From Balneola sp. (lineage in GTDB: Bacteria > Bacteroidota > Rhodothermia > Balneolales > Balneolaceae): DNA of 64,000 bases. Numbering within the stretch: position 1 is the first letter of the stretch; every line of letters starts with the position of its first letter. The DNA lies in the NCBI GenBank assembly GCA_002696035.1, contig NZQV01000007.1, positions 62,001 through 126,000 on the forward strand, given 5' to 3'. The notes beneath the pieces are model-generated. The model searched no databases. It was not told the DNA's origin and was given only the letters and a program-made list of their open reading frames with translations. The translations under genes were made by a program, and so were the position numbers. Below are positions 1 to 64,000 of this stretch, piece after piece.

Positions 1-1
1 T

Positions 2-97
2 AGCATTGGCATGATCGGAAATCCCGGTTCAACCGAGTATTGGACAGACTTGGGTGAAGAATGGTTAAAAGAAACTGGTTTTTTAGAATTCAATTAG
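2..97 (+). CDS. 3' end of an unidentified CDS (partial)
   Basis: The frame is open from the window edge and ends at a TAG at 95-97. The visible tail is 31 residues and ends in KETGFLEFN. It stops 9 nt before the pectinesterase start, so the two genes are probably co-transcribed and this gene may belong to the pectin locus. Too little is visible to name a family. Confidence 0.5.
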   Translation, partial: SIGMIGNPGSTEYWTDLGEEWLKETGFLEFN

Positions 98-106
98 GTC
101 TATCTC

Positions 107-1084
107 ATGCAGTCAGCTAAGTATTTATTCATTCTACTCTTCATACTATTAATTTCTCCCTGTGTTGCCCAGCCAGCAAATATCGATTTCATTGTAGCTA
201 AAGATGGTTCCGGAGATTTCAGCACTGTTCAGGATGCCATTGACGCCGTGCCAGATTTCCGAAGTAACGAGACCGTGATCTATATCAAAAACGGAATCTA
301 TAAGGAGAAACTGGTACTAGCAACTTCCAAGACCAATCTAACTTTTGTGGGAGAAGATGTAGAGAAAACCATACTTACCTACGATGATTATGCTTCAAAG
401 AAAAACCGGTTCGGTGAAGAATTGGGAACTACAGGCTCATCCGGATTTTTTGTGTTTGGGGATGATTTCACGGCCAGAAATATCACTTTTAAGAATACGG
501 CGGGCCCGGTGGGGCAGGCGGTTGCCATTCGTATAACCGGAGATCGGGCGGTTTTTGAAAATTGTCGGTTTTTGGGATTTCAGGACACACTCTACACCCG
601 TGGCGATGAGAGCCGGCAGTACTATAAGGACTGCTACATCGAGGGAACCACAGATTTCATTTTTGGAGCTTCCACAGCGGTTTTTGAAGACTGTCAGATC
701 CACAGTAAAGAGGGCGGGCATTATGTAACGGCAGCCTCTACACCAGAAGACCATGAATTTGGATATGTATTCATCAACAGCCGTTTTACGGGCACAGCAC
801 CGGAGGCTTCGGTGTATTTAGGACGTCCATGGCGGCCGTATGCAAAAGTGGTGATCATGAATTCGGATTTGGGTAACCACATCAAGCCCGAAGGCTGGCA
901 TAACTGGAACGAACCGGCCAAAGAAGAGACGGTTTTTTATGGGGAATTTGATAATTCGGGAGCAGGATTTACTCCGGAAGAGCGCGTTTCATGGTCCCAT
1001 CAACTCACCCCAAAAGAAGCAGAACAATATACGCTGGAACGTATTTTTGATGGTTGGAACCCTCTGGAGCGATTGGGTAAATAA
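107..1084 (+). CDS. Secreted pectin methylesterase (CE8)
   Basis: This enzyme removes methyl esters from pectin (homogalacturonan), releasing methanol and exposing galacturonate for lyases and hydrolases. The product is 325 aa. Residues 1-22 form a signal peptide (hydrophobic stretch LFILLFILLISP ending at VAQ), so it acts in the periplasm or outside. All CE8 hallmarks are visible: GQAVA at 136-140, QDTLY at 159-163 with the acid/base Asp160, DFIFG at 183-187 with the nucleophile Asp183, and LGRPW at 238-242 with the substrate-binding Arg. The length is typical of single-domain bacterial members. It lies between a partial upstream gene (9-nt gap) and a convergent polygalacturonase. Confidence 0.95.
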   Translation: MQSAKYLFILLFILLISPCVAQPANIDFIVAKDGSGDFSTVQDAIDAVPDFRSNETVIYIKNGIYKEKLVLATSKTNLTFVGEDVEKTILTYDDYASKKNRFGEELGTTGSSGFFVFGDDFTARNITFKNTAGPVGQAVAIRITGDRAVFENCRFLGFQDTLYTRGDESRQYYKDCYIEGTTDFIFGASTAVFEDCQIHSKEGGHYVTAASTPEDHEFGYVFINSRFTGTAPEASVYLGRPWRPYAKVVIMNSDLGNHIKPEGWHNWNEPAKEETVFYGEFDNSGAGFTPEERVSWSHQLTPKEAEQYTLERIFDGWNPLERLGK

Positions 1085-1140
1085 AAATGCAGGTAACTTT
1101 GAATTGCAATATTTTCTAATCACCCTGTTGGGAATGCCTG

Positions 1141-1160
1141 CCGGGACCTCCCGGTCCCGG
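1141..1160. other. Perfect GC-rich hairpin (8-bp stem, 4-nt loop)
   Basis: CCGGGACC at 1141-1148 pairs with GGTCCCGG at 1153-1160 around a TCCC loop. It lies 57 nt after the pectinesterase stop with no T-tract. It may be a 3'-end stabilising hairpin or one copy of a dispersed repeat. Confidence 0.5.
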
Positions 1161-1191
1161 TAAGCAACAAAGAGCAAATTCACTCCAATAA

Positions 1192-1225
1192 AAAACCCCA
1201 GGCAACAACAGCTACCCAGGGTTTT
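1192..1225. terminator. Bidirectional terminator between convergent pectin genes
   Basis: AAAACCC at 1192-1198 pairs with GGGTTTT at 1219-1225 around a 20-nt loop that contributes a few further pairs. It lies between the convergent pectinesterase and polygalacturonase. A- and T-rich flanks serve both directions. Confidence 0.55.
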
Positions 1226-1246
1226 ATAAAAGGATAAAAGCTTAAA

Positions 1247-2863
1247 TCACCAAGCCTGTGCTTCAGGTGCTTCCTTCACAATATCCTTGGTTAAACCATC
1301 GGTGAATTTCATTTGTCCGAGAGGGAAGTCATCGGTGAAAATAGCTCCTGTATGTCGGCCACTGAAGATCAGCGGTTTGCCCGGAGCTTCATCATTCAGC
1401 GTCACATTATCCAGGAATAATTCGTACGCATCTTCTACGGTCATAGCGACTTCTTCTGAGTTGATGGTCACGTTTTTCATGGTAAGATTCTTAGCTCTTG
1501 TTATACGAGCTCCCTGTTCGGAATTTTTCACGGTAATATTTTCAAGGTGAATGTTTTCCAGCCATTTTTCGGGAAGTCCCACCAATTCGATGGCAATAGG
1601 AACACCGTCAATTTCAACATCCTTGATCACTACATTCCGCATAAGGGGAGAGGGACCGGTGACTTCAGGCCCTGTATAAAACGTATTAAAGTTGATGGCC
1701 TGATAAGTGATATTCCGCATCTTCACATTTTCGATGTAAATATTCTCAACCACATTTCCCCGTCCGCGTTCGGTCTTAAAACGAATACCGCGATCGCTTC
1801 CATCAAACAAAGCGTTGTGCACGTACACATTTTTGATACCACCGGAAGTCTCACTTCCAAAAACTACTCCCCCGCTCCCGGTTCGTACTTTGCGAGCCTC
1901 AAAATTCCTTACAACAATATTTTTGGTAGGAATGTCTATTTCCAGGGCTTCTTCATTCAGTCCCGATTTCAGAACTACAGCATCATCACCGGTTTCAAAG
2001 TGATTGTATTCTACCAACACATCTTGAGAGGAATCAAGAACGACACCATCTCCATTGGGAGCGCGCAGGCTATTTATGGTTACACCGCGAATGATAATGC
2101 GGTTGCTATAGATCATATGAAGATTCCACATTGGGGAATCATTCAGCGTAATATCTTCGATCAGGATGTCTTCCGACTTCCAGAAAACTACAAAACTTGG
2201 ACGCATGCCTTCGTGTCCGGCTCCTTTTCCCCAGTCACGTCGTGAGAGAGGTACTTTGGTTGCTGCTGCTCTTGGAGGGGCTCCGTGTTCTTCAAACCAT
2301 TCCCACCAGTGATCCCCCTGTGCATTTAAGATCCCATTCCCGGTAATGGAAACATTTTTCACTTTGTATGCATAGATCATAGGAGAATAATTGTAAGCTT
2401 CCACTCCCTCGTGTCGCTGACGAACCACCGGCAGATAATCTTCCTTGTCAGTACTAAATACAATTTCAGCTCCGTCAGCTAAATGCAGATTCATGTTGCT
2501 TTTCAGATGGATAGGGCCGGTAAACCACTTACCTTCTGGAATCAAAATACGCCCGCCACCGGCATCTTCAACCGCTTCGATCGCACGATGTATTGCATCT
2601 GTATTCTTGAAATCCTCATCCTCGCTCATTGACTTTGCGCCATAATCCCTGATATCGAAAGTTTGGTCGGGAATGTTTGGGCGCTCAAGTTCAGCCATCT
2701 CAAAAGGTGGATTCAAGGGGGCAATATCTTCGGTCTTATCCGCCACCTGTGCCGAAACATTGGATGTGCCAACCAAAAATATGACCATTAATAATGGCCC
2801 CCATACCGCACTGAGTTTTTTTAAGTAAAAATGAGAAAAGAGGTTCTTTTGAATGTTTTTCAT
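1247..2863 (-). CDS. Secreted polygalacturonase-type glycoside hydrolase (GH28)
   Basis: A pectin-backbone hydrolase with a right-handed parallel beta-helix. I start it at the ATG at 2863 (538 aa) because this gives a proper signal peptide (MKNIQKN then LLMVIFLVGTSNVSAQ, cleavage near residue 38). The open frame runs on to 2962 but adds an unlikely basic leader. GH28 catalytic landmarks are NGDG (about 270-273), GDDA (about 292-295) and the RxK pair in RGIRFK (R361, K363). The usual GSHG histidine motif reads GSETSGG (from 336), a variant I associate with bacterial exo-type or rhamnogalacturonan-active members, so exact substrate and endo/exo mode are open. It is divergent from the pectate lyase across a 237-bp control region. 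Confidence 0.9.
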   Translation of the reverse strand: MKNIQKNLFSHFYLKKLSAVWGPLLMVIFLVGTSNVSAQVADKTEDIAPLNPPFEMAELERPNIPDQTFDIRDYGAKSMSEDEDFKNTDAIHRAIEAVEDAGGGRILIPEGKWFTGPIHLKSNMNLHLADGAEIVFSTDKEDYLPVVRQRHEGVEAYNYSPMIYAYKVKNVSITGNGILNAQGDHWWEWFEEHGAPPRAAATKVPLSRRDWGKGAGHEGMRPSFVVFWKSEDILIEDITLNDSPMWNLHMIYSNRIIIRGVTINSLRAPNGDGVVLDSSQDVLVEYNHFETGDDAVVLKSGLNEEALEIDIPTKNIVVRNFEARKVRTGSGGVVFGSETSGGIKNVYVHNALFDGSDRGIRFKTERGRGNVVENIYIENVKMRNITYQAINFNTFYTGPEVTGPSPLMRNVVIKDVEIDGVPIAIELVGLPEKWLENIHLENITVKNSEQGARITRAKNLTMKNVTINSEEVAMTVEDAYELFLDNVTLNDEAPGKPLIFSGRHTGAIFTDDFPLGQMKFTDGLTKDIVKEAPEAQAW

Positions 2864-2987
2864 GAATAAGGGATTTGTGGTGTTTTTAGGATGACGAATG
2901 TAATGGAACAATTTCGTCTTAAATGTACGTCTATAGCCGTAAGACAAATAATTACGACTCATAGTGAACAGTAAAAGCTATTTTAAG

Positions 2988-2998
2988 TTACCGGTTAA
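2988..2998. promoter_or_regulatory. Candidate LacI-type operator (copy 1)
   Basis: The reverse strand reads TTAACCGGTAA, a near-perfect palindrome centred on CCGG. It lies in the divergent control region between the polygalacturonase and the pectate lyase. The same 11 bp occurs at 4886-4896 ahead of the SDR gene, and a weaker relative (CAACCGGTGA) is at 3025-3034. The LacI regulator encoded at 7334 is the natural candidate reader. This is inference from position and symmetry. Confidence 0.5.
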
Positions 2999-3100
2999 AT
3001 TATATATATTAAAAAGCGGTTTTGCAACCGGTGAGACATTAAATTCGGTGGCAAATTCCCACTCCTACATTCAACAATTTCAGTTTAGAAGAATAATACC

Positions 3101-4819
3101 TTGAGCTTTTTAAAGGAACTACGTTTTCTCCGGTTCAGTATTCCAGTACTGCTAATTACCTTAGGTGTAATATCTAATGATGTTTCAGCTCAGTCTCAGC
3201 AGGAGCAGTCGAAATATCTGGAAGCTGTTCAAACTTTTGCAGACAACGTTCGAAGTGAAGGACGGGATACGTATGGTGAAATTCACTCGCCCTTGTTTGC
3301 AGATGGTATTCATGCTATCACCAAAGAGCCAGTGACCTGGAAGCATGAAAAGGGTGAATGGATCATATCTAATTTTGGAAGCCAGCAGAACCTGATACGC
3401 ACCTTGGTTGGATTGACGGAATTGACCGGTGATCAATCATATAAAAGGTCAGCTGCTGAAGCTGTGCAGTACATGTTTGATCATCAATCAGATGAAGTCG
3501 GTTTGTTATATTGGGGCGGACATCAGTTCGTGGATCTGGCAACTATGGAAAATCAGTTCAAAGGCCGTCCGCATGAACTCAAGAACAACTTTCCTTTTTA
3601 TGAATTCATGTGGGAGGTGGATTCAGTAAGTACCCGCAAAATGCTTCGAGCCATGTGGAATGCTCATATCCTGAACTGGGATAAACTCGACTTAAATCGT
3701 CATGGCGAGTATGATTCAGAAATGGGGAAACTTTGGAGCCACGATTTTCATCAACCCAAACCATTTTTTGAAAGTGAGGGATTGACGTTCATCAATGCAG
3801 GAACCGATATGGTGCAATCTGCACTGGCACTGTATCATTTAGGAAGTAAAGAAGGGGCTAAAACCTGGGGTATCCGGCTCTATGAACAATATGTGAAAGC
3901 CCGGCATCCGGAAACCAATCTGGGAGTATATCAATATAGCCGGCCCAAAAAGGATAAAGATCCGCCAGTGGATGGACCCCTGGTTGGTGAGCTGACATTC
4001 TCCAGTTATGGGGACCGGGCTCAAAATCAGTTTGGGAAAAAGTATGGAGATGTGGCCCTTGAAGGTAATGTGCTTTGGGGCGGGCGCATGGAGACATTAT
4101 ATGGTAAAAGCCCGGTCATGATCTTGCATCTTGCAGAACAGCTGGAAGGAAGTCGGGCTGGGGAGCAATTACTCGAGTGGGTTTTAAGTGGATTAAAAGC
4201 GTATTCAAAATATGCTTATGTTCCTGAAGAGAATCATTACAAACCTATGTGGGCTGATGGAACGGATCTTTCAGGTCATGTTATGCCTCGCACGGGGTAC
4301 TACGGTGAAAAAGGAACTAAATTCAAACCACTGAAACCCAATGGGGATATGATGTTGGCCCTCGCTAAGTCGGTTCGGCTTTCTGAAGGGAATACCGTTC
4401 TCTGGAATACGTTCCGTCATCAGTTTAAAGGAATTGATTTTGGAGATCCGGGAAAGGAATGGGAAAGTAAGCCGGAGTTAAATCTTGAAACCACAAATGC
4501 CGATCCCAAAATGTTGGTGATGGTTCTTGAGATCTACAAAGGGACCAAAATACCACAATTCTTAAAACTGGCCGAACGCATTGGCGACAATATCCTGCAA
4601 GAAAAATACCACAAGGGATATTTCCGTCCTTCTGAAAAGCATAGATACATTAAATTTGATTCGCCGGAACCTTTGGCATTGTTGATGCTGGAAGAAGCAC
4701 GGCAGGGGAGCTTTGGTAAAGTGCCCCCATATGTAACCGGGTATGGCTCTACCGATGGAGAACCAAGTCTGGATGGGCGCCCGACAGATGAAACATACTA
4801 TGAAGAAACCTTTGATTAA
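3101..4819 (+). CDS. Secreted pectate lyase-like (alpha/alpha)-barrel protein
   Basis: Predicted exported polysaccharide lyase acting on de-esterified pectin. The product is 572 aa from a TTG start, chosen because the signal peptide begins there (hydrophobic IPVLLITLGVISNDVSAQ, cleavage near residue 31). The body is helical and rich in Trp and Tyr, with a conserved-looking segment GRDTYGEIHSPLFADGIHA at about 54-72 and HDFHQPKPFFESEG further on. This pattern fits secreted pectate lyases of the alpha/alpha-barrel type (PL2-like or related) rather than the beta-helix type. The family assignment rests on recall and context: a GH28 gene on one side and galacturonate catabolism on the other. Confidence 0.65.
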   Translation: MSFLKELRFLRFSIPVLLITLGVISNDVSAQSQQEQSKYLEAVQTFADNVRSEGRDTYGEIHSPLFADGIHAITKEPVTWKHEKGEWIISNFGSQQNLIRTLVGLTELTGDQSYKRSAAEAVQYMFDHQSDEVGLLYWGGHQFVDLATMENQFKGRPHELKNNFPFYEFMWEVDSVSTRKMLRAMWNAHILNWDKLDLNRHGEYDSEMGKLWSHDFHQPKPFFESEGLTFINAGTDMVQSALALYHLGSKEGAKTWGIRLYEQYVKARHPETNLGVYQYSRPKKDKDPPVDGPLVGELTFSSYGDRAQNQFGKKYGDVALEGNVLWGGRMETLYGKSPVMILHLAEQLEGSRAGEQLLEWVLSGLKAYSKYAYVPEENHYKPMWADGTDLSGHVMPRTGYYGEKGTKFKPLKPNGDMMLALAKSVRLSEGNTVLWNTFRHQFKGIDFGDPGKEWESKPELNLETTNADPKMLVMVLEIYKGTKIPQFLKLAERIGDNILQEKYHKGYFRPSEKHRYIKFDSPEPLALLMLEEARQGSFGKVPPYVTGYGSTDGEPSLDGRPTDETYYEETFD

Positions 4820-4885
4820 ATTTGATAAAGAGCAGGTATGGCATCGTCTTTTAATTACCTGTCTCATTTTGTACATTCGGAAAAC

Positions 4886-4896
4886 TTAACCGGTAA
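4886..4896. promoter_or_regulatory. Candidate LacI-type operator (copy 2)
   Basis: TTAACCGGTAA lies 25 bp before the SDR start codon. It matches the site at 2988-2998 exactly in the opposite orientation. It would let one regulator control both pectin cleavage and uronate reduction. Function is inferred. Confidence 0.5.
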
Positions 4897-4921
4897 ATTT
4901 TCATTCGACTAAATTCAATTT

Positions 4922-5704
4922 ATGGAGTACTTAAAGAAATTATTTTCACTGGAAGAAAAGGTGGCCATTGTTATTGGAGGCAGCGGAGTGTTGGGGGGTG
5001 AGATGTCATTTGCCCTATCACAAGCTGGAGCTAAAACAGCCGTGTTTTATAGTGGAAATAAAGAAGGTGCCGAAGAGCAGGTTTCCAAAATAGAAGAGGC
5101 AGGTGGCACTGCGATGATCGCACAGGCCAATGCCAAAGATGAATCTTCCCTGAAAGAAGCTATCCACAGTGTGAAGGATAAATGGGGGCGTATAGATATT
5201 TTAGTAAATGCTCCCGGGGTAAATTCCACCACGCCCATTATGGAAATTACAGAAGAGGAATGGAACAACATCTTAGATATAAACCTGAAAGGAGTATTTT
5301 TGGCGAGCCGTATTGTAGCTGATATCATGAAAGAGCAGGGCGACGGCGGAAGTATCATCAATATATCGTCCGCTTCGTCTGATATTCCACTTTCCAAAGT
5401 ATTTACATACAGTATTTCAAAGGCCGGAATGAATAATATGACCCGGTTTATGGCTCGGGAATGGGCCCCTGACAATATCAGAGTGAATGCTATTAAGCCC
5501 GGCTTTTTCCCGGCAGAGCAAAACCGAAAAATTTTGACAGAAGAACGAACCAACTCCATTTTTGAGCATACGCCTATGAACAGATTTGGCGACCCTGATG
5601 AATTGTCGGGAGCGGTGGTATGGTTGGCTTCACAAAAAGCATCCTCTTTCGTAACCGGATCTATGGTTACTGTTGACGGTGGTTTTACAGCTACAACTAT
5701 TTGA
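4922..5704 (+). CDS. SDR-family uronate reductase (fructuronate/tagaturonate reductase type)
   Basis: An NAD(P)H-dependent short-chain dehydrogenase of 260 aa. It most likely reduces the keto-uronate made by UxaC (tagaturonate to altronate, or fructuronate to mannonate). Visible motifs are the cofactor loop GGSGVLGG at 19-26, NAPG at 96-99 in place of NNAG, Ser150, and the YxxxK pair Tyr163/Lys167. The segment PGFFPAEQNR (193-202) is typical of SDR-type mannonate oxidoreductases such as the Bacillus YjmF type. UxaC follows 90 nt later on the same strand. A gluconate 5-dehydrogenase or KduD-like activity is the alternative. Confidence 0.8.
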   Translation: MEYLKKLFSLEEKVAIVIGGSGVLGGEMSFALSQAGAKTAVFYSGNKEGAEEQVSKIEEAGGTAMIAQANAKDESSLKEAIHSVKDKWGRIDILVNAPGVNSTTPIMEITEEEWNNILDINLKGVFLASRIVADIMKEQGDGGSIINISSASSDIPLSKVFTYSISKAGMNNMTRFMAREWAPDNIRVNAIKPGFFPAEQNRKILTEERTNSIFEHTPMNRFGDPDELSGAVVWLASQKASSFVTGSMVTVDGGFTATTI

Positions 5705-5794
5705 ACATGAAATGCTCTATGGCAAAGTTCTGTTGATACTATCTCGATCCTCAATCACAAAAAATCATAAAACGGAGAACGAACGCACCTTCCA

Positions 5795-7210
5795 ATGAAA
5801 AAACCATTTATACACGAAGATTTCCTTTTACAATCTGAATCGGCAAAGCGGCTGTACCACGAATATTCCAAGGATGAGCCCATCATCGACTACCACTGCC
5901 ATTTGCCACCAAAGGAAATTGCTGAGGATAAGAATTTCAAGAATATTACCAACATCTGGCTGGATGGAGACCATTACAAATGGCGGGCTATGAGAACGTG
6001 CGGTGTGGATGAGAAATACATCACCGGCTCGGCTTCAGACAAGGAAAAATTTCTGGCCTGGGCCAAAACGGTTCCCAAAACGCTCAAAAATCCGCTGTAC
6101 CACTGGACTCATATGGAGCTCAAAAACCCGTTCGGGATCACTGAGCAACTCCTTGACGGAGAATCGGCTGAGAAGATCTGGGATAAAACCAATGAGATGT
6201 TGAAATCTCCCGAGTTCTCTACACGTGGTTTGTTGAAGCGAAATAAGGTGAAAGTCGTCGGTACTACCGATGATCCAACCGATACACTGGAACACCACAA
6301 AAAATTCAATGCCGATGATGAAGATGCTTTTATCGTAGTCCCAACTTTCCGTCCCGACCGTGGAATGGAGATCGAAAATGGGGAAGAGTGGCAGAACTGG
6401 GTTCAGAAACTGGCCGAAGTTTCCGGGGTTGATATCTCTTCTTACGAAGGTTTTCTGGCCGCCCTCAAACAGCGTCACGATTTCTTTGATGAAATGGGAT
6501 GCCGTGCCTCCGATCATGGAACCGATAAGCCGTATGCAGATGATTTTACCGCAAAAGAAATTGAAGCGATCTTCCAAAAAGGATGGTCCGGAAAAGATGT
6601 GACCGAAGCTGAAGTCAATAAATTCAAATCCGCATTTTTATATCACTGCGGGGTGATGGATGCCGAAAAAGGCTGGGTGTATCAATTTCACGTTGGGGCC
6701 ATCCGTAATAACAATACCCGGAAGTTGCGGGAGTTAGGCCGCGATACTGGCTACGATTCTATCGGGGATTTCGATATGGCTGAGTCACTGTCCAAAATGC
6801 TCAATCGCCTGGACACTGAAGACAATCTTCCCAGAGTCATTTTATACAACAGTAATCCCAGAGATAATGAGCTGTTCTCAACCATGATCGGAAACTTTCA
6901 GGATGGAACGGTTGCGGGTAAGCTACAGCATGGTCCGCCATGGTGGTTCCTGGATCAGAAAGAAGGAATTGAAGAACACATTACCTCGCTTTCAAATATG
7001 GGCGTGCTGAGTGAATTGATCGGGATGACAACCGATTCCCGAAGCTTCCTTTCATTTCCCCGGCACGAATATTACCGCCGTGTGCTATGTAATGTATTAG
7101 GTGATGACATTGAAAAAGGAATTCTCCCCAACGAGATGGATCTTGTTGGTGGCATGGTGAAAGAGATCAGCTTTGGAAATGCTAAAAGGTTTTTCGGGTT
7201 TAACATATAG
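5795..7210 (+). CDS. uxaC: Uronate (glucuronate/galacturonate) isomerase
   Basis: Cytoplasmic isomerase converting D-galacturonate to D-tagaturonate and D-glucuronate to D-fructuronate, the first step after uptake of pectin monomers. The product is 471 aa, the usual UxaC length. The N-terminal YHCHL (33-37) supplies the two metal-site histidines of the amidohydrolase fold. KNPLYHWTHMELKNPFG, and TTDSRSFLSFPRHEYYRR near the C-terminus, are strongly UxaC-like. It follows the SDR reductase and precedes the LacI regulator, so the segment forms a compact galacturonate-use unit. Confidence 0.95.
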   Translation: MKKPFIHEDFLLQSESAKRLYHEYSKDEPIIDYHCHLPPKEIAEDKNFKNITNIWLDGDHYKWRAMRTCGVDEKYITGSASDKEKFLAWAKTVPKTLKNPLYHWTHMELKNPFGITEQLLDGESAEKIWDKTNEMLKSPEFSTRGLLKRNKVKVVGTTDDPTDTLEHHKKFNADDEDAFIVVPTFRPDRGMEIENGEEWQNWVQKLAEVSGVDISSYEGFLAALKQRHDFFDEMGCRASDHGTDKPYADDFTAKEIEAIFQKGWSGKDVTEAEVNKFKSAFLYHCGVMDAEKGWVYQFHVGAIRNNNTRKLRELGRDTGYDSIGDFDMAESLSKMLNRLDTEDNLPRVILYNSNPRDNELFSTMIGNFQDGTVAGKLQHGPPWWFLDQKEGIEEHITSLSNMGVLSELIGMTTDSRSFLSFPRHEYYRRVLCNVLGDDIEKGILPNEMDLVGGMVKEISFGNAKRFFGFNI

Positions 7211-7228
7211 GTTGCAGACAATGCCAGG

Positions 7229-7255
7229 CCGGGTTTATTTAGAATAAACACCGGG
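7229..7255. other. Hairpin after uxaC
   Basis: CCGGGTTTATT (7229-7239) pairs with AATAAAC, a one-base bulge, then CCGG (7243-7254), leaving a TAG loop. There is no T-tract, so it may attenuate or protect the uxaC 3' end rather than act as a classical terminator. Confidence 0.45.
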
Positions 7256-7333
7256 TTCAGGTTAGGATGTTTCCTATTGTTTAATTAAGCTTATATTTTC
7301 ATGAAGTAATAACAGCCATTTAACAAAGGTGAT

Positions 7334-8335
7334 ATGAAAAATGTTACATTGCAGGATATAGCCGATGAATTAAATCTGACTAAAGTCAGTATTTCGAAGG
7401 CGCTTCGGGATCATCCTGATATTTCTGAAGACACTCGTATAAAGGTAAAGAAGATGGCCAAGGAGATGGGGTACAGGCCAAACCTTGTAGCACGGTCTCT
7501 CACATCTTCAAAATCAAAAACCATTGGGTTGATCATACCAAAGATCGCTCACTTTTTCTTTGCCTCTGTTGTAGAAGCGATCTATAAAACTGCGTTTGAA
7601 CAAGGCTACGAGGTTATCATTGGTGTTTCTCTTGAAGATGAGGAACTTGAAAAGCATCACCTTGAAACCATGTTGCAAATGAGGGTTGACGGGTTACTTG
7701 TGTCTATCACCGAGCAGACCAAAGATGTAGAACGTTTTGAGGCTGTAAAAGATATGGGAATCAGTTTGGTGTTTTTTGATCGTGGTTTCAAAGATTCCGG
7801 TTTTAGTTATATAAAAGCAGATGACGAAGAAAGTGCTCGTTTGGGGGTAGCTCATTTTATTGAACAAGGCCACACTGAAATTGCTCATCTTGCTGGCTAT
7901 AGTCATGTCGAGATCGGTCAAAAAAGAAGGGCAGGTTTTGAAAAAGCAATGCAAGATGCAGGTCTTGAAATTAATGAGAAAGCTATTGTAGAAGGTGGTT
8001 TTAGTGAAGCTGCCGGTTACGAAAGTTTTCAAAAACTACTGGACACTCACGGCGTCCCGAAATCCATGTTTACCGTCACTTATCCTGTGGGACTCGGAGC
8101 CCTGCAATGTATGAAAGACAATGACATTGATCCCAAATCAGTAGATATCCTCACCTTTGGTAAAAGTGATTTTAATGAATATTTGACGCATCCGTTTACC
8201 TGTATCGATCAGCCTACCACCTCACTGGGTAAAAAAGCTGTTGAACAATTACTGGAAGAGATCAATAGTGAAAAGTCGGTTTCGCCTGTCTTAACCGAAC
8301 TTGCTGCAGAAATACCACCCTTAAATGGCAAGTAG
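7334..8335 (+). CDS. LacI-family transcriptional regulator
   Basis: A 333-aa LacI/GalR repressor. Residues 4-50 form the helix-turn-helix headpiece (VTLQDIADELNLTKVSISKAL) followed by the hinge (GYRPNLVARSLTSSKSKTIGLIIP). The rest is the periplasmic-binding-protein-like effector domain. Its neighbours are uxaC (123 nt upstream) and a RidA-type gene (6 nt downstream), so the effector is probably a uronate or pathway intermediate. Candidate operators are the TTAACCGGTAA sites at 2988 and 4886. Confidence 0.92.
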   Translation: MKNVTLQDIADELNLTKVSISKALRDHPDISEDTRIKVKKMAKEMGYRPNLVARSLTSSKSKTIGLIIPKIAHFFFASVVEAIYKTAFEQGYEVIIGVSLEDEELEKHHLETMLQMRVDGLLVSITEQTKDVERFEAVKDMGISLVFFDRGFKDSGFSYIKADDEESARLGVAHFIEQGHTEIAHLAGYSHVEIGQKRRAGFEKAMQDAGLEINEKAIVEGGFSEAAGYESFQKLLDTHGVPKSMFTVTYPVGLGALQCMKDNDIDPKSVDILTFGKSDFNEYLTHPFTCIDQPTTSLGKKAVEQLLEEINSEKSVSPVLTELAAEIPPLNGK

Positions 8336-8341
8336 TAAGTA

Positions 8342-8743
8342 ATGCTTTTTGAAAAGATAAGCTCTGGAAAGGAATGGGAAGAGAAAGTGGGATATTCTCG
8401 TGCTGTTGTGGCCGGTCGGCATATATTTATTTCAGGCACCACTGCGGTTGGTGAAGACGGAGAAGTGGTTGGAAAGAATGACATCTACCTCCAAACAAGA
8501 AAGTGTATTTTGCTCATCGAGAAAGCTCTCAAAGAAGCCGGAGCATCATTGGAGCATGTGGTTCGAACCCGAACTTTTATTACCGATATTGACCAGTGGG
8601 AGGCATTTGGGAAAGCACATCAGGAATTTTTTGGAGAGATAAAGCCTGCTGCAACCCTGGTCGAAGTTTCAAAACTTATCCACTCCGATCTGATGGTGGA
8701 AATTGAGGTTGATGCCATGCTGGATTCGGAATCGGAGAAATAA
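8342..8743 (+). CDS. RidA/YjgF-family enamine/imine deaminase
   Basis: A 133-aa RidA-superfamily protein, a trimeric cytosolic enzyme that hydrolyses reactive enamine/imine intermediates. Visible are SRAVVAGRHIFISGTTA near the N-terminus and VVRTRTFITDI around 68-78, which supplies the conserved Arg. It starts 6 nt after the LacI gene and is probably translated from the same mRNA. The subfamily seems to be of the YjgH/Rid2-7 sort rather than archetypal RidA, so the substrate is unknown. Confidence 0.8.
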   Translation: MLFEKISSGKEWEEKVGYSRAVVAGRHIFISGTTAVGEDGEVVGKNDIYLQTRKCILLIEKALKEAGASLEHVVRTRTFITDIDQWEAFGKAHQEFFGEIKPAATLVEVSKLIHSDLMVEIEVDAMLDSESEK

Positions 8744-8747
8744 AAAA

Positions 8748-8768
8748 GCCTCATCACTGTGATGAGGC
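8748..8768. terminator. Strong bidirectional rho-independent terminator
   Basis: GCCTCATCA (8748-8756) pairs perfectly with TGATGAGGC (8760-8768) around CTG. The A6 run just before it becomes a T6 tract on the minus strand, so it terminates the acidic lipoprotein gene best and also closes the RidA unit. Confidence 0.85.
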
Positions 8769-8810
8769 CCATGTTTTCAGCAGTAGTTGTATACATTAAA
8801 CCAACGAGAC

Positions 8811-9521
8811 TTAATCGTCATCGTTGTCATCATCCTGATCGTCATCGTTATCATCATCATCTTCTTCACCTTCGGCTTCGAATGAATTTTCGATATTCTG
8901 CTCGATCTTTTCCTTATGATCAGCATTGTTTGGGTCAAGCGCATTGCCCTGATCGTCTACAAACCAACCGGATGGATCGATATTGATGTTTACAGCAGCA
9001 GAAGAAGTGGATTCTGAAATTTCCAGCGGGGGATTCATTTCAAGCTCGATCTCAAAGTCTTCATCTGAGCGAAACATGAATTCTTCACCATTATAAATGC
9101 CCTTCACAACGATGGAATATGATTCGTCGCCTTCCGAGAAATCAGGATCTGAGGTAGAAGTACCATCGTCATCATTCTCGATCTCCATTTCGAACTCTTC
9201 ATAGAGTCCGGCCGGAATTTCACTGGAAGTAAGTTTAATTTCCTGTCCGTTTAAGGGAAGGTCTACGAGAAGATCTTCTACTTCAAAATCAGCAGAATCA
9301 TCATTCACGCTTTCCAATTCCAGTTCTTCAACAAGGAGCTTTATAGAGGTGAGAGAATCAACCGATATTGCTTTCATCTTTGATGCCGAATTAGCCTGAA
9401 CCTGCATCTTAACCGAGACCGATTTTGGTCTGTCAGAATTAGAATTGGTGGTATTGCAACTCGATATAAGTGCAAGTGCACCAACGAGTATCGTAAAATT
9501 GAACAGTTTAAAGTACTTCAT
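8811..9521 (-). CDS. Lipoprotein with extreme acidic C-terminal tail (DUF4382-like)
   Basis: A 236-aa predicted lipoprotein: signal sequence with lipobox LISSC and lipidated Cys22. The middle contains beta-rich segments with 'LVDLPLNGQEIKLTSSEIPAGLYEEFEMEI', which resembles the DUF4382 domain of Bacteroidota lipoproteins. The final 20 or so residues are almost all Asp/Glu/Asn, coded by a run of GAT/GAC codons. Such a tail may bind divalent cations or be a low-complexity expansion. A strong terminator follows at 8748-8768. The role is unknown. Confidence 0.7.
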   Translation of the reverse strand: MKYFKLFNFTILVGALALISSCNTTNSNSDRPKSVSVKMQVQANSASKMKAISVDSLTSIKLLVEELELESVNDDSADFEVEDLLVDLPLNGQEIKLTSSEIPAGLYEEFEMEIENDDDGTSTSDPDFSEGDESYSIVVKGIYNGEEFMFRSDEDFEIELEMNPPLEISESTSSAAVNINIDPSGWFVDDQGNALDPNNADHKEKIEQNIENSFEAEGEEDDDDNDDDQDDDNDDD

Positions 9522-9615
9522 GTTACCTTTTCTTGATGAAAATTATCACTGGTTGAAACAACTTCCGTAGATAATTGTTCCTGATTATTCATCTCATCTT
9601 ATCTATTTTATTGTG

Positions 9616-10443
9616 ATGAAAAGTAAGATAGCACTATATGTTTTCTGGATACTTCTGATGGTGATCCAGGTTGAGTGGATCTATGCCCAGGACAATTCTG
9701 TGGATGTATTCCACGAGCGGGTTGAAAGCGGAGTGGTGGTGTATGCGGAGAATAAAAAACTCTATCCTGTAACCCTTCAGCTGAACCTTGAAATTGAGAA
9801 TTTAGCTCCGGACCGGGCGATTCCCCTCACCATTGTGATCCCCTCTAATGAGACACTGGAGGTGCTTCAGCTCACCATTTCCAACAAGGCGAAAGCATGG
9901 GATTACCGATCGAAATATCAGTATTACATGGGAGATGTGAATGCAAACCACAACGATGCATTTGCGTACCGGCTACCACTCAAGAGGGGAGAATCCTTCA
10001 GACTGATACAAGGATATGGTGGCACTTTTTCACATCAGGGAGACCTGCAGCATTCACTGGATTTTGAAATGGAAAAGGGAACAGAGGTTTACGCAGCACG
10101 AGACGGTCTTGTGGTACAACTGGAAGAAGACAATACCCGTGGCGGACCTTCGGAAGAAATGATGGACCTTGCAAATTATGTGACTATCATGCACAGCGAC
10201 GGCACGTTTGCCGACTATACCCATCTTTCTCCTCAGGGAGTTGTGGTAGAAAATGGCCAATGGGTCCGGGCCGGACAATTGATCGGTTATTCGGGCAATA
10301 CCGGTTTTTCGACCGGCCCCCATCTGCACTTTGTGGTAAAGAAAACGAAACGGGGAGGAGGGTTCCTATCCATCCCCATTAAATTTACCACCAAAGCTGG
10401 AATTCGATCTCTGGAAGAAGGCCAAACTTACACCGGTTATTAA
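9616..10443 (+). CDS. Secreted M23-family (LytM-type) metallopeptidase
   Basis: Predicted zinc peptidase or LytM-factor acting on cell-wall peptides. I place the start at ATG 9616 (275 aa); a GTG one codon earlier gives the same frame. A signal peptide ends at WIYAQ. M23 metal ligands, numbered from the GTG, are H147 and D150 in QHSLDF, with catalytic histidines H204 (YTHL) and H238/H240 (GPHLHF). The N-terminal half (30-120) is a beta-rich region of unknown role. It is divergent from the acidic lipoprotein. Confidence 0.9.
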   Translation: MKSKIALYVFWILLMVIQVEWIYAQDNSVDVFHERVESGVVVYAENKKLYPVTLQLNLEIENLAPDRAIPLTIVIPSNETLEVLQLTISNKAKAWDYRSKYQYYMGDVNANHNDAFAYRLPLKRGESFRLIQGYGGTFSHQGDLQHSLDFEMEKGTEVYAARDGLVVQLEEDNTRGGPSEEMMDLANYVTIMHSDGTFADYTHLSPQGVVVENGQWVRAGQLIGYSGNTGFSTGPHLHFVVKKTKRGGGFLSIPIKFTTKAGIRSLEEGQTYTGY

Positions 10444-10488
10444 GAAGCATTCAACACTTCGGTCGTCAATAATTTCTTGTTCAGGACT

Positions 10489-13326
10489 CTATTGACCTTC
10501 TTCGAAGTACTCGTTCACTAAAACCGGCTCACCGAAACCAAGCTGCTCCAGGCGGTCCATCTGTGTTTTAGCATCGCCAACCACCAGCCAGATCATTTTA
10601 CCGGGATCAGCATAAGTACGTGCAAGCTCCTGTATTTCTTCTTGAGTGATGTTCTGGACGGTTGCCTGCCGTTCTTTTACGTAATCCGGTGACCATCCAT
10701 AGGAACTAATGTTAGCCAGCATATTTAGTTTTGAACCGGATGTCTCAAATTGACGGGCTGAACTCTTGATGAGATAGCTTTTGGTGTTTTCAAGGTCTTC
10801 GGCGGTAAAGGTCTCAGGATATTGCTCCAGGATCTCTTTCACCAAAGCAGCCGATTCATACGTTACGTTAGTACGCACGCCACTTGAGATGATAAAAGGA
10901 CCCGCGATATCAGAACCGGAGAAACCGGAGCCGATGCCGTAGGTGTAGCCTTTCCCTTCGCGCAATTCCTGAGTCAGGCGCGATGCAAATCCGCCGCCAC
11001 CCAGTTTGTAATTCATGATGTTGGCTTTGTAGAAATCGGGATGTGTTTCAGGCATGGCCAGGTAACCAAAACGGAGCACAGACTGTTTGGCATCAGGTAC
11101 ATCATAAAAATAAACCGTAGATGATTCTGGTGCTTCCGGAAGGTCAAACTCAGGGATCTCAACCGGCTTGGTTTCCCATTGTGTGCTGAGTCCTTTCAAT
11201 GAAGCCACAACCTGACGTTCATCAATTGCTCCTACAACATGCATATATGCCACGGAAGGAGAGAAGTAGCTGTCATAATACGCTTTCAGATCGTTCAGGG
11301 TGATGTTCTCAACCGTGCTTGTGGTCCCGATGGAATTGAAGGACAGAATATGATCTTCGCCATACAGCAACTTATTATAGGTGTTGGAAGCAATGCTGTT
11401 CGGGTTCGCACTTTGCTGAGCGATCTGACTCAGGGTACTTTGTTTGGCCAGTTCAAATTCGCGTTCATCCCAGCGCGGTTCCAGCATAATTTCCCGGACC
11501 AAAGCCATGGTTTCCTCATAATTACGAGCCAGTGAATTTCCACGAATAGTCACCGACTGTTGCCCCGCATATACATTGATACTTGCTCCCAAAAGATCGA
11601 TGGCTTCTTCCAGTTCTTCCGGCGTTTTGTTGGCGGTTCCTTTGGTCATAAGGTCTGCCATCAGGTTTGAAACTCCTACTTTATCAGGATCTTCAAGCAT
11701 AAGTCCGCCTTTCAATGTGATCTCAAATTCCACCAGTGGCAGCTCATAATTTTCGATTCCGTAGATCTCAAGTCCATTGTCCAGTTGAGCTTCCCAAACG
11801 TTGGGAATGGCGGGAGTTGGTGTACTGCCATAGGGAGGTTCTACGGAGCGGTCAAAGCTGGATGGGGTGCGTTCGTATGCTGTCTCTCCAGGAATTTCGA
11901 ACTGCTCGCCTTCTGCGTTAGCTACGATCTCTTCTTCCTGCACTTCAGCCGGTTCGGAACCTTCAAGAATGAGGTCGGTCTGTCCCTGAGGAACAAAACT
12001 GGTGGCTACAAAATCTTTATTTTTGATGTACTGTTCGTATACACGCATCACATCTTCTTTGCTGACAGCGAGTGTTTTCTGGATATCAGTGTTGATATAT
12101 CCGGGATCATTCGCAAAGATATTATACTGAGCCAGCTGAAATGCTTTACCAAGAACACTGGAAAGTCCGTTGTAGAAATCCGTTTCAATTCCTGCCTTGA
12201 TGCGCTTAAGATCGTCTTCTGTAAAACCTTCTTCCTCGAATTGTGAAAAAGCTTCCTCAACGGCCGCGGCTACTTCATTGAGATCCGTACCCGGATAAGC
12301 CCGGGTGATGAGCGAAATCTCACCGGCGATCTCTGAATTTCCGCTTCTCATAAAAACATTTGAGGTGAGCTCCTGATCTTCAACCAAAACCTGATACAGC
12401 GGCGCTTTCTTTCTGTCAGAAAGTAGCTGTGTGAGGATATCGAGTGCGTAGGCATCTTCATGATACAAGTCAACACCGGGCCAAACCATGCGGAGTTCAG
12501 GCAGCCGGGCAAAGTTATCCTCGTAATACAATTTCTTGGTTTCACCGAGAGATGCAGGTCTGTCTGCCAGCGGTTCAATTTCCTCGCCCCGTGGGATCCC
12601 ATCAAAGTATTTGCGTACCCACTCTTTGGCTTGAGCCGAATTAAAATCACCAGCAATAACAAGCGTGGCATTGTTTGGCACATACCATTTGTTATAGAAA
12701 TTCTTCACATCCTGTAAAGTGGCATTCTGCAGATCTTCCAGTGAACCAATGACCTGCCAGCTATAGGGATGATCCTCGGGATACAGATTCTTATCCACCA
12801 CATAACTTGCATGTCCGTAAGGCTGATTATCCACACCCTGCCGCTTTTCGTTTTTAACCACCTGCTTTTCTTTTGCGAGCACAGCTTCAGTCACTGTGTT
12901 TATGAAGAAGCCCATTTTATCCGCTTCCGCCCAGATCATTTTTTCGAGAGCATCGTTAGGTACCGTCTGAAAATAATTGGTGCGATCACGACTGGTGGAA
13001 CCGTTGGCTCCGGATCCTCCTATGCGTGAACTCATTTTATCCAATCCGCCTTTGCCAAGGTTTTCGGATTCCAGGAACAGTAAATGCTCAAAGAGGTGAG
13101 CAAAACCGGTTCGCCCTTCAATTTCCCTCGCAGAACCTACATGAAACGTAAGTGCAACCGCAGTCACGGGATCAGAATCATCTTTATGGAATATGACTTC
13201 AAGTCCGTTGTCGAGGGTGAATTTTTCGTAGTCCACCGAAAACTCGGTTTGTTGTTTGGAGCAGGAAGAGATCATAAAAGCTCCGATCAGCAGAAAGGAG
13301 AAAATGGGAAGAATGCGTGATTTCAT
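10489..13326 (-). CDS. M16-family zinc peptidase lipoprotein (two-domain, pitrilysin-type)
   Basis: A 945-aa insulinase/pitrilysin-family peptidase containing two fused M16 halves. I start it at ATG 13326 because this produces a lipoprotein signal (hydrophobic FSFLLIGAFMISSC, Cys22). The open frame extends 75 nt further upstream without support. The inverted zinc motif HLFEH is at 77-81, and the second half lacks it, as expected of the non-catalytic half. It is likely envelope-anchored and degrades small peptides. It converges with the M23 gene across 45 nt. Confidence 0.92.
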   Translation of the reverse strand: MKSRILPIFSFLLIGAFMISSCSKQQTEFSVDYEKFTLDNGLEVIFHKDDSDPVTAVALTFHVGSAREIEGRTGFAHLFEHLLFLESENLGKGGLDKMSSRIGGSGANGSTSRDRTNYFQTVPNDALEKMIWAEADKMGFFINTVTEAVLAKEKQVVKNEKRQGVDNQPYGHASYVVDKNLYPEDHPYSWQVIGSLEDLQNATLQDVKNFYNKWYVPNNATLVIAGDFNSAQAKEWVRKYFDGIPRGEEIEPLADRPASLGETKKLYYEDNFARLPELRMVWPGVDLYHEDAYALDILTQLLSDRKKAPLYQVLVEDQELTSNVFMRSGNSEIAGEISLITRAYPGTDLNEVAAAVEEAFSQFEEEGFTEDDLKRIKAGIETDFYNGLSSVLGKAFQLAQYNIFANDPGYINTDIQKTLAVSKEDVMRVYEQYIKNKDFVATSFVPQGQTDLILEGSEPAEVQEEEIVANAEGEQFEIPGETAYERTPSSFDRSVEPPYGSTPTPAIPNVWEAQLDNGLEIYGIENYELPLVEFEITLKGGLMLEDPDKVGVSNLMADLMTKGTANKTPEELEEAIDLLGASINVYAGQQSVTIRGNSLARNYEETMALVREIMLEPRWDEREFELAKQSTLSQIAQQSANPNSIASNTYNKLLYGEDHILSFNSIGTTSTVENITLNDLKAYYDSYFSPSVAYMHVVGAIDERQVVASLKGLSTQWETKPVEIPEFDLPEAPESSTVYFYDVPDAKQSVLRFGYLAMPETHPDFYKANIMNYKLGGGGFASRLTQELREGKGYTYGIGSGFSGSDIAGPFIISSGVRTNVTYESAALVKEILEQYPETFTAEDLENTKSYLIKSSARQFETSGSKLNMLANISSYGWSPDYVKERQATVQNITQEEIQELARTYADPGKMIWLVVGDAKTQMDRLEQLGFGEPVLVNEYFEEGQ

Positions 13327-13407
13327 AGTGGTATGATGGTTGATGTTTGGCGGAATATAATAGCGCAAAATGTACGGGTTTGTAAATGTTTTGTTCTCCA
13401 TGAAAAA

Positions 13408-13671
13408 GGACCCTATCCCTGTCCCTTTCCCTAACGCACTCTTTTATGATTGTTGTTTTGGATATAACTATTCCACCTTTTCAAATAACTGTTTTTTATC
13501 AACTGGCATGCGTCAAGGGAAAGGGGACGCCTTGGTGAGTGTAAAAATAGGTAGTACAATTTTCCTGAAATGATTTATTAAATGTCTCGCTGTTAAAAAA
13601 TTGAACAAAATCCCCAAAGCGTCTCCTTCCTTGCAAGGCGTAGCCGCAGGAGGGAAGGAACAAGGATGGGT
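13408..13671. repeat. 264-bp direct repeat, copy 1 (left of DUF559 gene)
   Basis: This block matches 14111-14374 along its length. The outer parts (13408-13537 and 13611-13671) are nearly identical and the middle is diverged but alignable. The first part is itself bounded by inverted arms (GTCCCTTTCCCTAACGC at 13421-13437 against 13510-13528). The last part can fold through TCCTTCC/GGAAGGA. The 394-bp gap between the M16 gene and the DUF559 gene holds little else. Confidence 0.85.
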
Positions 13672-13720
13672 TTTGTTTGGGCGAGATTGCTGTTTTCTAT
13701 AAAATGACACTAATTCCACC

Positions 13721-14092
13721 ATGAATTTGACTTGGAAATCCATAACAGAACTAGCCAGAGAACAACGAAGTAACCCAACACCATCCGAGAAAAGACTATG
13801 GAGAAATCTCAGAAAGCGTCAATTCCATGGATTCAGATTCCTCCGGCAAAAACCGTTTGTTCATGAGCAGCGTGAAAGTAAACGCTATTTCTACATTGCA
13901 GATTTTTACTGTGCAGAGCTAAATCTGGTTATCGAAGTGGATGGGAAAGTCCATGATTTTCAAAAGTCATATGACTATCAGCGGGATTTGGTATTGAATG
14001 GATTGGGTTTAAACGTGCTTCGAATTAAAAATGAAGAGTTGGTGGATATGGAGGGGGTTTTGGAGCGAATTGAAGATTACGCTGGGCTTTAA
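13721..14092 (+). CDS. DUF559-family small endonuclease (Vsr/MTES_1575-like fold)
   Basis: A 123-aa single-domain protein of the DUF559 group, a PD-(D/E)XK-like fold related to very-short-patch endonucleases. Candidate catalytic residues are Asp61 (ADFY), Glu72 and Asp74 in VIEVDG, with His78 and Arg88 following in the family's typical spacing. The N-terminal ELAREQRSNPTPSEKRLWRNLR is also typical. The gene sits alone between two 264-bp direct repeats, which suggests a mobile or hitch-hiking unit. Its biological target is unknown. Confidence 0.85.
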   Translation: MNLTWKSITELAREQRSNPTPSEKRLWRNLRKRQFHGFRFLRQKPFVHEQRESKRYFYIADFYCAELNLVIEVDGKVHDFQKSYDYQRDLVLNGLGLNVLRIKNEELVDMEGVLERIEDYAGL

Positions 14093-14110
14093 TTTGTTTG
14101 TTTTTGAAGA

Positions 14111-14374
14111 GGACCCTAACCCTGTCCCTTTCCCTAACGCACTCTTTTGTGATTGTTGTTTTGGATATAACTACTCCACCTTTTCAAATAACTGTTTTTA
14201 TCAACTGGCATGCGTCAAGGGAAAGGGGACGCCTTGGTTAAAGTTTGGGTAAGTAGTACAAATTTGATGAGATGATGTATTAACTGTTTAGATATCAGAA
14301 GCTAGCTAAATACTCCCCAAAGCGTCTCCTTCCTTGCAAGGCGCAGCCGCAGGAGGGAAGGAACAAGGATGGGT
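14111..14374. repeat. 264-bp direct repeat, copy 2 (right of DUF559 gene)
   Basis: Second copy of the repeat at 13408-13671, in the same orientation and the same overall length. It carries the same internal inverted arms and the same 60-bp terminal block (14313-14374). It fills the 360-bp gap between the DUF559 gene and the acylase 3' end and ends 79 bp before the acylase stop. Confidence 0.85.
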
Positions 14375-14452
14375 CCCGGTGGGTGTGGCAACCAAGTTCT
14401 CGCCGGCACAAAGAATCAAAAGCAACCAGAAACGTTCCTACTTCAATATTCT

Positions 14453-16909
14453 TCAATCTCCCGGAACCAACCGCATGGTCCTTACGCCAGATCCCTGGAA
14501 TAAAGAAGTAGAATCCTGATGTAACCATCGGTATCGTCCGTTCAGCCACATTTCAGTTTGATCCCCAAAGTGCTCAGAAAGTGGGTTTCCGGATTGGCCT
14601 GTGGGAAGTATGCTCTTGCTTTTGCTCATATCTGAGAGATCTGAAATTCGCCGTATGGAAGGACCAAGCACCATCTCAAATGGATTTTCCCATCGATATT
14701 GACCGTTATTCACACTCATTCCATGACTTTCCACTTCGTACGGACCTTTGCTGAGAATATTATTAACGATCATGCGAAGGGCCGTTGGTGCGCTGGAATC
14801 TTTGGCAGCTTGAGAAAAAAGAGGCGGCTCAAAAGTGATGGTGTGCAACTGCTCCCATCGCCACTCATACGGCTCACTGCCCAGCGAATCACTGAGGTAA
14901 AGAATGGCATCCTGCATGCTTTTGAGGATCATGTCTTCCTTGACTTCAATGGTGTCTGTAGTCACATCATCAAAGAGCGAACTTTCTGTCTCGATAAGGG
15001 AAGTCATGGTTCGAACCGGGATGTTTTCATGGTGAATGAAATTGCTGTATGCAACAGGCCCAAGATCATCCTTCAGTGTATTTCTGGTGAAATTCAGGAA
15101 AAAAGAATCAAAAATTGAAGCGGCTGTTGAGCTCAGGCTATATTCAAAATTCCAGTTTTCCAGATAGGAGATGGGAAGGTCGAAATTATACTCATCCTGA
15201 TTTTTGATGATCTCCAGTATCTGCGGAGTAAGCTTAGCGGCAAAATTGGAATACGAATCGTTTTGGAGATCCTGGAATCCCTCATATGAAAAAGATTCGT
15301 CCGATGTCAGGATCTGCTCAATGCGCTCGATGCGGCTCGGTGGTTCCCAGAACGTACCCAGATAATATGGATAACTGTCGGTTGTGATCTTGTTGTTAGC
15401 GTTGGCGATCCAGCCTTTATCGGGGTTGATGATCCGTGGCATTTGCTCGTGAGGAATGAATCCCTGCCAGTCGTGATCGGGATTCCATCCATTTTTCATT
15501 GTAACGGGATTTGCGTTGACGATAGGGGTCTTGCCTACAGAATACATGGCGATATTGCCTTCAACATCACCGTACATAAAATTCAATCCGGGCACGCCGA
15601 AGGAGGGAAGGGCCTCTTTGAAATCCTGAAAATTTTCCGCCCAGTTGATCTTAAATAAGGTGCGCATTTCGTTACTCATCTCGTAACCAGACCAACTCAT
15701 GGAGATCATCTTGTTGTCCGTAAGCTCTTGCACGGGATAGATATCGGAGATCACCGGACCATGTTTGGTATACCGGATCTCGAACGACTGATCATCATCA
15801 TCCTTCACCTTGATGATCTCGCGAACTCTTTCAAACTGCTCGTATTCTGCTTCCCCGTTAGCTAAAGAATCGATCACATATCGGCCGCGATCGTCCGGGT
15901 CCTGCTGTTCGAGGTAGAAATCGGTGTCGTCGCTCATCATACTGGTAAAACTCCAGGCCATATGATCATTCTGACCAATTATGACTGCAGGCACTCCAGC
16001 CAGGGTAGCTCCGGATACATTTCTTCCATTCAGATTAAGATGCACTTCATACCACTTGCCTGGCATATCCAAGCCCAGATGTGGATCTCCGGCCAGCATG
16101 GGATAACCGGATTCAGTTTTGGAACCATCCAACACCCAGGCGTTGCTACCTACATGCGTTCCTTCCATTTCCAAGAGCTCGCGTTTCTTGATCTCCTGCT
16201 TCAGCATGGGCATCAGGGAAGAAGAGTACCCCATAGATTCGGTATCGTCGAGAGAAGTAGGGGCCGTATCGGGGAACTGAAGCTGCAGTTGTTCAAACTG
16301 AGCGGCCGGAAGTTTTTCACGCAGATATTCATAGGTAACTTCACTCCACCAGCTCATATTCAGCTCCCAGGCCATCATTCTGCTTACGGCAAGGGAACGA
16401 GCGGGAGTCCATTCAATAGGCTCAATTTCAGCCAGTGAAAACTCAACAGGTAGTCGGTTTTGATTATTTTCTATGAAGGTATTCACGCCCTTTGAGTATG
16501 CTGTCAGGACTTGTCGTTCCTGCTGATCCAAAGTATCCACCAATTGTTCAGCCAGTTTCCAGAAACCAAGTGTGCGCTGATATTTATCCAGGTTGATAAG
16601 GTCTTCATCATTTCCAAAAAACTCGGCAAAACGACCTTCGGCTGCGATCTGAGAAAGCGTCATTTGCCACAAACGATCCTGTGCGTGAACATATCCCAGG
16701 GTAAAATAGAGATCTTGTTCATTCTTAGCATAGATATGGGGCACGCCAAATTCATCCCAGTGGATATCAACCGGCTCTGAGATTCCCTCTAAAGCGATGG
16801 AAGCCTCATAGTCGGGCAAAGGCTTGTAGAAGGTCCAGTAGAAAGCAAGTCCGGCAAATCCAAGGATCAGGATAAGGAAGAAGATCAGTAGTTTGATGAA
16901 GGTATTCAT
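14453..16909 (-). CDS. Penicillin acylase-family Ntn hydrolase (S45)
   Basis: An 818-aa precursor of an N-terminal-nucleophile amidase that cleaves itself into alpha and beta chains. Residues 5-25 are an uncleaved signal or membrane anchor (FIKLLIFFLILILGFAGLAF). DEFGVPHIYAKNEQDLYFTLGYVHAQDRLWQM is the classic alpha-chain start. The beta-chain N-terminal nucleophile is Ser255 in GSNAW (254-258), followed by DPHLGLDMPGKWYEVHL. The substrate could be an acyl-homoserine lactone, a beta-lactam side chain or another amide; sequence alone does not decide. Confidence 0.93.
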   Translation of the reverse strand: MNTFIKLLIFFLILILGFAGLAFYWTFYKPLPDYEASIALEGISEPVDIHWDEFGVPHIYAKNEQDLYFTLGYVHAQDRLWQMTLSQIAAEGRFAEFFGNDEDLINLDKYQRTLGFWKLAEQLVDTLDQQERQVLTAYSKGVNTFIENNQNRLPVEFSLAEIEPIEWTPARSLAVSRMMAWELNMSWWSEVTYEYLREKLPAAQFEQLQLQFPDTAPTSLDDTESMGYSSSLMPMLKQEIKKRELLEMEGTHVGSNAWVLDGSKTESGYPMLAGDPHLGLDMPGKWYEVHLNLNGRNVSGATLAGVPAVIIGQNDHMAWSFTSMMSDDTDFYLEQQDPDDRGRYVIDSLANGEAEYEQFERVREIIKVKDDDDQSFEIRYTKHGPVISDIYPVQELTDNKMISMSWSGYEMSNEMRTLFKINWAENFQDFKEALPSFGVPGLNFMYGDVEGNIAMYSVGKTPIVNANPVTMKNGWNPDHDWQGFIPHEQMPRIINPDKGWIANANNKITTDSYPYYLGTFWEPPSRIERIEQILTSDESFSYEGFQDLQNDSYSNFAAKLTPQILEIIKNQDEYNFDLPISYLENWNFEYSLSSTAASIFDSFFLNFTRNTLKDDLGPVAYSNFIHHENIPVRTMTSLIETESSLFDDVTTDTIEVKEDMILKSMQDAILYLSDSLGSEPYEWRWEQLHTITFEPPLFSQAAKDSSAPTALRMIVNNILSKGPYEVESHGMSVNNGQYRWENPFEMVLGPSIRRISDLSDMSKSKSILPTGQSGNPLSEHFGDQTEMWLNGRYRWLHQDSTSLFQGSGVRTMRLVPGD

Positions 16910-17102
16910 AGCAGCTTTATGGAGATTGATTCAGGGCGAAATTTACACAATCTAAAGAGGAGATAAATGGATGATTTTTTTGGTTTCTGAATAGGGATTC
17001 ACTTTTGGTGAAATATTGAAAAACTCGCCTTTATAGCAGAAAAGAAGGTCAATCCTTAGAATATTTAGTTTTACGTCAATTCTAGATAAAAAATACAAAT
17101 GC

Positions 17103-17254
17103 TGTCACTCTGAGCGTCTCTGAAGTTTTTTTACCTTTTAGAGCTAACGCGAGGAGTCTCAAAGCCTGAATTGTATCCCAAATTATATAGGCTTTGAGAT
17201 CCTTCGCGTTCAACAATTATTCACATCGTTTTTTTAAAAGCGCTCAGGATGACA
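17103..17254. repeat. 152-bp nested inverted-repeat element
   Basis: Outer arms 17103-17116 and 17241-17254 match in 12 of 14 positions. Inner arms 17146-17167 and 17189-17210 match in 20 of 22. The whole block could fold as one long hairpin. It lies in the 501-bp gap between the acylase and DinB genes, which otherwise holds only AT-rich sequence and, presumably, their divergent promoters. Confidence 0.75.
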
Positions 17255-17410
17255 ATTTCTTAAAGCTTATCTTAAGTTTAAGTTCGTTTAGAGAAAAATT
17301 GTTTTCTGATATACAACTGAGGTCATTTTTGACTTCACTCACAAACCATTTTTTGAATGATTCCCAGCTAACTCTTATTTAGCTAGTGAATCCTAGAAGA
17401 AATAAAGCTA

Positions 17411-17896
17411 ATGGAAGTAAACTCACATCGCATCAAAAGAGAACAAATTGTACAGCAACTGGAAGGCGGACAGGCTTTTCTGAAGATAGAAGACTTACTG
17501 GAAGAGGTGGACTTTGAAGATTTGGGTAAACGTCCGGCCGGACTCCCGTATTCCTTTTATGAACAATTCTTTCACATCCGGGTAGCACAATTTGACCTGC
17601 TGGATTACTCCCGGAATAAATATTACGAGTCTAAGGAATGGCCGGAAGAATACTGGCCGCTGGAAGCAGAACCGGAATCTGAAGAGGAATGGGAGCAGCT
17701 CAAAGAGTCATTCTTCAAAGAACGTAACGAGATGATGAATCTGATCCTCGATGAATCCAATGGTTTGAACGCCCCGGTAGCCGGCAGTGAAGACCATTCT
17801 TTTTTACGGGAGGCCCTGCTGGTGCTACAGCATAATTCATATCACACCGGTCAGCTGGCTATTATTTTCAGGCTGTTGAATGGGGGAGAAGAGTGA
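17411..17896 (+). CDS. DinB-family (DinB_2) four-helix metal protein
   Basis: A 161-aa protein of the DinB/YfiT superfamily, a four-helix bundle with a three-histidine metal site. Candidate ligands are His55 (FFHI) and His141/His145 (HNSYHTGQ), the typical spacing. Members are damage-induced proteins or thiol-dependent transferases; no specific function can be assigned. It is monocistronic, followed by a REP-type repeat. Confidence 0.8.
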   Translation: MEVNSHRIKREQIVQQLEGGQAFLKIEDLLEEVDFEDLGKRPAGLPYSFYEQFFHIRVAQFDLLDYSRNKYYESKEWPEEYWPLEAEPESEEEWEQLKESFFKERNEMMNLILDESNGLNAPVAGSEDHSFLREALLVLQHNSYHTGQLAIIFRLLNGGEE

Positions 17897-17907
17897 TTTC
17901 GTATAAC

Positions 17908-18016
17908 GAAGGGTTGAAACCCTTCGTTGGTGTACCGGAATAGATATTTGATTATGATATATATGGTTCCAATAGGATTGTGCGTTTCCAGTATACCGGT
18001 GAGGTCATTCATGGAC
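17908..18016. repeat. REP-like 110-bp repeat, left of the Y1 transposase
   Basis: It begins with a 9-bp-arm palindrome (CGAAGGGTT/AACCCTTCG, 17907-17926) and continues through two GTACCGG/ATACCGG half-sites. It is repeated in the same orientation at 18510-18619. Its last bases cover the transposase stop codon. Confidence 0.8.
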
Positions 18017-18440
18017 TCGCTTCAGAAGGTTTTGGCACATATTCAAACCTGTCTACACAGTAGCTTTCTTTATGATGCTTTTCCTGGTTATAAATGTAAT
18101 TGCGGATCATCTTTATATCATGAAGGCTCACAGAAAAAACTCCGTAGCCTTCCTGCCAGGCAAATCCATCTTTCCAGTTATATTTTCGGTTTAACCATCT
18201 GGAAGAGGCGCCTTTAATCCAGTGAACTGCTTCAGCCACTGTTTGAGTAGTTTTGATTCTAAGCAGGACATGTAGGTGATCCCGTACACCATTTACAGTG
18301 TCAATATTGAGCCCCTTTAAGTTTCCCTGAACTTTTATGTATTCACAAACTTCGTTTCGTATTTCCCAGGATAGATAGGGTCTGCTTAATTTCGTTCGAA
18401 ATACAATATGCACCCAAATTGAATTGAATGTCTTTGGCAT
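18009..18440 (-). CDS. REP-associated (Y1/IS200-like) tyrosine transposase
   Basis: A 143-aa single-domain HUH transposase. The metal-binding HLH is at 55-57 (DHLHVLL), and the catalytic Tyr is probably Tyr115 in NYIYNQEKHH. The N-terminal SIWVHIVFRTK strand is typical. No tnpB gene accompanies it, and it is flanked by two direct REP-like repeats. This fits a RAYT (REP-associated) enzyme rather than a full IS200/IS605 element. It would nick and join single-stranded REP hairpins. Confidence 0.9.
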   Translation of the reverse strand: MPKTFNSIWVHIVFRTKLSRPYLSWEIRNEVCEYIKVQGNLKGLNIDTVNGVRDHLHVLLRIKTTQTVAEAVHWIKGASSRWLNRKYNWKDGFAWQEGYGVFSVSLHDIKMIRNYIYNQEKHHKESYCVDRFEYVPKPSEASP

Positions 18441-18509
18441 CGGTAAAGGATTGATTCACGCTTGTTAGTTAGAGTGTTTCAAATCCAATTCCTTACAAAA
18501 AGTTTTTTG

Positions 18510-18619
18510 TGAAGGGTTGAAACCCTTCGTTGGTGTACCGGAATATATTTTTGATCATGGGATTCATATACCAATGAAAATAATCGTTTCCAGTTCACCA
18601 GTTAGGTCATTCATGGCCT
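18510..18619. repeat. REP-like 110-bp repeat, right of the Y1 transposase
   Basis: Directly repeated counterpart of 17908-18016. It has the same leading palindrome, a GTGTACCGG site and a terminal GGTCATTCATGG block. The AT-rich interior is more diverged. Confidence 0.8.
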
Positions 18620-18665
18620 CCTAAAAAATTATCTAGAAGTTGCTCAATGCTATATGTTCAATGTT

Positions 18666-19709
18666 CTAGTCACCCTCAAACATTTCATTCAATTGCTCTT
18701 GCACGCGGATGAAGGTTGTTCGTTTGGTAAGTTCTTTTAGTTTTTTGGCGCCCACATAGGTACAGGTAGACCGCACGCCGCCAAGAATATCCTGCACGGT
18801 ATCTTCAACGGGGCCTCTGTACGGAACTTTTACCACTTTGCCTTCTGAAGCGCGATACTCTGCCACTCCGCCCGAGTATTTATCCATGGCTTTTTCAGAG
18901 CTCATTCCGTAGAACATTTTGAATTTCTCGCCGTCTTCTTCCACTAACTCTCCACCGCTTTCAGTGTGGCCGGAAAACATGCCTCCCAGCATCACAAAAT
19001 CAGCGCCACCACCAAATGCTTTAGCCACATCTCCGGGCGATTTACAACCGCCGTCCGATATGATCTGTCCACCTAAACCGTGAGCTGCATCCGCACATTC
19101 GATGATGGCAGAAAGCTGGGGAAAGCCCACACCGGTTTTGAGTCGGGTCGTACAAACCGAACCCGGACCAATACCCACTTTAATGACATCGGCACCGGCC
19201 AGTAAAAGTTCTTCCACCATTTCGCCGGTTACCACATTTCCTGCTATAATGACCTGCGTTGGATACTTCTCCCGAACACGCTTTACAAATTGCACAAAGT
19301 GTTCGGAATAGCCGTTAGCCACATCAATACAAATAAAGCGAAGAGCAGGAAACTGGGTCATGATCTTGTCCAGCTTTTCCATATCGGTTTTACCCGTTCC
19401 CGTACTCACTGCCATATATTCGGTGATGCCGTCCGATGCATTGTCCATAAATTCCTTCCACTCCTCCAGTGAATAATGCTTATGGATAGCTGTAAACATT
19501 TTGTGTTCAGCCAGTGCTTCAGCCATTTCAAATGTTCCTGTAGTATCCATATTGGCTGCCATCACGGGAACTCCTTTCCAGTTCTTTTCGGCATGAAGAA
19601 ATTTGAAGGTTCTCTCTAAAGAGACATCCGCTCGCGATTTCAGGGTAGAGCGTTTTGGGCGGATCATTACGTTTTTAAAGCCAAGCTTGATGTCTAATTC
19701 TATACGCAT
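18666..19709 (-). CDS. guaC: GMP reductase
   Basis: Converts GMP to IMP with NADPH, releasing ammonia (purine interconversion, cytosol). I start it at ATG 19709, giving 347 aa, the same length as Escherichia coli GuaC. The N-terminus [14 protein letters not shown] and the [13 protein letters not shown] segment are GuaC-like. The catalytic loop is GPGSVCTTR, containing the nucleophilic Cys. The absence of CBS domains argues against IMP dehydrogenase. The longer open frame into truA is not supported. Confidence 0.95.
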
Positions 19710-19859
19710 GTGGGAAATATTAAATTGAAGAATTTTAAATGTTGAATTGTTTTTCCATAAGGTGCAAAAAATGTCATCAAATTTGAATGTTGTTTTTGGG
19801 CTTTTTGCAGGATAGTTCCTATTGTTAAGAAAGCAAAAGTACAAAGCACCAAGCAATTC

Positions 19860-20597
19860 ATGCCCCGATATAAACTTACGATCGAATACGACGGCACCAA
19901 CTTCAGTGGCTGGCAAATTCAACCCAATGATGTTACGGTTGAGGGAACACTGGAAAAAGCATTTTCAACTGTCCTTCAACAAGAAATAGATCTGATAGGA
20001 CAGGGGAGAACCGATGCGGGCGTTCATGCTAGAGGACAAGTGGCGCATGTTGATCTTCCGGAAAAAACCGATCTTGACAAATTGCTGAATGGGGTAAATA
20101 AGATCGTAGGGGATGAGATCGAAGTGACAAATATAGAATCGGTTCGTGATGATTTCCATGCCCGGTTTGATGCCACAAGTCGTCAGTATGAATACACCAT
20201 GACCCTTCGGAATATCCCGATCATGAATCGCTACAGCTGGGCACTATATCAGCCCGTGGATGAAGGCAAGCTCAGGGAATGCGCGGCTATACTGAAAGGT
20301 GAGTTTGATTTCGACGGCTTCTCAAAATTCAACGAAGACAACAGAACTACGCTGTGTGATATACACCACTCTGAATTTGAATTTGATGGGGAAGTGATCC
20401 GCTATCGAATCAGGGCAAACAGGTTTCTCAGAAATATGGTCAGGCGTTTGGTGGGAACCATGGCACATGTAGCTCAGAAAAAAAAGTCGATAGAAGAATT
20501 CAGGGAAATACTGGAAAATCCTGCTTTAAAACGCCCTACGCAAACAGCTCCGGCAAAGGGGTTGGTGCTTGAAAAAGTTTTCTACAAAAAAGTTTAA
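19860..20597 (+). CDS. truA: tRNA pseudouridine(38-40) synthase A
   Basis: Modifies U38-40 in the tRNA anticodon stem-loop. The product is 245 aa, the normal length. The catalytic Asp52 sits in [17 protein letters not shown], and NFSGWQ near the N-terminus is diagnostic. It is divergent from guaC. It lies 70 nt upstream of tRNA-Asn on the same strand. Confidence 0.96.
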
Positions 20598-20667
20598 AAA
20601 AAGGTTGAAAGTAGTTGAGATAAGTAGTTATCTTTGTCGCCCCTCAAAGAGGGTAACACACTGAAAT

Positions 20668-20739
20668 TCCTCGGTAGCTCAGTGGCAGAGCAGTTGACTG
20701 TTAATCAATTGGTCGTAGGTTCGAATCCTACCCGGGGAG
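20668..20739 (+). tRNA. tRNA-Asn (GUU anticodon)
   Basis: The cloverleaf can be drawn by hand: acceptor TCCTCGG pairs with CCGGGGA with one G-U. A D-arm follows (GCTC..GAGC). The anticodon loop is CTGTTAA with GTT in the middle. The T-arm is GTAGG-TTCGAAT-CCTAC, and the discriminator is G. CCA is not encoded. The 3' half is the attachment site of the island that follows. Confidence 0.95.
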
Positions 20740-20741
20740 CA
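20695..20741 (+). repeat. attL (tRNA-Asn 3' half)
   Basis: A 47-bp segment covering the anticodon arm, T-arm and acceptor 3' strand of tRNA-Asn. It is identical to 51345-51391. Integration preserves a complete tRNA at this end. Confidence 0.93.
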
Positions 20742-20769
20742 CTTATTTTTATACACAATTATTGACTAT

Positions 20770-20804
20770 AAAAGCCCATTAGCATACGCTGAAGGGCTTT
20801 TTTT
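20770..20804 (+). terminator. Terminator after tRNA-Asn, carried by the island
   Basis: AAAAGCCC (20770-20777) pairs with GGGCTTTT and runs into T7 (20794-20804). It lies inside the island, so it replaces the terminator that the insertion moved to 51398. Confidence 0.8.
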
Positions 20805-20880
20805 ATGCCTTTCTGTTTTTGTTAGTGCTCATTTTGAGAATGAAGGATTTTCATTTTAAAGCACATTTCGCGTAATTAGT

Positions 20881-20937
20881 GGGTACAAAACTGGGTACAA
20901 TTTTTCACTGTACCCACTGGGCTCAGAAATGGGTACA
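20881..20937. promoter_or_regulatory. Integrase arm-type repeats (GGGTACA), left end
   Basis: GGGTACA occurs at 20881, 20893 and 20931, and inverted (TGTACCC) at 20909-20915, all between attL and the integrase start. The first two are spaced 12 bp, exactly as at the right end. They are probable arm-binding or autoregulatory sites of the integrase. Confidence 0.6.
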
Positions 20938-20981
20938 GAAGTTTTTGAAACCCTCAACCAGTTGATACAAACTCAATTGCC

Positions 20982-22157
20982 ATGGCTAGTCTCAAAAAAA
21001 GAAACGGAATCTACTACATCAGGTTCTTCTCAAATGAAGATGGAAAGGATAAAAGAAAAGCATTGAGTTTGGGGACTACGCTCAAAAGGGAAGCGGAGAA
21101 AATGCTTATAGCGTATGAAGATAAATTTGAAAGGGGAGAGATCGATCCATTCAATGGCTGGACTCCAAAAATGGAGGCGCAGAAAAAGAGAAGGAAATTA
21201 TCGGGAAAGCATATTTCTCTGAAAAAAGCCACGAATGAATTCATACGAAAAAGAAGTCAGGCCAATCAAACGACCAAGGATCACTATCAACGAATCTTTG
21301 ATATGTTTATGGAAAAGGTTGGGACTACAATGCCTGTTACTCAGATTATAGAAAAAGATATCAGGGAATTCTGTTTTGCGAATAGTCTATCAAATGCTTC
21401 TCAGGCTAATTACCTAAGACATTTAAAAGTATTGTTTAGATGGATGAAAAATGAAGGAATTTTAAAAGAAGATATTTCAAAAGGATTAAAACCTCCAAAA
21501 ACGCCTCAAAAAATCACACAGAAAACAGTGAGTCGAAAGGAGCTTGATCAGATATTTAAGGCTTTTGATAAATTTTATCGAGAACATGAGAAAGCCGGAT
21601 ATGTGACCAAACCTCACCAGAAGCGATTATGGTTTAAACCCATGATCAATACAATTTACTATTGTGGGTTAAGAGCGAAAGAGGCTGTAAACCTTACATG
21701 GAATGATGTGAAGTTTGAAGAATCAAAAAAGAAAAGTAAGGACTTCGGATATATACGTATTGCGAATACAAAAAAGAATACTACTAAATCGGGTAAGGAA
21801 AGAATAATTCCCATTCGGAAACCATTGTATCCATGGCTAAAAAAATGGCATGAAGATCAGGGGGAACCAAGTGATGGATACGTATTCCCAAGTGCATCCG
21901 GTCATGATAGCTGGAGCAGAATGGATCCTCTTTCTTTGTCGAAGTCTTATAAGAAGTTTGTAAAGAAAGCTAAGAACGTGCCCAATAGTCCAACGCTACA
22001 TGGCTTGAGGCATGCCTGTGCTACTGACTTGCTTGCTAAAGGAGTATCTCCGGTTATTGTACAAAAGATCATGGGGCATGCCTCAATTAATACTACGATG
22101 ATTTACGAACATCTGGATGCACAGAATATTAAGAATGCTGTTAAGGGGATTGACTGA
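20982..22157 (+). CDS. int: Tyrosine recombinase (island integrase)
   Basis: Site-specific recombinase that integrates and excises the island at tRNA-Asn. The product is 391 aa: an N-terminal arm-binding/AP2-like segment (about 1-50), a SAM-like core-binding domain (about 85-165) and a catalytic domain (about 180-390). Catalytic residues visible are Arg231 (GLRAKEA), His340 and Arg343 (HGLRH), His366 (GHAS) and the nucleophile Tyr375 (MIYEHL). The next gene's ATG overlaps its TGA by one base. Confidence 0.95.
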   Translation: MASLKKRNGIYYIRFFSNEDGKDKRKALSLGTTLKREAEKMLIAYEDKFERGEIDPFNGWTPKMEAQKKRRKLSGKHISLKKATNEFIRKRSQANQTTKDHYQRIFDMFMEKVGTTMPVTQIIEKDIREFCFANSLSNASQANYLRHLKVLFRWMKNEGILKEDISKGLKPPKTPQKITQKTVSRKELDQIFKAFDKFYREHEKAGYVTKPHQKRLWFKPMINTIYYCGLRAKEAVNLTWNDVKFEESKKKSKDFGYIRIANTKKNTTKSGKERIIPIRKPLYPWLKKWHEDQGEPSDGYVFPSASGHDSWSRMDPLSLSKSYKKFVKKAKNVPNSPTLHGLRHACATDLLAKGVSPVIVQKIMGHASINTTMIYEHLDAQNIKNAVKGID

Positions 22158-22924
22158 TGGAAACGCTAAAGGAAAAAAGTAATAGTGATCTAGTTTTAGA
22201 TCTCATCTATACAAGTGAGTCTAACAAATCTCAGATTATTAATCATGTTACTATTCAAGATGCAGCAATAATTATTTCAAATGAGGATGGTACTTGGTAT
22301 TCCTATTTGAGAGAATACAAAGAAGCTTTTGATGGTATAAAGGAAACTGAAGCAAGTAATTCAAATTTTGGCAAAAGATTAGAAGCTGTTTCAAACCTAA
22401 TATTCACAATTGAAAATAGAACAAGATCAAAATTAGGATCAATACGAAAAAAAGAAGCTGAATTAAAAGAGGGGTATGAAGTTGAACTTGAGCAATCTGA
22501 TGATAAACAAATAAACAAACTGATAGAACAGGTAGCAGATCAACAGGGTAGGATTCTGAAGGAAACAATTATTGTTGATGAAATTCCCAAGCAATTGGTT
22601 GCTGTTACAATTAAAAATTTGGACGATTTAGCCAATGTTATGGCTAAAGAAAGGGTTATGAAAGAAGCATTTGAAGTGGCTATTTCAAAAGGGCAGTATG
22701 ATGCATTAGAAGAATTTCAGAGTGTTCCAAATGCATGTAGAGAATTTGTGAAAAAAAATGAAAGGGAATTTAACTTAACTGATAAATCACATATTGATGA
22801 GCTCAAGCATTGGATATTTACAAGTGTGCTTATATACGAGGATGATACTCCATTTTATGATAAAAAAGTCATTAATGACAGAATAAATGCATGGAAAAGT
22901 AAAGAACTGAAAGGCCAAAGATAG
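22157..22924 (+). CDS. Hypothetical protein translationally coupled to the integrase
   Basis: 255 aa, acidic and helical, with no signal peptide or membrane segment. I do not recognise a family. Coiled-coil potential is seen at about 90-135 (EKKEAELKEGYEVELEQ region). Its ATG overlaps the integrase TGA (A of the stop shared), so the two are made together and it may modulate integration. Confidence 0.6.
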   Translation: METLKEKSNSDLVLDLIYTSESNKSQIINHVTIQDAAIIISNEDGTWYSYLREYKEAFDGIKETEASNSNFGKRLEAVSNLIFTIENRTRSKLGSIRKKEAELKEGYEVELEQSDDKQINKLIEQVADQQGRILKETIIVDEIPKQLVAVTIKNLDDLANVMAKERVMKEAFEVAISKGQYDALEEFQSVPNACREFVKKNEREFNLTDKSHIDELKHWIFTSVLIYEDDTPFYDKKVINDRINAWKSKELKGQR

Positions 22925-22961
22925 CCCGGCTACTCTCAAAGAAAATTAAGTCAAAAATTTT

Positions 22962-23043
22962 TTCTAGAGCAATTCTATCGTTTTCTATTCCCAATCCGAA
23001 ATTTCTATAGTAGAATTATGAAGTTCTATTAATTAGAATAGAA
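22962..23043. promoter_or_regulatory. Helically phased TTCTA repeats upstream of the excisionase-like gene
   Basis: TTCTA starts at 22962, 22973, 22983, 23003 and 23024, i.e. steps of 11, 10, 20 and 21 bp, close to whole DNA turns. TAGAA (inverted) occurs at 23011, 23034 and 23039. TTCTA-N5-TAGAA at 23024-23038 is a perfect dyad. This suggests cooperative binding by an Xis-like or repressor protein on one DNA face. The AT-rich background lowers certainty. Confidence 0.5.
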
Positions 23044-23123
23044 ATACTTTTGCTAAAGAGTATACAAGAATTATGTGCTCTGGTTAACATGGTGAAGCAA
23101 TATCATTAACTAATCCAATCACC

Positions 23124-23384
23124 ATGGAAAAGACAACAAAATTAGATAGAATTGAGCAAAAAATAGATCTACTCCTCAATTCGAATAAACATCGCATTAA
23201 CGAAAAAAAATATATTAGTGCCAGGGAGGTCCAAGACTTAACAGGCCTAAATCATAGGACGGTTCTTAACCGATCAAATCTTGATGAAGGCCATCCCAGG
23301 TATATACCTTCAATTCAATTCGGCGGCAGTCGGAGAAAATATTTTGAGCGGGTAGTAATCGAGCGAATTTTTAAACTAAGGTGA
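23124..23384 (+). CDS. Excisionase-like / MerR-type helix-turn-helix protein
   Basis: 86 aa. Residues 29-55 (KKYISAREVQDLTGLNHRTVLNRS) form a winged-helix excisionase-type DNA-binding motif, followed by a wing-like basic segment (FGGSRRKYF). The leading 25 residues look like a short coiled coil. Proteins of this kind act as recombination directionality factors or repressors in tRNA-integrated islands. It follows the phased TTCTA repeats, probably its own operator. Confidence 0.65.
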   Translation: MEKTTKLDRIEQKIDLLLNSNKHRINEKKYISAREVQDLTGLNHRTVLNRSNLDEGHPRYIPSIQFGGSRRKYFERVVIERIFKLR

Positions 23385-23388
23385 TGCC

Positions 23389-24009
23389 ATGAAAAATATT
23401 ACCAAAGTTACTTTCTATGAACGAACGCTGGATGTATTGATAAGATACCTACCGAATCTATCTGGCAGTCAGTTGAAACTCCTAATGATTATAGCATATA
23501 TGACAGTAAAGGAGAACATACATCAAGTACCTCTAAAGATTGATCAGCTTGAGATAATAACCGGACTTTCCAGGAAAACAGTGATCAAAACTCTGAAAGA
23601 ACTTTCGGACCTGTGTTTAATCGAAATAAACAAAGATTCACAGGTTCACAGCTATTCTATTGTTCGGGATGAGATCCAATTCCTTGGGAATATTTCAAAA
23701 AAACAGGATGACATTCGCCAAAGTGTAATAAGTAAACAGAAGCAAGTAGAGCAACTACACTTAGCCGGTTTAGAAATTCCACCAGAGGCTCAAAAGATCT
23801 TTGATCTATGGAATAAATACATCCATAAATGGCTGGATATGTACGATAGAAAGCATGTTAAGTATGTTGAACAGTCTTTAAAGACCAATTCAATTGATAA
23901 GCATCTAGTTGCTATAGAAAACTTGATCATTCGAGAGGAACTAGAGGAGTTGAATTTTGATGAATCATTTCTGCAGGACTTCTTTCGCTATAAGGAGGGG
24001 GGAAGATGA
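23389..24009 (+). CDS. Winged-helix replication-type protein 1
   Basis: 206 aa. Residues about 20-95 look like a winged helix (LSGSQLKLLMIIAYMTVKE, then LEIITGLSRKTVIKTLKELSDLCLIEI), as in phage replication O/DnaD-like initiators. The C-terminal half is helical. It starts 4 nt after the excisionase-like gene, and its stop overlaps the next ATG (ATGA). Replication or island-copy control is inferred, not shown. Confidence 0.6.
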   Translation: MKNITKVTFYERTLDVLIRYLPNLSGSQLKLLMIIAYMTVKENIHQVPLKIDQLEIITGLSRKTVIKTLKELSDLCLIEINKDSQVHSYSIVRDEIQFLGNISKKQDDIRQSVISKQKQVEQLHLAGLEIPPEAQKIFDLWNKYIHKWLDMYDRKHVKYVEQSLKTNSIDKHLVAIENLIIREELEELNFDESFLQDFFRYKEGGR

Positions 24010-24830
24010 GTGAAACAACATATACATACACTCAAATGCCCAACAAAATATTTGATGAGTTACAGGCTGAAATAGGGGACAGTGAACTCTCATTGTTGAT
24101 GATTATTGGCCGTAAAACATGTGGTTTCCATAAAAGTAAAGACAGAATCGCTCTTTCTACTTTTGAGAAATTCACTGGTAAAGCAAGGGATACAGTCATT
24201 AGAGCTTTAAAAGATCTTGAAGCAAAAAGACTAATACTAAGAGATAGATCAACTTCTCCTCATAGCTATCAGTTTAGTGAACTAATTCTACCTGGTATGA
24301 CGGTCGAAAATTCAGACGTCCAAAAACCCAACCAGAGTAGGATCATTGAACCATCAAAGGTAGACCCATCAGACTACTTACCGGTAGGATCATCCAACCC
24401 TCAAAAGAAACCCTTTAAACAAAGAGAAAGAAATACTACTAGTACTATTTCTTTTGAAGATTATAGAAAAGTATGTAGCTACTGGAATAAAACATTTGGT
24501 GACACTTTAGATCCAGAAGACCCAAATATCAAAAGATTCGTTTATGCTGCTATCAAAGAGTTTTCAGTGGACCAACTTTTGAAAGCTATGCTCAATAGGT
24601 CCAGAGATGATTTTTACAAAACCAAAGCTCATTACCTGAGAGAAAACCCAAAATCGTTTTTTGAACACCATAAAACTATTCGCAATGATTTAAGTCGGAA
24701 ACCAGATAATCTGTTTACCTATGAGCAAATGGTGCATAAGGTGACAACTGAGGGCGTTAGTATGGATAATTTTAGGCGATTAGAAGACCAATTTGATAGT
24801 CAGGGAAAATCTTTATGGGAAAAGGTCTAA
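24006..24830 (+). CDS. Winged-helix replication-type protein 2 (phage O-like)
   Basis: 274 aa. The N-terminal domain (about 8-100: YTQMPNKIFDELQAEIGDSELSLLMIIGRKTCGFHK.. KFTGKARDTVIRALKDLEAKRLI) matches the layout of phage replication protein O N-terminal domains. A second helical region begins near 150. It is paralogous in layout to the preceding gene, with a 4-nt ATGA overlap. This is probably the last gene of the island's maintenance operon, which ends 71 nt before hsdR. Confidence 0.65.
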   Translation: MSETTYTYTQMPNKIFDELQAEIGDSELSLLMIIGRKTCGFHKSKDRIALSTFEKFTGKARDTVIRALKDLEAKRLILRDRSTSPHSYQFSELILPGMTVENSDVQKPNQSRIIEPSKVDPSDYLPVGSSNPQKKPFKQRERNTTSTISFEDYRKVCSYWNKTFGDTLDPEDPNIKRFVYAAIKEFSVDQLLKAMLNRSRDDFYKTKAHYLRENPKSFFEHHKTIRNDLSRKPDNLFTYEQMVHKVTTEGVSMDNFRRLEDQFDSQGKSLWEKV

Positions 24831-24901
24831 ATACTGAAGTACTTATTTTTAAAGTTCGGTAATTCTTCTATTTTCTCTAAAGCATTGAAAATTAGATTTA
24901 A

Positions 24902-27271
24902 ATGGCTAATAAACGGGATCTTACAGAAGCTGATATTCGGAGTAAGTACATCACGCCTGCATTGACTGAAGCTGGATGGGATTTACATAAACAAATTCGG
25001 GAAGAAACTTATTTCACTGACGGACGAATTCGTGTTCGCGGTTCTCTTGCTAAAAGGGATAAAGGTAAAAAAGCCGACTATATTCTCTATTATAAACGAG
25101 GTATTCCTTTGGCTGTTATTGAAGCCAAGGATAACAAACATGCTGTTGGTGCCGGACTTCAGCAAGGACTGGATTACGGAGAAATTCTCGATATCCCTTT
25201 TGTTTACAGCTCCAATGGGGATGGTTTTGTAGAGCAAGACCGAACTAAAAAAGAGGGTGAGATTATTCGGGAGATCGGCCTCAATGAATTTCCCTCTCCA
25301 CAAGAACTTTGGAACAGGTACGCTGAGGCAAAAGGATTTGATAAGGAACAGGAGAAAATAGTTAAGCAGCCGTACCATTTTGAACAAGGTGGTCGTACTC
25401 TTCGCTACTATCAGGAGATTGCCGTTAACCGCACTATTGAAGCCATTGCCAAGGGTTTAGACCGTATTCTCCTCGTAATGGCGACTGGTACGGGTAAAAC
25501 GCTCACAGCTTTTCAGATCATTTGGCGAATATGGAAGAGTGGCGAGAATAAACGCATATTGTATTTGGCTGATCGGAATATCTTAGTGGATGATCCCAAG
25601 AGAAAATACTTTGGCGACCTGGATGATGTAGTGCATAAAATTCAGCGGGGCAAAGTCAGTAAAGCCCATCAGATCTATTTTGCCTTGTATCAGGCGGTGA
25701 CTGGGAATGAAGGGTATGAGGATCTTTTCCGGGAATACTCTCCCGACTTTTTTGATCTGATTATCATTGATGAGTGTCACCGAGGAAGTGCCGCTGCCGA
25801 TTCTGCCTGGCGTGAAGTTTTGGCTTATTTTAACAGCGCTACTCATATTGGACTTACCGCCACTCCCAAAGAAACCAACACGGTTTCCAATATCGACTAT
25901 TTCGGAGAACCGATTTATACCTACTCTCTCAAGCAAGGGATCGAAGATGGATTTTTGGCTCCTTACAAAGTAGTTCGTTTTACTATTGATAAAGATGCCG
26001 AAGGCTGGCGGCCTGTAGATGGTTTTACCGACAAGTATGGCAATTTAATTCCCGACCGGGAATACAATCAAAAGGATTACGACCGGAATCTGATTTTAAA
26101 GCAGAGAACAAAACTTGTAGCCCGAAAGATTACGGAGTTTCTGAAGGAAACAGACCGCTATGCCAAGACCATCGTGTTTTGTATCGATATTGATCATGCC
26201 GAACGGATGCGGCAGGAATTGATGAATCTGAATGCGGATCTAGTGGCGAAAGATTCCCGCTATGTGATGCGTATTACCGGGGATGAAAAGGCCGGAAAGA
26301 TGCAGCTCGATAACTTTATGGATGAGGAAGAAACCTATCCAGTGATTGCTACCACTTCCAAACTACTCACCACGGGCGTGGATATCCCAACCTGTAAGTT
26401 CATTGTACTGGATGCCAATATTGGTTCCATGACGGAGTTTAAGCAAATCATCGGCCGGGGAACCCGTATAAGTGAAGACTACGGTAAGATGTTTTTCACC
26501 ATTATGGATTTTAGGAATGTAACCCGACACTTTGCTGATCCCGAATTTGATGGAGAACCCGTACAGGCAACCAGTTTTGGTCCTGATGACTCACCGGTAC
26601 CGGAAGATGAAGTTCCGGATGATGACACAGATACTCCACAAGTGAATGATGAAGGAGAGCCGTGGGATGATATTGATGATCAGGGCGGGGAGATTGAAGA
26701 CGGAGAAGTAAAACGCTTTTACGTTGATAATGTAGAAGTGAAATTACTAAACCAGCGGATTCAATATTATGATGATGACGGCAAGCTGGTAACAGAATCG
26801 CTGAAAGATTATTCCCGTAAAAAGATCAATGAAAAGTACAGCTCGCTGGATGAGTTTCTCCGCAAATGGAAAGACTCGGAAAAGAAACAGGCCATTGTGA
26901 AACAACTGGAAGAAGCCGGAGTAGTGTTTGAAGAGCTCAAAAAAGACGTGGATAAAAACCTCGATCCCTTTGACCTGATCTGCCATGTGGCTTTTGAACA
27001 GCCAGCCTTAACCCGACATGAACGGGCCAATAATGTAAAGAAAAGAAACTATTTCGGGAAGTATTCAGGAACCGCTAAAGAGGTGCTGGAAAGCCTGCTT
27101 GAGAAGTATGAAGATGAAGGTCTCGAAAACCTGGAAAGCATGAATATCCTAAAACTCGATCCTTTCAATAGCATGGGCACTCCGATGGAGATCATCCAGG
27201 AGTTTGGCGGGAAAGATGAATACCTAAAAGCTATACATGAGATTGAGGATGAGCTATATAAATCAGCATAA
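24902..27271 (+). CDS. hsdR: Type I restriction endonuclease subunit R (EcoEI-like)
   Basis: Motor and nuclease subunit of a type I restriction-modification complex. It translocates and cuts unmethylated DNA. The product is 789 aa, close to EcoEI-type R proteins. The nuclease domain has Asp59 and EAK (Glu74, Lys76) in ADYILYYKRGIPLAVIEAKD. The superfamily-2 helicase has Walker A MATGTGKT at 193-200, DECH at 290-293, TATPKET, and GRGTR motif VI. A highly acidic linker (PEDEVPDDDTDTP region) precedes the EcoEI C-terminal domain that docks on HsdM. HsdM is unusually far, 1.4 kb downstream. Confidence 0.95.
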   Translation: MANKRDLTEADIRSKYITPALTEAGWDLHKQIREETYFTDGRIRVRGSLAKRDKGKKADYILYYKRGIPLAVIEAKDNKHAVGAGLQQGLDYGEILDIPFVYSSNGDGFVEQDRTKKEGEIIREIGLNEFPSPQELWNRYAEAKGFDKEQEKIVKQPYHFEQGGRTLRYYQEIAVNRTIEAIAKGLDRILLVMATGTGKTLTAFQIIWRIWKSGENKRILYLADRNILVDDPKRKYFGDLDDVVHKIQRGKVSKAHQIYFALYQAVTGNEGYEDLFREYSPDFFDLIIIDECHRGSAAADSAWREVLAYFNSATHIGLTATPKETNTVSNIDYFGEPIYTYSLKQGIEDGFLAPYKVVRFTIDKDAEGWRPVDGFTDKYGNLIPDREYNQKDYDRNLILKQRTKLVARKITEFLKETDRYAKTIVFCIDIDHAERMRQELMNLNADLVAKDSRYVMRITGDEKAGKMQLDNFMDEEETYPVIATTSKLLTTGVDIPTCKFIVLDANIGSMTEFKQIIGRGTRISEDYGKMFFTIMDFRNVTRHFADPEFDGEPVQATSFGPDDSPVPEDEVPDDDTDTPQVNDEGEPWDDIDDQGGEIEDGEVKRFYVDNVEVKLLNQRIQYYDDDGKLVTESLKDYSRKKINEKYSSLDEFLRKWKDSEKKQAIVKQLEEAGVVFEELKKDVDKNLDPFDLICHVAFEQPALTRHERANNVKKRNYFGKYSGTAKEVLESLLEKYEDEGLENLESMNILKLDPFNSMGTPMEIIQEFGGKDEYLKAIHEIEDELYKSA

Positions 27272-27280
27272 TTAACTCAT

Positions 27281-27475
27281 ATGAAGAATAAAGAATACAT
27301 AAAAACATTGATAATTAGTGTAACTCTTTTACTTATATCTCTTGGATATTTTGCATCAAACAGGTATGAAATCATTGGTATAAATTCTGATAATGGTGCT
27401 GCTTACAAACTCGATAATTGGACTGGTGACGTGAAGTATTATAATGGAATGTATGAGTATGAAATGGAAAAATAA
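27281..27475 (+). CDS. Small single-pass membrane protein
   Basis: 64 aa: a hydrophobic helix at 8-26 (TLIISVTLLLISLGYFAS) and a short polar tail. It starts 9 nt after hsdR stops. The region is AT-rich compared with hsdR, so it looks like a later insertion between R and M. No family recognised. Confidence 0.5.
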   Translation: MKNKEYIKTLIISVTLLLISLGYFASNRYEIIGINSDNGAAYKLDNWTGDVKYYNGMYEYEMEK

Positions 27476-27501
27476 TGAGTAGTCATTAAAGCTAGTTTAA
27501 A

Positions 27502-28623
27502 ATGAAACGTATTAAGCATATTCTAATTTTATCACTCATTTTTTCAATCTCAGGTTGTTACTCTTCTGAAACGGTGAAAAGTGATGAGAACAAAGCTAAT
27601 CAGGTAGTTGTCACGAATATAATTGACGAAATAAAAGTCAAAGGGGTAACCACATTTCAAGATACAGTTGACAACATTACAATAACCTATACTCCAGTTG
27701 ATACCCGTTTATTTCAAACAGAAATGATCAATACACGCAATTTTGATGGTCATCATAGAAATATTTTGAGCTTCACAAACGAATTGAAAGCTGAAGAGAA
27801 TACAACCAGTAATGAATTAAATTTACTTACAAAAAAATTATCCGAAGAAGGATTCACAATCGAAGCTATTGAATTTATAAGAGACATAATTGCCAATGAG
27901 GCTGAAGCTAAAGGTGAAACATACATTTATACTAACCCGAATATATACTTTACTGACCTAGCTGGAGTAAATCCATTGAATCCGTTCACATTTGATGGAA
28001 GATATTTAACAGTTGTTGAAGTCAAATTAATTAATCAATCAGATATCTACAGACGAGTATGTGCAAGTGATTTTGTGGTAACCGGAGGAGATGAAGTTTA
28101 TAGGCATATTCCTTCAGACGTTTTAATATCAGGGGTACAAGTTGGATCAATTAGATATGAGGCGCTCCACAAATTGCTGATGGATGAATGTGAAAATATA
28201 CCTGGTAACACACAGTATAAGACCTATTTAGCCTTTCCTACTTTCTATAGTCAAGGTCAATTGAGTTTTCATTTCAAAAACAAGAACGTCTCTCTCAGTA
28301 ATGATATTCAGATTGAAAAGAATAGATTTAGAAATGATTATATATTTACAAAGGCTAAGATAGATGGATCAAATAAGGGGTATAGAGAATTGAGTGAGGG
28401 AAGAACTGTAGGCACAAAATCAGGGGACTTTTACCATTTCTTAAAGCTTGGAAAAGGTCTTAAATATATTGGTTTTAAAAACTTTTTAGTACATAGTGAA
28501 CTAGACTTAAGTGAAATAGAGATTGTTTCAATAGAGATTGAAGGAGAAAAAGAGGAAGTAAGTATCAAAAGAAATGGACTTACTAAGGAAGATCTAAATA
28601 ACGGGGTCATAAGCATCGATTAG
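27502..28623 (+). CDS. Hypothetical lipoprotein between hsdR and hsdM
   Basis: 373 aa with a lipoprotein signal (ILILSLIFSISGC, Cys19). The rest is beta-rich with no motif I recognise. It is AT-rich and separates hsdR from hsdM together with the 64-aa gene before it. It may be a passenger or an accessory of unknown purpose; a surface or periplasmic location is predicted. Confidence 0.65.
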   Translation: MKRIKHILILSLIFSISGCYSSETVKSDENKANQVVVTNIIDEIKVKGVTTFQDTVDNITITYTPVDTRLFQTEMINTRNFDGHHRNILSFTNELKAEENTTSNELNLLTKKLSEEGFTIEAIEFIRDIIANEAEAKGETYIYTNPNIYFTDLAGVNPLNPFTFDGRYLTVVEVKLINQSDIYRRVCASDFVVTGGDEVYRHIPSDVLISGVQVGSIRYEALHKLLMDECENIPGNTQYKTYLAFPTFYSQGQLSFHFKNKNVSLSNDIQIEKNRFRNDYIFTKAKIDGSNKGYRELSEGRTVGTKSGDFYHFLKLGKGLKYIGFKNFLVHSELDLSEIEIVSIEIEGEKEEVSIKRNGLTKEDLNNGVISID

Positions 28624-28675
28624 CTGTATTGTAGTTCAATTTTTAATCCAAAATTTTTCATTCCTAATTCCAAAC

Positions 28676-30106
28676 ATGTCCATATCCAACACTATTAAAT
28701 CCATTCAAGATGTGATGCGTAAGGATGCCGGGGTTGACGGCGATGCGCAGCGGATATCGCAACTTGGGTGGATGCTGTTCCTTAAAGTTTTTGACGATTA
28801 CGAGACCGAGCAGGAGCTCATGACCGATGACTACGAATCTCCAATCCCCGAAAAGTACCGGTATCGAAACTGGGCGCTGGATGAGGAAGGGATCACCGGC
28901 GATGCCCTGCTAGAGTTCATCGACGGGCTGTTTAAGGAGCTCAAGGAAATGGAGCTTGATGAACGGAGTCCCCGGCTGGCCTTTGTAGTGCAGTCGATCT
29001 TTGAGGATTCCTATAACTATATGAAATCCGGTACGCTGCTTCGGCAGGTGGTGAACAAGCTGAATGAGATCAACTTCAACAAAAAGGATGATAGACATCA
29101 GTTCAACGATATTTATGAAAAGATCCTGAAAGACCTGCAAAGTGCGGGCAATGCCGGGGAATATTACACCCCGCGGGCGGTGACCAAGTTCATGACGCAA
29201 ATGGTGAGTCCGCAGATTGGGGAAACGGTGTTTGATCCGGCGTGCGGAACGGGCGGATTCCTGGTGGATGCCATCGAGCACATGAAAGAGCAATCATCTT
29301 CGGTGGAAGACCTGAAAGCTTTTCAGGAGAATATCCGTGGCGTGGAAAAAAAGCCGATGCCGCATATGCTCTGCACCACCAACCTGATCCTTCACGGGAT
29401 TGATGTGCCCAACGTGCGACGGGATAATACCCTCAACAAACCATACAACGAATATAAAGCCAAAGACCGCGTGGATGTGGTGCTGACCAATCCTCCCTTT
29501 GGCGGACAGGAGGAAGACGGCATCGAGAAGAACTTTCCGGCACAGTTTCAGACGCGGGAAACGGCCGACCTGTTTTTGGTACTCATCATGCGCTTGCTGA
29601 AAGAAGGCGGGCGGTGCGCCCTTGTACTTCCCGATGGATTTCTGTTTGGGGAAGGCGTGAAAACCCGCATCAAAGAGCGGCTACTGAAGGAGAATAATCT
29701 GCATACCATTGTCCGCCTGCCCAAAGGCGTGTTTGCGCCCTACACCAGTATCAACACCAACCTGCTGTTTTTTGAGAAAGGTGGCTCCACCGATGAGGTG
29801 TGGTATTTTGAACACACCTATCCCGAAGGTTACAAGAGCTACTCCAAGACCAAACCCATCCGCATTGAAGAATTTGATGTGGAAAAGGAATGGTGGGACG
29901 ACCGCACCGAAACCGATCAGGCCTGGAAGGTGACCACCGAAGAGATCGAGAAGCGGGGTTACAACCTGGATATCAAAAATCCGAACTCCGAAGAAAATCA
30001 GACTTATGATGTGGAGGCCTTGCTGACCAAGCGGAACAGCCTGAACGATGAGATCCAAAAGCTGAGTAGTTCTTTGCTGAATGAACTCAAGGAGACTTTA
30101 GCGTGA
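28676..30106 (+). CDS. hsdM: Type I DNA methyltransferase subunit M
   Basis: N6-adenine methyltransferase subunit. The product is 476 aa with an N-terminal helical HsdM domain (1-135). AdoMet-binding motif I is DPACGTGGF (187-195) and catalytic motif IV is NPPF (272-275). The segment AGEYYTPRAVTKFM (160-173) is typical. GC content is visibly higher than in the AT-rich genes on either side, resembling hsdR, so R and M probably arrived together. Its TGA overlaps the GTG start of hsdS. Confidence 0.96.
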   Translation: MSISNTIKSIQDVMRKDAGVDGDAQRISQLGWMLFLKVFDDYETEQELMTDDYESPIPEKYRYRNWALDEEGITGDALLEFIDGLFKELKEMELDERSPRLAFVVQSIFEDSYNYMKSGTLLRQVVNKLNEINFNKKDDRHQFNDIYEKILKDLQSAGNAGEYYTPRAVTKFMTQMVSPQIGETVFDPACGTGGFLVDAIEHMKEQSSSVEDLKAFQENIRGVEKKPMPHMLCTTNLILHGIDVPNVRRDNTLNKPYNEYKAKDRVDVVLTNPPFGGQEEDGIEKNFPAQFQTRETADLFLVLIMRLLKEGGRCALVLPDGFLFGEGVKTRIKERLLKENNLHTIVRLPKGVFAPYTSINTNLLFFEKGGSTDEVWYFEHTYPEGYKSYSKTKPIRIEEFDVEKEWWDDRTETDQAWKVTTEEIEKRGYNLDIKNPNSEENQTYDVEALLTKRNSLNDEIQKLSSSLLNELKETLA

Positions 30107-31743
30107 ATTTAGCTGATCTGCTGGACGAATTTAACGTTGTCATAGACACCGCCGAAGGACTCACCGAACTCCGCTCCCTCATCCTGGGACTGGCCGCTCG
30201 TGGAAAACTGGTTCCTCAAGATCCCAATGATGAACCGGCTTCAGAATTACTGGAAAAGATTGAAACGGAGAAAAAGAGGCTTTATGAAAAAGATGAGATA
30301 AGGGAAGTATTAAATTTAGATGATGTGGATGAAAATGAATATCCATTCCAGATTCCAAACAACTGGAAATGGACTAAAATTGGCACCTTCTCATATTTAG
30401 AAATGGGGCAATCGCCTCCATCAAAGCATTATAATGAGGTTGGAGAAGGATTACCTTTTTATCAGGGAAAAACAGATTTTGGGGATATGTACCCAACGCC
30501 GTCAACTTGGTGTACTGAGCCCAATAAAATTGCAGTATCAGGTGATATTCTTATTTCTGTTCGGGCACCGGTAGGTCCAACTAATATCTGTGAAGAAGAA
30601 AGTTGCATAGGCCGAGGAATTGCAGCAATTAGACCTATTGCAAATACTGAAACAAATCTCGTAATGTATTTTATGAGAGCTTTTGAAGATAGAATTAAAG
30701 AAGATCAAACCGGATCTACTTTTAAAGCTATCAATAAAAAGAACCTATCTAATTTCTGTTTTCCACTCCCCCCACTCGCTGAACAACACCGCATCGTAAA
30801 AAAAATAGAATCCCTGTTTGCAGAAGTGGATGAGCTGGAAGCCAAGCTAAAGAGGCAGACCAAACTTGATGAGAAGCTGCAGCTGGCCGTCAATGCCGAA
30901 GTGCAGCAAGCCCCAGATGCCCAAGCCTCCAAATCCGCTTGGAACTTCATCACCTCTAACTTCGACACTCTCTACCATAACCCGGGAGCCATCGACAACT
31001 TGAAAAAGAATATTCTGAATGAGGCTGTCCGTGGAAGGCTCGTTTCCCAAATTCCTGATGATGAACTGGCTTCTGAACTTCATGCCAATGTTGATTCTTC
31101 TAAGATTGGTAAAGTAGAGTTACCATTTGAAATACCAAAAAATTGGATCTGGTGTTTTTACAGTGATGTAGCAGAGTTAAGACATGGTCATCAATTCAGA
31201 AAATATGATTATGTCAAGAATGGTATTCCAGTAATAAAAATTGGTCAATGCAAGCCTGACGGGAGTCTCGATTTAACTAACTGTAACTACATTGACAGTT
31301 CAAGAAAAGAAGAGTTTGAGCATCATCTCATTGAGCAAGGAGACCTTTTAATGGCATTGACTGGTGGTACTTTAGGTAAAGTAACAAGAGTTGATAAAGA
31401 TTATGGGGTAATAGTTCAAAACTATCGTGTTGGAAATTTTATCCCCCAATCAGATTCTTTAACACTTGACTACCTAAATGTTATTCTTGAATCTGAATTA
31501 TTCCAAGGATTAGTTCGAAAGAAGATCAATCAAAATGCTCAGCCTAACATTGGTAAAAGTAGTATAGAGCAAATTTTAATGCCCATTCCCCCACTCAAAG
31601 AACAACACCGCATCGTCCAACGCATCGAAGAGCTCTTTGCCATCTGCGACCGTTTCAAAGCCCAACTGGAGCAACGCCAAGCCGTAAATGAGCGGTTGGT
31701 AAAGGGGTTGGTGGGTGAGGTTTTGGAGGGGGGTAATAAATAA
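30103..31743 (+). CDS. hsdS: Type I specificity subunit S
   Basis: Determines the bipartite DNA target of the type I complex. The product is 546 aa from a GTG start overlapping the hsdM stop. The layout is conserved helix, target-recognition domain 1 (about 85-220), conserved coiled-coil (PPLAEQHRIVKKIESLFAEVDELE), TRD2 (about 335-495), then a second coiled-coil (PPLKEQHRIVQRIEELF). The conserved parts are GC-rich and the TRDs AT-rich, as expected of exchangeable TRDs. A 29-bp repeat marks the two conserved regions. Confidence 0.95.
   Translation: MNLADLLDEFNVVIDTAEGLTELRSLILGLAARGKLVPQDPNDEPASELLEKIETEKKRLYEKDEIREVLNLDDVDENEYPFQIPNNWKWTKIGTFSYLEMGQSPPSKHYNEVGEGLPFYQGKTDFGDMYPTPSTWCTEPNKIAVSGDILISVRAPVGPTNICEEESCIGRGIAAIRPIANTETNLVMYFMRAFEDRIKEDQTGSTFKAINKKNLSNFCFPLPPLAEQHRIVKKIESLFAEVDELEAKLKRQTKLDEKLQLAVNAEVQQAPDAQASKSAWNFITSNFDTLYHNPGAIDNLKKNILNEAVRGRLVSQIPDDELASELHANVDSSKIGKVELPFEIPKNWIWCFYSDVAELRHGHQFRKYDYVKNGIPVIKIGQCKPDGSLDLTNCNYIDSSRKEEFEHHLIEQGDLLMALTGGTLGKVTRVDKDYGVIVQNYRVGNFIPQSDSLTLDYLNVILESELFQGLVRKKINQNAQPNIGKSSIEQILMPIPPLKEQHRIVQRIEELFAICDRFKAQLEQRQAVNERLVKGLVGEVLEGGNK
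30769..30797 (+). repeat. hsdS internal repeat, copy 1
   Basis: A 29-bp block that codes for PPL.EQHRIV and differs from 31588-31616 at only three positions. It is a likely crossover site for target-domain exchange. Confidence 0.8.
31588..31616 (+). repeat. hsdS internal repeat, copy 2
   Basis: Second copy of the block at 30769-30797, in the same orientation, 819 bp downstream, at the end of TRD2. Confidence 0.8.
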
Positions 31744-31748
31744 ATAGA

Positions 31749-32249
31749 ATGAATAATTTAAAGAAAATAGAAATACCGCTTGTAATCATAGTAGCTATGA
31801 TATTCACAGTATTTATATGGAACTTATCTTTTAATAGCATTTACGAATATGAGGTCCAGAATGTATTTGAGAAAATTAAAACTCCCATTTTCTTAGGAGC
31901 TCCATTATTCCTTTCTATACTTTCGATTTTGCTACCATTCCTAGTTTTTACAATAGATACTACAGGTAATTTAAAGCTAATATATGTTCATGATTTTTAT
32001 TCTGATCATAATGAAAAAGTAAAACTTACAATCCCTAAAACTAGCTCACTTTCTGTTATATATGCTATAGTAATCTTGCCATCATTACTCATGTTTATGA
32101 GTTTAGGATATAATCATGATTACAAACCATCTATGGTATACTTCTTTACTTTGATAATTACTCAAGCACTATTGTATAAGTATATACATCTACAAATTAG
32201 AAAAAAGTTTGAAGATAGAATTGAGCGAATAAATATGAAGCTAAATTAA
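31749..32249 (+). CDS. Small integral membrane protein
   Basis: 166 aa with four likely transmembrane helices (about 7-28, 44-66, 95-115, 124-142) and a basic C-terminal tail (KKFEDRIERINMK). It starts 5 nt after hsdS stops, so it may be co-transcribed. AT-rich. No family recognised. Confidence 0.6.
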   Translation: MNNLKKIEIPLVIIVAMIFTVFIWNLSFNSIYEYEVQNVFEKIKTPIFLGAPLFLSILSILLPFLVFTIDTTGNLKLIYVHDFYSDHNEKVKLTIPKTSSLSVIYAIVILPSLLMFMSLGYNHDYKPSMVYFFTLIITQALLYKYIHLQIRKKFEDRIERINMKLN

Positions 32250-32374
32250 TTTATAGTGTTTGTGAAGTAGTTAATTAGAACTCAATCTGAATAGTAAATG
32301 AAAGGTTGAAAAGTTTAATGAGAGGGAATGTCCTTTAAAAAGTGGAAGGGTTTAATTTTAAGTGATAGATAAGT

Positions 32375-33979
32375 ATGGCTGGAAAAGTAATCGCAAAAAA
32401 TGAGAGCATTCTCCCCTTCTTTGGAGATCGGATGACCATCATTGGGGGCTTGGACCCCTTGGGTAATCAAAACACATCAGATGCCACTTTCCAAATGATT
32501 CTACCTGGACTGAATAACGTTACAGGTCGACTACGCTATTATAGTTATTACTGCTGGCTACTTGATCAGTACAGCGAACGGGTTGGAAGTACTGACCCGG
32601 CTCATTTCCGGCGCTTTATAAGAAAAGCAGAATACCTTACTGCTTTAGCTGCTCAATTAGATCCGGAGGATACCAAAAGTATATCCGGTAGCACTTATGC
32701 AGGTAAGGAGTTAAATGAAAACAACACTGTTATTAAACTGAATGAAGGCATATACAAGCCAGATGGAGATACCGAGGACACCTACTGGAAATTTCCCTTA
32801 GGCATATTTGGTCAGTATTACCTGGGGTCAATGCGAACTATCGGCTTACTGATTGAACATGCAACCCAAGAAGGTTTATACATTCGTACTGAAAGTAGTG
32901 AAGGCAAGTACATCGATGGAAAACAGATGGCAGAAGCTTTTGGAGCAAACCTGAGTGAGGAAAGTGTTTCATTATTCTTCAGGTGTATGGATCAGGAAGA
33001 GGTAACGAAAAATGAGCTTGAGCAGTTATTGCCGGACTTCTCACTGACAACGATTCCGCAAGGCACCGATGAAATTCGATTATTAACCAGAATGTTGATT
33101 CAAAAAGACTACCCGAGATCGAAGGAAAACACATTTACTTTTCGAAGTGAAACCATAAAATACCTGTTTCATTTTTTGGAGGGGTTTAGTGGTGACTTTG
33201 AGGATCGTTCATTTATACAGCACAGCTATTTTAAAAAAGGCTTGTTTGAATCAGAGTCAGTACCGGTGCTTACCGGGTGGTATTTTTATCAGTTTAACGA
33301 ATATTGGCAATATGCCTGCTCAGCTGTTCTCAATGGAGTACTTACTTATCTTCAGGAAAAGCATGCTCCTGATGCCCCTTCAGTCAGCTTATTCATTGAT
33401 CAGGTAACTGAGGAAATCATAAAATATTTAGAACAGCAGTCACTAACTGCTCATAATGCTACCTTAGATAAAGCTGTCTCTTCGATAGGATTAAGAGAAC
33501 AAGATTTTGCGGCTTCCATACATACCAATAAAGGAATTGATAAGGCCGGAGCTGCCCTTCAGCTGTTATTGGCGTTGTACAAAGGAAATAAGGAGCAATT
33601 AAAGGATTTAAAAGCGTATGGAAAGAAGCATGATCTGTTAAGAAATGGTGCAGGAGTAGAGTATTTTCTAAAGGAATTTGAATCCAAAACCTCCTGGGAT
33701 TTTAATCGGTTTTTATCAGACTTCTTGTTGCGAAAGATTATTCTTAGACATCAGTTTGTGGCATTTCGAAAGATGGGGAATGGAAATCAGTCCACACAGA
33801 AATTCATTCTTGAAGAGCACACGATACGTTATCTGGGCAGGCTGGATGAAAACTATACAGGGCCAAGAATTGGTAACCTGATACAGTTCTTGATAGATGC
33901 GCAACACCTTACAAAAGATTATGAACTTACCGATACGGGTAAATCGCTAAAAAAGGCACTTTGGGATGGAACTGATTGA
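32375..33979 (+). CDS. Uncharacterised 534-aa protein, first gene of the PLD/RecQ defence-like operon
   Basis: I do not recognise a named family. The N-terminus has a strongly patterned block (GGLDPLGNQ at 27-35, then LPGLNNVTGRLRYYSYYCWLL around 49-69). I believe this recurs in proteins encoded next to PLD nucleases and helicases. The C-terminal 70 residues (IGNLIQFLIDAQHLTKDYELTDTGKSL) look like a winged helix. There is no signal peptide or membrane segment. Its stop overlaps the PLD gene start by 14 nt, so translation is coupled. It may act as a sensor or adaptor. Confidence 0.7.
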   Translation: MAGKVIAKNESILPFFGDRMTIIGGLDPLGNQNTSDATFQMILPGLNNVTGRLRYYSYYCWLLDQYSERVGSTDPAHFRRFIRKAEYLTALAAQLDPEDTKSISGSTYAGKELNENNTVIKLNEGIYKPDGDTEDTYWKFPLGIFGQYYLGSMRTIGLLIEHATQEGLYIRTESSEGKYIDGKQMAEAFGANLSEESVSLFFRCMDQEEVTKNELEQLLPDFSLTTIPQGTDEIRLLTRMLIQKDYPRSKENTFTFRSETIKYLFHFLEGFSGDFEDRSFIQHSYFKKGLFESESVPVLTGWYFYQFNEYWQYACSAVLNGVLTYLQEKHAPDAPSVSLFIDQVTEEIIKYLEQQSLTAHNATLDKAVSSIGLREQDFAASIHTNKGIDKAGAALQLLLALYKGNKEQLKDLKAYGKKHDLLRNGAGVEYFLKEFESKTSWDFNRFLSDFLLRKIILRHQFVAFRKMGNGNQSTQKFILEEHTIRYLGRLDENYTGPRIGNLIQFLIDAQHLTKDYELTDTGKSLKKALWDGTD

Positions 33980-36602
33980 GAGAAGAAATATTCTAAGTTT
34001 GATCGGTAGGGACGGTAGGAAGTATCATTCTTGCTTAATGACCAGTTTTAGCTTCGATTACCTGTTCTTCGAACAGCGAATTATGCATACCCTTAGAGTC
34101 AATAAGGTTCAGAACGTTGTTGCGTTGGTGGATGGCAGTAATCTTGCGAGAGCAAATGAACTGCTTAGTGGACAGGAGGTTGTCCGTGGTAATTCATACA
34201 GTACATGCCCGGTATATGCTCAGGGAGCTTTTCATCCAAAGATGTTACTGTTAGCTGGAGAGAAAAATGGGTTGTTGCTGATTGGTTCCGGTAACCTGAG
34301 CAGTTCGGGACTGAGTACGAATGATGAAATTTGGGCTGCTTTTCAGCTATCTGATTCAGATAATGACAATGCGTTTTTATTTGGCGCTGCTTGGGCGTAT
34401 TTCAATAACCTAAGTAGTTCTTTCCGTGGTACGAACAGTAAGAAGTTGGAATGGGTATCCAGGTATGCTCCATGGATAAGGAGTTTGCCTATTGACCAAT
34501 ACCATGGAGAGATAAAAGAGGCAAAGACAGAAGCTTGGTTTCTTGCAAATTCAAAGAAGGCTTCAATTTTTGATCAAATTGTAAAAACAATACCCAGTCA
34601 AGAGATCGAGGCGATAACCGTAATCTCCCCTTATTATGATGAAAAAGGTTTATTCCTTACTGACCTGCATACGCATTTCGAACCGAAGGAAATGCACTGC
34701 TGTGTTGACTTAAAATCCGGATTACTCCCACATCTTCTGGATAAGGGTTGGAAACAAAAGATTAAGTTTTACGACTGGTCTGAGGTACGCAAAGATTTTA
34801 ATTCAGACTTTAATCGTTTGCATGCAAAGTTGATCCATTTCAAGACATCCGGAGATACAGAATATCTTCTATTTGGCAGCTCTAATGCTACCATTGCCGG
34901 TATGGGTGGTATAAACAAACGCGCTATAAATGATGAGGTTAACCTGCTGATCAAGCGGAATGCCACATCAGATTGGTTATCACAGTTGGCGATCAATATT
35001 AACCCTTCGAATCGTACAACAATACCAGAAAAGGAGAAAAAGGAAAAGGAAACTGAACCTGCGACGTCACTACCATTTCGCATAGATTACGTTGAAATAA
35101 ATCAATCTACATTGACCCTTTACCTGGGTAAGTCAGATGTTACTTCAGTCTTATTGGTCTCAGAAGACCTTCAAGGGACTGCATTGGAGACAAATGAGTG
35201 TTCAGTTTCAGAACAAGTGGTAAGCATTAAGTGTTCTTCAAATACAGCAAAATCAGCTGTCAGGCTGTTTTTCTCGGATGAAAACGGTAATAGAATTTCA
35301 AATTTTGCCCTTATCCATTCTGTCGAAGCATTGGAGCGGAGTAATCCGGACCCTTCTAAAGCGCGCATTACACAGCTCCTAAATAAAACGGAATTTACGG
35401 CTAAGGACTGGTCAGAACTGCTCAATATTGTAAGCTTATCCGAATTTGAGAATCATACTGTACGATCTTCTTCAACGTATAGCGGTGGAGGAAGAGGCAG
35501 AAAAGAAAGCAAAGATGATCCTCAAACTGAGTCAGATGATTATGTAACAACAAGCAAAGACGAGTTTAACAAGCAGGGTGAAAATGAGCAAATTATTGAC
35601 AGACATTATCGCAGCAATGCCGGGCATGTGTATTCGTTTCTTTCGGATCGAGGAGTTAATATCGTTTCCAACGATAGTTTTGAAGAAAGTGAGGAACAAA
35701 AATTAGCCCAGAACCCTGATTCTGGAGGCGAAGGAGATAAGATTGAGGACAGGAAGCCATCAGTTCCTAATGATTCACCCGATATCCAACGAAGTATTAT
35801 TAACTATTTAAACAAGGTAGAACGGCACTATAATACAAAGATAAAGGGTATTGATTCTCAATCTAAAAACACAAAACTGCATAAAGTTAGTGGAGAAGCT
35901 ATTAAAGATTTATTGATAGCTCTTCAGCTTATCATACTTTTTAAAGACAGGAAATACGAAGTAGAGGTTGCTAATGAGTCAGATAAGGAGGTTGTAAGTA
36001 AGCTCTATTTTGAAGAAGGCAGCTTAGGAAGTGGGAATGATACCATAAAAGGCTTTCTGTTGAGCGTGATAGGTAAGTTCGCTTATATATGTCGCGCACT
36101 GGGTTATGTAGAGTATAATGATACTGAACAGCAAGAAAGCCTGACAGCATTGAGAATGGATGCGTTTAATAAAACGATGCAATTGATTCATGAGATACAA
36201 TGGAATAGGATGCCCGAACTCAACATGCGGAAATTACTTATTCTGAACATACTTGAGTATATCTGTCCGAATGCAGAGAGTGTAAATCTAAATGATTTTG
36301 GTAGTGATGTTCCTGAGTTAATACGAAAGGAGACAGAGCATATACTCGAAGAGTACAGACAATGGAAAAAATTGTATAAGAATCAGGAGTTAAAGAAAAG
36401 AGTCCTGATCCGAGGGTTGCATCAGAACTCCAGAAATAAGTTTCTTTTTCACGGAGAAGTCGGTTTTGCATTTCTCGAAGAGGTGGTTAAAATGAAACCA
36501 CGTGTTGTTGTCAAGTTACAGCACCCGGCTTTTGATAAGCGGAATAACTACACTAAGAAGGTTAAATTCTACCCAAGTATCGTACAGTTTAAGCTAAAGT
36601 AG
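33966..36602 (+). CDS. PLD-superfamily nuclease-like protein (878 aa)
   Basis: Two HxK motifs define a phospholipase-D-type fold: HPK at 90-92 with GSGN at 107-110, and HAK at 286-288 with GSSN at 304-307. Both lack the Asp of the canonical HxKxxxxD, as in many DNA-cleaving or DNA-binding PLD proteins. The remaining 550 residues include a low-complexity linker (about 505-610, Ser/Gly/Asp-rich) and a helical C-terminal domain. It is coupled to the upstream gene by a 14-nt overlap, and a RecQ-type helicase follows after 52 nt. A nuclease effector in a defence operon is the favoured reading. Confidence 0.8.
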   Translation: MELIERRNILSLIGRDGRKYHSCLMTSFSFDYLFFEQRIMHTLRVNKVQNVVALVDGSNLARANELLSGQEVVRGNSYSTCPVYAQGAFHPKMLLLAGEKNGLLLIGSGNLSSSGLSTNDEIWAAFQLSDSDNDNAFLFGAAWAYFNNLSSSFRGTNSKKLEWVSRYAPWIRSLPIDQYHGEIKEAKTEAWFLANSKKASIFDQIVKTIPSQEIEAITVISPYYDEKGLFLTDLHTHFEPKEMHCCVDLKSGLLPHLLDKGWKQKIKFYDWSEVRKDFNSDFNRLHAKLIHFKTSGDTEYLLFGSSNATIAGMGGINKRAINDEVNLLIKRNATSDWLSQLAININPSNRTTIPEKEKKEKETEPATSLPFRIDYVEINQSTLTLYLGKSDVTSVLLVSEDLQGTALETNECSVSEQVVSIKCSSNTAKSAVRLFFSDENGNRISNFALIHSVEALERSNPDPSKARITQLLNKTEFTAKDWSELLNIVSLSEFENHTVRSSSTYSGGGRGRKESKDDPQTESDDYVTTSKDEFNKQGENEQIIDRHYRSNAGHVYSFLSDRGVNIVSNDSFEESEEQKLAQNPDSGGEGDKIEDRKPSVPNDSPDIQRSIINYLNKVERHYNTKIKGIDSQSKNTKLHKVSGEAIKDLLIALQLIILFKDRKYEVEVANESDKEVVSKLYFEEGSLGSGNDTIKGFLLSVIGKFAYICRALGYVEYNDTEQQESLTALRMDAFNKTMQLIHEIQWNRMPELNMRKLLILNILEYICPNAESVNLNDFGSDVPELIRKETEHILEEYRQWKKLYKNQELKKRVLIRGLHQNSRNKFLFHGEVGFAFLEEVVKMKPRVVVKLQHPAFDKRNNYTKKVKFYPSIVQFKLK

Positions 36603-36654
36603 TATTTCTTATGTTTTGTTTTTATTAGACTAATTGTGTTAATTCAACTTTTAT

Positions 36655-39600
36655 ATGAAACTATCTTCGGGTTACATATTAAGCGCATTTGATGAATACT
36701 TAAGATCGCATCCTTCGGATCAAGCTGTGATTCAAAAGCTCTGTAACTTTGAAGTAAAATCAGGCCTCATAAAAGATGAATATCATCAGATCGGTGAGAA
36801 TTTAGCCCCGCTGGCTGTATTAAACAATATCATTGTAAGAGGCTTTCCTACCTTTAGCAGCCTCTTCATTGAGGAGCAACTTGTTGAACTAAGCGAAGAA
36901 CTTGAGTTTGAGGACAGCAGCAAGCTTGTTCTGTCTAAACTTAATGATCTGTCGGGCACTGAGGTATTTGACAAACTTACCGCAAACCGTGGAGTAACAA
37001 AACATCTTCAGAAATCTCAGAAACTTCAGTCAGACAGTAGTTTCGAATATTCATTATTCGGACTTCTTGAAGACGAATTTGGGGAATGGATTCACACCAT
37101 ACTTTGTCAGCAGGTGCCTATAACTGATCTTGCACCCGGTGCCCTGGAATATGTTCAGCAAAGAGTCGATTTCCTGATTCCCTTCCCAATGCCTATAAAT
37201 GATATAAAGGGTTTTGTTATAGAAATGGACGGAGGACAACATCAGGATTATGGTGAAACGGATCTTGATAAGAGAAGAAACAACATCCTTTTGCACCATG
37301 GGTATGCTACTATTAGGATTGCTGCAGGTGATTCTCACGCTGAAAAACTTAATAAGCTTCAACAACTTAGACAATATCTTGATCACGAAGTATTCAAGTC
37401 TTATAAGCGAAGTGATGCAGAGCCTGATGAACTGGTCAACAGATTAATTATCTTACCTCTTGCTATAGGTCGTGTTCAATTGTCAGTGGTAAAAGGCATA
37501 CTGAGTAATCCTGAGTGGTTAAATGAACCATCGATCAATATCGCAGTTATTGAGGATGAGGATTATCTTTCAGGAATGGCCATTGATGATCTAAATCAGT
37601 GGGTATCCCATTTATCAGTTCTGACTGAGAACAGCAGCTTGCCCATCTTTTCTTATGATGTGTTTAAGAATGCCGGAGAAATTGAAGATTCATCACAATA
37701 CCATGCTGTGGTAGATATTTCGATGTATCACAGCATGATGGAAGATGAACCAAAAGAGTTTCCAAACTCAATTGTCATAAGAAATGCGCCACTCTACCAA
37801 AACGCAGACCGAACTATTACAACCGGCCCGCATATAAAATTTAAGGAGTTTGGGACTTTTGAGAACTCAAACTGGGAAGAAACTGAGCCTGACAGAGTTG
37901 AGTCACTTCGCTACTTTCTTAGAAGCCTGTTCAGAAAGAAGGATTTCAGGAAAGGACAGTTACCAATCTTGAACAGAGCTCTTACAGGTCAATCAGTCAT
38001 AGGCTTGCTTCCTACCGGTGGCGGTAAGTCTCTGACCTATCAATTATCAGCCTTGATGCATCCTGGAGTTTGTATGGTGATTGACCCAATTATCTCACTG
38101 ATGCGTGATCAGGTCAAGGGTTTACGGAATCACTGGATAGATGCCTGTCATTTTATTAACTCTTCAATCAAAACGAGAGAGAAAAAAGTTGAGATACAGA
38201 AGAAAATAAGTGATGGAAAAGCTCTCTTCTTTTTTATTTCTCCGGAACGGCTTCTTATTGAAGATTTCAGGAGTTATCTGCATACGATGTCTAAGGACAG
38301 TGATCCTGTCTACTATAATTACTGTGTAATTGATGAGGCGCATTGCGTTTCTGAATGGGGCCATGATTTCAGAACCTCGTATTTAAGTGTGGCTGAGAAC
38401 GCAATGCGGTATTGTATCACCCACCCTGAAGGTCTTGATACTATTCCAATTTTTGCACTGACTGCTACAGCTTCTTATGATGTGTTAACGGATATTCAGC
38501 GCGAGCTTTCCGGTAATGACATGTCGTTCCGAATTGGTGAAGAAGCCATTGTTGAACTTGATGAATACACCAGAGATGAGCTTACTTTTAAAATTCAGGA
38601 AATCGACTCGAAGGATCTATATGGAGCAAAAGGTTTTGACCTAAAGAAGAAACTTTCTGAAAAGAAGAATGAATACCTGAAGGAAATCCTCTTGCGACAT
38701 GATAATGACCTAAAGGATCAAGCAGGTTTAATCTTTACACCACATCGAAGCCATTATTTTGGAATAACTGATCGCTTTAAACCCAAAAGTAATGGCAACG
38801 GAGTGTTGGATAACCTAAGATCTGATGTTGGCCGACTAAGCCATAAGATGGGTTTTTTTATGGGTAGTGATGATGAAAATAAATCGGTTCAGGATATATC
38901 ACTTACCAATCAGGATAAATTTCTGAGTGGTGAGCTGAATTTACTGGTTGCTACCAAAGCATTTGGCATGGGTATTGACAAGAATGATATCCGCTTTACA
39001 GTTCATTATAACTACCCCTCCTCAATAGAGAGCTTTCTGCAAGAAGCAGGGAGAGCTGGTCGTGATGAAGAACCCTCAAGTTGTTATCTGCTGTACACTA
39101 ATCCTAATAGTTTAGAACAGGATGTAGAATTTGAGGTCAACGAATACTTCCATAAAAGCACATACAAAGGTGCTGACAAAGAGAAGTCAATTATTGAGGA
39201 GCTACTTCACAAAATTCATGAACCCGACCGAACCTATGAGTTAACAGCTGATATTCAGGATGAATTTGGTATCGAGGCTGTCGTAACGATATGGACAAGT
39301 AAAAGCGGAAACAGATATATAAGTGTTCAGGAAAGCTTCAATGATAAAGTTGGAGATATAATGATCCGAGGTAATGACTTTCCTATCTATTTTGCTGACG
39401 AAGTTAAGAACGGAACCGGCACATATTCCAGAGAAGAAGCAAATAAGATTATTTACTATGTGAAAAATAAGATTATTACCAAAGGAAACCCGAATGAGGT
39501 CTGGGATTGGATCAATTCCTCTGGCGGTACACGTGAAGGTATACTGCAGGTAATGCAAATGCCCAACTGTACTCAGGTAAAGTATTCGGGCAAAATGGAA

Positions 39601-40785
39601 TTGGCCTGGGAGAATAATATCCGAGAGCGAATCAAATGGATTCAATTGTTTGTAAAAGATTCACTTAAAAGAAAAGGAAAGAAATTTCAGGATTCCTATA
39701 TCGAGAATGTAGTTTCTAGTGCCGTGAAGGGAAAAGGAAGTGCCATCAATTTTGATGACTTTGTAAATAAAATTGATTCTGGCCTTTCAAAGTACAAGTA
39801 CGATTTATATGCTGAAGGTTGGGATAGAGATCAAAGAAAAGGCTGGGAAGAAGGAACTACCATGGAAGGTTTAATGGAGTTCTATAATCAAGTGCGTGAC
39901 AAGGCAGACACGGAAAAAGCTCTATATAGACTGCGGCTATTAGGAGTGTTGGATGATTACACGGTTGATTACCGGACTAATATGTTCACCTTATACCTAA
40001 GCAATAAATCAGACCAGTTTTACGAAGACAGGGTTCGTCATTATCTATCTAAGTTTTATTCAGAGGACCGCGTAAATAGAGAGCTCAAAAAGATTGAGGG
40101 ATATACTGGGAATTCTATTATACAGAAGTATTTAAAGTTTTTAGTAGACTTTGGATATGAACAGATCGCTGAAAAACGCGCTCGGTCAATTATTGATATG
40201 AAGGAGGCTTGTAAATATGGTTTAGAGAGAACTCCAAAAGATTTAGCAGAATATCTAACTCTGTACCTAAACTCAAAATATTTCAGAGAAGAGTACTTAG
40301 TCAATGATGTAAATGAATCATTGTCTTATAATCTTGACAAAGGAAAAATTATTGATCCGAAGTTTATTTGGCATTACATCGATTTGATGCTTCTAGATGG
40401 AAACAGTGAAGTAAACAATTTAAAACACCTCAGGGGTGCTTCTCTTAGAATGCTCCGTGCAACACCCGATAACCCCGTGTTGTTGACCTTAGCAGCATAC
40501 TCAACATTCTTTCTTGAGTATCAAACTCCAAATTTATTGAATGAAGCTGAAGAAAACCTCATGACGGCTTTAGACTACTATGAGGAAGTTGAAGGCTGGG
40601 AAGAGGCTCAGCTTGAGGCATTATTTGATAAGCTTGTTGAAATACTTAAAACCAAGCGTCCGGATATAACGGATTACTATGAATTTGAATTTGAGAACTT
40701 CAGGCTGAATGCTATTAACAAAAGCTTGAAATCAATCAATGGTAATTTAGATTACCTGAACAAAAAGTTACTGACTTATGGCTGA
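36655..40785 (+). CDS. Endonuclease-RecQ helicase fusion (1376 aa)
   Basis: A large superfamily-2 helicase. N-terminal residues about 130-245 resemble a Vsr/DUF559-type (MTES_1575) nuclease: Asp172 in QQRVDFLIP, then VIEMDGGQHQ (188-197) with Glu190 and Asp192, then RRNNILLHHGYATIRI. The RecQ-type motor starts near 430: Walker A LPTGGGKS (452-459), SLMRDQV, DEAH (560-563) in VIDEAHCVSEWGHDFR, and motif VI QEAGRAGRDEEPSSCYLLY. The 500-residue C-terminal part is unrecognised, with TPR-like helices at the end. It overlaps the next gene by 8 nt. Core RecQ is ruled out by size and nuclease domain. Confidence 0.88.
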   Translation: MKLSSGYILSAFDEYLRSHPSDQAVIQKLCNFEVKSGLIKDEYHQIGENLAPLAVLNNIIVRGFPTFSSLFIEEQLVELSEELEFEDSSKLVLSKLNDLSGTEVFDKLTANRGVTKHLQKSQKLQSDSSFEYSLFGLLEDEFGEWIHTILCQQVPITDLAPGALEYVQQRVDFLIPFPMPINDIKGFVIEMDGGQHQDYGETDLDKRRNNILLHHGYATIRIAAGDSHAEKLNKLQQLRQYLDHEVFKSYKRSDAEPDELVNRLIILPLAIGRVQLSVVKGILSNPEWLNEPSINIAVIEDEDYLSGMAIDDLNQWVSHLSVLTENSSLPIFSYDVFKNAGEIEDSSQYHAVVDISMYHSMMEDEPKEFPNSIVIRNAPLYQNADRTITTGPHIKFKEFGTFENSNWEETEPDRVESLRYFLRSLFRKKDFRKGQLPILNRALTGQSVIGLLPTGGGKSLTYQLSALMHPGVCMVIDPIISLMRDQVKGLRNHWIDACHFINSSIKTREKKVEIQKKISDGKALFFFISPERLLIEDFRSYLHTMSKDSDPVYYNYCVIDEAHCVSEWGHDFRTSYLSVAENAMRYCITHPEGLDTIPIFALTATASYDVLTDIQRELSGNDMSFRIGEEAIVELDEYTRDELTFKIQEIDSKDLYGAKGFDLKKKLSEKKNEYLKEILLRHDNDLKDQAGLIFTPHRSHYFGITDRFKPKSNGNGVLDNLRSDVGRLSHKMGFFMGSDDENKSVQDISLTNQDKFLSGELNLLVATKAFGMGIDKNDIRFTVHYNYPSSIESFLQEAGRAGRDEEPSSCYLLYTNPNSLEQDVEFEVNEYFHKSTYKGADKEKSIIEELLHKIHEPDRTYELTADIQDEFGIEAVVTIWTSKSGNRYISVQESFNDKVGDIMIRGNDFPIYFADEVKNGTGTYSREEANKIIYYVKNKIITKGNPNEVWDWINSSGGTREGILQVMQMPNCTQVKYSGKMELAWENNIRERIKWIQLFVKDSLKRKGKKFQDSYIENVVSSAVKGKGSAINFDDFVNKIDSGLSKYKYDLYAEGWDRDQRKGWEEGTTMEGLMEFYNQVRDKADTEKALYRLRLLGVLDDYTVDYRTNMFTLYLSNKSDQFYEDRVRHYLSKFYSEDRVNRELKKIEGYTGNSIIQKYLKFLVDFGYEQIAEKRARSIIDMKEACKYGLERTPKDLAEYLTLYLNSKYFREEYLVNDVNESLSYNLDKGKIIDPKFIWHYIDLMLLDGNSEVNNLKHLRGASLRMLRATPDNPVLLTLAAYSTFFLEYQTPNLLNEAEENLMTALDYYEEVEGWEEAQLEALFDKLVEILKTKRPDITDYYEFEFENFRLNAINKSLKSINGNLDYLNKKLLTYG

Positions 40786-41434
40786 TAACATCCGAAAACA
40801 AATTGAAAAAGAACTAACCAGCTTGAAAGAAAAAGCTGATTCTTTTAGCTCTGCAGTTGAAATTGTGGATGAGGCCAGATCAATGGCATCTTCCGCAGAT
40901 AAAGCTATTAAGAAAACCTCTGATTCCCTTTCAGAATTAGTACAAAAACAGGAAAGCCAACTTAGTAAACTCAATGAAGATCTAACTAAGCTCTCAAGTC
41001 TTCAGGAAAAGCTTAGTGAAACTGATATCCCTGAAAAGCTAAATGAACTTAGCTCCAGTCTAACAGATATAAACGAGGGAATCAGCGAAAAGATTAAGTC
41101 ACTCAATTCCAACGATGAGAAGATCAAAGAGCTCTTAACAAATCTTACCACTGCGCTTCAAACGTCTCACAAAAAGAGTGAAGAGAATAAAAAAGCTTTA
41201 ACGGATCAAATTGAAAAAGTTCAAAGTACTGCAGATAAACTCAGTACTGATTTAAGCTCGAATCACAAACAGATTAAAGATTTACACCTTAACAGTAATA
41301 GTGAGCTGGCAAAAATTATTAAGTCTGAGAATAAGGATCTAAAAAAGGAAGTTAATACTAATAGGATTTTTCTTATTGCTCTTATCGCTGTGGTAGTAAT
41401 CGTTCAGGTGGTGTTGTTTTTTTTGGGTATTTAA
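40778..41434 (+). CDS. Coiled-coil protein with C-terminal membrane anchor
   Basis: 218 aa. Residues 1-185 are a nearly continuous heptad-rich coiled coil (Lys/Glu/Ser/Leu). Residues 196-217 are a transmembrane helix (FLIALIAVVVIVQVVLFFLGI), so it is tail-anchored. It overlaps the helicase by 8 nt and ends the operon that starts at 32375. It could anchor or gate the nuclease-helicase complex at the membrane, or be the cell-killing part. Function is inferred from position only. Confidence 0.7.
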   Translation: MADNIRKQIEKELTSLKEKADSFSSAVEIVDEARSMASSADKAIKKTSDSLSELVQKQESQLSKLNEDLTKLSSLQEKLSETDIPEKLNELSSSLTDINEGISEKIKSLNSNDEKIKELLTNLTTALQTSHKKSEENKKALTDQIEKVQSTADKLSTDLSSNHKQIKDLHLNSNSELAKIIKSENKDLKKEVNTNRIFLIALIAVVVIVQVVLFFLGI

Positions 41435-41535
41435 GTGAAGAATTTAATAGTTAGAATATTGATAATTATTTCTCTCACTCATCTACTATTAACTTAATTA
41501 TCGTCCATGCTACAAAATCTATATATCTAAATGCT

Positions 41536-42039
41536 ATGAGTTTTTATTATCACATTGTTGAGTTTGAAGTCTACTGCAAATCTTGTGGGATGTTAATTCC
41601 AAATCAGATGACTTCTTTTTCGTCTGAAAGAGAATATTACTCAAGAGGAGAATTGAAAAAATTTTTAGAACAAGGAGGGCAGTTTCAATGCCCCAACTGT
41701 GGGGCTATTGGTAATGTAATTTTTACAAAGGCTGTCATTGAAAAGAGTAATGATCTTAAATTCCAATTCATCTTAAGTCTCCGTAAAGAGAACAGTCAAA
41801 TAACATGGATGCCCATAGAAGGACTCACAGAAACACAAATTGCTAAAGCAATAGATGAAATAAAAAAATATTTGAAGAATAATAATCTGAATTTACATAG
41901 ATCTAGTTTTGGTAAAGGGATTATAATCGTTGATTTTTTGAAATCTGCCCCTTACATAGAACTTACTACATTCGATTTAGATGGATTTGATAGGACAGAT
42001 CTGCAAAAAATTATCGCATACTTTGACAATCAATTTTAG
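41536..42039 (+). CDS. Zinc-ribbon protein
   Basis: 167 aa with two CxxC pairs, CKSC at 14-17 and CPNC at 52-55, which would form a zinc ribbon. The rest is an alpha/beta domain without recognised family. It follows the coiled-coil gene by 101 nt on the same strand and converges with the Hsp70-like gene. It may be the last member of the defence-like operon. Confidence 0.6.
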   Translation: MSFYYHIVEFEVYCKSCGMLIPNQMTSFSSEREYYSRGELKKFLEQGGQFQCPNCGAIGNVIFTKAVIEKSNDLKFQFILSLRKENSQITWMPIEGLTETQIAKAIDEIKKYLKNNNLNLHRSSFGKGIIIVDFLKSAPYIELTTFDLDGFDRTDLQKIIAYFDNQF

Positions 42040-42067
42040 AATATATGAGGATCTAATTTGGTTTAAT

Positions 42068-43540
42068 TTAAACCCAACGCCTTCTATAAATATCAAAAAT
42101 TTCAGGGTGATCATCAATATTACGATAGCCTTCGCCAGGTTGGTAGTGGTCGTTGTTCCAAGAGTAAGTTTGATCAGGTTGAATAAACGAAAGACCCAAG
42201 GGAACAATCAAAAGAGGTAAGTGCTCGCGCCACTCTTTAGGTTTTACGGTATGAGGAACAGTTAAATCTATTATCCGGTCAATAGTTGCATAAGTTCGTG
42301 TAGCTGTAAGACTTTGAGAACCGTGATCATGTAATAATACTTTTTCAAGAAATTTACGGGTCCCCTTATCATCAGTAAACATTAGTGAGCCTCCGCCATA
42401 AAGAAAGCAGGACTGATTCTTAAACTTTGTATTTGCTACATACTTTTTAAACCGATCATATACTCTATAGTTATAGATTCTTTTAACCTTTTTTTCTAGC
42501 CGTTTAACCGTACGCCGGCATGCATTTATATACAGCCGGTCGTTTGCAAGATCCGCCGGAGTTTTGCGATCTAAAACATCCTGTACCTGTTCAGTTGATA
42601 TATCACCATTTATAGTTTGGCCATACTGATCAAATACATCATTGCTAGCTATTAATAAAGATTCAGAAGCTAGGTATTCAAAAGTTCGATTATTTTTGAC
42701 TCTAAAAAATGATACATCACTACTTCCGCCACCGATATCTAAAGACAGATAATAGCCTTCACCAATTTTTTCAGTTTTTACTAGGTAAGTTAGACCTGCG
42801 GCCGCTTCAGGAAATGCTGAAATATTACTATTTGCCAAAATATCTTCCCAGTTTTCTGTCTTAAGTCGCTCCGTTAGATCTCTAAATTCAGTTTCAATGA
42901 ATGCCAATATCCTATCAATAGTTAAATTTTTGATCTTACTATGGCTATAAACCTCATTTAACCGATTAGCAAAGTAGAGAATTTGCTCAAACTTTCGTCT
43001 TCTCCAAAAATTTACCTCTTTAGACCATTCAGTAGGGATTCCAATTTGATAGAAGAATGTATTTTTGGGTACGGGTTCTTCTTTTGGTTTATTTCCTCCA
43101 AAGAACTTTCCCAAAAAACTTCCGCTTTTAACTTTTTTATTACTGCTTTCATCAATTTGTTTAAACCGCTGCTCTACAATTCCACTAACAAATGAGAGAT
43201 AGATGATTGATATCACCTCAGGGGTGTATTTGCCGAATCGCTTCTGATCGTAGTGGTCTTGTTCTTGATCTAAACCGGAAATCCCTCTGAAGACTTCATC
43301 TTCTGCTGAAGCCATTTTAAAGTATCTAAAGGTTTCTGAAACTGGTTTGCCCTTTCCACTTATTCCAACTGAGACCGTATCGTCGTTATGTATATTTAGC
43401 CGGGATGGAAGGAACAAACTGATCTTGTCATCTGATCCAAAATTAATGAATTCATAGACCGGTACTTGCCCTTTCTTTTGATAATTTACACAGACTTTGG
43501 TTTGATGGGTTCCAAAGTCTAAACCTACCCGAACATCCAT
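42068..43540 (-). CDS. Hsp70/actin-fold ATPase
   Basis: 490 aa with an actin/Hsp70 ATPase core: phosphate-1 VGLDFGTHQTKV (5-16) and phosphate-2 DIGGGSSD (268-275). The Hsp70 substrate-binding half is missing, and a 60-residue charged insertion lies at about 125-160. It starts 14 nt after the SNF2 helicase stops, in the same direction, so the two form a bicistron. It might be an ATP-driven regulator or clamp for the helicase. It is not a housekeeping DnaK. Confidence 0.8.
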   Translation of the reverse strand: MDVRVGLDFGTHQTKVCVNYQKKGQVPVYEFINFGSDDKISLFLPSRLNIHNDDTVSVGISGKGKPVSETFRYFKMASAEDEVFRGISGLDQEQDHYDQKRFGKYTPEVISIIYLSFVSGIVEQRFKQIDESSNKKVKSGSFLGKFFGGNKPKEEPVPKNTFFYQIGIPTEWSKEVNFWRRRKFEQILYFANRLNEVYSHSKIKNLTIDRILAFIETEFRDLTERLKTENWEDILANSNISAFPEAAAGLTYLVKTEKIGEGYYLSLDIGGGSSDVSFFRVKNNRTFEYLASESLLIASNDVFDQYGQTINGDISTEQVQDVLDRKTPADLANDRLYINACRRTVKRLEKKVKRIYNYRVYDRFKKYVANTKFKNQSCFLYGGGSLMFTDDKGTRKFLEKVLLHDHGSQSLTATRTYATIDRIIDLTVPHTVKPKEWREHLPLLIVPLGLSFIQPDQTYSWNNDHYQPGEGYRNIDDHPEIFDIYRRRWV

Positions 43541-43554
43541 ATTAATCCCTCTAT

Positions 43555-46500
43555 TTAATCTGTGACCAAGATATGACTAACTGAAATAGGTATCATAGAC
43601 GAATTAATGGATGACTTTTCCAACAAATCCAGTCTCTTTTCTTTCTCGTTTTCAAATTTCTCTATTTCGGATAATATAATTGGCCGAATTTTACTGTTTT
43701 TATTCTCTTTTAAACGTTGTTCTCTTACATCAATTTGATAGTCATAGTGGCTTGAGGTCTGTTTCTTTATTCGATCAACTTGTGAACTCAGTTTTATCCG
43801 TTCATCCTCTTCCATTTCAACTTTTTTCTGGATCAACTTTTCCATCACTACAGGTCTTACTGCATCTATAAAAGCACTGTAACCTTCATTCGAAAAATCA
43901 ATATCTGCTTCAAGGGGCCTTGCGTTAACATTTGCAACGCCCAAAATATGTTCACTTACATTATCCGGAAGAAAAGTTAATTCTTCTTGATTGGGATCTG
44001 CGATTACAGGATATAAATAAGTAAAAGTGCTTTTTTCACCATTGAACTCTTTTTCAATTTGAATACTGTTTAAAGCTAAGATGTAGTTACCCTGGGAAAT
44101 ACCAATTTCTTCATCAAAATCTGATTTTGACACGGTAAAGCCATAGGCGTTATTCACACTGAAATTATCTGCTTTAAAATAGTTCGTTGCAGCTATTACC
44201 AGAGGATGGTAAGAATTAATAAACTCAAGCTGTTTATTCTTGAACGCCAATTCCTGATCAAAGGTGATTTCAATGTCCCGCTTGTCAAAGTATTTTCTTT
44301 TAAAGTCGTGAAAGATCTTATTAGTCGCATCCGAGTGTCTTGAAGTAGTGTCAGGAATATATTCTTCAATAAAAGAAAAAATGATGTTTGGATCATTTGA
44401 AGGTGTTTTTAAGCCATAAATGCCATCACCCTGATCAACTAAATTACAGCTTGGGATTGCTCTTTGAAGCAAAATTTCAATATAGGATAGGAGCTCACTT
44501 TCAGTGATATAGCGCTTGTTATTTCGAATTCTTTCAATCTCATTATTGAAATAGGTGTCGTTAATGAGGCTATCTTGTAACTCTTTTTCTACTTCCTCGA
44601 GGTTTCTTTTTTCTTGGAGAACGGCTTTAGCAGTTTGCTCAATTCGTTCTTCTTTTTGGTCTTCTGTTAGTTCTTGGGTGTAAAGGTCAGATTCCAGTTT
44701 TGATATTTCTTTACCCAATGTTTCTTCATCCAATAAGATAGACTCAAGGTCTCCTAAGCTTTCCTCAAAAATTCTAATCTTTTTAAGCAAACGCTTATAG
44801 ATTACCTCTTCAATAGTATTCCTGATTACAAGATTGTAGATATGGATCTTATCTGATTCCTGGCCAATACGATCAATACGACCAATTCTTTGTTCAATCT
44901 TCATTGGGTTCCACGGTAAATCATAGTTTACAATAGCATCACAGAACTGCATATCAAGACCTTCAGCACCAATAGAGCCAGATATCAAAACCTTGAATTC
45001 AGGATCATTTTTAAATCGGTCTAATACTTCACTTCTGTTTTCGGTTCCCCCATCCATGAATTCAGATTTAATCCCAAATTCATTTTGGATACGAAGATTT
45101 AAATACCGCAATGTTTTTTTGAAGTAGGCAAAAATGATCAGTTTGTTGTTATCTCTCTCAACTACTTTTTCAATAATCTCTTTTAGCTTGTTGAACTTTG
45201 AATCTTCAAAACCATCGAAGTAATTTCCATCGTTAAGGGTCTTCATTTCAGTATAGTAAGCGGGCAGGCTACTGGCTACTTGTCGTTTGACGTTTATTAA
45301 AGCCAATGTCGCTTCTCTATCGCTATTGAATCTATCCCGAACCTTCTTCTCTTCTCTGAAGTATCTTTCACTTTCTTCGGAGGTAAAAGAAACTAATACA
45401 TCGTGAGGCACCCGAATAACACGTTCTCTTATCACATCTCTTTTTTTAGTTCGGGTAAAGATGTGGTTCAGTGAATTAAGCTCTATTAAATCACTTTGTA
45501 TATCTACTCTTGCTTCTAGGCTATCTTCAGCAGTTTTTAATTTTTCGATGACGCGTTGAAATAGGGGGTCATCACTAAAAACATCTTCAATAGTTTCAGT
45601 GAAATCTAACCTGTTTTCACCATAACTAAATTGCCGTTGAATAGCATGGCCTTTTAATTCTGAAAGTACTTCCTGGAATGGCTCTTTTCGATTCAGCTTG
45701 TTCAAAGCTCGAACAAAAGGTCTATTAGTTTCGATATCATTCAGATACATTGAGTAGTTATGATATCTTTGCGGCTCGAGGATGGACAACATATTGTAAA
45801 GATCCTCTCTGGTATTACAGATTGGAGTAGCCGTCAACATAGTTGCAAACTTCGCATTATGAATGATTGGCTTTATTGCCCTATGTCGCTGAGTCTCACT
45901 ATTTCTAAGTAGGTGAGCTTCATCACAAATGATTACATCAAAAGAATACTGTTGCTTTACTAACAGGTCCTGAAGGTGATCATTTTTGAGTTTATCATAG
46001 GTGATAATTCCAAAAATACTCTTTCTATTTAACTCAATATCGTGTTTCAAGTCTTGAGCAAGCTCTTTCGTTTCATAAACTTTAAACTCGAATCCAAATT
46101 TCTCGAACATCTCGTTTCTCCATTTTTCCAGCAAAGACTTTGGGCAAATGACCAGTACATTATTGATTTCCTTTCGTCCGTACATTTCGAGTAAGATGTG
46201 ACCTGCCTCAATGGTTTTACCTAGGCCGACCTCATCAGCAATAAGTATTCGTTTTGATATAGAATTCAAAAATTTGATTAGAGGTTTAAATTGATGAGGT
46301 TGAAAAAGGGTGCGAGAAGCTTTTAAAGATGAGATCGTATTGTTTGCATTATTGCCAACTTTAAAGAAAGTAGATGTTACCCCAAATTCTTGATGGTTTA
46401 GTACAGCTCCATTTTTCAATCTGTCCCAAGGGTCTTCTGATGTAACTAATGGTCTGATTTCATTTTCTGACATATACCTAGCCGATTTATCCCCATCTAA

Positions 46501-46614
46501 ATGAACGGTGTAGTATTCTTGCCCTCCAGCTTCAGTTTCAAATTTTACAATACTACCTTTTCTTTCAGGGGGCCCCGTCGTTTCGATTCTTTCTCCTTGG
46601 CTGTAATTGGGCAT
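43555..46614 (-). CDS. SNF2/HepA-type DNA helicase
   Basis: 1019 aa SNF2-family translocase. An N-terminal barrel-like segment (EYYTVHLDGDKSARYM) resembles RapA/HepA tudor-like domains. Walker A is DEVGLGKT (127-134), the DEAH box is 231-234, and the C-terminal motor has AEGLDMQ and NPMKIEQRIGRIDRIGQ. The last 350 residues are charged and coiled. SNF2 motors of this kind are found in several anti-phage systems. It is divergent from the HNH gene and co-directional with the Hsp70-like gene. Confidence 0.9.
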   Translation of the reverse strand: MPNYSQGERIETTGPPERKGSIVKFETEAGGQEYYTVHLDGDKSARYMSENEIRPLVTSEDPWDRLKNGAVLNHQEFGVTSTFFKVGNNANNTISSLKASRTLFQPHQFKPLIKFLNSISKRILIADEVGLGKTIEAGHILLEMYGRKEINNVLVICPKSLLEKWRNEMFEKFGFEFKVYETKELAQDLKHDIELNRKSIFGIITYDKLKNDHLQDLLVKQQYSFDVIICDEAHLLRNSETQRHRAIKPIIHNAKFATMLTATPICNTREDLYNMLSILEPQRYHNYSMYLNDIETNRPFVRALNKLNRKEPFQEVLSELKGHAIQRQFSYGENRLDFTETIEDVFSDDPLFQRVIEKLKTAEDSLEARVDIQSDLIELNSLNHIFTRTKKRDVIRERVIRVPHDVLVSFTSEESERYFREEKKVRDRFNSDREATLALINVKRQVASSLPAYYTEMKTLNDGNYFDGFEDSKFNKLKEIIEKVVERDNNKLIIFAYFKKTLRYLNLRIQNEFGIKSEFMDGGTENRSEVLDRFKNDPEFKVLISGSIGAEGLDMQFCDAIVNYDLPWNPMKIEQRIGRIDRIGQESDKIHIYNLVIRNTIEEVIYKRLLKKIRIFEESLGDLESILLDEETLGKEISKLESDLYTQELTEDQKEERIEQTAKAVLQEKRNLEEVEKELQDSLINDTYFNNEIERIRNNKRYITESELLSYIEILLQRAIPSCNLVDQGDGIYGLKTPSNDPNIIFSFIEEYIPDTTSRHSDATNKIFHDFKRKYFDKRDIEITFDQELAFKNKQLEFINSYHPLVIAATNYFKADNFSVNNAYGFTVSKSDFDEEIGISQGNYILALNSIQIEKEFNGEKSTFTYLYPVIADPNQEELTFLPDNVSEHILGVANVNARPLEADIDFSNEGYSAFIDAVRPVVMEKLIQKKVEMEEDERIKLSSQVDRIKKQTSSHYDYQIDVREQRLKENKNSKIRPIILSEIEKFENEKEKRLDLLEKSSINSSMIPISVSHILVTD

Positions 46615-46716
46615 ATAGTGACTGAAATTAAATTCTAAAGAATATTTTTAGCAATATGTTTCTTTGAAAATATAAATACAACTTACATATTATTAGAAAT
46701 TTATAGAAATCGACTC

Positions 46717-47637
46717 ATGAAATTCTACATAGGCGTCACAGATGATGAATGGTTCCACTTTCTGTCTCAGCAGCAGCCGGATGAGGTGAACTTTTGGCGT
46801 CCGAGAGATAAGTCTGATTTTAAGGTCATTCAGGAGGGAGCTCCTTTTCTGTTTAAGCTGCATAGTCCGAATAACTATATCGTAGGCGGGGGCTTTTTTG
46901 TAAAACATCTTTTTCTGCCACTTTCTTTAACCTGGGATGCTTTTGGTATCAAAAATGGAGCGGCTACTTACGATGGATTTCGGCAATCTATAATGAAATT
47001 CAGAGAGGGTGAAGGACTCAACCCTACTATTGGCAGTACCATTCTAACCGAGCCTTTTTTCTTTAAGCGTGAAGATTGGATTCCTATTCCAAGTAACTGG
47101 AGTAAGAACATTGTAAAGGGTAAATCATACAGCACGGAAGACCCCATAGGAGCAAGCGTCTGGGATCAGGTTAAGGAAAGACTGGGAGATCTTGATCGAA
47201 GAGAAGGGGAGCTGGTTATTAACGAACCGGGAGTCCAATATGGAAAAATGATAGAAATCCGTTCAAGAATTGGCCAGTGTGCATTCCGGGCGATGGTCAC
47301 AGATGCCTATAAATACCGCTGTGCCATCACCAAAGAGAAAACCTTGCCGGTCTTGGAGGCGGCTCATATCAAACCCTACTCTAACTCCGGCCCAAACCTA
47401 ACTAAGAATGGATTACTTTTGCGATCTGATATGCATATCCTTTTTGATAAAGGATACATGACCGTTACGGATGATCATCGGGTAGAAGTCAGCCAAAGAA
47501 TCAGAGAGGAGTACGAAAACGGGAAAGAATACTACGCCTACCACGGAGAAAAACTCCAAAACCTGCCGGAGCATAACTTGGACCAACCGTCTGCTGATTA
47601 TTTGCAATGGCATCAGCAGGAGATTTATTTGGGATGA
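46717..47637 (+). CDS. HNH endonuclease with N-terminal reader-like domain
   Basis: 306 aa. The C-terminal HNH (about 200-245) reads C202, AAHI with His217, then NGLLLRSDMHILFD with Asn231 and His240. This is the form seen in ScoMcrA-like type IV restriction enzymes. The N-terminal 130 residues (PFLFKLHSPNNYIVGGGFF; FFFKREDWIPIP) have the look of an EVE/ASCH/SBD-type base-reading domain. It would cut DNA with modified bases. The 102-bp gap to the SNF2 gene holds the divergent promoters. Confidence 0.85.
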   Translation: MKFYIGVTDDEWFHFLSQQQPDEVNFWRPRDKSDFKVIQEGAPFLFKLHSPNNYIVGGGFFVKHLFLPLSLTWDAFGIKNGAATYDGFRQSIMKFREGEGLNPTIGSTILTEPFFFKREDWIPIPSNWSKNIVKGKSYSTEDPIGASVWDQVKERLGDLDRREGELVINEPGVQYGKMIEIRSRIGQCAFRAMVTDAYKYRCAITKEKTLPVLEAAHIKPYSNSGPNLTKNGLLLRSDMHILFDKGYMTVTDDHRVEVSQRIREEYENGKEYYAYHGEKLQNLPEHNLDQPSADYLQWHQQEIYLG

Positions 47638-47641
47638 TTTT

Positions 47642-47692
47642 GTTCACTTTTTTACCATGTTCACGAATCGTGAACATAGGAATTTTGTGAAC
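47642..47692. promoter_or_regulatory. Symmetric four-half-site GTTCAC/GTGAAC element
   Basis: GTTCAC at 47642-47647 and 47659-47664, GTGAAC at 47670-47675 and 47687-47692. Both halves have a 17-bp step, so all four sites are exactly symmetric about 47667. The inner pair is a 9-bp-arm palindrome (ATGTTCACG/CGTGAACAT). It begins 4 nt after the HNH stop. It may be an operator for a dimer-of-dimers regulator or a structured 3' end. Confidence 0.55.
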
Positions 47693-47750
47693 AGAGTACG
47701 GATTTCCATACTATGCCATCCAAAAAGCAATAATTCAGTCAAATTCTGTG

Positions 47751-48095
47751 TCAGTGTAGCTTCATTTTGTTTGGATCTTCAGTTGATTCCGTATCAGCTA
47801 GTAAAAAAGACTCAACTTTTTGCTTAACCGGATTCAACCGATCTGCATGTTTCAAGGCCCATTTTTTCCATTTTACGAATTTCTGGAATTGCTCAACTGA
47901 AAGTGTATTGGCCAATAATTGTGTTTCGACTTCCTGTATATACTGATAGATATACTGGGATTGTGTGAAGGAGGTAGATGCTTGCTCCAAATCCCCTCTT
48001 TTTTGTTGTTCTAATTGCTCCTCACGTTGTTGGCGTTTCCTTATGATTCGCAGTTGTTCGTATCGTTTTTCCTGTTTTTCTCTTTCGATGCGCAA
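47751..48095 (-). CDS. Hypothetical basic coiled-coil protein
   Basis: 114 aa from a TTG start. The first half is a charged, Gln/Arg/Glu-rich coiled coil (EREKQEKRYEQLRIIRKRQQREEQLEQ). The frame stays open 60 nt upstream without an ATG, so the start is uncertain, or the gene is a 5'-truncated remnant. No family recognised. Confidence 0.4.
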   Translation of the reverse strand: MRIEREKQEKRYEQLRIIRKRQQREEQLEQQKRGDLEQASTSFTQSQYIYQYIQEVETQLLANTLSVEQFQKFVKWKKWALKHADRLNPVKQKVESFLLADTESTEDPNKMKLH

Positions 48096-48176
48096 TTTCT
48101 TAGCTTCCTCAGCAGTAAGTATTATAGTTTTAAAGATCTTTTTGTCATCTTTTACCTATATAAGATAAGGGAAGGT

Positions 48177-48195
48177 CCTGACACATTGTGTCAGG
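48177..48195 (+). terminator. Hairpin CCTGACAC/GTGTCAGG
   Basis: A perfect 8-bp stem with an ATT loop followed by GTCATTTTA. It lies upstream of the small coiled-coil gene and downstream of the PKD lipoprotein gene. It is a possible weak terminator. Confidence 0.5.
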
Positions 48196-48218
48196 GTCAT
48201 TTTATATAAACAGAAATA

Positions 48219-48241
48219 CCCTACGCTTATTAAGCGTAGGG
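48219..48241. terminator. Strong hairpin downstream of the PKD lipoprotein gene
   Basis: CCCTACGCTT (48219-48228) pairs perfectly with AAGCGTAGGG (48232-48241) around ATT. It lies 68 bp after the PKD gene stop in that gene's direction. Confidence 0.7.
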
Positions 48242-48308
48242 TCTTGGCAAGCCAAATAACTGAATAGAGTTAAATCACTTTAGAGAATGCTAAAAGCAAT
48301 AGGAATTA

Positions 48309-49061
48309 TTATTCCCATCCTAAAGTTAATTCAATTGTACTTTCTCCGGTTGTTAAAGAAACTGATTCTGGTGTCTCATCTAACCACTTATCTGTAATTG
48401 TAAAGAAATCGGTTGGAACATTTTCGATCAAATCATGTTCCGAAACATCTTCATCTCCTATTTGAAAAATAAAGTTTGTATCGAAGTCTATTCGACTTAA
48501 TTCTAATCCTGCACCTTCATATTCCCAACCTATTGGAAGATCAGATTTTTTAATATCAGAATAAGCTTCACCCATGCTATATCCTTCTCCCGAGTCGTTG
48601 ATGAAATTAACAAATACATCAGGTCCTGAGGTTGCATCCCATGCTTGACCACTGTCATTAGTAAATGGCATAGCGGAAACGCTCAATGTTTTGATAAACA
48701 TTTTTTTAGGTTCAATTGTAATTGTTTTGGTAATACTATCTTCTCCATCTGCATTTTCTGCAGTAAGTGTTACGGTAACTTCTCCGTACTCAGAATAAGT
48801 TTTGGTAGGATTTGATTCGTTACCAGTAGTACCATCCCCAAATTCCCATGTGTAACTATCAGCGTCTGTTGAAGAATTATTAAATTGAACTTCACCATCT
48901 GTAAAAGTATCTCCATCCACACTAAAAGAAGCAGTCGGAAGTTCTAGAGGTTCTTCTTCCTGTTCTTCCTCAGAAGGACCTGTAGAATTTGAGCTACAGG
49001 AGGCAAAAAGGGATAGAGATAATAGAAGTATTGATAGAGTAATTAGTTGTCGATAATGCAT
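48309..49061 (-). CDS. PKD-domain lipoprotein
   Basis: 250 aa with lipobox LFASC (Cys22) and an acidic spacer (EEEQEEEPLE). A PKD domain lies at about 40-117 with the signature YTWEFGDGTTG and the closing YGEVTVTLTAENADG. The C-terminal 130 residues are beta-rich and unrecognised. PKD domains mediate protein or polysaccharide contacts at the surface. It is unrelated in kind to the defence cargo and may be island luggage. Confidence 0.85.
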   Translation of the reverse strand: MHYRQLITLSILLLSLSLFASCSSNSTGPSEEEQEEEPLELPTASFSVDGDTFTDGEVQFNNSSTDADSYTWEFGDGTTGNESNPTKTYSEYGEVTVTLTAENADGEDSITKTITIEPKKMFIKTLSVSAMPFTNDSGQAWDATSGPDVFVNFINDSGEGYSMGEAYSDIKKSDLPIGWEYEGAGLELSRIDFDTNFIFQIGDEDVSEHDLIENVPTDFFTITDKWLDETPESVSLTTGESTIELTLGWE

Positions 49062-49431
49062 TATAAAGATGATATTTTGGCACTAATTATGTGGCTCACC
49101 GGTAAATATTTTCATATTTTTTTCATGATTATATCCAGCCAACGATTTAGCTCTCAAGATTGCCACGTTATTTAAGAGGCGGAATATCTAAAATGATCCT
49201 TCCATTCACAAGGTAAATATTAAAAAATATTAATATTTAAGCGTATAGCATTTATTCTTTTTCCAAGCGCCTCTGTTGGGAAAGGTAAGCCGAGACTAAC
49301 CGGTCCGGGTAAAAAAAAGAGATGAATTCCGACTATTGAATAATTCTACGGAGTTATATGAGTAAGTCGGAATAAAGAGAGTTCTCATGATTCAATTATT
49401 TTGAACAAAGGTAAATCAACACCTGATATTT
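49062..49431. other. 370-bp gene-free stretch
   Basis: AT-rich. It holds a 9-bp inverted repeat (ATTCCGACT at 49326-49334, AGTCGGAAT at 49365-49373) that encloses a 30-nt loop. It also holds presumed promoter sequence for the PKD gene. No open frame of note. Confidence 0.5.
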
Positions 49432-50970
49432 TTAACCAAAAACCTCAGTATAAGCCTCTTCGAGCATTTCAACCTCATCACTGGTAAGACTTGCAAACTC
49501 TTTGTTCTTTGCTCTGTTGGATAGTAGACCATAATTCTGTCGCAGAAAACCAATGAGATTCTCTATGGTTTTGTCCGGCATATCAAAATGTTCCTGTATG
49601 AAGTTTCTCATTTTGTCATGATTCTCAAGGTACTGCACTTCTTCCGGTAGTGTTTTTAATACCGTTTCCTCTACACATTGGTAAAGAAATTCTGCCTGTT
49701 TGGTGGCATCAAAGTAGCGGTATAAGTCGATGGTTTCATTTAGAACTTCAACATTACCATCCGGAGTTGACTTCCACTTAATGAAGTCAAGGCGTGGTTT
49801 CGAGAACGATTCTAAAACTTTTTTGTACTCATCAATCCGATCTAAAATCACTGCTGAAACTGGGAAAATGAGTCCTTTAGGTGAAAAAACTTTTCTGGCC
49901 AGCACATGATGAAAGATATACCGGTGCACACGCCCGTTCCCATCAGCAAAAGGGTGGATGAAAACAAATCCAAAGGCTATAAGTGTAGCCGCAAAAACAG
50001 GATCATATTCACTGTCAATTAGAGACTTATTGGCCTTTAATAGTCCTCCTATGAGCTGAGGTATATCTTGCCATCTGGCAGAGATATGATCAGGAACGGG
50101 TAACTTACTCACACGGTCATGAACACCAACAAACCCTCCCTCTGCACGCCACCCCATTTCCACAAATCGTCTGTCTTCAATTACAATTTCTTGTAAACGC
50201 AGCAGTTCGTCTTCTGTGAGATCTTTTTGTCCGGCCTGTCCGATTGCTTTGCCCCAGCGCTGCGCTCTGTTTTCGGGAGGGGTTTCTCCTTCAATCGCGT
50301 ATGAAGCTTTAGAATCTTTTAATAACAGAAAAGCTGTAGCCCGTGACAATAGATCCGGATGTACTTTTCCAATTGTATCCTTTACTTTTTTCTCCAGCTC
50401 ATCGACGCTAAAGCGTTCAAGAATTTCAGTACGATGTATTAATGGACAGAAATCTTTGTTTCCCGGCAGATTGTTCCAAACGCGATGTCGCTGGGATCTT
50501 TCTTTAGGGCCCGGATATTGTAAGCTTGGGTCGAGCGCCTCAATATAGTTGCCAACCTGAGTATCTTCTATATCTAATCGCTTATTTGTAAGCCACTCAT
50601 AGAAAAACCAAATTCGTCTGCTGTTCCGGCCTGTGGGCTGATCATTTACAATCGCTTCAATTTCTTTTATATCTACGGTCTCAAAAATTCTTTTAAGTAT
50701 GAGCAAGTCTACTCCCTCATACCTGAAAGCAAAGGTAAGGTGACCAAGAAGGGTAGGAGTCGGTTCCTGTACTGTTTTAAATACGCGCCACTTACCTTCT
50801 ATATAGCTTCTGTGCTTGTCACTTATAGCTGATATCAAATCAGGTAAGGGGACTTCTAATTCATAGTGATGGATTAAAGCACTATATCCAGCGAGCTTCA
50901 TTCCGGTTTCTGGAAGGGCATAATTCCTGAAAACGGTTATACTTTCTTCAAATCGATTACTTTCGGCCAT
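49432..50970 (-). CDS. Fic-domain AMP-transferase (class II, SoFic-like candidate)
   Basis: 512 aa. The Fic core motif is complete: HPFADGNGRVHR at 339-350, so nucleotide transfer to a protein target is expected. An N-terminal-side inhibitory helix motif (S/T)xxxE(G/N) reads SYAIEG at 223-228, which places it in class II. A winged-helix-like C-terminus follows. Single-gene Fic proteins (SoFic) have been reported as anti-phage; I suggest, but cannot prove, that this is one. Three ATCGATTACT repeats at its start suggest autoregulation. Confidence 0.88.
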   Translation of the reverse strand: MAESNRFEESITVFRNYALPETGMKLAGYSALIHHYELEVPLPDLISAISDKHRSYIEGKWRVFKTVQEPTPTLLGHLTFAFRYEGVDLLILKRIFETVDIKEIEAIVNDQPTGRNSRRIWFFYEWLTNKRLDIEDTQVGNYIEALDPSLQYPGPKERSQRHRVWNNLPGNKDFCPLIHRTEILERFSVDELEKKVKDTIGKVHPDLLSRATAFLLLKDSKASYAIEGETPPENRAQRWGKAIGQAGQKDLTEDELLRLQEIVIEDRRFVEMGWRAEGGFVGVHDRVSKLPVPDHISARWQDIPQLIGGLLKANKSLIDSEYDPVFAATLIAFGFVFIHPFADGNGRVHRYIFHHVLARKVFSPKGLIFPVSAVILDRIDEYKKVLESFSKPRLDFIKWKSTPDGNVEVLNETIDLYRYFDATKQAEFLYQCVEETVLKTLPEEVQYLENHDKMRNFIQEHFDMPDKTIENLIGFLRQNYGLLSNRAKNKEFASLTSDEVEMLEEAYTEVFG

Positions 50971-51028
50971 GATTTACAAATATCGATTACTATTTACTTT
51001 TGTAATAATATCGTTAAAATCGATTACT
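50952..51028. promoter_or_regulatory. ATCGATTACT iterons at the fic promoter
   Basis: ATCGATTACT occurs at 50952-50961 (inside the first fic codons), 50982-50991 and 51019-51028, all in one orientation. They surround the fic start and are good candidates for autoregulatory binding sites. The rest of 50971-51436 holds arm-type sites, attR and a terminator. Confidence 0.55.
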
Positions 51029-51277
51029 TTTTATAAAAAATGTTTATAAATAGGGGTTATTTATTTAAAATGGTTATTTTTAAAGTAAACCTGATTTATA
51101 CCTGATAGGGAATATTTGGTTAACAATGTCGCTTTATTGTCTAATAATCCTTTACATATTTGACTTGGTTTAAACGGTTGGATTGTTTGAATAGATTTGA
51201 GAAAAGGAAAGGTTGATGAACGCACAGAATGATAAGAAGAACCAAAATGACACCAATTCACCGGTGAACTAAAAAAC

Positions 51278-51296
51278 GGGTACATTACTGGGTACA
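51278..51296. promoter_or_regulatory. Integrase arm-type repeats (GGGTACA), right end
   Basis: GGGTACA at 51278 and 51290, a 12-bp step as at 20881/20893, with the same flanking AATT. A further copy at 51449-51455 lies just outside attR, before the broken integrase. Matching sites at both ends support a role in integration or excision. Confidence 0.6.
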
Positions 51297-51344
51297 ATTG
51301 TTTAATAATCGGGCTTATAAAGGCTCATAAGCGGATTTATAGCA

Positions 51345-51391
51345 TGACTGTTAATCAATTGGTCGTAGGTTCGAATCCTACCCGGGGAGCA
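51345..51391 (+). repeat. attR (tRNA-Asn 3' half)
   Basis: 47-bp exact copy of 20695-20741. No 5' half is present, so it is not a functional tRNA. It marks the right end of the island. Confidence 0.93.
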
Positions 51392-51397
51392 TTGCGC

Positions 51398-51434
51398 AAG
51401 CCTTAAACGCTATTTAAATATGCGTTTAAGGCTT
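51398..51434 (+). terminator. Terminator beyond attR
   Basis: AAGCCTTAAACGC (51398-51410) pairs with GCGTTTAAGGCTT (51422-51434) and continues into a T-tract. It sits at the same distance from the att repeat as a tRNA terminator should, so it is probably the older terminator of tRNA-Asn, displaced by the island. Confidence 0.75.
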
Positions 51435-51436
51435 TT

Positions 51437-51751
51437 TTGCTTTTAAGTGGGTACAACAAAATTACAACACTCCCTATAGCTCCCCATCCGGGTAAATACA
51501 AAAAAAGCCAACCGGTTCGTGGTATGAGGGTGTATCGGGAATTTAAGCGATACTGTAAGGAAGCAGAAATTCCTACCTCTCGTACTTTACATGGAATGAG
51601 ACATCAGGCCGTTACTACATGGATTGAGAAAGGTTTTTACACGGCTGAAGCGAGCTATATGGCCGGGCATTCGAGTCAGAAAGTGACGGAAAAATATACT
51701 CACTTGACTGTTAGTCGTTTGAAGGATAAGATGGTAGCTATTTCTAAATAA
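51437..51751 (+). pseudogene. C-terminal remnant of a second tyrosine integrase
   Basis: Only the end of the catalytic domain remains. Homology begins near 51515 (MRVYREFKRYCKEAEI), followed by LHGMRH (His and Arg), AGHSS (His) and the nucleophile region EKYTHL. The Arg I box and all N-terminal domains are missing. It differs in sequence from the intact island integrase. It lies just outside attR where an integrase would sit, so it is a relic of an earlier element in the same tRNA site. Confidence 0.8.
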
Positions 51752-51844
51752 TAAAAAACAGTATCTTAAAATGAAATTACCTTTCTAAAACAGATTGTTT
51801 AGGATAAAAATTGTTTGAAACTTTATTTTAAAATCGATTAAATT

Positions 51845-52486
51845 CTATCCTCTTCTCATTTCTGCGCGGGCATTTTCAATTGCTTTTTGAAGGTTTTGTA
51901 ATTCATATTTTAACTGAGTTCCATTGTTCACTACTTTATCAGATATCGGAGTTATAGAATCCATTCCATCACTGGTCAAATCATTAGATAGAAATCTCTG
52001 GATCTCATTTATGTCAGATACATAAGTCTGAAATGCTTCTTTTACGCCGATGTTATTCTGGGCAATCTTGTCGTAGGTTTCACCAAGTGCGGCACGCCTT
52101 TCATCACTCTTTTTTTGAATCTCGGTATTATCGTAATTTTGTTTGTCGCTATCCCATTCTTTAAAATAAGCTTTTCCACTGGCCTCCATTTCGGCAGCAT
52201 GTTTAGAGAAATCTTTCTCCATTTCTTTAATCTTAGATGCATTTCCTGAAAAAAGATCAAAGGCTTTCTTCGTATCTGCCTGACCCGGTTTCGTTAATTC
52301 ATCAAGGGAGGCTCCGATGGCATCGAGTTGTACAACAACTAACTTGATGTCGTCATCTACTATTTGCATTGAAGATTGAACGTCTTCAGACCGTTGCATA
52401 CCGGTAGTTGAACAACTTGCTACAATAAATACAGTTGCCAAAGAATACAGTAACAGAATATTACCAGACTTCATTAATTTTTTCAT
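51845..52486 (-). CDS. DUF2959-family lipoprotein
   Basis: 213 aa from ATG 52486, chosen because it gives a lipoprotein signal (LLLYSLATVFIVASC). The mature part is a long helical, charged protein typical of DUF2959. The function of the family is unknown. It opens a run of stress/envelope genes on the minus strand. Confidence 0.8.
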   Translation of the reverse strand: MKKLMKSGNILLLYSLATVFIVASCSTTGMQRSEDVQSSMQIVDDDIKLVVVQLDAIGASLDELTKPGQADTKKAFDLFSGNASKIKEMEKDFSKHAAEMEASGKAYFKEWDSDKQNYDNTEIQKKSDERRAALGETYDKIAQNNIGVKEAFQTYVSDINEIQRFLSNDLTSDGMDSITPISDKVVNNGTQLKYELQNLQKAIENARAEMRRG

Positions 52487-52641
52487 GATCGTAAACATTA
52501 GTTCCCACAACTTGCGGGTTAGCCGTGAAATTATTCTCACAGCACAAATATCTATATACTACAGTTATGTGCCCTTACATTAAGCTTTCTGAGGATTACA
52601 TAGATTACTGATTATAACTACTCCCCTTGAGAAGTTAGCTT

Positions 52642-53247
52642 CTATTCTCTGGCACGGGCAGTGTGAGGCTTGGATAGTTGTTCAGCATTTTTAGTACGTT
52701 CTTTTTTTAAACGTTTAAAATAGGAAGGTGTAAGTCCTGTGACCTTTTTAAACTGAGCGAGCAGATAGTTCTTATTTTTATAGTTAAGTGAATCTGCAAT
52801 TTCCGAAAGAGATATTTCATCATAAAGAAGAAGCTCTTTGGCTCGTTCTATTTTTTGGTTGATGATAAACTGAAGAACGGATACTCCTTTTACGTCAGAA
52901 AAGATTTTTAGAAGAGATTCATCTCCCGAGATGGCGTGCTTATTGATGAGATCAGTAAAATTTAGTTTTGGCAGGTTCTCCGAATAATGGACTACTTCAA
53001 TAATGGTATTTATGATTTTATCTATCAGCATACTTTCACTTTCGTTGAGTAAAACCATGCCCGATTTCAGTAATTTATTTTTTAATAGATCGTATTGTTC
53101 TACTGTGATCTGCTCATGAAATTCTAAGGCACCATGGGGTGTAATTTTATAGTTAAGCCCCAGGTCTTCGATCTCGGATTTAACAATCATCTTACATCGC
53201 AGGCTCACCATGTATTTTACATAGAGTTTATTGCTTACGAACTCCAT
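52642..53247 (-). CDS. Short AraC-type transcriptional regulator
   Basis: 201 aa from ATG 53247 (11 codons into the longer frame). The C-terminal third is an AraC double helix-turn-helix: QKIERAKELLLYDEISLSEIADSLNYKNKNYLLAQFKKVTGLTPSYFKR. The N-terminal part (LYVKYMVSLRCKMIVKSEIEDLG) is a small sensor-like domain found in Bacteroidota regulators that lack the cupin domain. It may govern the neighbouring stress genes. Confidence 0.85.
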   Translation of the reverse strand: MEFVSNKLYVKYMVSLRCKMIVKSEIEDLGLNYKITPHGALEFHEQITVEQYDLLKNKLLKSGMVLLNESESMLIDKIINTIIEVVHYSENLPKLNFTDLINKHAISGDESLLKIFSDVKGVSVLQFIINQKIERAKELLLYDEISLSEIADSLNYKNKNYLLAQFKKVTGLTPSYFKRLKKERTKNAEQLSKPHTARARE

Positions 53248-53280
53248 TTCGCAATCCTTATTTCTGCCTGAACTAATCAT

Positions 53281-53632
53281 AAAACAATCCGCATTTCATG
53301 ACATTAAAGTTGATTTGATAATAAAAATCTTGACATAAAAAAGACGTTAAGTTTTCAAGATTAACGCCCTGGTTTATTCGGGGTACAAATTTGTTTTGAT
53401 ATAAAATGATTGGGTTTCCTGTGTATCAGGACAAATTCTTGTCCTTTTTCTTGTTTTAATTTTGGCTGCTGATTTACCTTAAGAGGTATATTGTATCATT
53501 AAGTAAATAATAGGAAAATCTTTTCATTGTACTCTTATAATATTATGAAAAAGTGATACAGAACTTACAGATGTATCAGAATCCGTTTCCGGTTATTCTG
53601 AAATTATTTGGTTTCACACAGGGGGTGGGGGA
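53281..53632. other. 352-bp gene-free stretch
   Basis: AT-rich and unstructured to the eye. It contains the promoter region of the AraC gene. I see no open frame, repeat or RNA gene. Confidence 0.4.
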
Positions 53633-53989
53633 TTAACTCACATCCTCATATCCGCTTTTAATGATTGTTGATATCATTTTAAATCGGTTGTTTGCCTTGA
53701 TTGAATTAGGGGAGTGAGCTGGGATGATGATGGATTGTCCGGTCTCAAGAAGCTGTGAATTGCCATCGATAATAATTTCTGCCTTTCCGTCAATAATTTG
53801 AATAAAGGTATCGAAAGGCGATGTTTTTTCTTCCAGTTTCTCACCGGTGTCAAACGAAACCGCACTGATGTTCCCGGTTGATTTCTTGATGATAGTTTTT
53901 ATAACCACCGAATCAGGAACATATTCAATAATCTCAACAATGATCAATGCCTTCGATTTTTCAAACTCTAAAACTTCCTTTGTCTTCAT
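53633..53989 (-). CDS. Small cupin-fold protein
   Basis: 118 aa from ATG 53989 (MKTKEVLEFEKSK). A single cupin domain: SPFDTFIQIIDGKAEIIIDGNSQLLETGQSIIIPAHSPNSIKA. The metal-binding histidines of motif 1 are replaced (SPFDTFIQ), with one His in motif 2, so it may bind a ligand without redox chemistry. Role unknown. Confidence 0.75.
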   Translation of the reverse strand: MKTKEVLEFEKSKALIIVEIIEYVPDSVVIKTIIKKSTGNISAVSFDTGEKLEEKTSPFDTFIQIIDGKAEIIIDGNSQLLETGQSIIIPAHSPNSIKANNRFKMISTIIKSGYEDVS

Positions 53990-54178
53990 AATGACATAAC
54001 TTATTAGGGGGTTAACCTCATTAGGTGGCATCAACTACCAAATTTCTCTGTAGTTAATTTCTGCCAATTATCTTGGTATCACCTTGTAAGATTGGGATAT
54101 TTTATTCCCTTTGCGTTACAGATATTATTGTGATGGTTACAGGGATCACAGATTTCCAGGTTTATTATTTTTGAGAGG

Positions 54179-55261
54179 TTATTTCTTGGAACCAACGTGC
54201 TTCATCACGGGCTTACATCCCCATCCTGAATGTAATTGTGCAGATTGCCGGCCAAATCGGGCAGGTTTATACCAAATTTCTATTCCCTGAGTATAGGCTT
54301 CAGGATCAAAGGGATGGATCTTAGCACAATCTATATTGTCTTTAAACAGTAAGGGCCTTTCGGAGACTTTATCTACGGCAGTGTAAGCAGAAAGTGATTT
54401 GATGTAGGTGCTCACCGTTTTTAAATCATAAAGAGCCAGTGAAATGGTGGTATGAACCGTTGTATCTAATCGCTGGAATGTGAATTCCCCTAAGAAACGC
54501 CCCAATTGAAGCGACGAAATATCTGGGTTAGTTTCCAGGAGTTGTATTGCATCTGAATCAATGTGGGAAAGGTGTAAATTTTGAGGAGAGGCAAGTAAGG
54601 TATGAGTAAACGGAGTCAGAAGTTTTGCCATTTCAGGTGTTCCATTATTACAAGTAGAAAGAGCCACCAGGCTAAACCGTTCATCGTCTGTTTTTAAAAA
54701 GTTCTGTATGCCTGTAGCAAATGAAAAGGTATTCACATCTATACCGGGTAAGGATCGGTGGTAGCCTTTGTTGTTACCTAGTGGAATTTCGTGCCCAAAA
54801 TAGAGGAAATAAGTTTGATGACTATCCGTCCGGTTTTGACCCCGGTATTTAGTCATTAATTGTGCTTCGGTCGTAAGAAAGGGTTCCCTTTTATCCTCAT
54901 GGCGATATTTCATATGGTTGATGAGCAGTCCATTTTTATATTGATAGAACCGGCTACTTTTTCGTGGAAACAGGCCAAGGATTTTTCTCTCTGGTCGCTG
55001 ATAATAAATAAAAACTTCACCCGAACGGGCTGCTTCACCTACTTCTAATGCGGTTGAGAGAACCCTGGAGTTTGCCTGAATAGGCTTGCCATCACTATTG
55101 TGGTAGAGGTAATCAGCATCGGCATGGATATAGTAGATCACTGAATAATTTACATCTCTTGTATTTTCGGTCAGTTCTTGCTCTGTAATAGAGGAGGTGT
55201 GGCTACAACCTGTAACAATGATCCCGATCAAACAAATAAGACAAAAAACCAGATGTTTCAT
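54179..55261 (-). CDS. Lipoprotein with caspase/clostripain-like (C11-type) fold
   Basis: 360 aa with lipobox VTGC (Cys19). The pattern YFLYFGHEIP puts His157 at the end of a hydrophobic strand, and LVALSTCNNGTPEMAKLL puts Cys204 after the next. This His/Cys layout is that of C11 clostripain-like cysteine peptidases. ASPQ follows as in that family. It would be an outer-membrane-anchored peptidase or a dead homologue. Assignment is by motif shape only. Confidence 0.55.
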   Translation of the reverse strand: MKHLVFCLICLIGIIVTGCSHTSSITEQELTENTRDVNYSVIYYIHADADYLYHNSDGKPIQANSRVLSTALEVGEAARSGEVFIYYQRPERKILGLFPRKSSRFYQYKNGLLINHMKYRHEDKREPFLTTEAQLMTKYRGQNRTDSHQTYFLYFGHEIPLGNNKGYHRSLPGIDVNTFSFATGIQNFLKTDDERFSLVALSTCNNGTPEMAKLLTPFTHTLLASPQNLHLSHIDSDAIQLLETNPDISSLQLGRFLGEFTFQRLDTTVHTTISLALYDLKTVSTYIKSLSAYTAVDKVSERPLLFKDNIDCAKIHPFDPEAYTQGIEIWYKPARFGRQSAQLHSGWGCKPVMKHVGSKK

Positions 55262-55371
55262 GGTTAATAATGTTTAGTAAACAAATAAAATAAAGAATCC
55301 CCATCCACCATCTACTGGGTCAACAGATAGATTGGCAGAAAGGGATTTGTTTTTTTAGGAAAACAATTAGG

Positions 55372-55815
55372 TTATAAAAGCAGCAGAATGATAAGGATCA
55401 AAAGTGCTGTTGTAACTCCAATAGTAATGGTGCGGTTAGCTTGTTCGATGAAATCCTGGGAATAATCGGAGAAGTTATCCAGATCTTCGTCCATGATTTC
55501 GTCAAATCCATCCAAGCCATTTAGCTCACTTATTTTTTCTGACAAGTCAGATTTGTAGGATGCGAGCTTGGCACTTTCATCCTCGGTAAGGGATGCCAAT
55601 GATTCTATGCGATCAAGTGTGGTAATCATTTTAGTAAATGATCTATTTAAAATAGCTCGTTTCTCGTCCGCATTGTTAGTGTTCTGAACTTCTTCAACGG
55701 TTTCGTTAAAATGCTTTTTAAAAGATTCAGAAACGTTTGCTGATTGTGCAAAAGAAACAGTTTGGATCGTACATACAAATAATATGGAAGCAAGAAGGGT
55801 GTTTAAGGTTCTCAT
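55372..55815 (-). CDS. Secreted/membrane protein of unknown function
   Basis: 147 aa: signal peptide (ASILFVCTIQTVSFAQ), a helical acidic middle, and a C-terminal transmembrane helix (TTALLILIILLLL). It starts 17 nt after the YtxH gene stops on the same strand, so the two are an operon. No family recognised. Confidence 0.65.
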   Translation of the reverse strand: MRTLNTLLASILFVCTIQTVSFAQSANVSESFKKHFNETVEEVQNTNNADEKRAILNRSFTKMITTLDRIESLASLTEDESAKLASYKSDLSEKISELNGLDGFDEIMDEDLDNFSDYSQDFIEQANRTITIGVTTALLILIILLLL

Positions 55816-55832
55816 TATGTTTTTGTTTTTAG

Positions 55833-56123
55833 TTAATGGATTTCGTTGGTCACTTTTTCGAGTGCATCAGCTTTGATCTTTTTCGCTTTGGTAATGGCCT
55901 TTTCGCCCAAACGAATGGTTTGATCTTCCAGATTTTCAAAAGGGTGAGATACTGAATCGGCTATTTCATTAAAATTATCTATGATATAGTCTTTGTATTC
56001 ACTCCCTTTCTTTGCAATTCTGTTTCTTGTTTTTGATCCTTTACCTGGTGCAAATAAAGTTCCTGCGATAACTCCTGTTGCTGCTGCAAAAATACTGGTG
56101 ATGATAAGCGATGAAATTTTCAT
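55833..56123 (-). CDS. YtxH-family stress protein
   Basis: 96 aa. The N-terminal glycine-zipper membrane segment SIFAAATGVIAGTLFAPGKGSKTR is diagnostic of YtxH, with the LFAP/GSKTR signature. A helical tail follows. YtxH proteins are induced by general stress in other bacteria. It is co-directional with the next membrane gene. Confidence 0.85.
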   Translation of the reverse strand: MKISSLIITSIFAAATGVIAGTLFAPGKGSKTRNRIAKKGSEYKDYIIDNFNEIADSVSHPFENLEDQTIRLGEKAITKAKKIKADALEKVTNEIH

Positions 56124-56248
56124 GTTGTTCTCTCTTTTGATTTTGATGGATGGATATTTTTAATCTTTTAAAACCGTAAAATTCAGGTCAATAAAGTGGT
56201 TTAATCAATTCTTTTGACCTGAGTTTGAAAGGGTTGGTGTTGCAATGG

Positions 56249-56404
56249 CTAGGCTATTTTTTTACCCTGTATTAATTGTAATAGAATTGCAATCACAGCT
56301 ATTACTAAAAGGATATGGATGAGGCCTCCTGTGCTGTAGCCTACAAATCCGACTAACCAGGCGATTACTAAAATTACGGCTACTATGTATAATAGATTTC
56401 CCAT
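56249..56404 (-). CDS. lmo0937-family micro-membrane protein (51 aa)
   Basis: Read by hand: ATG at 56404-56402, stop at 56251-56249. It has two transmembrane helices around LLYIVAVILVIAWLVGF and IHILLVIAVIAILLQLI, with a GGLI turn and a KK end. This matches the small lmo0937/DUF5670 stress-linked membrane proteins, usually found beside YtxH or CsbD genes. It is too short for most gene callers' thresholds. Confidence 0.85.
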   Translation of the reverse strand: MGNLLYIVAVILVIAWLVGFVGYSTGGLIHILLVIAVIAILLQLIQGKKIA

Positions 56405-56428
56405 GATAGGTGTTGTTTTAGGTTTTGG

Positions 56429-56890
56429 TTAATTTGATGATGTAGTGGTATTTGGAGGGGAGAAGAAATTCTCCAGTGAATTTCCGAGATTATCCATTCT
56501 GTTGCTGAAGCTGTCTTTGAATTCATCCCAGTTGTCTCTGCCGGATGCTTTATAATTATCCATTTCGCGCTTAAGCGTGCTAAGGGAATCCTCATACTCA
56601 TCAAGCTGATTTTCGAGGTCAACCCTGATTTCGCTATCAGATTCATTTTTTATTTTCTGCTTTATTGTGCTGATGGTCCGGTTATATTCTTTGACCTGTT
56701 CTTCATGTCTTACTCTATATATCCGAATCTCGGCCTCTACTTCACTTTTTGCAATTGCTAAATCTCGATCTGCTTCAATTACCGATGTTTTAGCATTCTC
56801 CATCTTTTTAGAGGGGCTATCACAACTTGTCAGAATAAAGCTGGTAAAAAGTGTGATAGTAGTTATTAGTATTCCTATTGTGTATTTCAT
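56429..56890 (-). CDS. Coiled-coil lipoprotein
   Basis: 153 aa with lipobox LTSC (Cys23). The mature protein is one long charged coiled coil (MENAKTSVIEADRDLAIAKSEVEAEI...) with a Ser/Thr/Asn-rich end. It starts the minus-strand group that continues with the lmo0937-type, YtxH and secreted genes. Function unknown; an envelope-stress role is inferred from neighbours. Confidence 0.7.
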   Translation of the reverse strand: MKYTIGILITTITLFTSFILTSCDSPSKKMENAKTSVIEADRDLAIAKSEVEAEIRIYRVRHEEQVKEYNRTISTIKQKIKNESDSEIRVDLENQLDEYEDSLSTLKREMDNYKASGRDNWDEFKDSFSNRMDNLGNSLENFFSPPNTTTSSN

Positions 56891-57454
56891 AAGTGATTGG
56901 GCTTGGTTGATGATTAGTTTTTTACTTGCCTAAATGGATTTCAGTGATGAGATCCCGCGGCATTTGAAAGAATTTTTCTTCAAAGAATAGTATTGCTCAT
57001 ATAAGGCTTCTTTCCGCACCTGTATAACTAATCTCTTTTCCTGTGTTGGGTAAACTTTGTTCAGGGAGAGAATGGTTTAACAATTCATAATGTGGGGTAA
57101 TTATAACTGATGAGTGTTATATAGAGGTGATAAGGTGTTATACATTTGACAGTTCTTCAGGGTCTTTTCTATTTGAAAGGCCTTACTGACAGTGAGCCCC
57201 TATTTTTCTCTATAAAACACAGATATAGACTTTTTCCGAATACCAATCTGTGATATATATAAGACTACCTGTAGTTGGTATAATAGTTCGCTGATCATGT
57301 TCTCATATTTTGACAGCATTCAAAAAAGAAAAGGGGGCTGCAATGCCCTGAATTGGTAAGCAGAGAACGATTATATAAATGTAGAAGAGGTCGGCTCAAA
57401 AGGTCTTATCAAAAACGAACAAGTACGGAAATCAAAAATAAAGTCTGAGAGAGC
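56891..57454. other. 564-bp gene-free stretch
   Basis: This is the divergent control region between the stress cluster and the ATPase-like gene. It is AT-rich with several TATAT tracts. I find no convincing open frame, repeat or RNA gene. Confidence 0.4.
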
Positions 57455-57997
57455 ATGTATATCGATAGAAAACTTTCTTCTGTTATAATGGTGATTGAGC
57501 GGATATATCTTCCAAGAGCACGAGATACCGGCACTTATCTTTCCCTGAAGAGTCAAATTGAAACAGAAATACATTTCACAACTGATTTTTTCATTAACCT
57601 GATTCAGGTTACCGGAAATTTAGTAGCCAGTGCATTTAAGTGTACTCCATCCAACGGTTCTGTTGAAGTGGTTTATACTCTAGATACCGATGAAAGCAAA
57701 CTGAAAATGGCTGTTAAATACACTGGAAAAAGCATTGCTCACGATCTGGTATCGGCATTTAGAAAGGGCAAGAAAACGGAGACGATAAAAGTTGATGGGG
57801 AAATATGTTTTGCGGCCCGACTCCATCATGTAATGCAAATAATTTTAAAGGAAAATGGTCGCATTTTTATGGAGAACGGCAATGATTCAGAGACAACCTT
57901 CTCTCTAATGTTTCCTATTAAGAACAAATATTTTAATCAGATAAACGGTTACCCTGAACTTGTTAAGACTAATGAAATGGCTATTAGTGGATTCTAA
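57455..57997 (+). CDS. Stand-alone, degenerate histidine-kinase ATPase-like domain
   Basis: 180 aa. Residues about 45-155 follow the GHKL ATPase order: N-box-like QVTGNLVASAFKCTPSNGSVEV, then a G1-like VKYTGKSI in which the ATP-binding Asp of DxGxG is replaced by Tyr, and a beta end (TFSLMFPIKN). No DHp or sensor domain precedes it. Probably non-catalytic: a partner or remnant of a two-component sensor. Confidence 0.5.
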   Translation: MYIDRKLSSVIMVIERIYLPRARDTGTYLSLKSQIETEIHFTTDFFINLIQVTGNLVASAFKCTPSNGSVEVVYTLDTDESKLKMAVKYTGKSIAHDLVSAFRKGKKTETIKVDGEICFAARLHHVMQIILKENGRIFMENGNDSETTFSLMFPIKNKYFNQINGYPELVKTNEMAISGF

Positions 57998-58149
57998 GGG
58001 CTATTAATTTTTTAAGAAGTGATCTATCTGGTGGGTACAGATAGGCAGGCCGGTTGGTTACGCATTTGATGGATCAGGTAAATCCGATCACAAGAGTTTT
58101 GCTCCCAAAAAGAATGTATCTAAGATTTAATCCACACTTATGGAACTTT

Positions 58150-59070
58150 ATGAATATACCTGCAATAGCCATTCACGGGGGTTCAGGAACGATCACGTTT
58201 AACCCTGAGGATTCTGAGTTAAAGAAACAATATCTGAACGCTCTGAATAATGCTTTGGCCGAGGGATTTGGAATGTTGACAAAGGGCTATTCAGCAAGGG
58301 AATCTGTCTGTAAAGCGGTAACGATCCTCGAAGATTGTGACCTGTTTAATGCCGGCAAAGGATCGGTATTTACAGCAAAAGGTCGGCATGAAATGGATGC
58401 GGCTATCATGGATGGAAGCACCCTTAAAGCGGGAGCAGTTGCAGGGCTGAGGGGCGTTAAGAATCCGGTTTTGGTTGCTTATGATCTCCTTCTTCATACC
58501 CCTTTGGTTATGATTGCCGGAGAGCAGGCGATAGAATATGCTCGCCAAAAGGATTTCAAATTCGAGTCAGACTCTTATTTTTATACTCAGCTCCGACACG
58601 ATCAATGGCAGCAACTGAAAGGAAATAGTGAGATGAAGCTGGATCATTCCGGGGAAGGAGCAAAGTTTGGTACCGTAGGAGCTGTTGCCGTAGATGCTGA
58701 TGGGAATGTAGCTGCTGCCACATCAACAGGTGGAATGACGAACAAGACCTGGGGCCGGGTTGGAGACAGTCCGCTAATTGGGGCAGGAACCTACGCAAAC
58801 AACAAAACTTGTGCGATATCCTGTACGGGACATGGAGAATATTTCATTCGTGGTGTTGTGGCTTATGATGTTTCTTGTTTGATGGAATATGCCGGTATGA
58901 GTCTTAAACAGGCCACTGATATGGTAATTCATCAAAAATTACAAAAAATGGAAGGGGAGGGCGGATTGATTGCAGTGGACCCATTGGGAAACATCAGTAT
59001 GCCATTTAATACCGAAGGAATGTACAGAGGGATGAAGAATAAAACAGATTCATTTACTCAGATACTCTGA
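58150..59070 (+). CDS. Isoaspartyl peptidase / L-asparaginase (Ntn, type III)
   Basis: Threonine Ntn-hydrolase cleaving beta-aspartyl dipeptides. I start it at ATG 58150 (306 aa, MNIPAIAIHGGSG), because family members begin that way; the longer frame is unsupported. The autocleavage site is GTVGAVAVD (nucleophile Thr), followed by GNVAAATSTGGMTNK and the binding loop RVGDSPLIGAGTYA. Beside cyanophycinase, its likely job is to split beta-Asp-Arg dipeptides. It overlaps the convergent cphB by 17 nt. Confidence 0.93.
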   Translation: MNIPAIAIHGGSGTITFNPEDSELKKQYLNALNNALAEGFGMLTKGYSARESVCKAVTILEDCDLFNAGKGSVFTAKGRHEMDAAIMDGSTLKAGAVAGLRGVKNPVLVAYDLLLHTPLVMIAGEQAIEYARQKDFKFESDSYFYTQLRHDQWQQLKGNSEMKLDHSGEGAKFGTVGAVAVDADGNVAAATSTGGMTNKTWGRVGDSPLIGAGTYANNKTCAISCTGHGEYFIRGVVAYDVSCLMEYAGMSLKQATDMVIHQKLQKMEGEGGLIAVDPLGNISMPFNTEGMYRGMKNKTDSFTQIL

Positions 59071-59938
59071 CTTCTGGAATATGGTGCCTTGTGTCGTAGT
59101 GTATTCTGGCAATTTTATCCCGGATATTATATCTGTCTTGAGTTGCCAGTATATGAACGGTTAAGTTTGCGAGAGAAATCGGTATCCTCTTTTTTAATTT
59201 GCCATATTGATTATAGTTCAGGTTGCTGCCATCAAAAATTACAACGATTCCTGAGCCAATAATTTCTAAAATATTTCCTTCTCTGATAATAACACCGGTA
59301 TCCTCTCCCAAACCTACCCCCAGTTTGTCTGGATGGAGAGCAACCGCTTCTGCAAGCCTGCCAAATCTGTGTCTTTTAATAAAGTGGCTGTCAAAAATAA
59401 TCTCACTTATCAAACCAAGTCCTGTTCCCATTTTAAGATCATTCTTTCTTATAACAGTGCCATTTCGCCCACCTGAAATCATTTCCTGAGACATCACGAC
59501 GGCCCCCGCGCTGGTTCCTGCTATGGTGAATTTTTCATTCTGATAACGTTCATGAATTAAGCGATGAGCCAGGGTGTCCTTTATAATTCGGCTAATCTTA
59601 CTCTGATCTCCGCCTGAAAAAAGAATGATGTCCGAACTGCTAATACGGTTAAGGGTGGAAGATTGATCCGCTTCATTACGATCACGGATATCTAAAACTC
59701 CAATATTTTCCACTCCTAGTCTCAAAAATGACTCTTTATATTTTTTTCCGACAACTTCAGGTATTTCTGAGGCGGTGGTGATGATCTCAATTCGCGGTTT
59801 AGAGACTTCAGCATTGTTTATGATATCCTGAAGAATGAACCCTTCCCCAAAAGTTGACTGAAATCCCTCTTCTGTTTTTCTAAACTTTTTTTGCTCGTTA
59901 CCGCCAATAGCAATTAGCGTTCCTTTTGGAGTCTTCAT
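59054..59938 (-). CDS. cphB: Cyanophycinase
   Basis: Serine exopeptidase of the class I glutamine-amidotransferase-like fold, releasing beta-Asp-Arg from cyanophycin. The product is 294 aa. Ser143 is the nucleophile in GTSAGA (141-146). FSGGDQ is at 107-112, and DSHFIKRHRFGRL is typical. GLGEDTGVII completes the signature. No signal peptide, so it is intracellular. Confidence 0.93.
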   Translation of the reverse strand: MKTPKGTLIAIGGNEQKKFRKTEEGFQSTFGEGFILQDIINNAEVSKPRIEIITTASEIPEVVGKKYKESFLRLGVENIGVLDIRDRNEADQSSTLNRISSSDIILFSGGDQSKISRIIKDTLAHRLIHERYQNEKFTIAGTSAGAVVMSQEMISGGRNGTVIRKNDLKMGTGLGLISEIIFDSHFIKRHRFGRLAEAVALHPDKLGVGLGEDTGVIIREGNILEIIGSGIVVIFDGSNLNYNQYGKLKKRIPISLANLTVHILATQDRYNIRDKIARIHYDTRHHIPEVRVSE

Positions 59939-59985
59939 TTATGGGGTATCTATGACTTGATCAGAATAGTGTGTCACGAAGGTAG

Positions 59986-60174
59986 TTAACTTTCTTCTGG
60001 GAAAATGTACTTAGTTTTAGGGGCTTCAATCGGTCGCGGTGTCCAAGTATAAGCTATCATCATTTCAAGACTGTTCTTGGTGGTCTGGGTTCTATGGTAT
60101 ATGCAACAATTAGATGGATTCCTGTAATCTTTCCTTAGCTCCTCTTTAATAAATTGAGCATTCTGCAAATTCAT
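59986..60174 (-). CDS. Possible small protein before cphB
   Basis: 62-codon open frame between divergent cphB and cphA, ending 47 nt before cphB in the same direction. Composition is plausible for a soluble protein, but no family is recognised. It could be non-coding leader sequence. Confidence 0.3.
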   Translation of the reverse strand: MNLQNAQFIKEELRKDYRNPSNCCIYHRTQTTKNSLEMMIAYTWTPRPIEAPKTKYIFPEES

Positions 60175-60189
60175 GCAGCATAAATTTCA

Positions 60190-62889
60190 ATGAAGGTTCT
60201 GATGAATATTCTGAATGTAAACGTGATGTCCGGTCCGAATAAATGGTCTGTAAAAAGGAATAAACTTGTAGTTATGCAGCTGGATATCGGTGATCTGGAA
60301 TTTAGGCCCACCAATGAAATAGAAGGTTTTTATGGGCGAATAAAAGTAATGATTCCCGGACTGTATGAACACCACTGTTCGGAAGGAAAGCCGGGCGGTT
60401 TTTTTGCACGTGTAAAAGAGGGTACCTGGATCGGTCATGTTATTGAACATATTGCAATTGAACTTCAGGTTATGGCTGGTATTAAGGCTGGTTTTGGACG
60501 AACTCGCGGAACGGGTGAAAAGGGCCATTACTATGTGGTATTTGATTGTGTCGATGAAGAGTCTGGACGGCTCGTTGCAGAGAAAGCCGTATTAATTGCA
60601 CAAAACCTGGTAGATGGAATCGAAACGAATATTAAGCACCATGTTGAAGAGATCAGACTGAAGAATTATGAACACACTCCCGGCCCCAGTACAGCATCAA
60701 TTTTAAAAGAGGCTGCTTTGCGTGATATACCAGCTCTTCAACTCGAAGACAACTCTTCCTGGCAGTTGGGTTATGGCTGTAATCAAAAGCGAATTTCTGC
60801 TACCATAACTTCATCAACCAGCTATAATTCTGTTGAAATAGTGTGTAATAAAGAGGTCTGTAGGGACCTGTTAAATAGCATGGCTGTACCAATTGCTGAA
60901 GGAAATGCTATAGAATCATTGGGTGAACTGAAGCATGTAACCGATTCCCTGGGATTTCCTATCGTTATTAAGCCGGCAAATGGCAATCAGGGACGCGGAG
61001 TAACAACAAATATTCGAACATTAGAACAAGCAGAAGATGCGTTTAAATTTGCGTCTGCTATTTGTCAGCGGGTTATTGTTGAGAGGTTTATCCCCGGTTT
61101 TGACTATCGCCTGCTTATGGTTGATGGGAAATTAGCCGCTGCTGCTAAACGCACCCCGCCTCATGTGGTTGGTGATGGAAAATTATCTATTCACGAATTG
61201 ATCAATGTAATAAACAGAGACCCTAAAAGGGGAGTGGGCCATAAGAATGTTCTTACAAAGATAGATATAGGGATTGCAGCAAGGTCCATTCTGTCTAGTA
61301 AAAAATATTCCTTAAGTACCATTCTGAAAATAGGTGAGTTGCTTTATTTAGATTATGCAGCAAACCTTAGTAAAGGAGGAACTGCAGAAGATGTAACGGA
61401 TCAGGTTCATCCGGAAGTAGTAAAAGTAGCTGCAAGAGTGAGCAAAATAACAGGTCTTGATATTTGTGGAATTGACCTGATGGCTCAAACGCTCACCAAG
61501 CCCTTTGCCGAAACAGGAGGTGTTGTACTGGAGGTAAATGCTGCACCGGGGTTTAGAATGCATCTTTCGCCATCTCAGGGAACGCCCCGAAATGTAGCCT
61601 CACCCGTTTTGGATATGTTGTTCCCAAAAGGTAAAAGTAGCCGGATACCTATCATTGCAGTAACAGGAACCAATGGAAAGACAACCACAACAAGATTGAT
61701 TGCTCACATCATGAAAGGAGCAGGGCGCAGGGTTGGATACACCACGACAGATGGAATTTATGTAAACGATGAACTACTTATGAAAGGTGATTGTGGAGGA
61801 CCTAAAAGTGCACAGCTGATCCTAAAAGACCCTACAGTTGACACTGCAGTACTTGAATGTGCACGAGGAGGAATTCTGCGGGCGGGACTTGGATTTGACC
61901 ACTGTGATGTTGCTGTAGTAACAAACGTTGCGGCAGATCATTTAGGAATCAAGGGGATTCATACACTTGATCAGTTGGCGGAACTGAAATCGGTGGTGCC
62001 GGAAAGTGTACATCCTGAAGGCTATGCCATTCTCAATGCTGATGATGACAGAGTGTATGCGATGGAAGAATATCTGAAATGTACGCCCGTACTTTTCTCC
62101 ATAAAGCACAATAATGCCCGGTTGACTAAACACCGTAAAGCAGGTGGGATATGCGCTGTTTTCACTGATAAGACAATAACAATCTGGGACGGACTAAATA
62201 CATACGCTATTGAACATATTAAAAACGTGCCATTAAGCTTTGGTGGTCGGGCTCTTTTTATGATTGAGAATATACTGGCAGCTGTTGCCGTGGCTTATAC
62301 TCAAAAGATATCTCCTGAGATCATTAGCAGTTCGCTAAGAAGCTTCTTGCCTTCACCGGAGCAAACCCCAGGGAGAATGAATCTGTTTCAATTTGAAAAT
62401 TACGATGTTTTGGTTGATTACTGCCACAATCCTGCGGGAATGGTTGCGATTAAAGAATTTATTGATAATTCCTCCTACCTCTACAAAACGGGGATCATTT
62501 GTGGTCTTGGGGATCGGAGAGAAGAAGACAGCCTGGAGCTTGGCAGGCTCTCTGCGGAAGTCTTTTGCAAAATTATTATACGAGAGGACAATGATTTGAG
62601 GGGGAAAGCGAGCGGAGAGTCATCTGCTATTGTGAAACAAGGTGTTGAAAATTCCTGCTATAATCCTCCCGTAGTGTATATTCCTAATGAGAAGCAGGCC
62701 CTTCTGTTTGCTATAGAAAATGCTCTGCCGGGTACACTTGTCATGCTCTGTGTAGAACATATCGACGAGATGATCAGCCTGGTAAAACTAATGCAGTTGG
62801 ATGAGCAAAGAAAAAAAGCTAAAAAATTGGGTAAGGCTATGCGAAAGAAGAAAGAAACTACTTTTGGGGTGAATATTTTGCAAGAGTAA
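60190..62889 (+). CDS. cphA: Cyanophycin synthetase
   Basis: Polymerises Asp and Arg into cyanophycin with ATP, in the cytosol. The product is 899 aa, near the usual 870-900. An N-terminal domain (1-160, with WIGHVIEHIAIELQ) is followed by an ATP-grasp domain (about 210-480, with VIKPANGNQGRGVTTNI and EVNAAPGFRMHL). A Mur-ligase-like domain then starts at GTNGKTT (493-499) with CARGGILRAGLGFDHCD. The two ATP sites add Asp and Arg in turn. cphB and the isoaspartyl peptidase sit next door. Confidence 0.96.
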   Translation: MKVLMNILNVNVMSGPNKWSVKRNKLVVMQLDIGDLEFRPTNEIEGFYGRIKVMIPGLYEHHCSEGKPGGFFARVKEGTWIGHVIEHIAIELQVMAGIKAGFGRTRGTGEKGHYYVVFDCVDEESGRLVAEKAVLIAQNLVDGIETNIKHHVEEIRLKNYEHTPGPSTASILKEAALRDIPALQLEDNSSWQLGYGCNQKRISATITSSTSYNSVEIVCNKEVCRDLLNSMAVPIAEGNAIESLGELKHVTDSLGFPIVIKPANGNQGRGVTTNIRTLEQAEDAFKFASAICQRVIVERFIPGFDYRLLMVDGKLAAAAKRTPPHVVGDGKLSIHELINVINRDPKRGVGHKNVLTKIDIGIAARSILSSKKYSLSTILKIGELLYLDYAANLSKGGTAEDVTDQVHPEVVKVAARVSKITGLDICGIDLMAQTLTKPFAETGGVVLEVNAAPGFRMHLSPSQGTPRNVASPVLDMLFPKGKSSRIPIIAVTGTNGKTTTTRLIAHIMKGAGRRVGYTTTDGIYVNDELLMKGDCGGPKSAQLILKDPTVDTAVLECARGGILRAGLGFDHCDVAVVTNVAADHLGIKGIHTLDQLAELKSVVPESVHPEGYAILNADDDRVYAMEEYLKCTPVLFSIKHNNARLTKHRKAGGICAVFTDKTITIWDGLNTYAIEHIKNVPLSFGGRALFMIENILAAVAVAYTQKISPEIISSSLRSFLPSPEQTPGRMNLFQFENYDVLVDYCHNPAGMVAIKEFIDNSSYLYKTGIICGLGDRREEDSLELGRLSAEVFCKIIIREDNDLRGKASGESSAIVKQGVENSCYNPPVVYIPNEKQALLFAIENALPGTLVMLCVEHIDEMISLVKLMQLDEQRKKAKKLGKAMRKKKETTFGVNILQE

Positions 62890-62974
62890 ATTCATTACAG
62901 AGAATCTATTCTTAATGATGAACATTTTTTTACGTATACCGATGACCATACTATCAAATTCAGGCATACAAAAA

Positions 62975-63001
62975 AAGCAGGCACTTTTGGGATGCCTGCT
63001 T
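62975..63001. terminator. Bidirectional terminator between cphA and the ice-binding-type gene
   Basis: AAGCAGGCA (62975-62983) pairs with TGCCTGCTT (62993-63001) around a 9-nt loop. The A-tract just before it gives a T-tract for the minus-strand gene. Confidence 0.85.
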
Positions 63002-63032
63002 AAAGAATTCAACGTTGTGTTCCGTTTTGTAC

Positions 63033-64000
63033 CTATTTGTTTGATGACGAAGCTTGGCCTTCCATGTTTTTTGGTTCCGTAATGGTGTTATCATCAAGGG
63101 TAATAGATGTTTGGCTAAACATTCTTCCATTCATTTTTGCCCCTTTATCAAACGTGATCTCATTCATGGACAGGATAATGCCTTCGAAAGAGGCGTTTCC
63201 GCCAACGCTTACTTCCCCTTCTACGTACCAAAAGACATTCTCTGCACGGGCACCATTAGTTAAAGTAAACATGGTATTCTCATCTACAATAAGATCCTTA
63301 CTTACCTTGAATAGCCACATATCATTTGCACTGCCTGATAGCGCAATATTAGATGATATTCGAAGAGATTCACTCCACTCGTGTACTCCGGCAGTCAATG
63401 CAATACTGTGAAAGTCTTCATTTTCATGGCTGGTTAGATCATTGCCGTTTAGCTTTGTGGCATCAGTGAAGGCAGAAACCATATCCTTAAGAGCTTCAGC
63501 AACATGAGCAGTATCCGTTTTGCTCAATTGCATATCTGAATTCTTATCTTCGGTAGATTGTACTGCAACCTTCGAACTGTTAGTTTTACTTACTGAAGAG
63601 CCCTCTCCTACATGTCCTGTAATATTGGAGCCTGATTGATTGTTTATATAATTTTTCACTAAAATTACATAGTGGTTGGCTTTTCCGAGGTCAATAATTT
63701 TCGATTCAGTTGTTGAAGTGATGAAAATTGGCTTGTCGTCAGTCAATTTCATGCCATAACTGCCACTTTGTTTTTGTTTTTTAAGGGAGTTTGAACCAGG
63801 TGTGTTTACGGTTGAGAAACTCCAGCTATGGTCAGTTTCAATAGCAATATAATCCAAACTTTGCACACCGCTTGTTACAGTGAAGGTGTACATAGTACCC
63901 TCGCTTAATTTCTCATTTGGTGTGAAGACAGCAACTTTATTAGAATAGCTGATGGTTCCACTTACAGCACTCATAGTTTGTTGTCGGGAATTTTTAGAAT
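63033..64000 (-). CDS. Secreted Big5 / ice-binding-like (DUF3494) protein, 5'-truncated by the window
   Basis: The frame stays open to the window edge, so the N-terminus is missing. First seen is the end of a Big_5-type Ig-like domain (VSGTISYSNKVAVFTPNEKLSEGTMYTFTV). After a linker comes an ice-binding-protein-like domain: GSANDMWLFKVSKDLIV, LTNGARAENVFWYVEGEVSVGGNASFEGIILS, then AKMNGRMFSQTSITLDDNTIT. Such proteins bind ice or act as surface adhesins. Confidence 0.88.
   Translation of the reverse strand, partial: SKNSRQQTMSAVSGTISYSNKVAVFTPNEKLSEGTMYTFTVTSGVQSLDYIAIETDHSWSFSTVNTPGSNSLKKQKQSGSYGMKLTDDKPIFITSTTESKIIDLGKANHYVILVKNYINNQSGSNITGHVGEGSSVSKTNSSKVAVQSTEDKNSDMQLSKTDTAHVAEALKDMVSAFTDATKLNGNDLTSHENEDFHSIALTAGVHEWSESLRISSNIALSGSANDMWLFKVSKDLIVDENTMFTLTNGARAENVFWYVEGEVSVGGNASFEGIILSMNEITFDKGAKMNGRMFSQTSITLDDNTITEPKNMEGQASSSNK

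Follow-up and report, generated by a model that had tools for sequence, protein, structure and literature searches.

In the window, by which we mean the whole 64,000-nucleotide stretch of Balneola sp. DNA analysed here, a RecQ-family helicase with an N-terminal PD-(D/E)XK nuclease domain is encoded next to a small, tail-anchored coiled-coil protein, and its relatives form a distinct branch that keeps the catalytic-type nuclease residues wherever the domain is kept and is strictly paired with such a partner. Our favoured reading, which we hold tentatively, is that the two genes make up a mobile and probably anti-invader module, in which a membrane-tethered helicase–nuclease attacks invading DNA. 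No description of this pair was found in the open-licence PMC literature, where most subscription papers are missing.

The larger gene (36655..40785, plus strand, starting at ATG) encodes 1376 amino acids, whose domain make-up was read from the open reading frame and profile searches. Residues 1–121 (36655..37017) are a family-conserved N-terminal region, predicted to be helical with some low-confidence stretches, and a profile of it ('nterm') detects other members; residues 122–245 (37018..37389) are the nuclease domain, of DUF559/Vsr type by profile, motifs and predicted fold; residues 246–414 (37390..37896) are a linker domain, likewise conserved in the family and represented by the 'mid' profile; residues 415–860 (37897..39234) are the RecQ-type motor, with motifs 0 to VI, an aromatic-rich loop and the Walker A lysine Lys458 (38026–38028); and residues 861–1376 (39235..40782) are a family-specific C-terminal region, all on the plus strand. 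The motor exceeds the cut-off of the NCBIfam RecQ family TIGR00614 (240.7 versus 219.8 bits), while the helicase misses that of the RecQ orthologue equivalog TIGR01389 (265.4 versus 640.2 bits). Zinc, RQC and HRDC domains are lacking among the seven Pfam families listed for it at E ≤ 1, no cysteine cluster lies downstream of the motor, and the C-terminal 541 residues, modelled at a pLDDT of 72.8, gave no Foldseek match at E ≤ 0.001; the C-terminal profile of the family does match the window helicase. The preliminary description had proposed just such a fusion of a DUF559/Vsr-type nuclease to a RecQ-family motor in one reading frame, which profile, motif conservation and predicted fold now support, and it had correctly placed Asp172 in VDF, Glu190 in IEMDG and Lys458 in Walker A.

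The case for the nuclease domain comes from the family as a whole. Taken as a single sequence, the window helicase scores 18.5 bits against Pfam DUF559 (PF04480), below the gathering score of 20.6, and a nuclease-family profile finds 3hrl, an endonuclease-like protein of solved structure (E=1.9e-6). The window copy and each of 13 other relatives have Asp172 (37168–37170), Glu190 (37222–37224), Asp192 (37228–37230), Gly193, Asp205 and Arg208; these 13 had been fetched by helicase-motif patterns, are absent from the nuclease profile and were retained since that profile matched them. Asp172 and Glu190 are invariant in 14 of 14 rows, as in 18 of 18 rows of a second alignment, the rows of both having been retained for bearing the domain. 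The lysine of E-x-K, the usual third catalytic residue, is replaced by the invariant Asp192, giving E-x-D; the DUF559 protein encoded at 13721 also has E-x-D. Among 92 other RecQ-type helicases, none scores above 30 bits with the nuclease profile.

Structure prediction gives an alpha-beta-beta-beta-alpha-beta core (helix 129–142, strands 151–155, 170–181 and 184–192, helix 203–214, strand 217–223), and the predicted fold of residues 120–246 matched PvuRts1I, VRR_NUC, TnsA and BstEII at modest Z scores of 5.4–6.9, where by the tool's own guidance a Z below 8 may mean a common arrangement only and the best nuclease stood at 6.9. Foldseek returned nothing for the domain at E ≤ 0.001, ranked sugar isomerases first and placed VRR_NUC at E 0.11 with a probability of 0.91. 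The restriction-endonuclease fold on which the earlier reading depended was looked for in the predicted structure, and the likeness to PvuRts1I, VRR_NUC and TnsA leaves that reading standing. The window protein resembles these enzymes, and the DUF559/Vsr nucleases, in the predicted fold of this region and in motif layout; unlike it, they occur alone or in other contexts, with no RecQ fusion. From its domains, a single polypeptide would both unwind and cut DNA.

The preliminary description was right about the fusion and overlooked what follows it. Overlapping the helicase stop, a plus-strand gene (40778..41434) encodes a 218-residue protein with a coiled coil followed by a single hydrophobic helix from about residue 197. 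A tail-anchored next gene is found at 31 of the 33 scorable family loci, which contain near-copies (L037/L038, L047/L049 and L058/L137), as against 2 of 283 other open reading frames of 80–520 residues at the same loci; restricting these controls, which were called as longest frames and may in some cases not be genes, to those of at least 150 residues leaves 1 of 201, and none of 21 same-strand genes immediately upstream of the helicases is tail-anchored. Three of the 36 family loci have no scorable next gene, since L052 lies at a contig end and in L055 and L139 the next frame is on the other strand; the next genes of L056 and L059 have no tail anchor, nor is one present at L139. Under a looser rule the count becomes 32 of 36, with L055 included and L052, L056, L059 and L139 not. 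The partners also resemble one another beyond composition: with the near-copies L038, L049 and L137 omitted, a leave-one-out profile put the true protein ahead of 50 plain shuffles in every one of 30 cases, and ahead of 40 heptad-preserving shuffles in 29 of them. Such conservation suggests that the helicase–nuclease polypeptide does not act alone. At L039, which failed the helicase score and is outside the 36 loci, a 329-residue fragment at a contig end is followed by a 237-residue protein with a C-terminal hydrophobic helix.

In a tree with 46 other RecQ rows (every second one of the 92), the family helicases form one branch with an SH-aLRT of 92, in which L139 is a long branch. The nuclease domain is present in 31 of 36 family helicases, a count made after removing two copies (L051 of L036, L071 of L046) and two ordinary RecQ loci (L069, L070). 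L048, which has a degenerate nucleotide-binding motif and no nuclease, counts as a locus and was left out of the tree. The family ranges over Bacteroidota, Balneolota, Rhodothermota and Pseudomonadota, with Actinomycetota and Bacillota represented by single metagenome bins, and relatives were found on plasmids and in IMG/VR contigs; a version occurs on public E. coli plasmids and chromosomes (7 of 5426 genomes). Within the phylum the spread is patchy, the C-terminal part being matched in 19 of 394 genomes, its own included, while a scan of genome contigs with the whole protein as a single sequence found three stretches and no relatives. In a same-genus relative without the nuclease, a tail-anchored gene, an AAA_5 protein and McrC follow at gaps of -8, 7 and 6 bp, so that this copy runs directly into McrB–McrC.

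The pair sits inside a 30.7-kb island bounded by tRNA-Asn (GTT; 20668..20740, plus strand), the integration site, and a 47-bp copy of the tRNA 3' end: the left att repeat lies at 20695..20741 and its exact copy at 51345..51391, both on the plus strand, with a phage-type integrase at 20982..22157 (plus strand; PF00589, 114.8 bits) and a type I restriction–modification system in the same island. The island with its integrase, and the relatives on plasmids and in IMG/VR, point to a mobile and probably anti-invader module, as do the restriction–modification system, the McrC near the nuclease-less relative and the patchy spread. By a rule-based count the defence context is weak: at a PADLOC threshold of 1e-8 the nearest large downstream gene matched at 4 of 10 family loci versus 2 of 10 ordinary RecQ loci, upstream genes having been examined at family loci only. 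A second DUF559 gene, raised in the preliminary description, is real (13721–14092; 95.9 bits) and lies outside the island; nothing links it to the helicase gene, and we have dropped it.

How might such a module work? We envisage that the RecQ motor unwinds DNA or translocates on it and that the N-terminal domain cuts it, while the small protein would insert its C-terminal helix in the inner membrane and, through its coiled coil, bind the large protein and hold it there, either to meet entering DNA or to keep it inactive until the cell is infected. Taking the relatives together, we suggest, a shade more tentatively, a widespread two-gene immune module in which a RecQ motor with an N-terminal effector slot (usually PD-(D/E)XK, otherwise empty or filled by other domains) is docked at the membrane through its own tail-anchored coiled coil and thereby processes DNA at cell entry, and in which upstream add-ons (DprA, DUF1848, a 2OG-Fe oxygenase, a NACHT-type ATPase, McrBC) tune recognition.

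We think it rather unlikely that the pair is instead a toxin and its keeper, with the helicase–nuclease a dormant, host-damaging effector that a tail-anchored inhibitor or trigger frees on infection, bringing death or stall. RqlH, a related RecQ-like protein, is reported to be genotoxic when its partner RqlI does not hold it in check (PMC4670107), Hachiman is reported to couple a sensor helicase to an effector nuclease, and in the Raoultella and E. coli relatives a DprA-family gene overlaps upstream (PF02481 178.4 bits; ShosA 219.8 bits); against this, the window copy has neither an adjoining DprA gene nor a phosphoribosyltransferase domain, and a membrane tail would be unusual for a plain antitoxin. 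RecQ helicases are repair enzymes, which together with the plasmid and island locations and the weak rule-based enrichment speaks for DNA repair, or upkeep of the mobile element, over defence. We consider this improbable, since the family is patchy and non-core (19 of 394) and the tail-anchored partner would be left without a reason; the organism also encodes other RecQ-type genes, a further point against it. More doubtful again is the idea that the nuclease-like domain is a non-catalytic relic with a DNA-binding or structural role: E-x-D in place of E-x-K and loss of the domain in 5 of 36 family rows would fit, whereas the catalytic-type residues are invariant wherever the domain is kept, in relatives that share 19–26% identity with the window copy. 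Finally, we reject as highly improbable that the helicase gene comes third in a larger system of four genes, similar to Azaca, together with 32375–33979 and the PLD-type 33966–36602, for despite tight spacing (52 bp between this overlapping upstream pair and the helicase gene) and weak PADLOC matches of the pair (ZacB 38.0 bits, ZacA 14.6 bits), the pair is separable, occurring without a family helicase in 7 of 7 other loci within the stretches examined (one stopping 765 bp beyond the pair), sits between HsdS and HsdR in Myroides and is unmatched at the family loci searched, and ZacC is not among the matches listed for the helicase.

Known systems offer likenesses of other kinds. The best PADLOC label of the window helicase is DpdF of the Dpd (7-deazaguanine) system (PDLC02864, 266.1 bits), and a second model, PDLC02868, extends into the nuclease region and matched 18 of 18 alignment members. 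We nevertheless reject membership: the helicase scores 141.7 bits against an NCBIfam NF041063 cut-off of 550, and no Dpd modification gene was seen among the matches listed for the scanned window proteins. A search with the DpdF family gave matches in 198 of 198 genomes with none over the cut-off, and so told nothing either way. Caution is needed, as PADLOC-type scans label helicases of this family DpdF. A RecQ-like motor is shared with RqlH/RqlI and PsyrTA (PsyrT profile, 200.6 bits), which have a DprA-like partner, as the Raoultella and E. coli relatives do. Membership in PsyrT is likewise rejected, as the window copy carries a nuclease domain and is accompanied by a tail-anchored protein, Pfam lists no phosphoribosyltransferase domain for it, and its neighbours are PLD-type and tail-anchored proteins with no DprA-like gene; the family branch does not include L194, a 728-residue RecQ-type protein from a stretch in which PsyrA is matched strongly. 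Zorya is alike only in the way it works, reportedly combining a membrane-anchored coiled structure with a DNA-damaging soluble effector (PMC11890865, PMC13192584); the window shows a single-helix tail anchor and no motor, the ion-motor proteins ZorA and ZorB not being seen there. Hachiman HamAB is likewise reported to couple a helicase to a nuclease (PMC12278908), where the window system is one fused chain with a RecQ-type motor and a membrane partner. The coiled-coil nuclease tandems (CoCoNuTs; PMC11090510) reportedly bring coiled coils and nucleases together in restriction-type systems and are based on the McrBC GTPase, not RecQ.

In bacterial immunity, helicase–nuclease pairs are a recurrent theme, and RecQ motors are mostly known from repair. 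With a version carried on E. coli plasmids and chromosomes, the proposal is testable in laboratory E. coli. If it is true, DNA surveillance at the membrane would gain a simple, two-part form from a RecQ branch that has its nuclease built in and is strictly paired with a membrane anchor.

The gene at 36655-40785 (+) is intact and encodes a protein of 1376 residues, and its motor is RecQ-like, as had been proposed from the first: it scores over the RecQ family cut-off and under the RecQ orthologue cut-off, and has an aromatic-rich loop together with the RecQ-type motifs 0 to VI. Zinc, RQC and HRDC domains are all missing from the Pfam matches listed for this protein. The preliminary description also fused a DUF559-type nuclease to this motor. 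The Pfam DUF559 score of the single sequence (18.5 bits) falls below the cut-off of 20.6; the conserved residues and a family-level profile match support the assignment. Relatives were drawn from whole genomes, plasmids, species genomes and viral contigs, and in a first alignment of 18 rows, selected because the motif was present, D172, F173, E190, D192, G193, H196, D205 and R208 are invariant. A profile of residues 122-245 built on these rows detects the domain in 13 additional family members; in these and the window copy all but H196, which varies, are still invariant. None of 92 other RecQ rows scores above 30 bits with the nuclease profile. With a profile of the second set (the 13 and the window copy), the endonuclease-like protein of solved structure 3hrl, which is of DUF559 type, is matched at E=1.9e-6, and PvuRts1I at only E=0.2.

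The structure prediction that had been suggested as a check on the restriction-endonuclease fold (AlphaFold2, 14 sequences; pLDDT 79.0, pTM 0.82) gave the order alpha-beta-beta-beta-alpha-beta in the nuclease region. With VIA-align, residues 120-246 match FASTKD4 (Z 7.5), whose RAP module is nuclease-like, and the nucleases PvuRts1I (6.9), VRR_NUC (6.5), TnsA (6.2) and BstEII (5.4), in a list that also includes some unrelated rows; all these values are under 8, and such a Z alone is not decisive. Foldseek alone returned no match for this region at E<=0.001, its top ranks being sugar isomerases (E 0.01, probability up to 0.38), with VRR_NUC next (E 0.11, probability 0.91). Taken jointly, profile matches, invariant residues and predicted fold support a PD-(D/E)XK fold in the helicase N-terminus.

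The helicase stop codon is overlapped by a gene for a 218-residue partner (40778-41434), whose only hydrophobic helix starts at about residue 197 and runs nearly to the C-terminus. A scorable next gene (same strand, up to 520 aa) was available at 33 of the 36 family loci, and in 31 of these it encodes a single-helix tail-anchored protein; a less strict rule gives 32/36. Of the remaining ORFs called at the same loci with 80-520 aa, only 2/283 are tail-anchored (1/201 at 150 aa or longer, 0/153 at 200 aa or longer); for same-strand genes directly upstream of the helicase the count is 0/21. Near-copies among the loci mean that a Fisher p for the pairing is not to be taken literally. The partners also resemble one another across the family: left out in turn, they beat all 50 plain shuffles in 30/30 cases, all 40 heptad-preserving shuffles in 29/30 and their own reversal in 28/30. 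Plain phmmer with the window partner finds matches among the partners of only two relatives.

A tree of the helicase domain, with 36 rows from the family and 46 from other RecQs, places the family on one side of a branch with an SH-aLRT of 92, slightly under the starred level. One RecQ-type protein, encoded at a locus that matches PsyrA strongly, sits outside the family. The nuclease is present in 31/36 family rows, and mapping it on the family part of the tree takes three changes, consistent with early presence followed by repeated loss. In one member (L048, 7137-10130) the Walker A motif is degenerate and the nuclease domain is absent, but the partner is there and is tail-anchored. Some N-termini have domains added: the Raoultella plasmid form has a HAD hydrolase, with a weak phosphoribosyltransferase match under the cut-off, and four members (L046, L058, L061, L137) have methyltransferase-like matches, also under the cut-off. 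The helicase C-terminal part finds a match in 19 of 394 phylum genomes, its own included, and the family C-terminal profile in 3 of 30 fetched IMG/VR loci. With identity set at 95% or higher, the E. coli form occurs in 7 of 5426 E. coli genomes (3 chromosomal copies, 4 plasmid-borne); two of these copies are split in two, and the annotation there shows an IS element beneath the match.

In the window, the pair lies in an island that begins at a tRNA-Asn (20668-20740) and ends where 47 bp of the 3' end of this tRNA gene are repeated exactly (51345-51391); a phage-type integrase (PF00589) starts at 20982. The island has a G+C of 0.382, against 0.441 in the left flank and 0.391 in the right, so that composition marks the left border only. 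Along with a type I restriction-modification system, it contains a separable pair (534 aa and an 878 aa PLD-type protein; 32375-36602, +) with weak likeness to Azaca ZacA/ZacB, which co-occurs in 7/7 other loci, in one of them flanked by the HsdS and HsdR genes of a type I system. At 42068-46614 (-), convergent with the RecQ pair, are a distant actin/HSP70-like protein, recognised from weak matches, and, next to it, a DrmD/RapA-like SNF2 helicase; an HNH endonuclease follows (46717-47637, +; PF13391, 45.5 bits), and just within the right repeat lies a Fic-domain protein (49432-50970, -; PF02661, 46.3 bits; PADLOC candidate PDC-S24, 644.7 bits). The lone second DUF559 protein reported earlier is indeed encoded at 13721-14092 (+; 95.9 bits), outside the island.

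Genes upstream of the helicase differ between family loci: L037 has DprA, L046 a 2OG-Fe(II) oxygenase and L062 an NB-ARC/NACHT-type ATPase, in L138 there is a reverse transcriptase two genes away, and in L058, L059, L061 and L063 DUF1848 stands directly upstream at a spacing of -31 to 1 bp. A type I R subunit is encoded upstream in L035. At two scanned loci of these last four, PADLOC links DUF1848 to a reverse-transcriptase defence type. Downstream, one locus has a GmrSD enzyme (L057), and the nuclease-less member from the same genus (L043) reads helicase, tail-anchored gene, AAA_5 protein, McrC, with gaps of -8, 7 and 6 bp. On the Rhodothermus plasmid pRMAR01 (L036) the RecQ pair adjoins, at 12998-16613 (-), a second large gene (about 990 aa, weak AAA/UvrD-like matches) that is itself followed by another tail-anchored protein. 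Under a fixed rule that asks whether the nearest large gene downstream matches PADLOC at 1e-8, 4/10 family loci score against 2/10 for ordinary RecQs. This enrichment is not strong, and the hand-picked neighbours are therefore only suggestive of a defence context.

How might such a pair work? The simplest account is that the partner would keep the helicase-nuclease at the membrane, where it may act on incoming DNA or replication intermediates, much as Zorya and Hachiman couple sensing to DNA damage. The chief rival is a toxin restrained by its keeper, in which the helicase-nuclease would be the toxin and the partner the keeper, and for which RqlHI offers a model.
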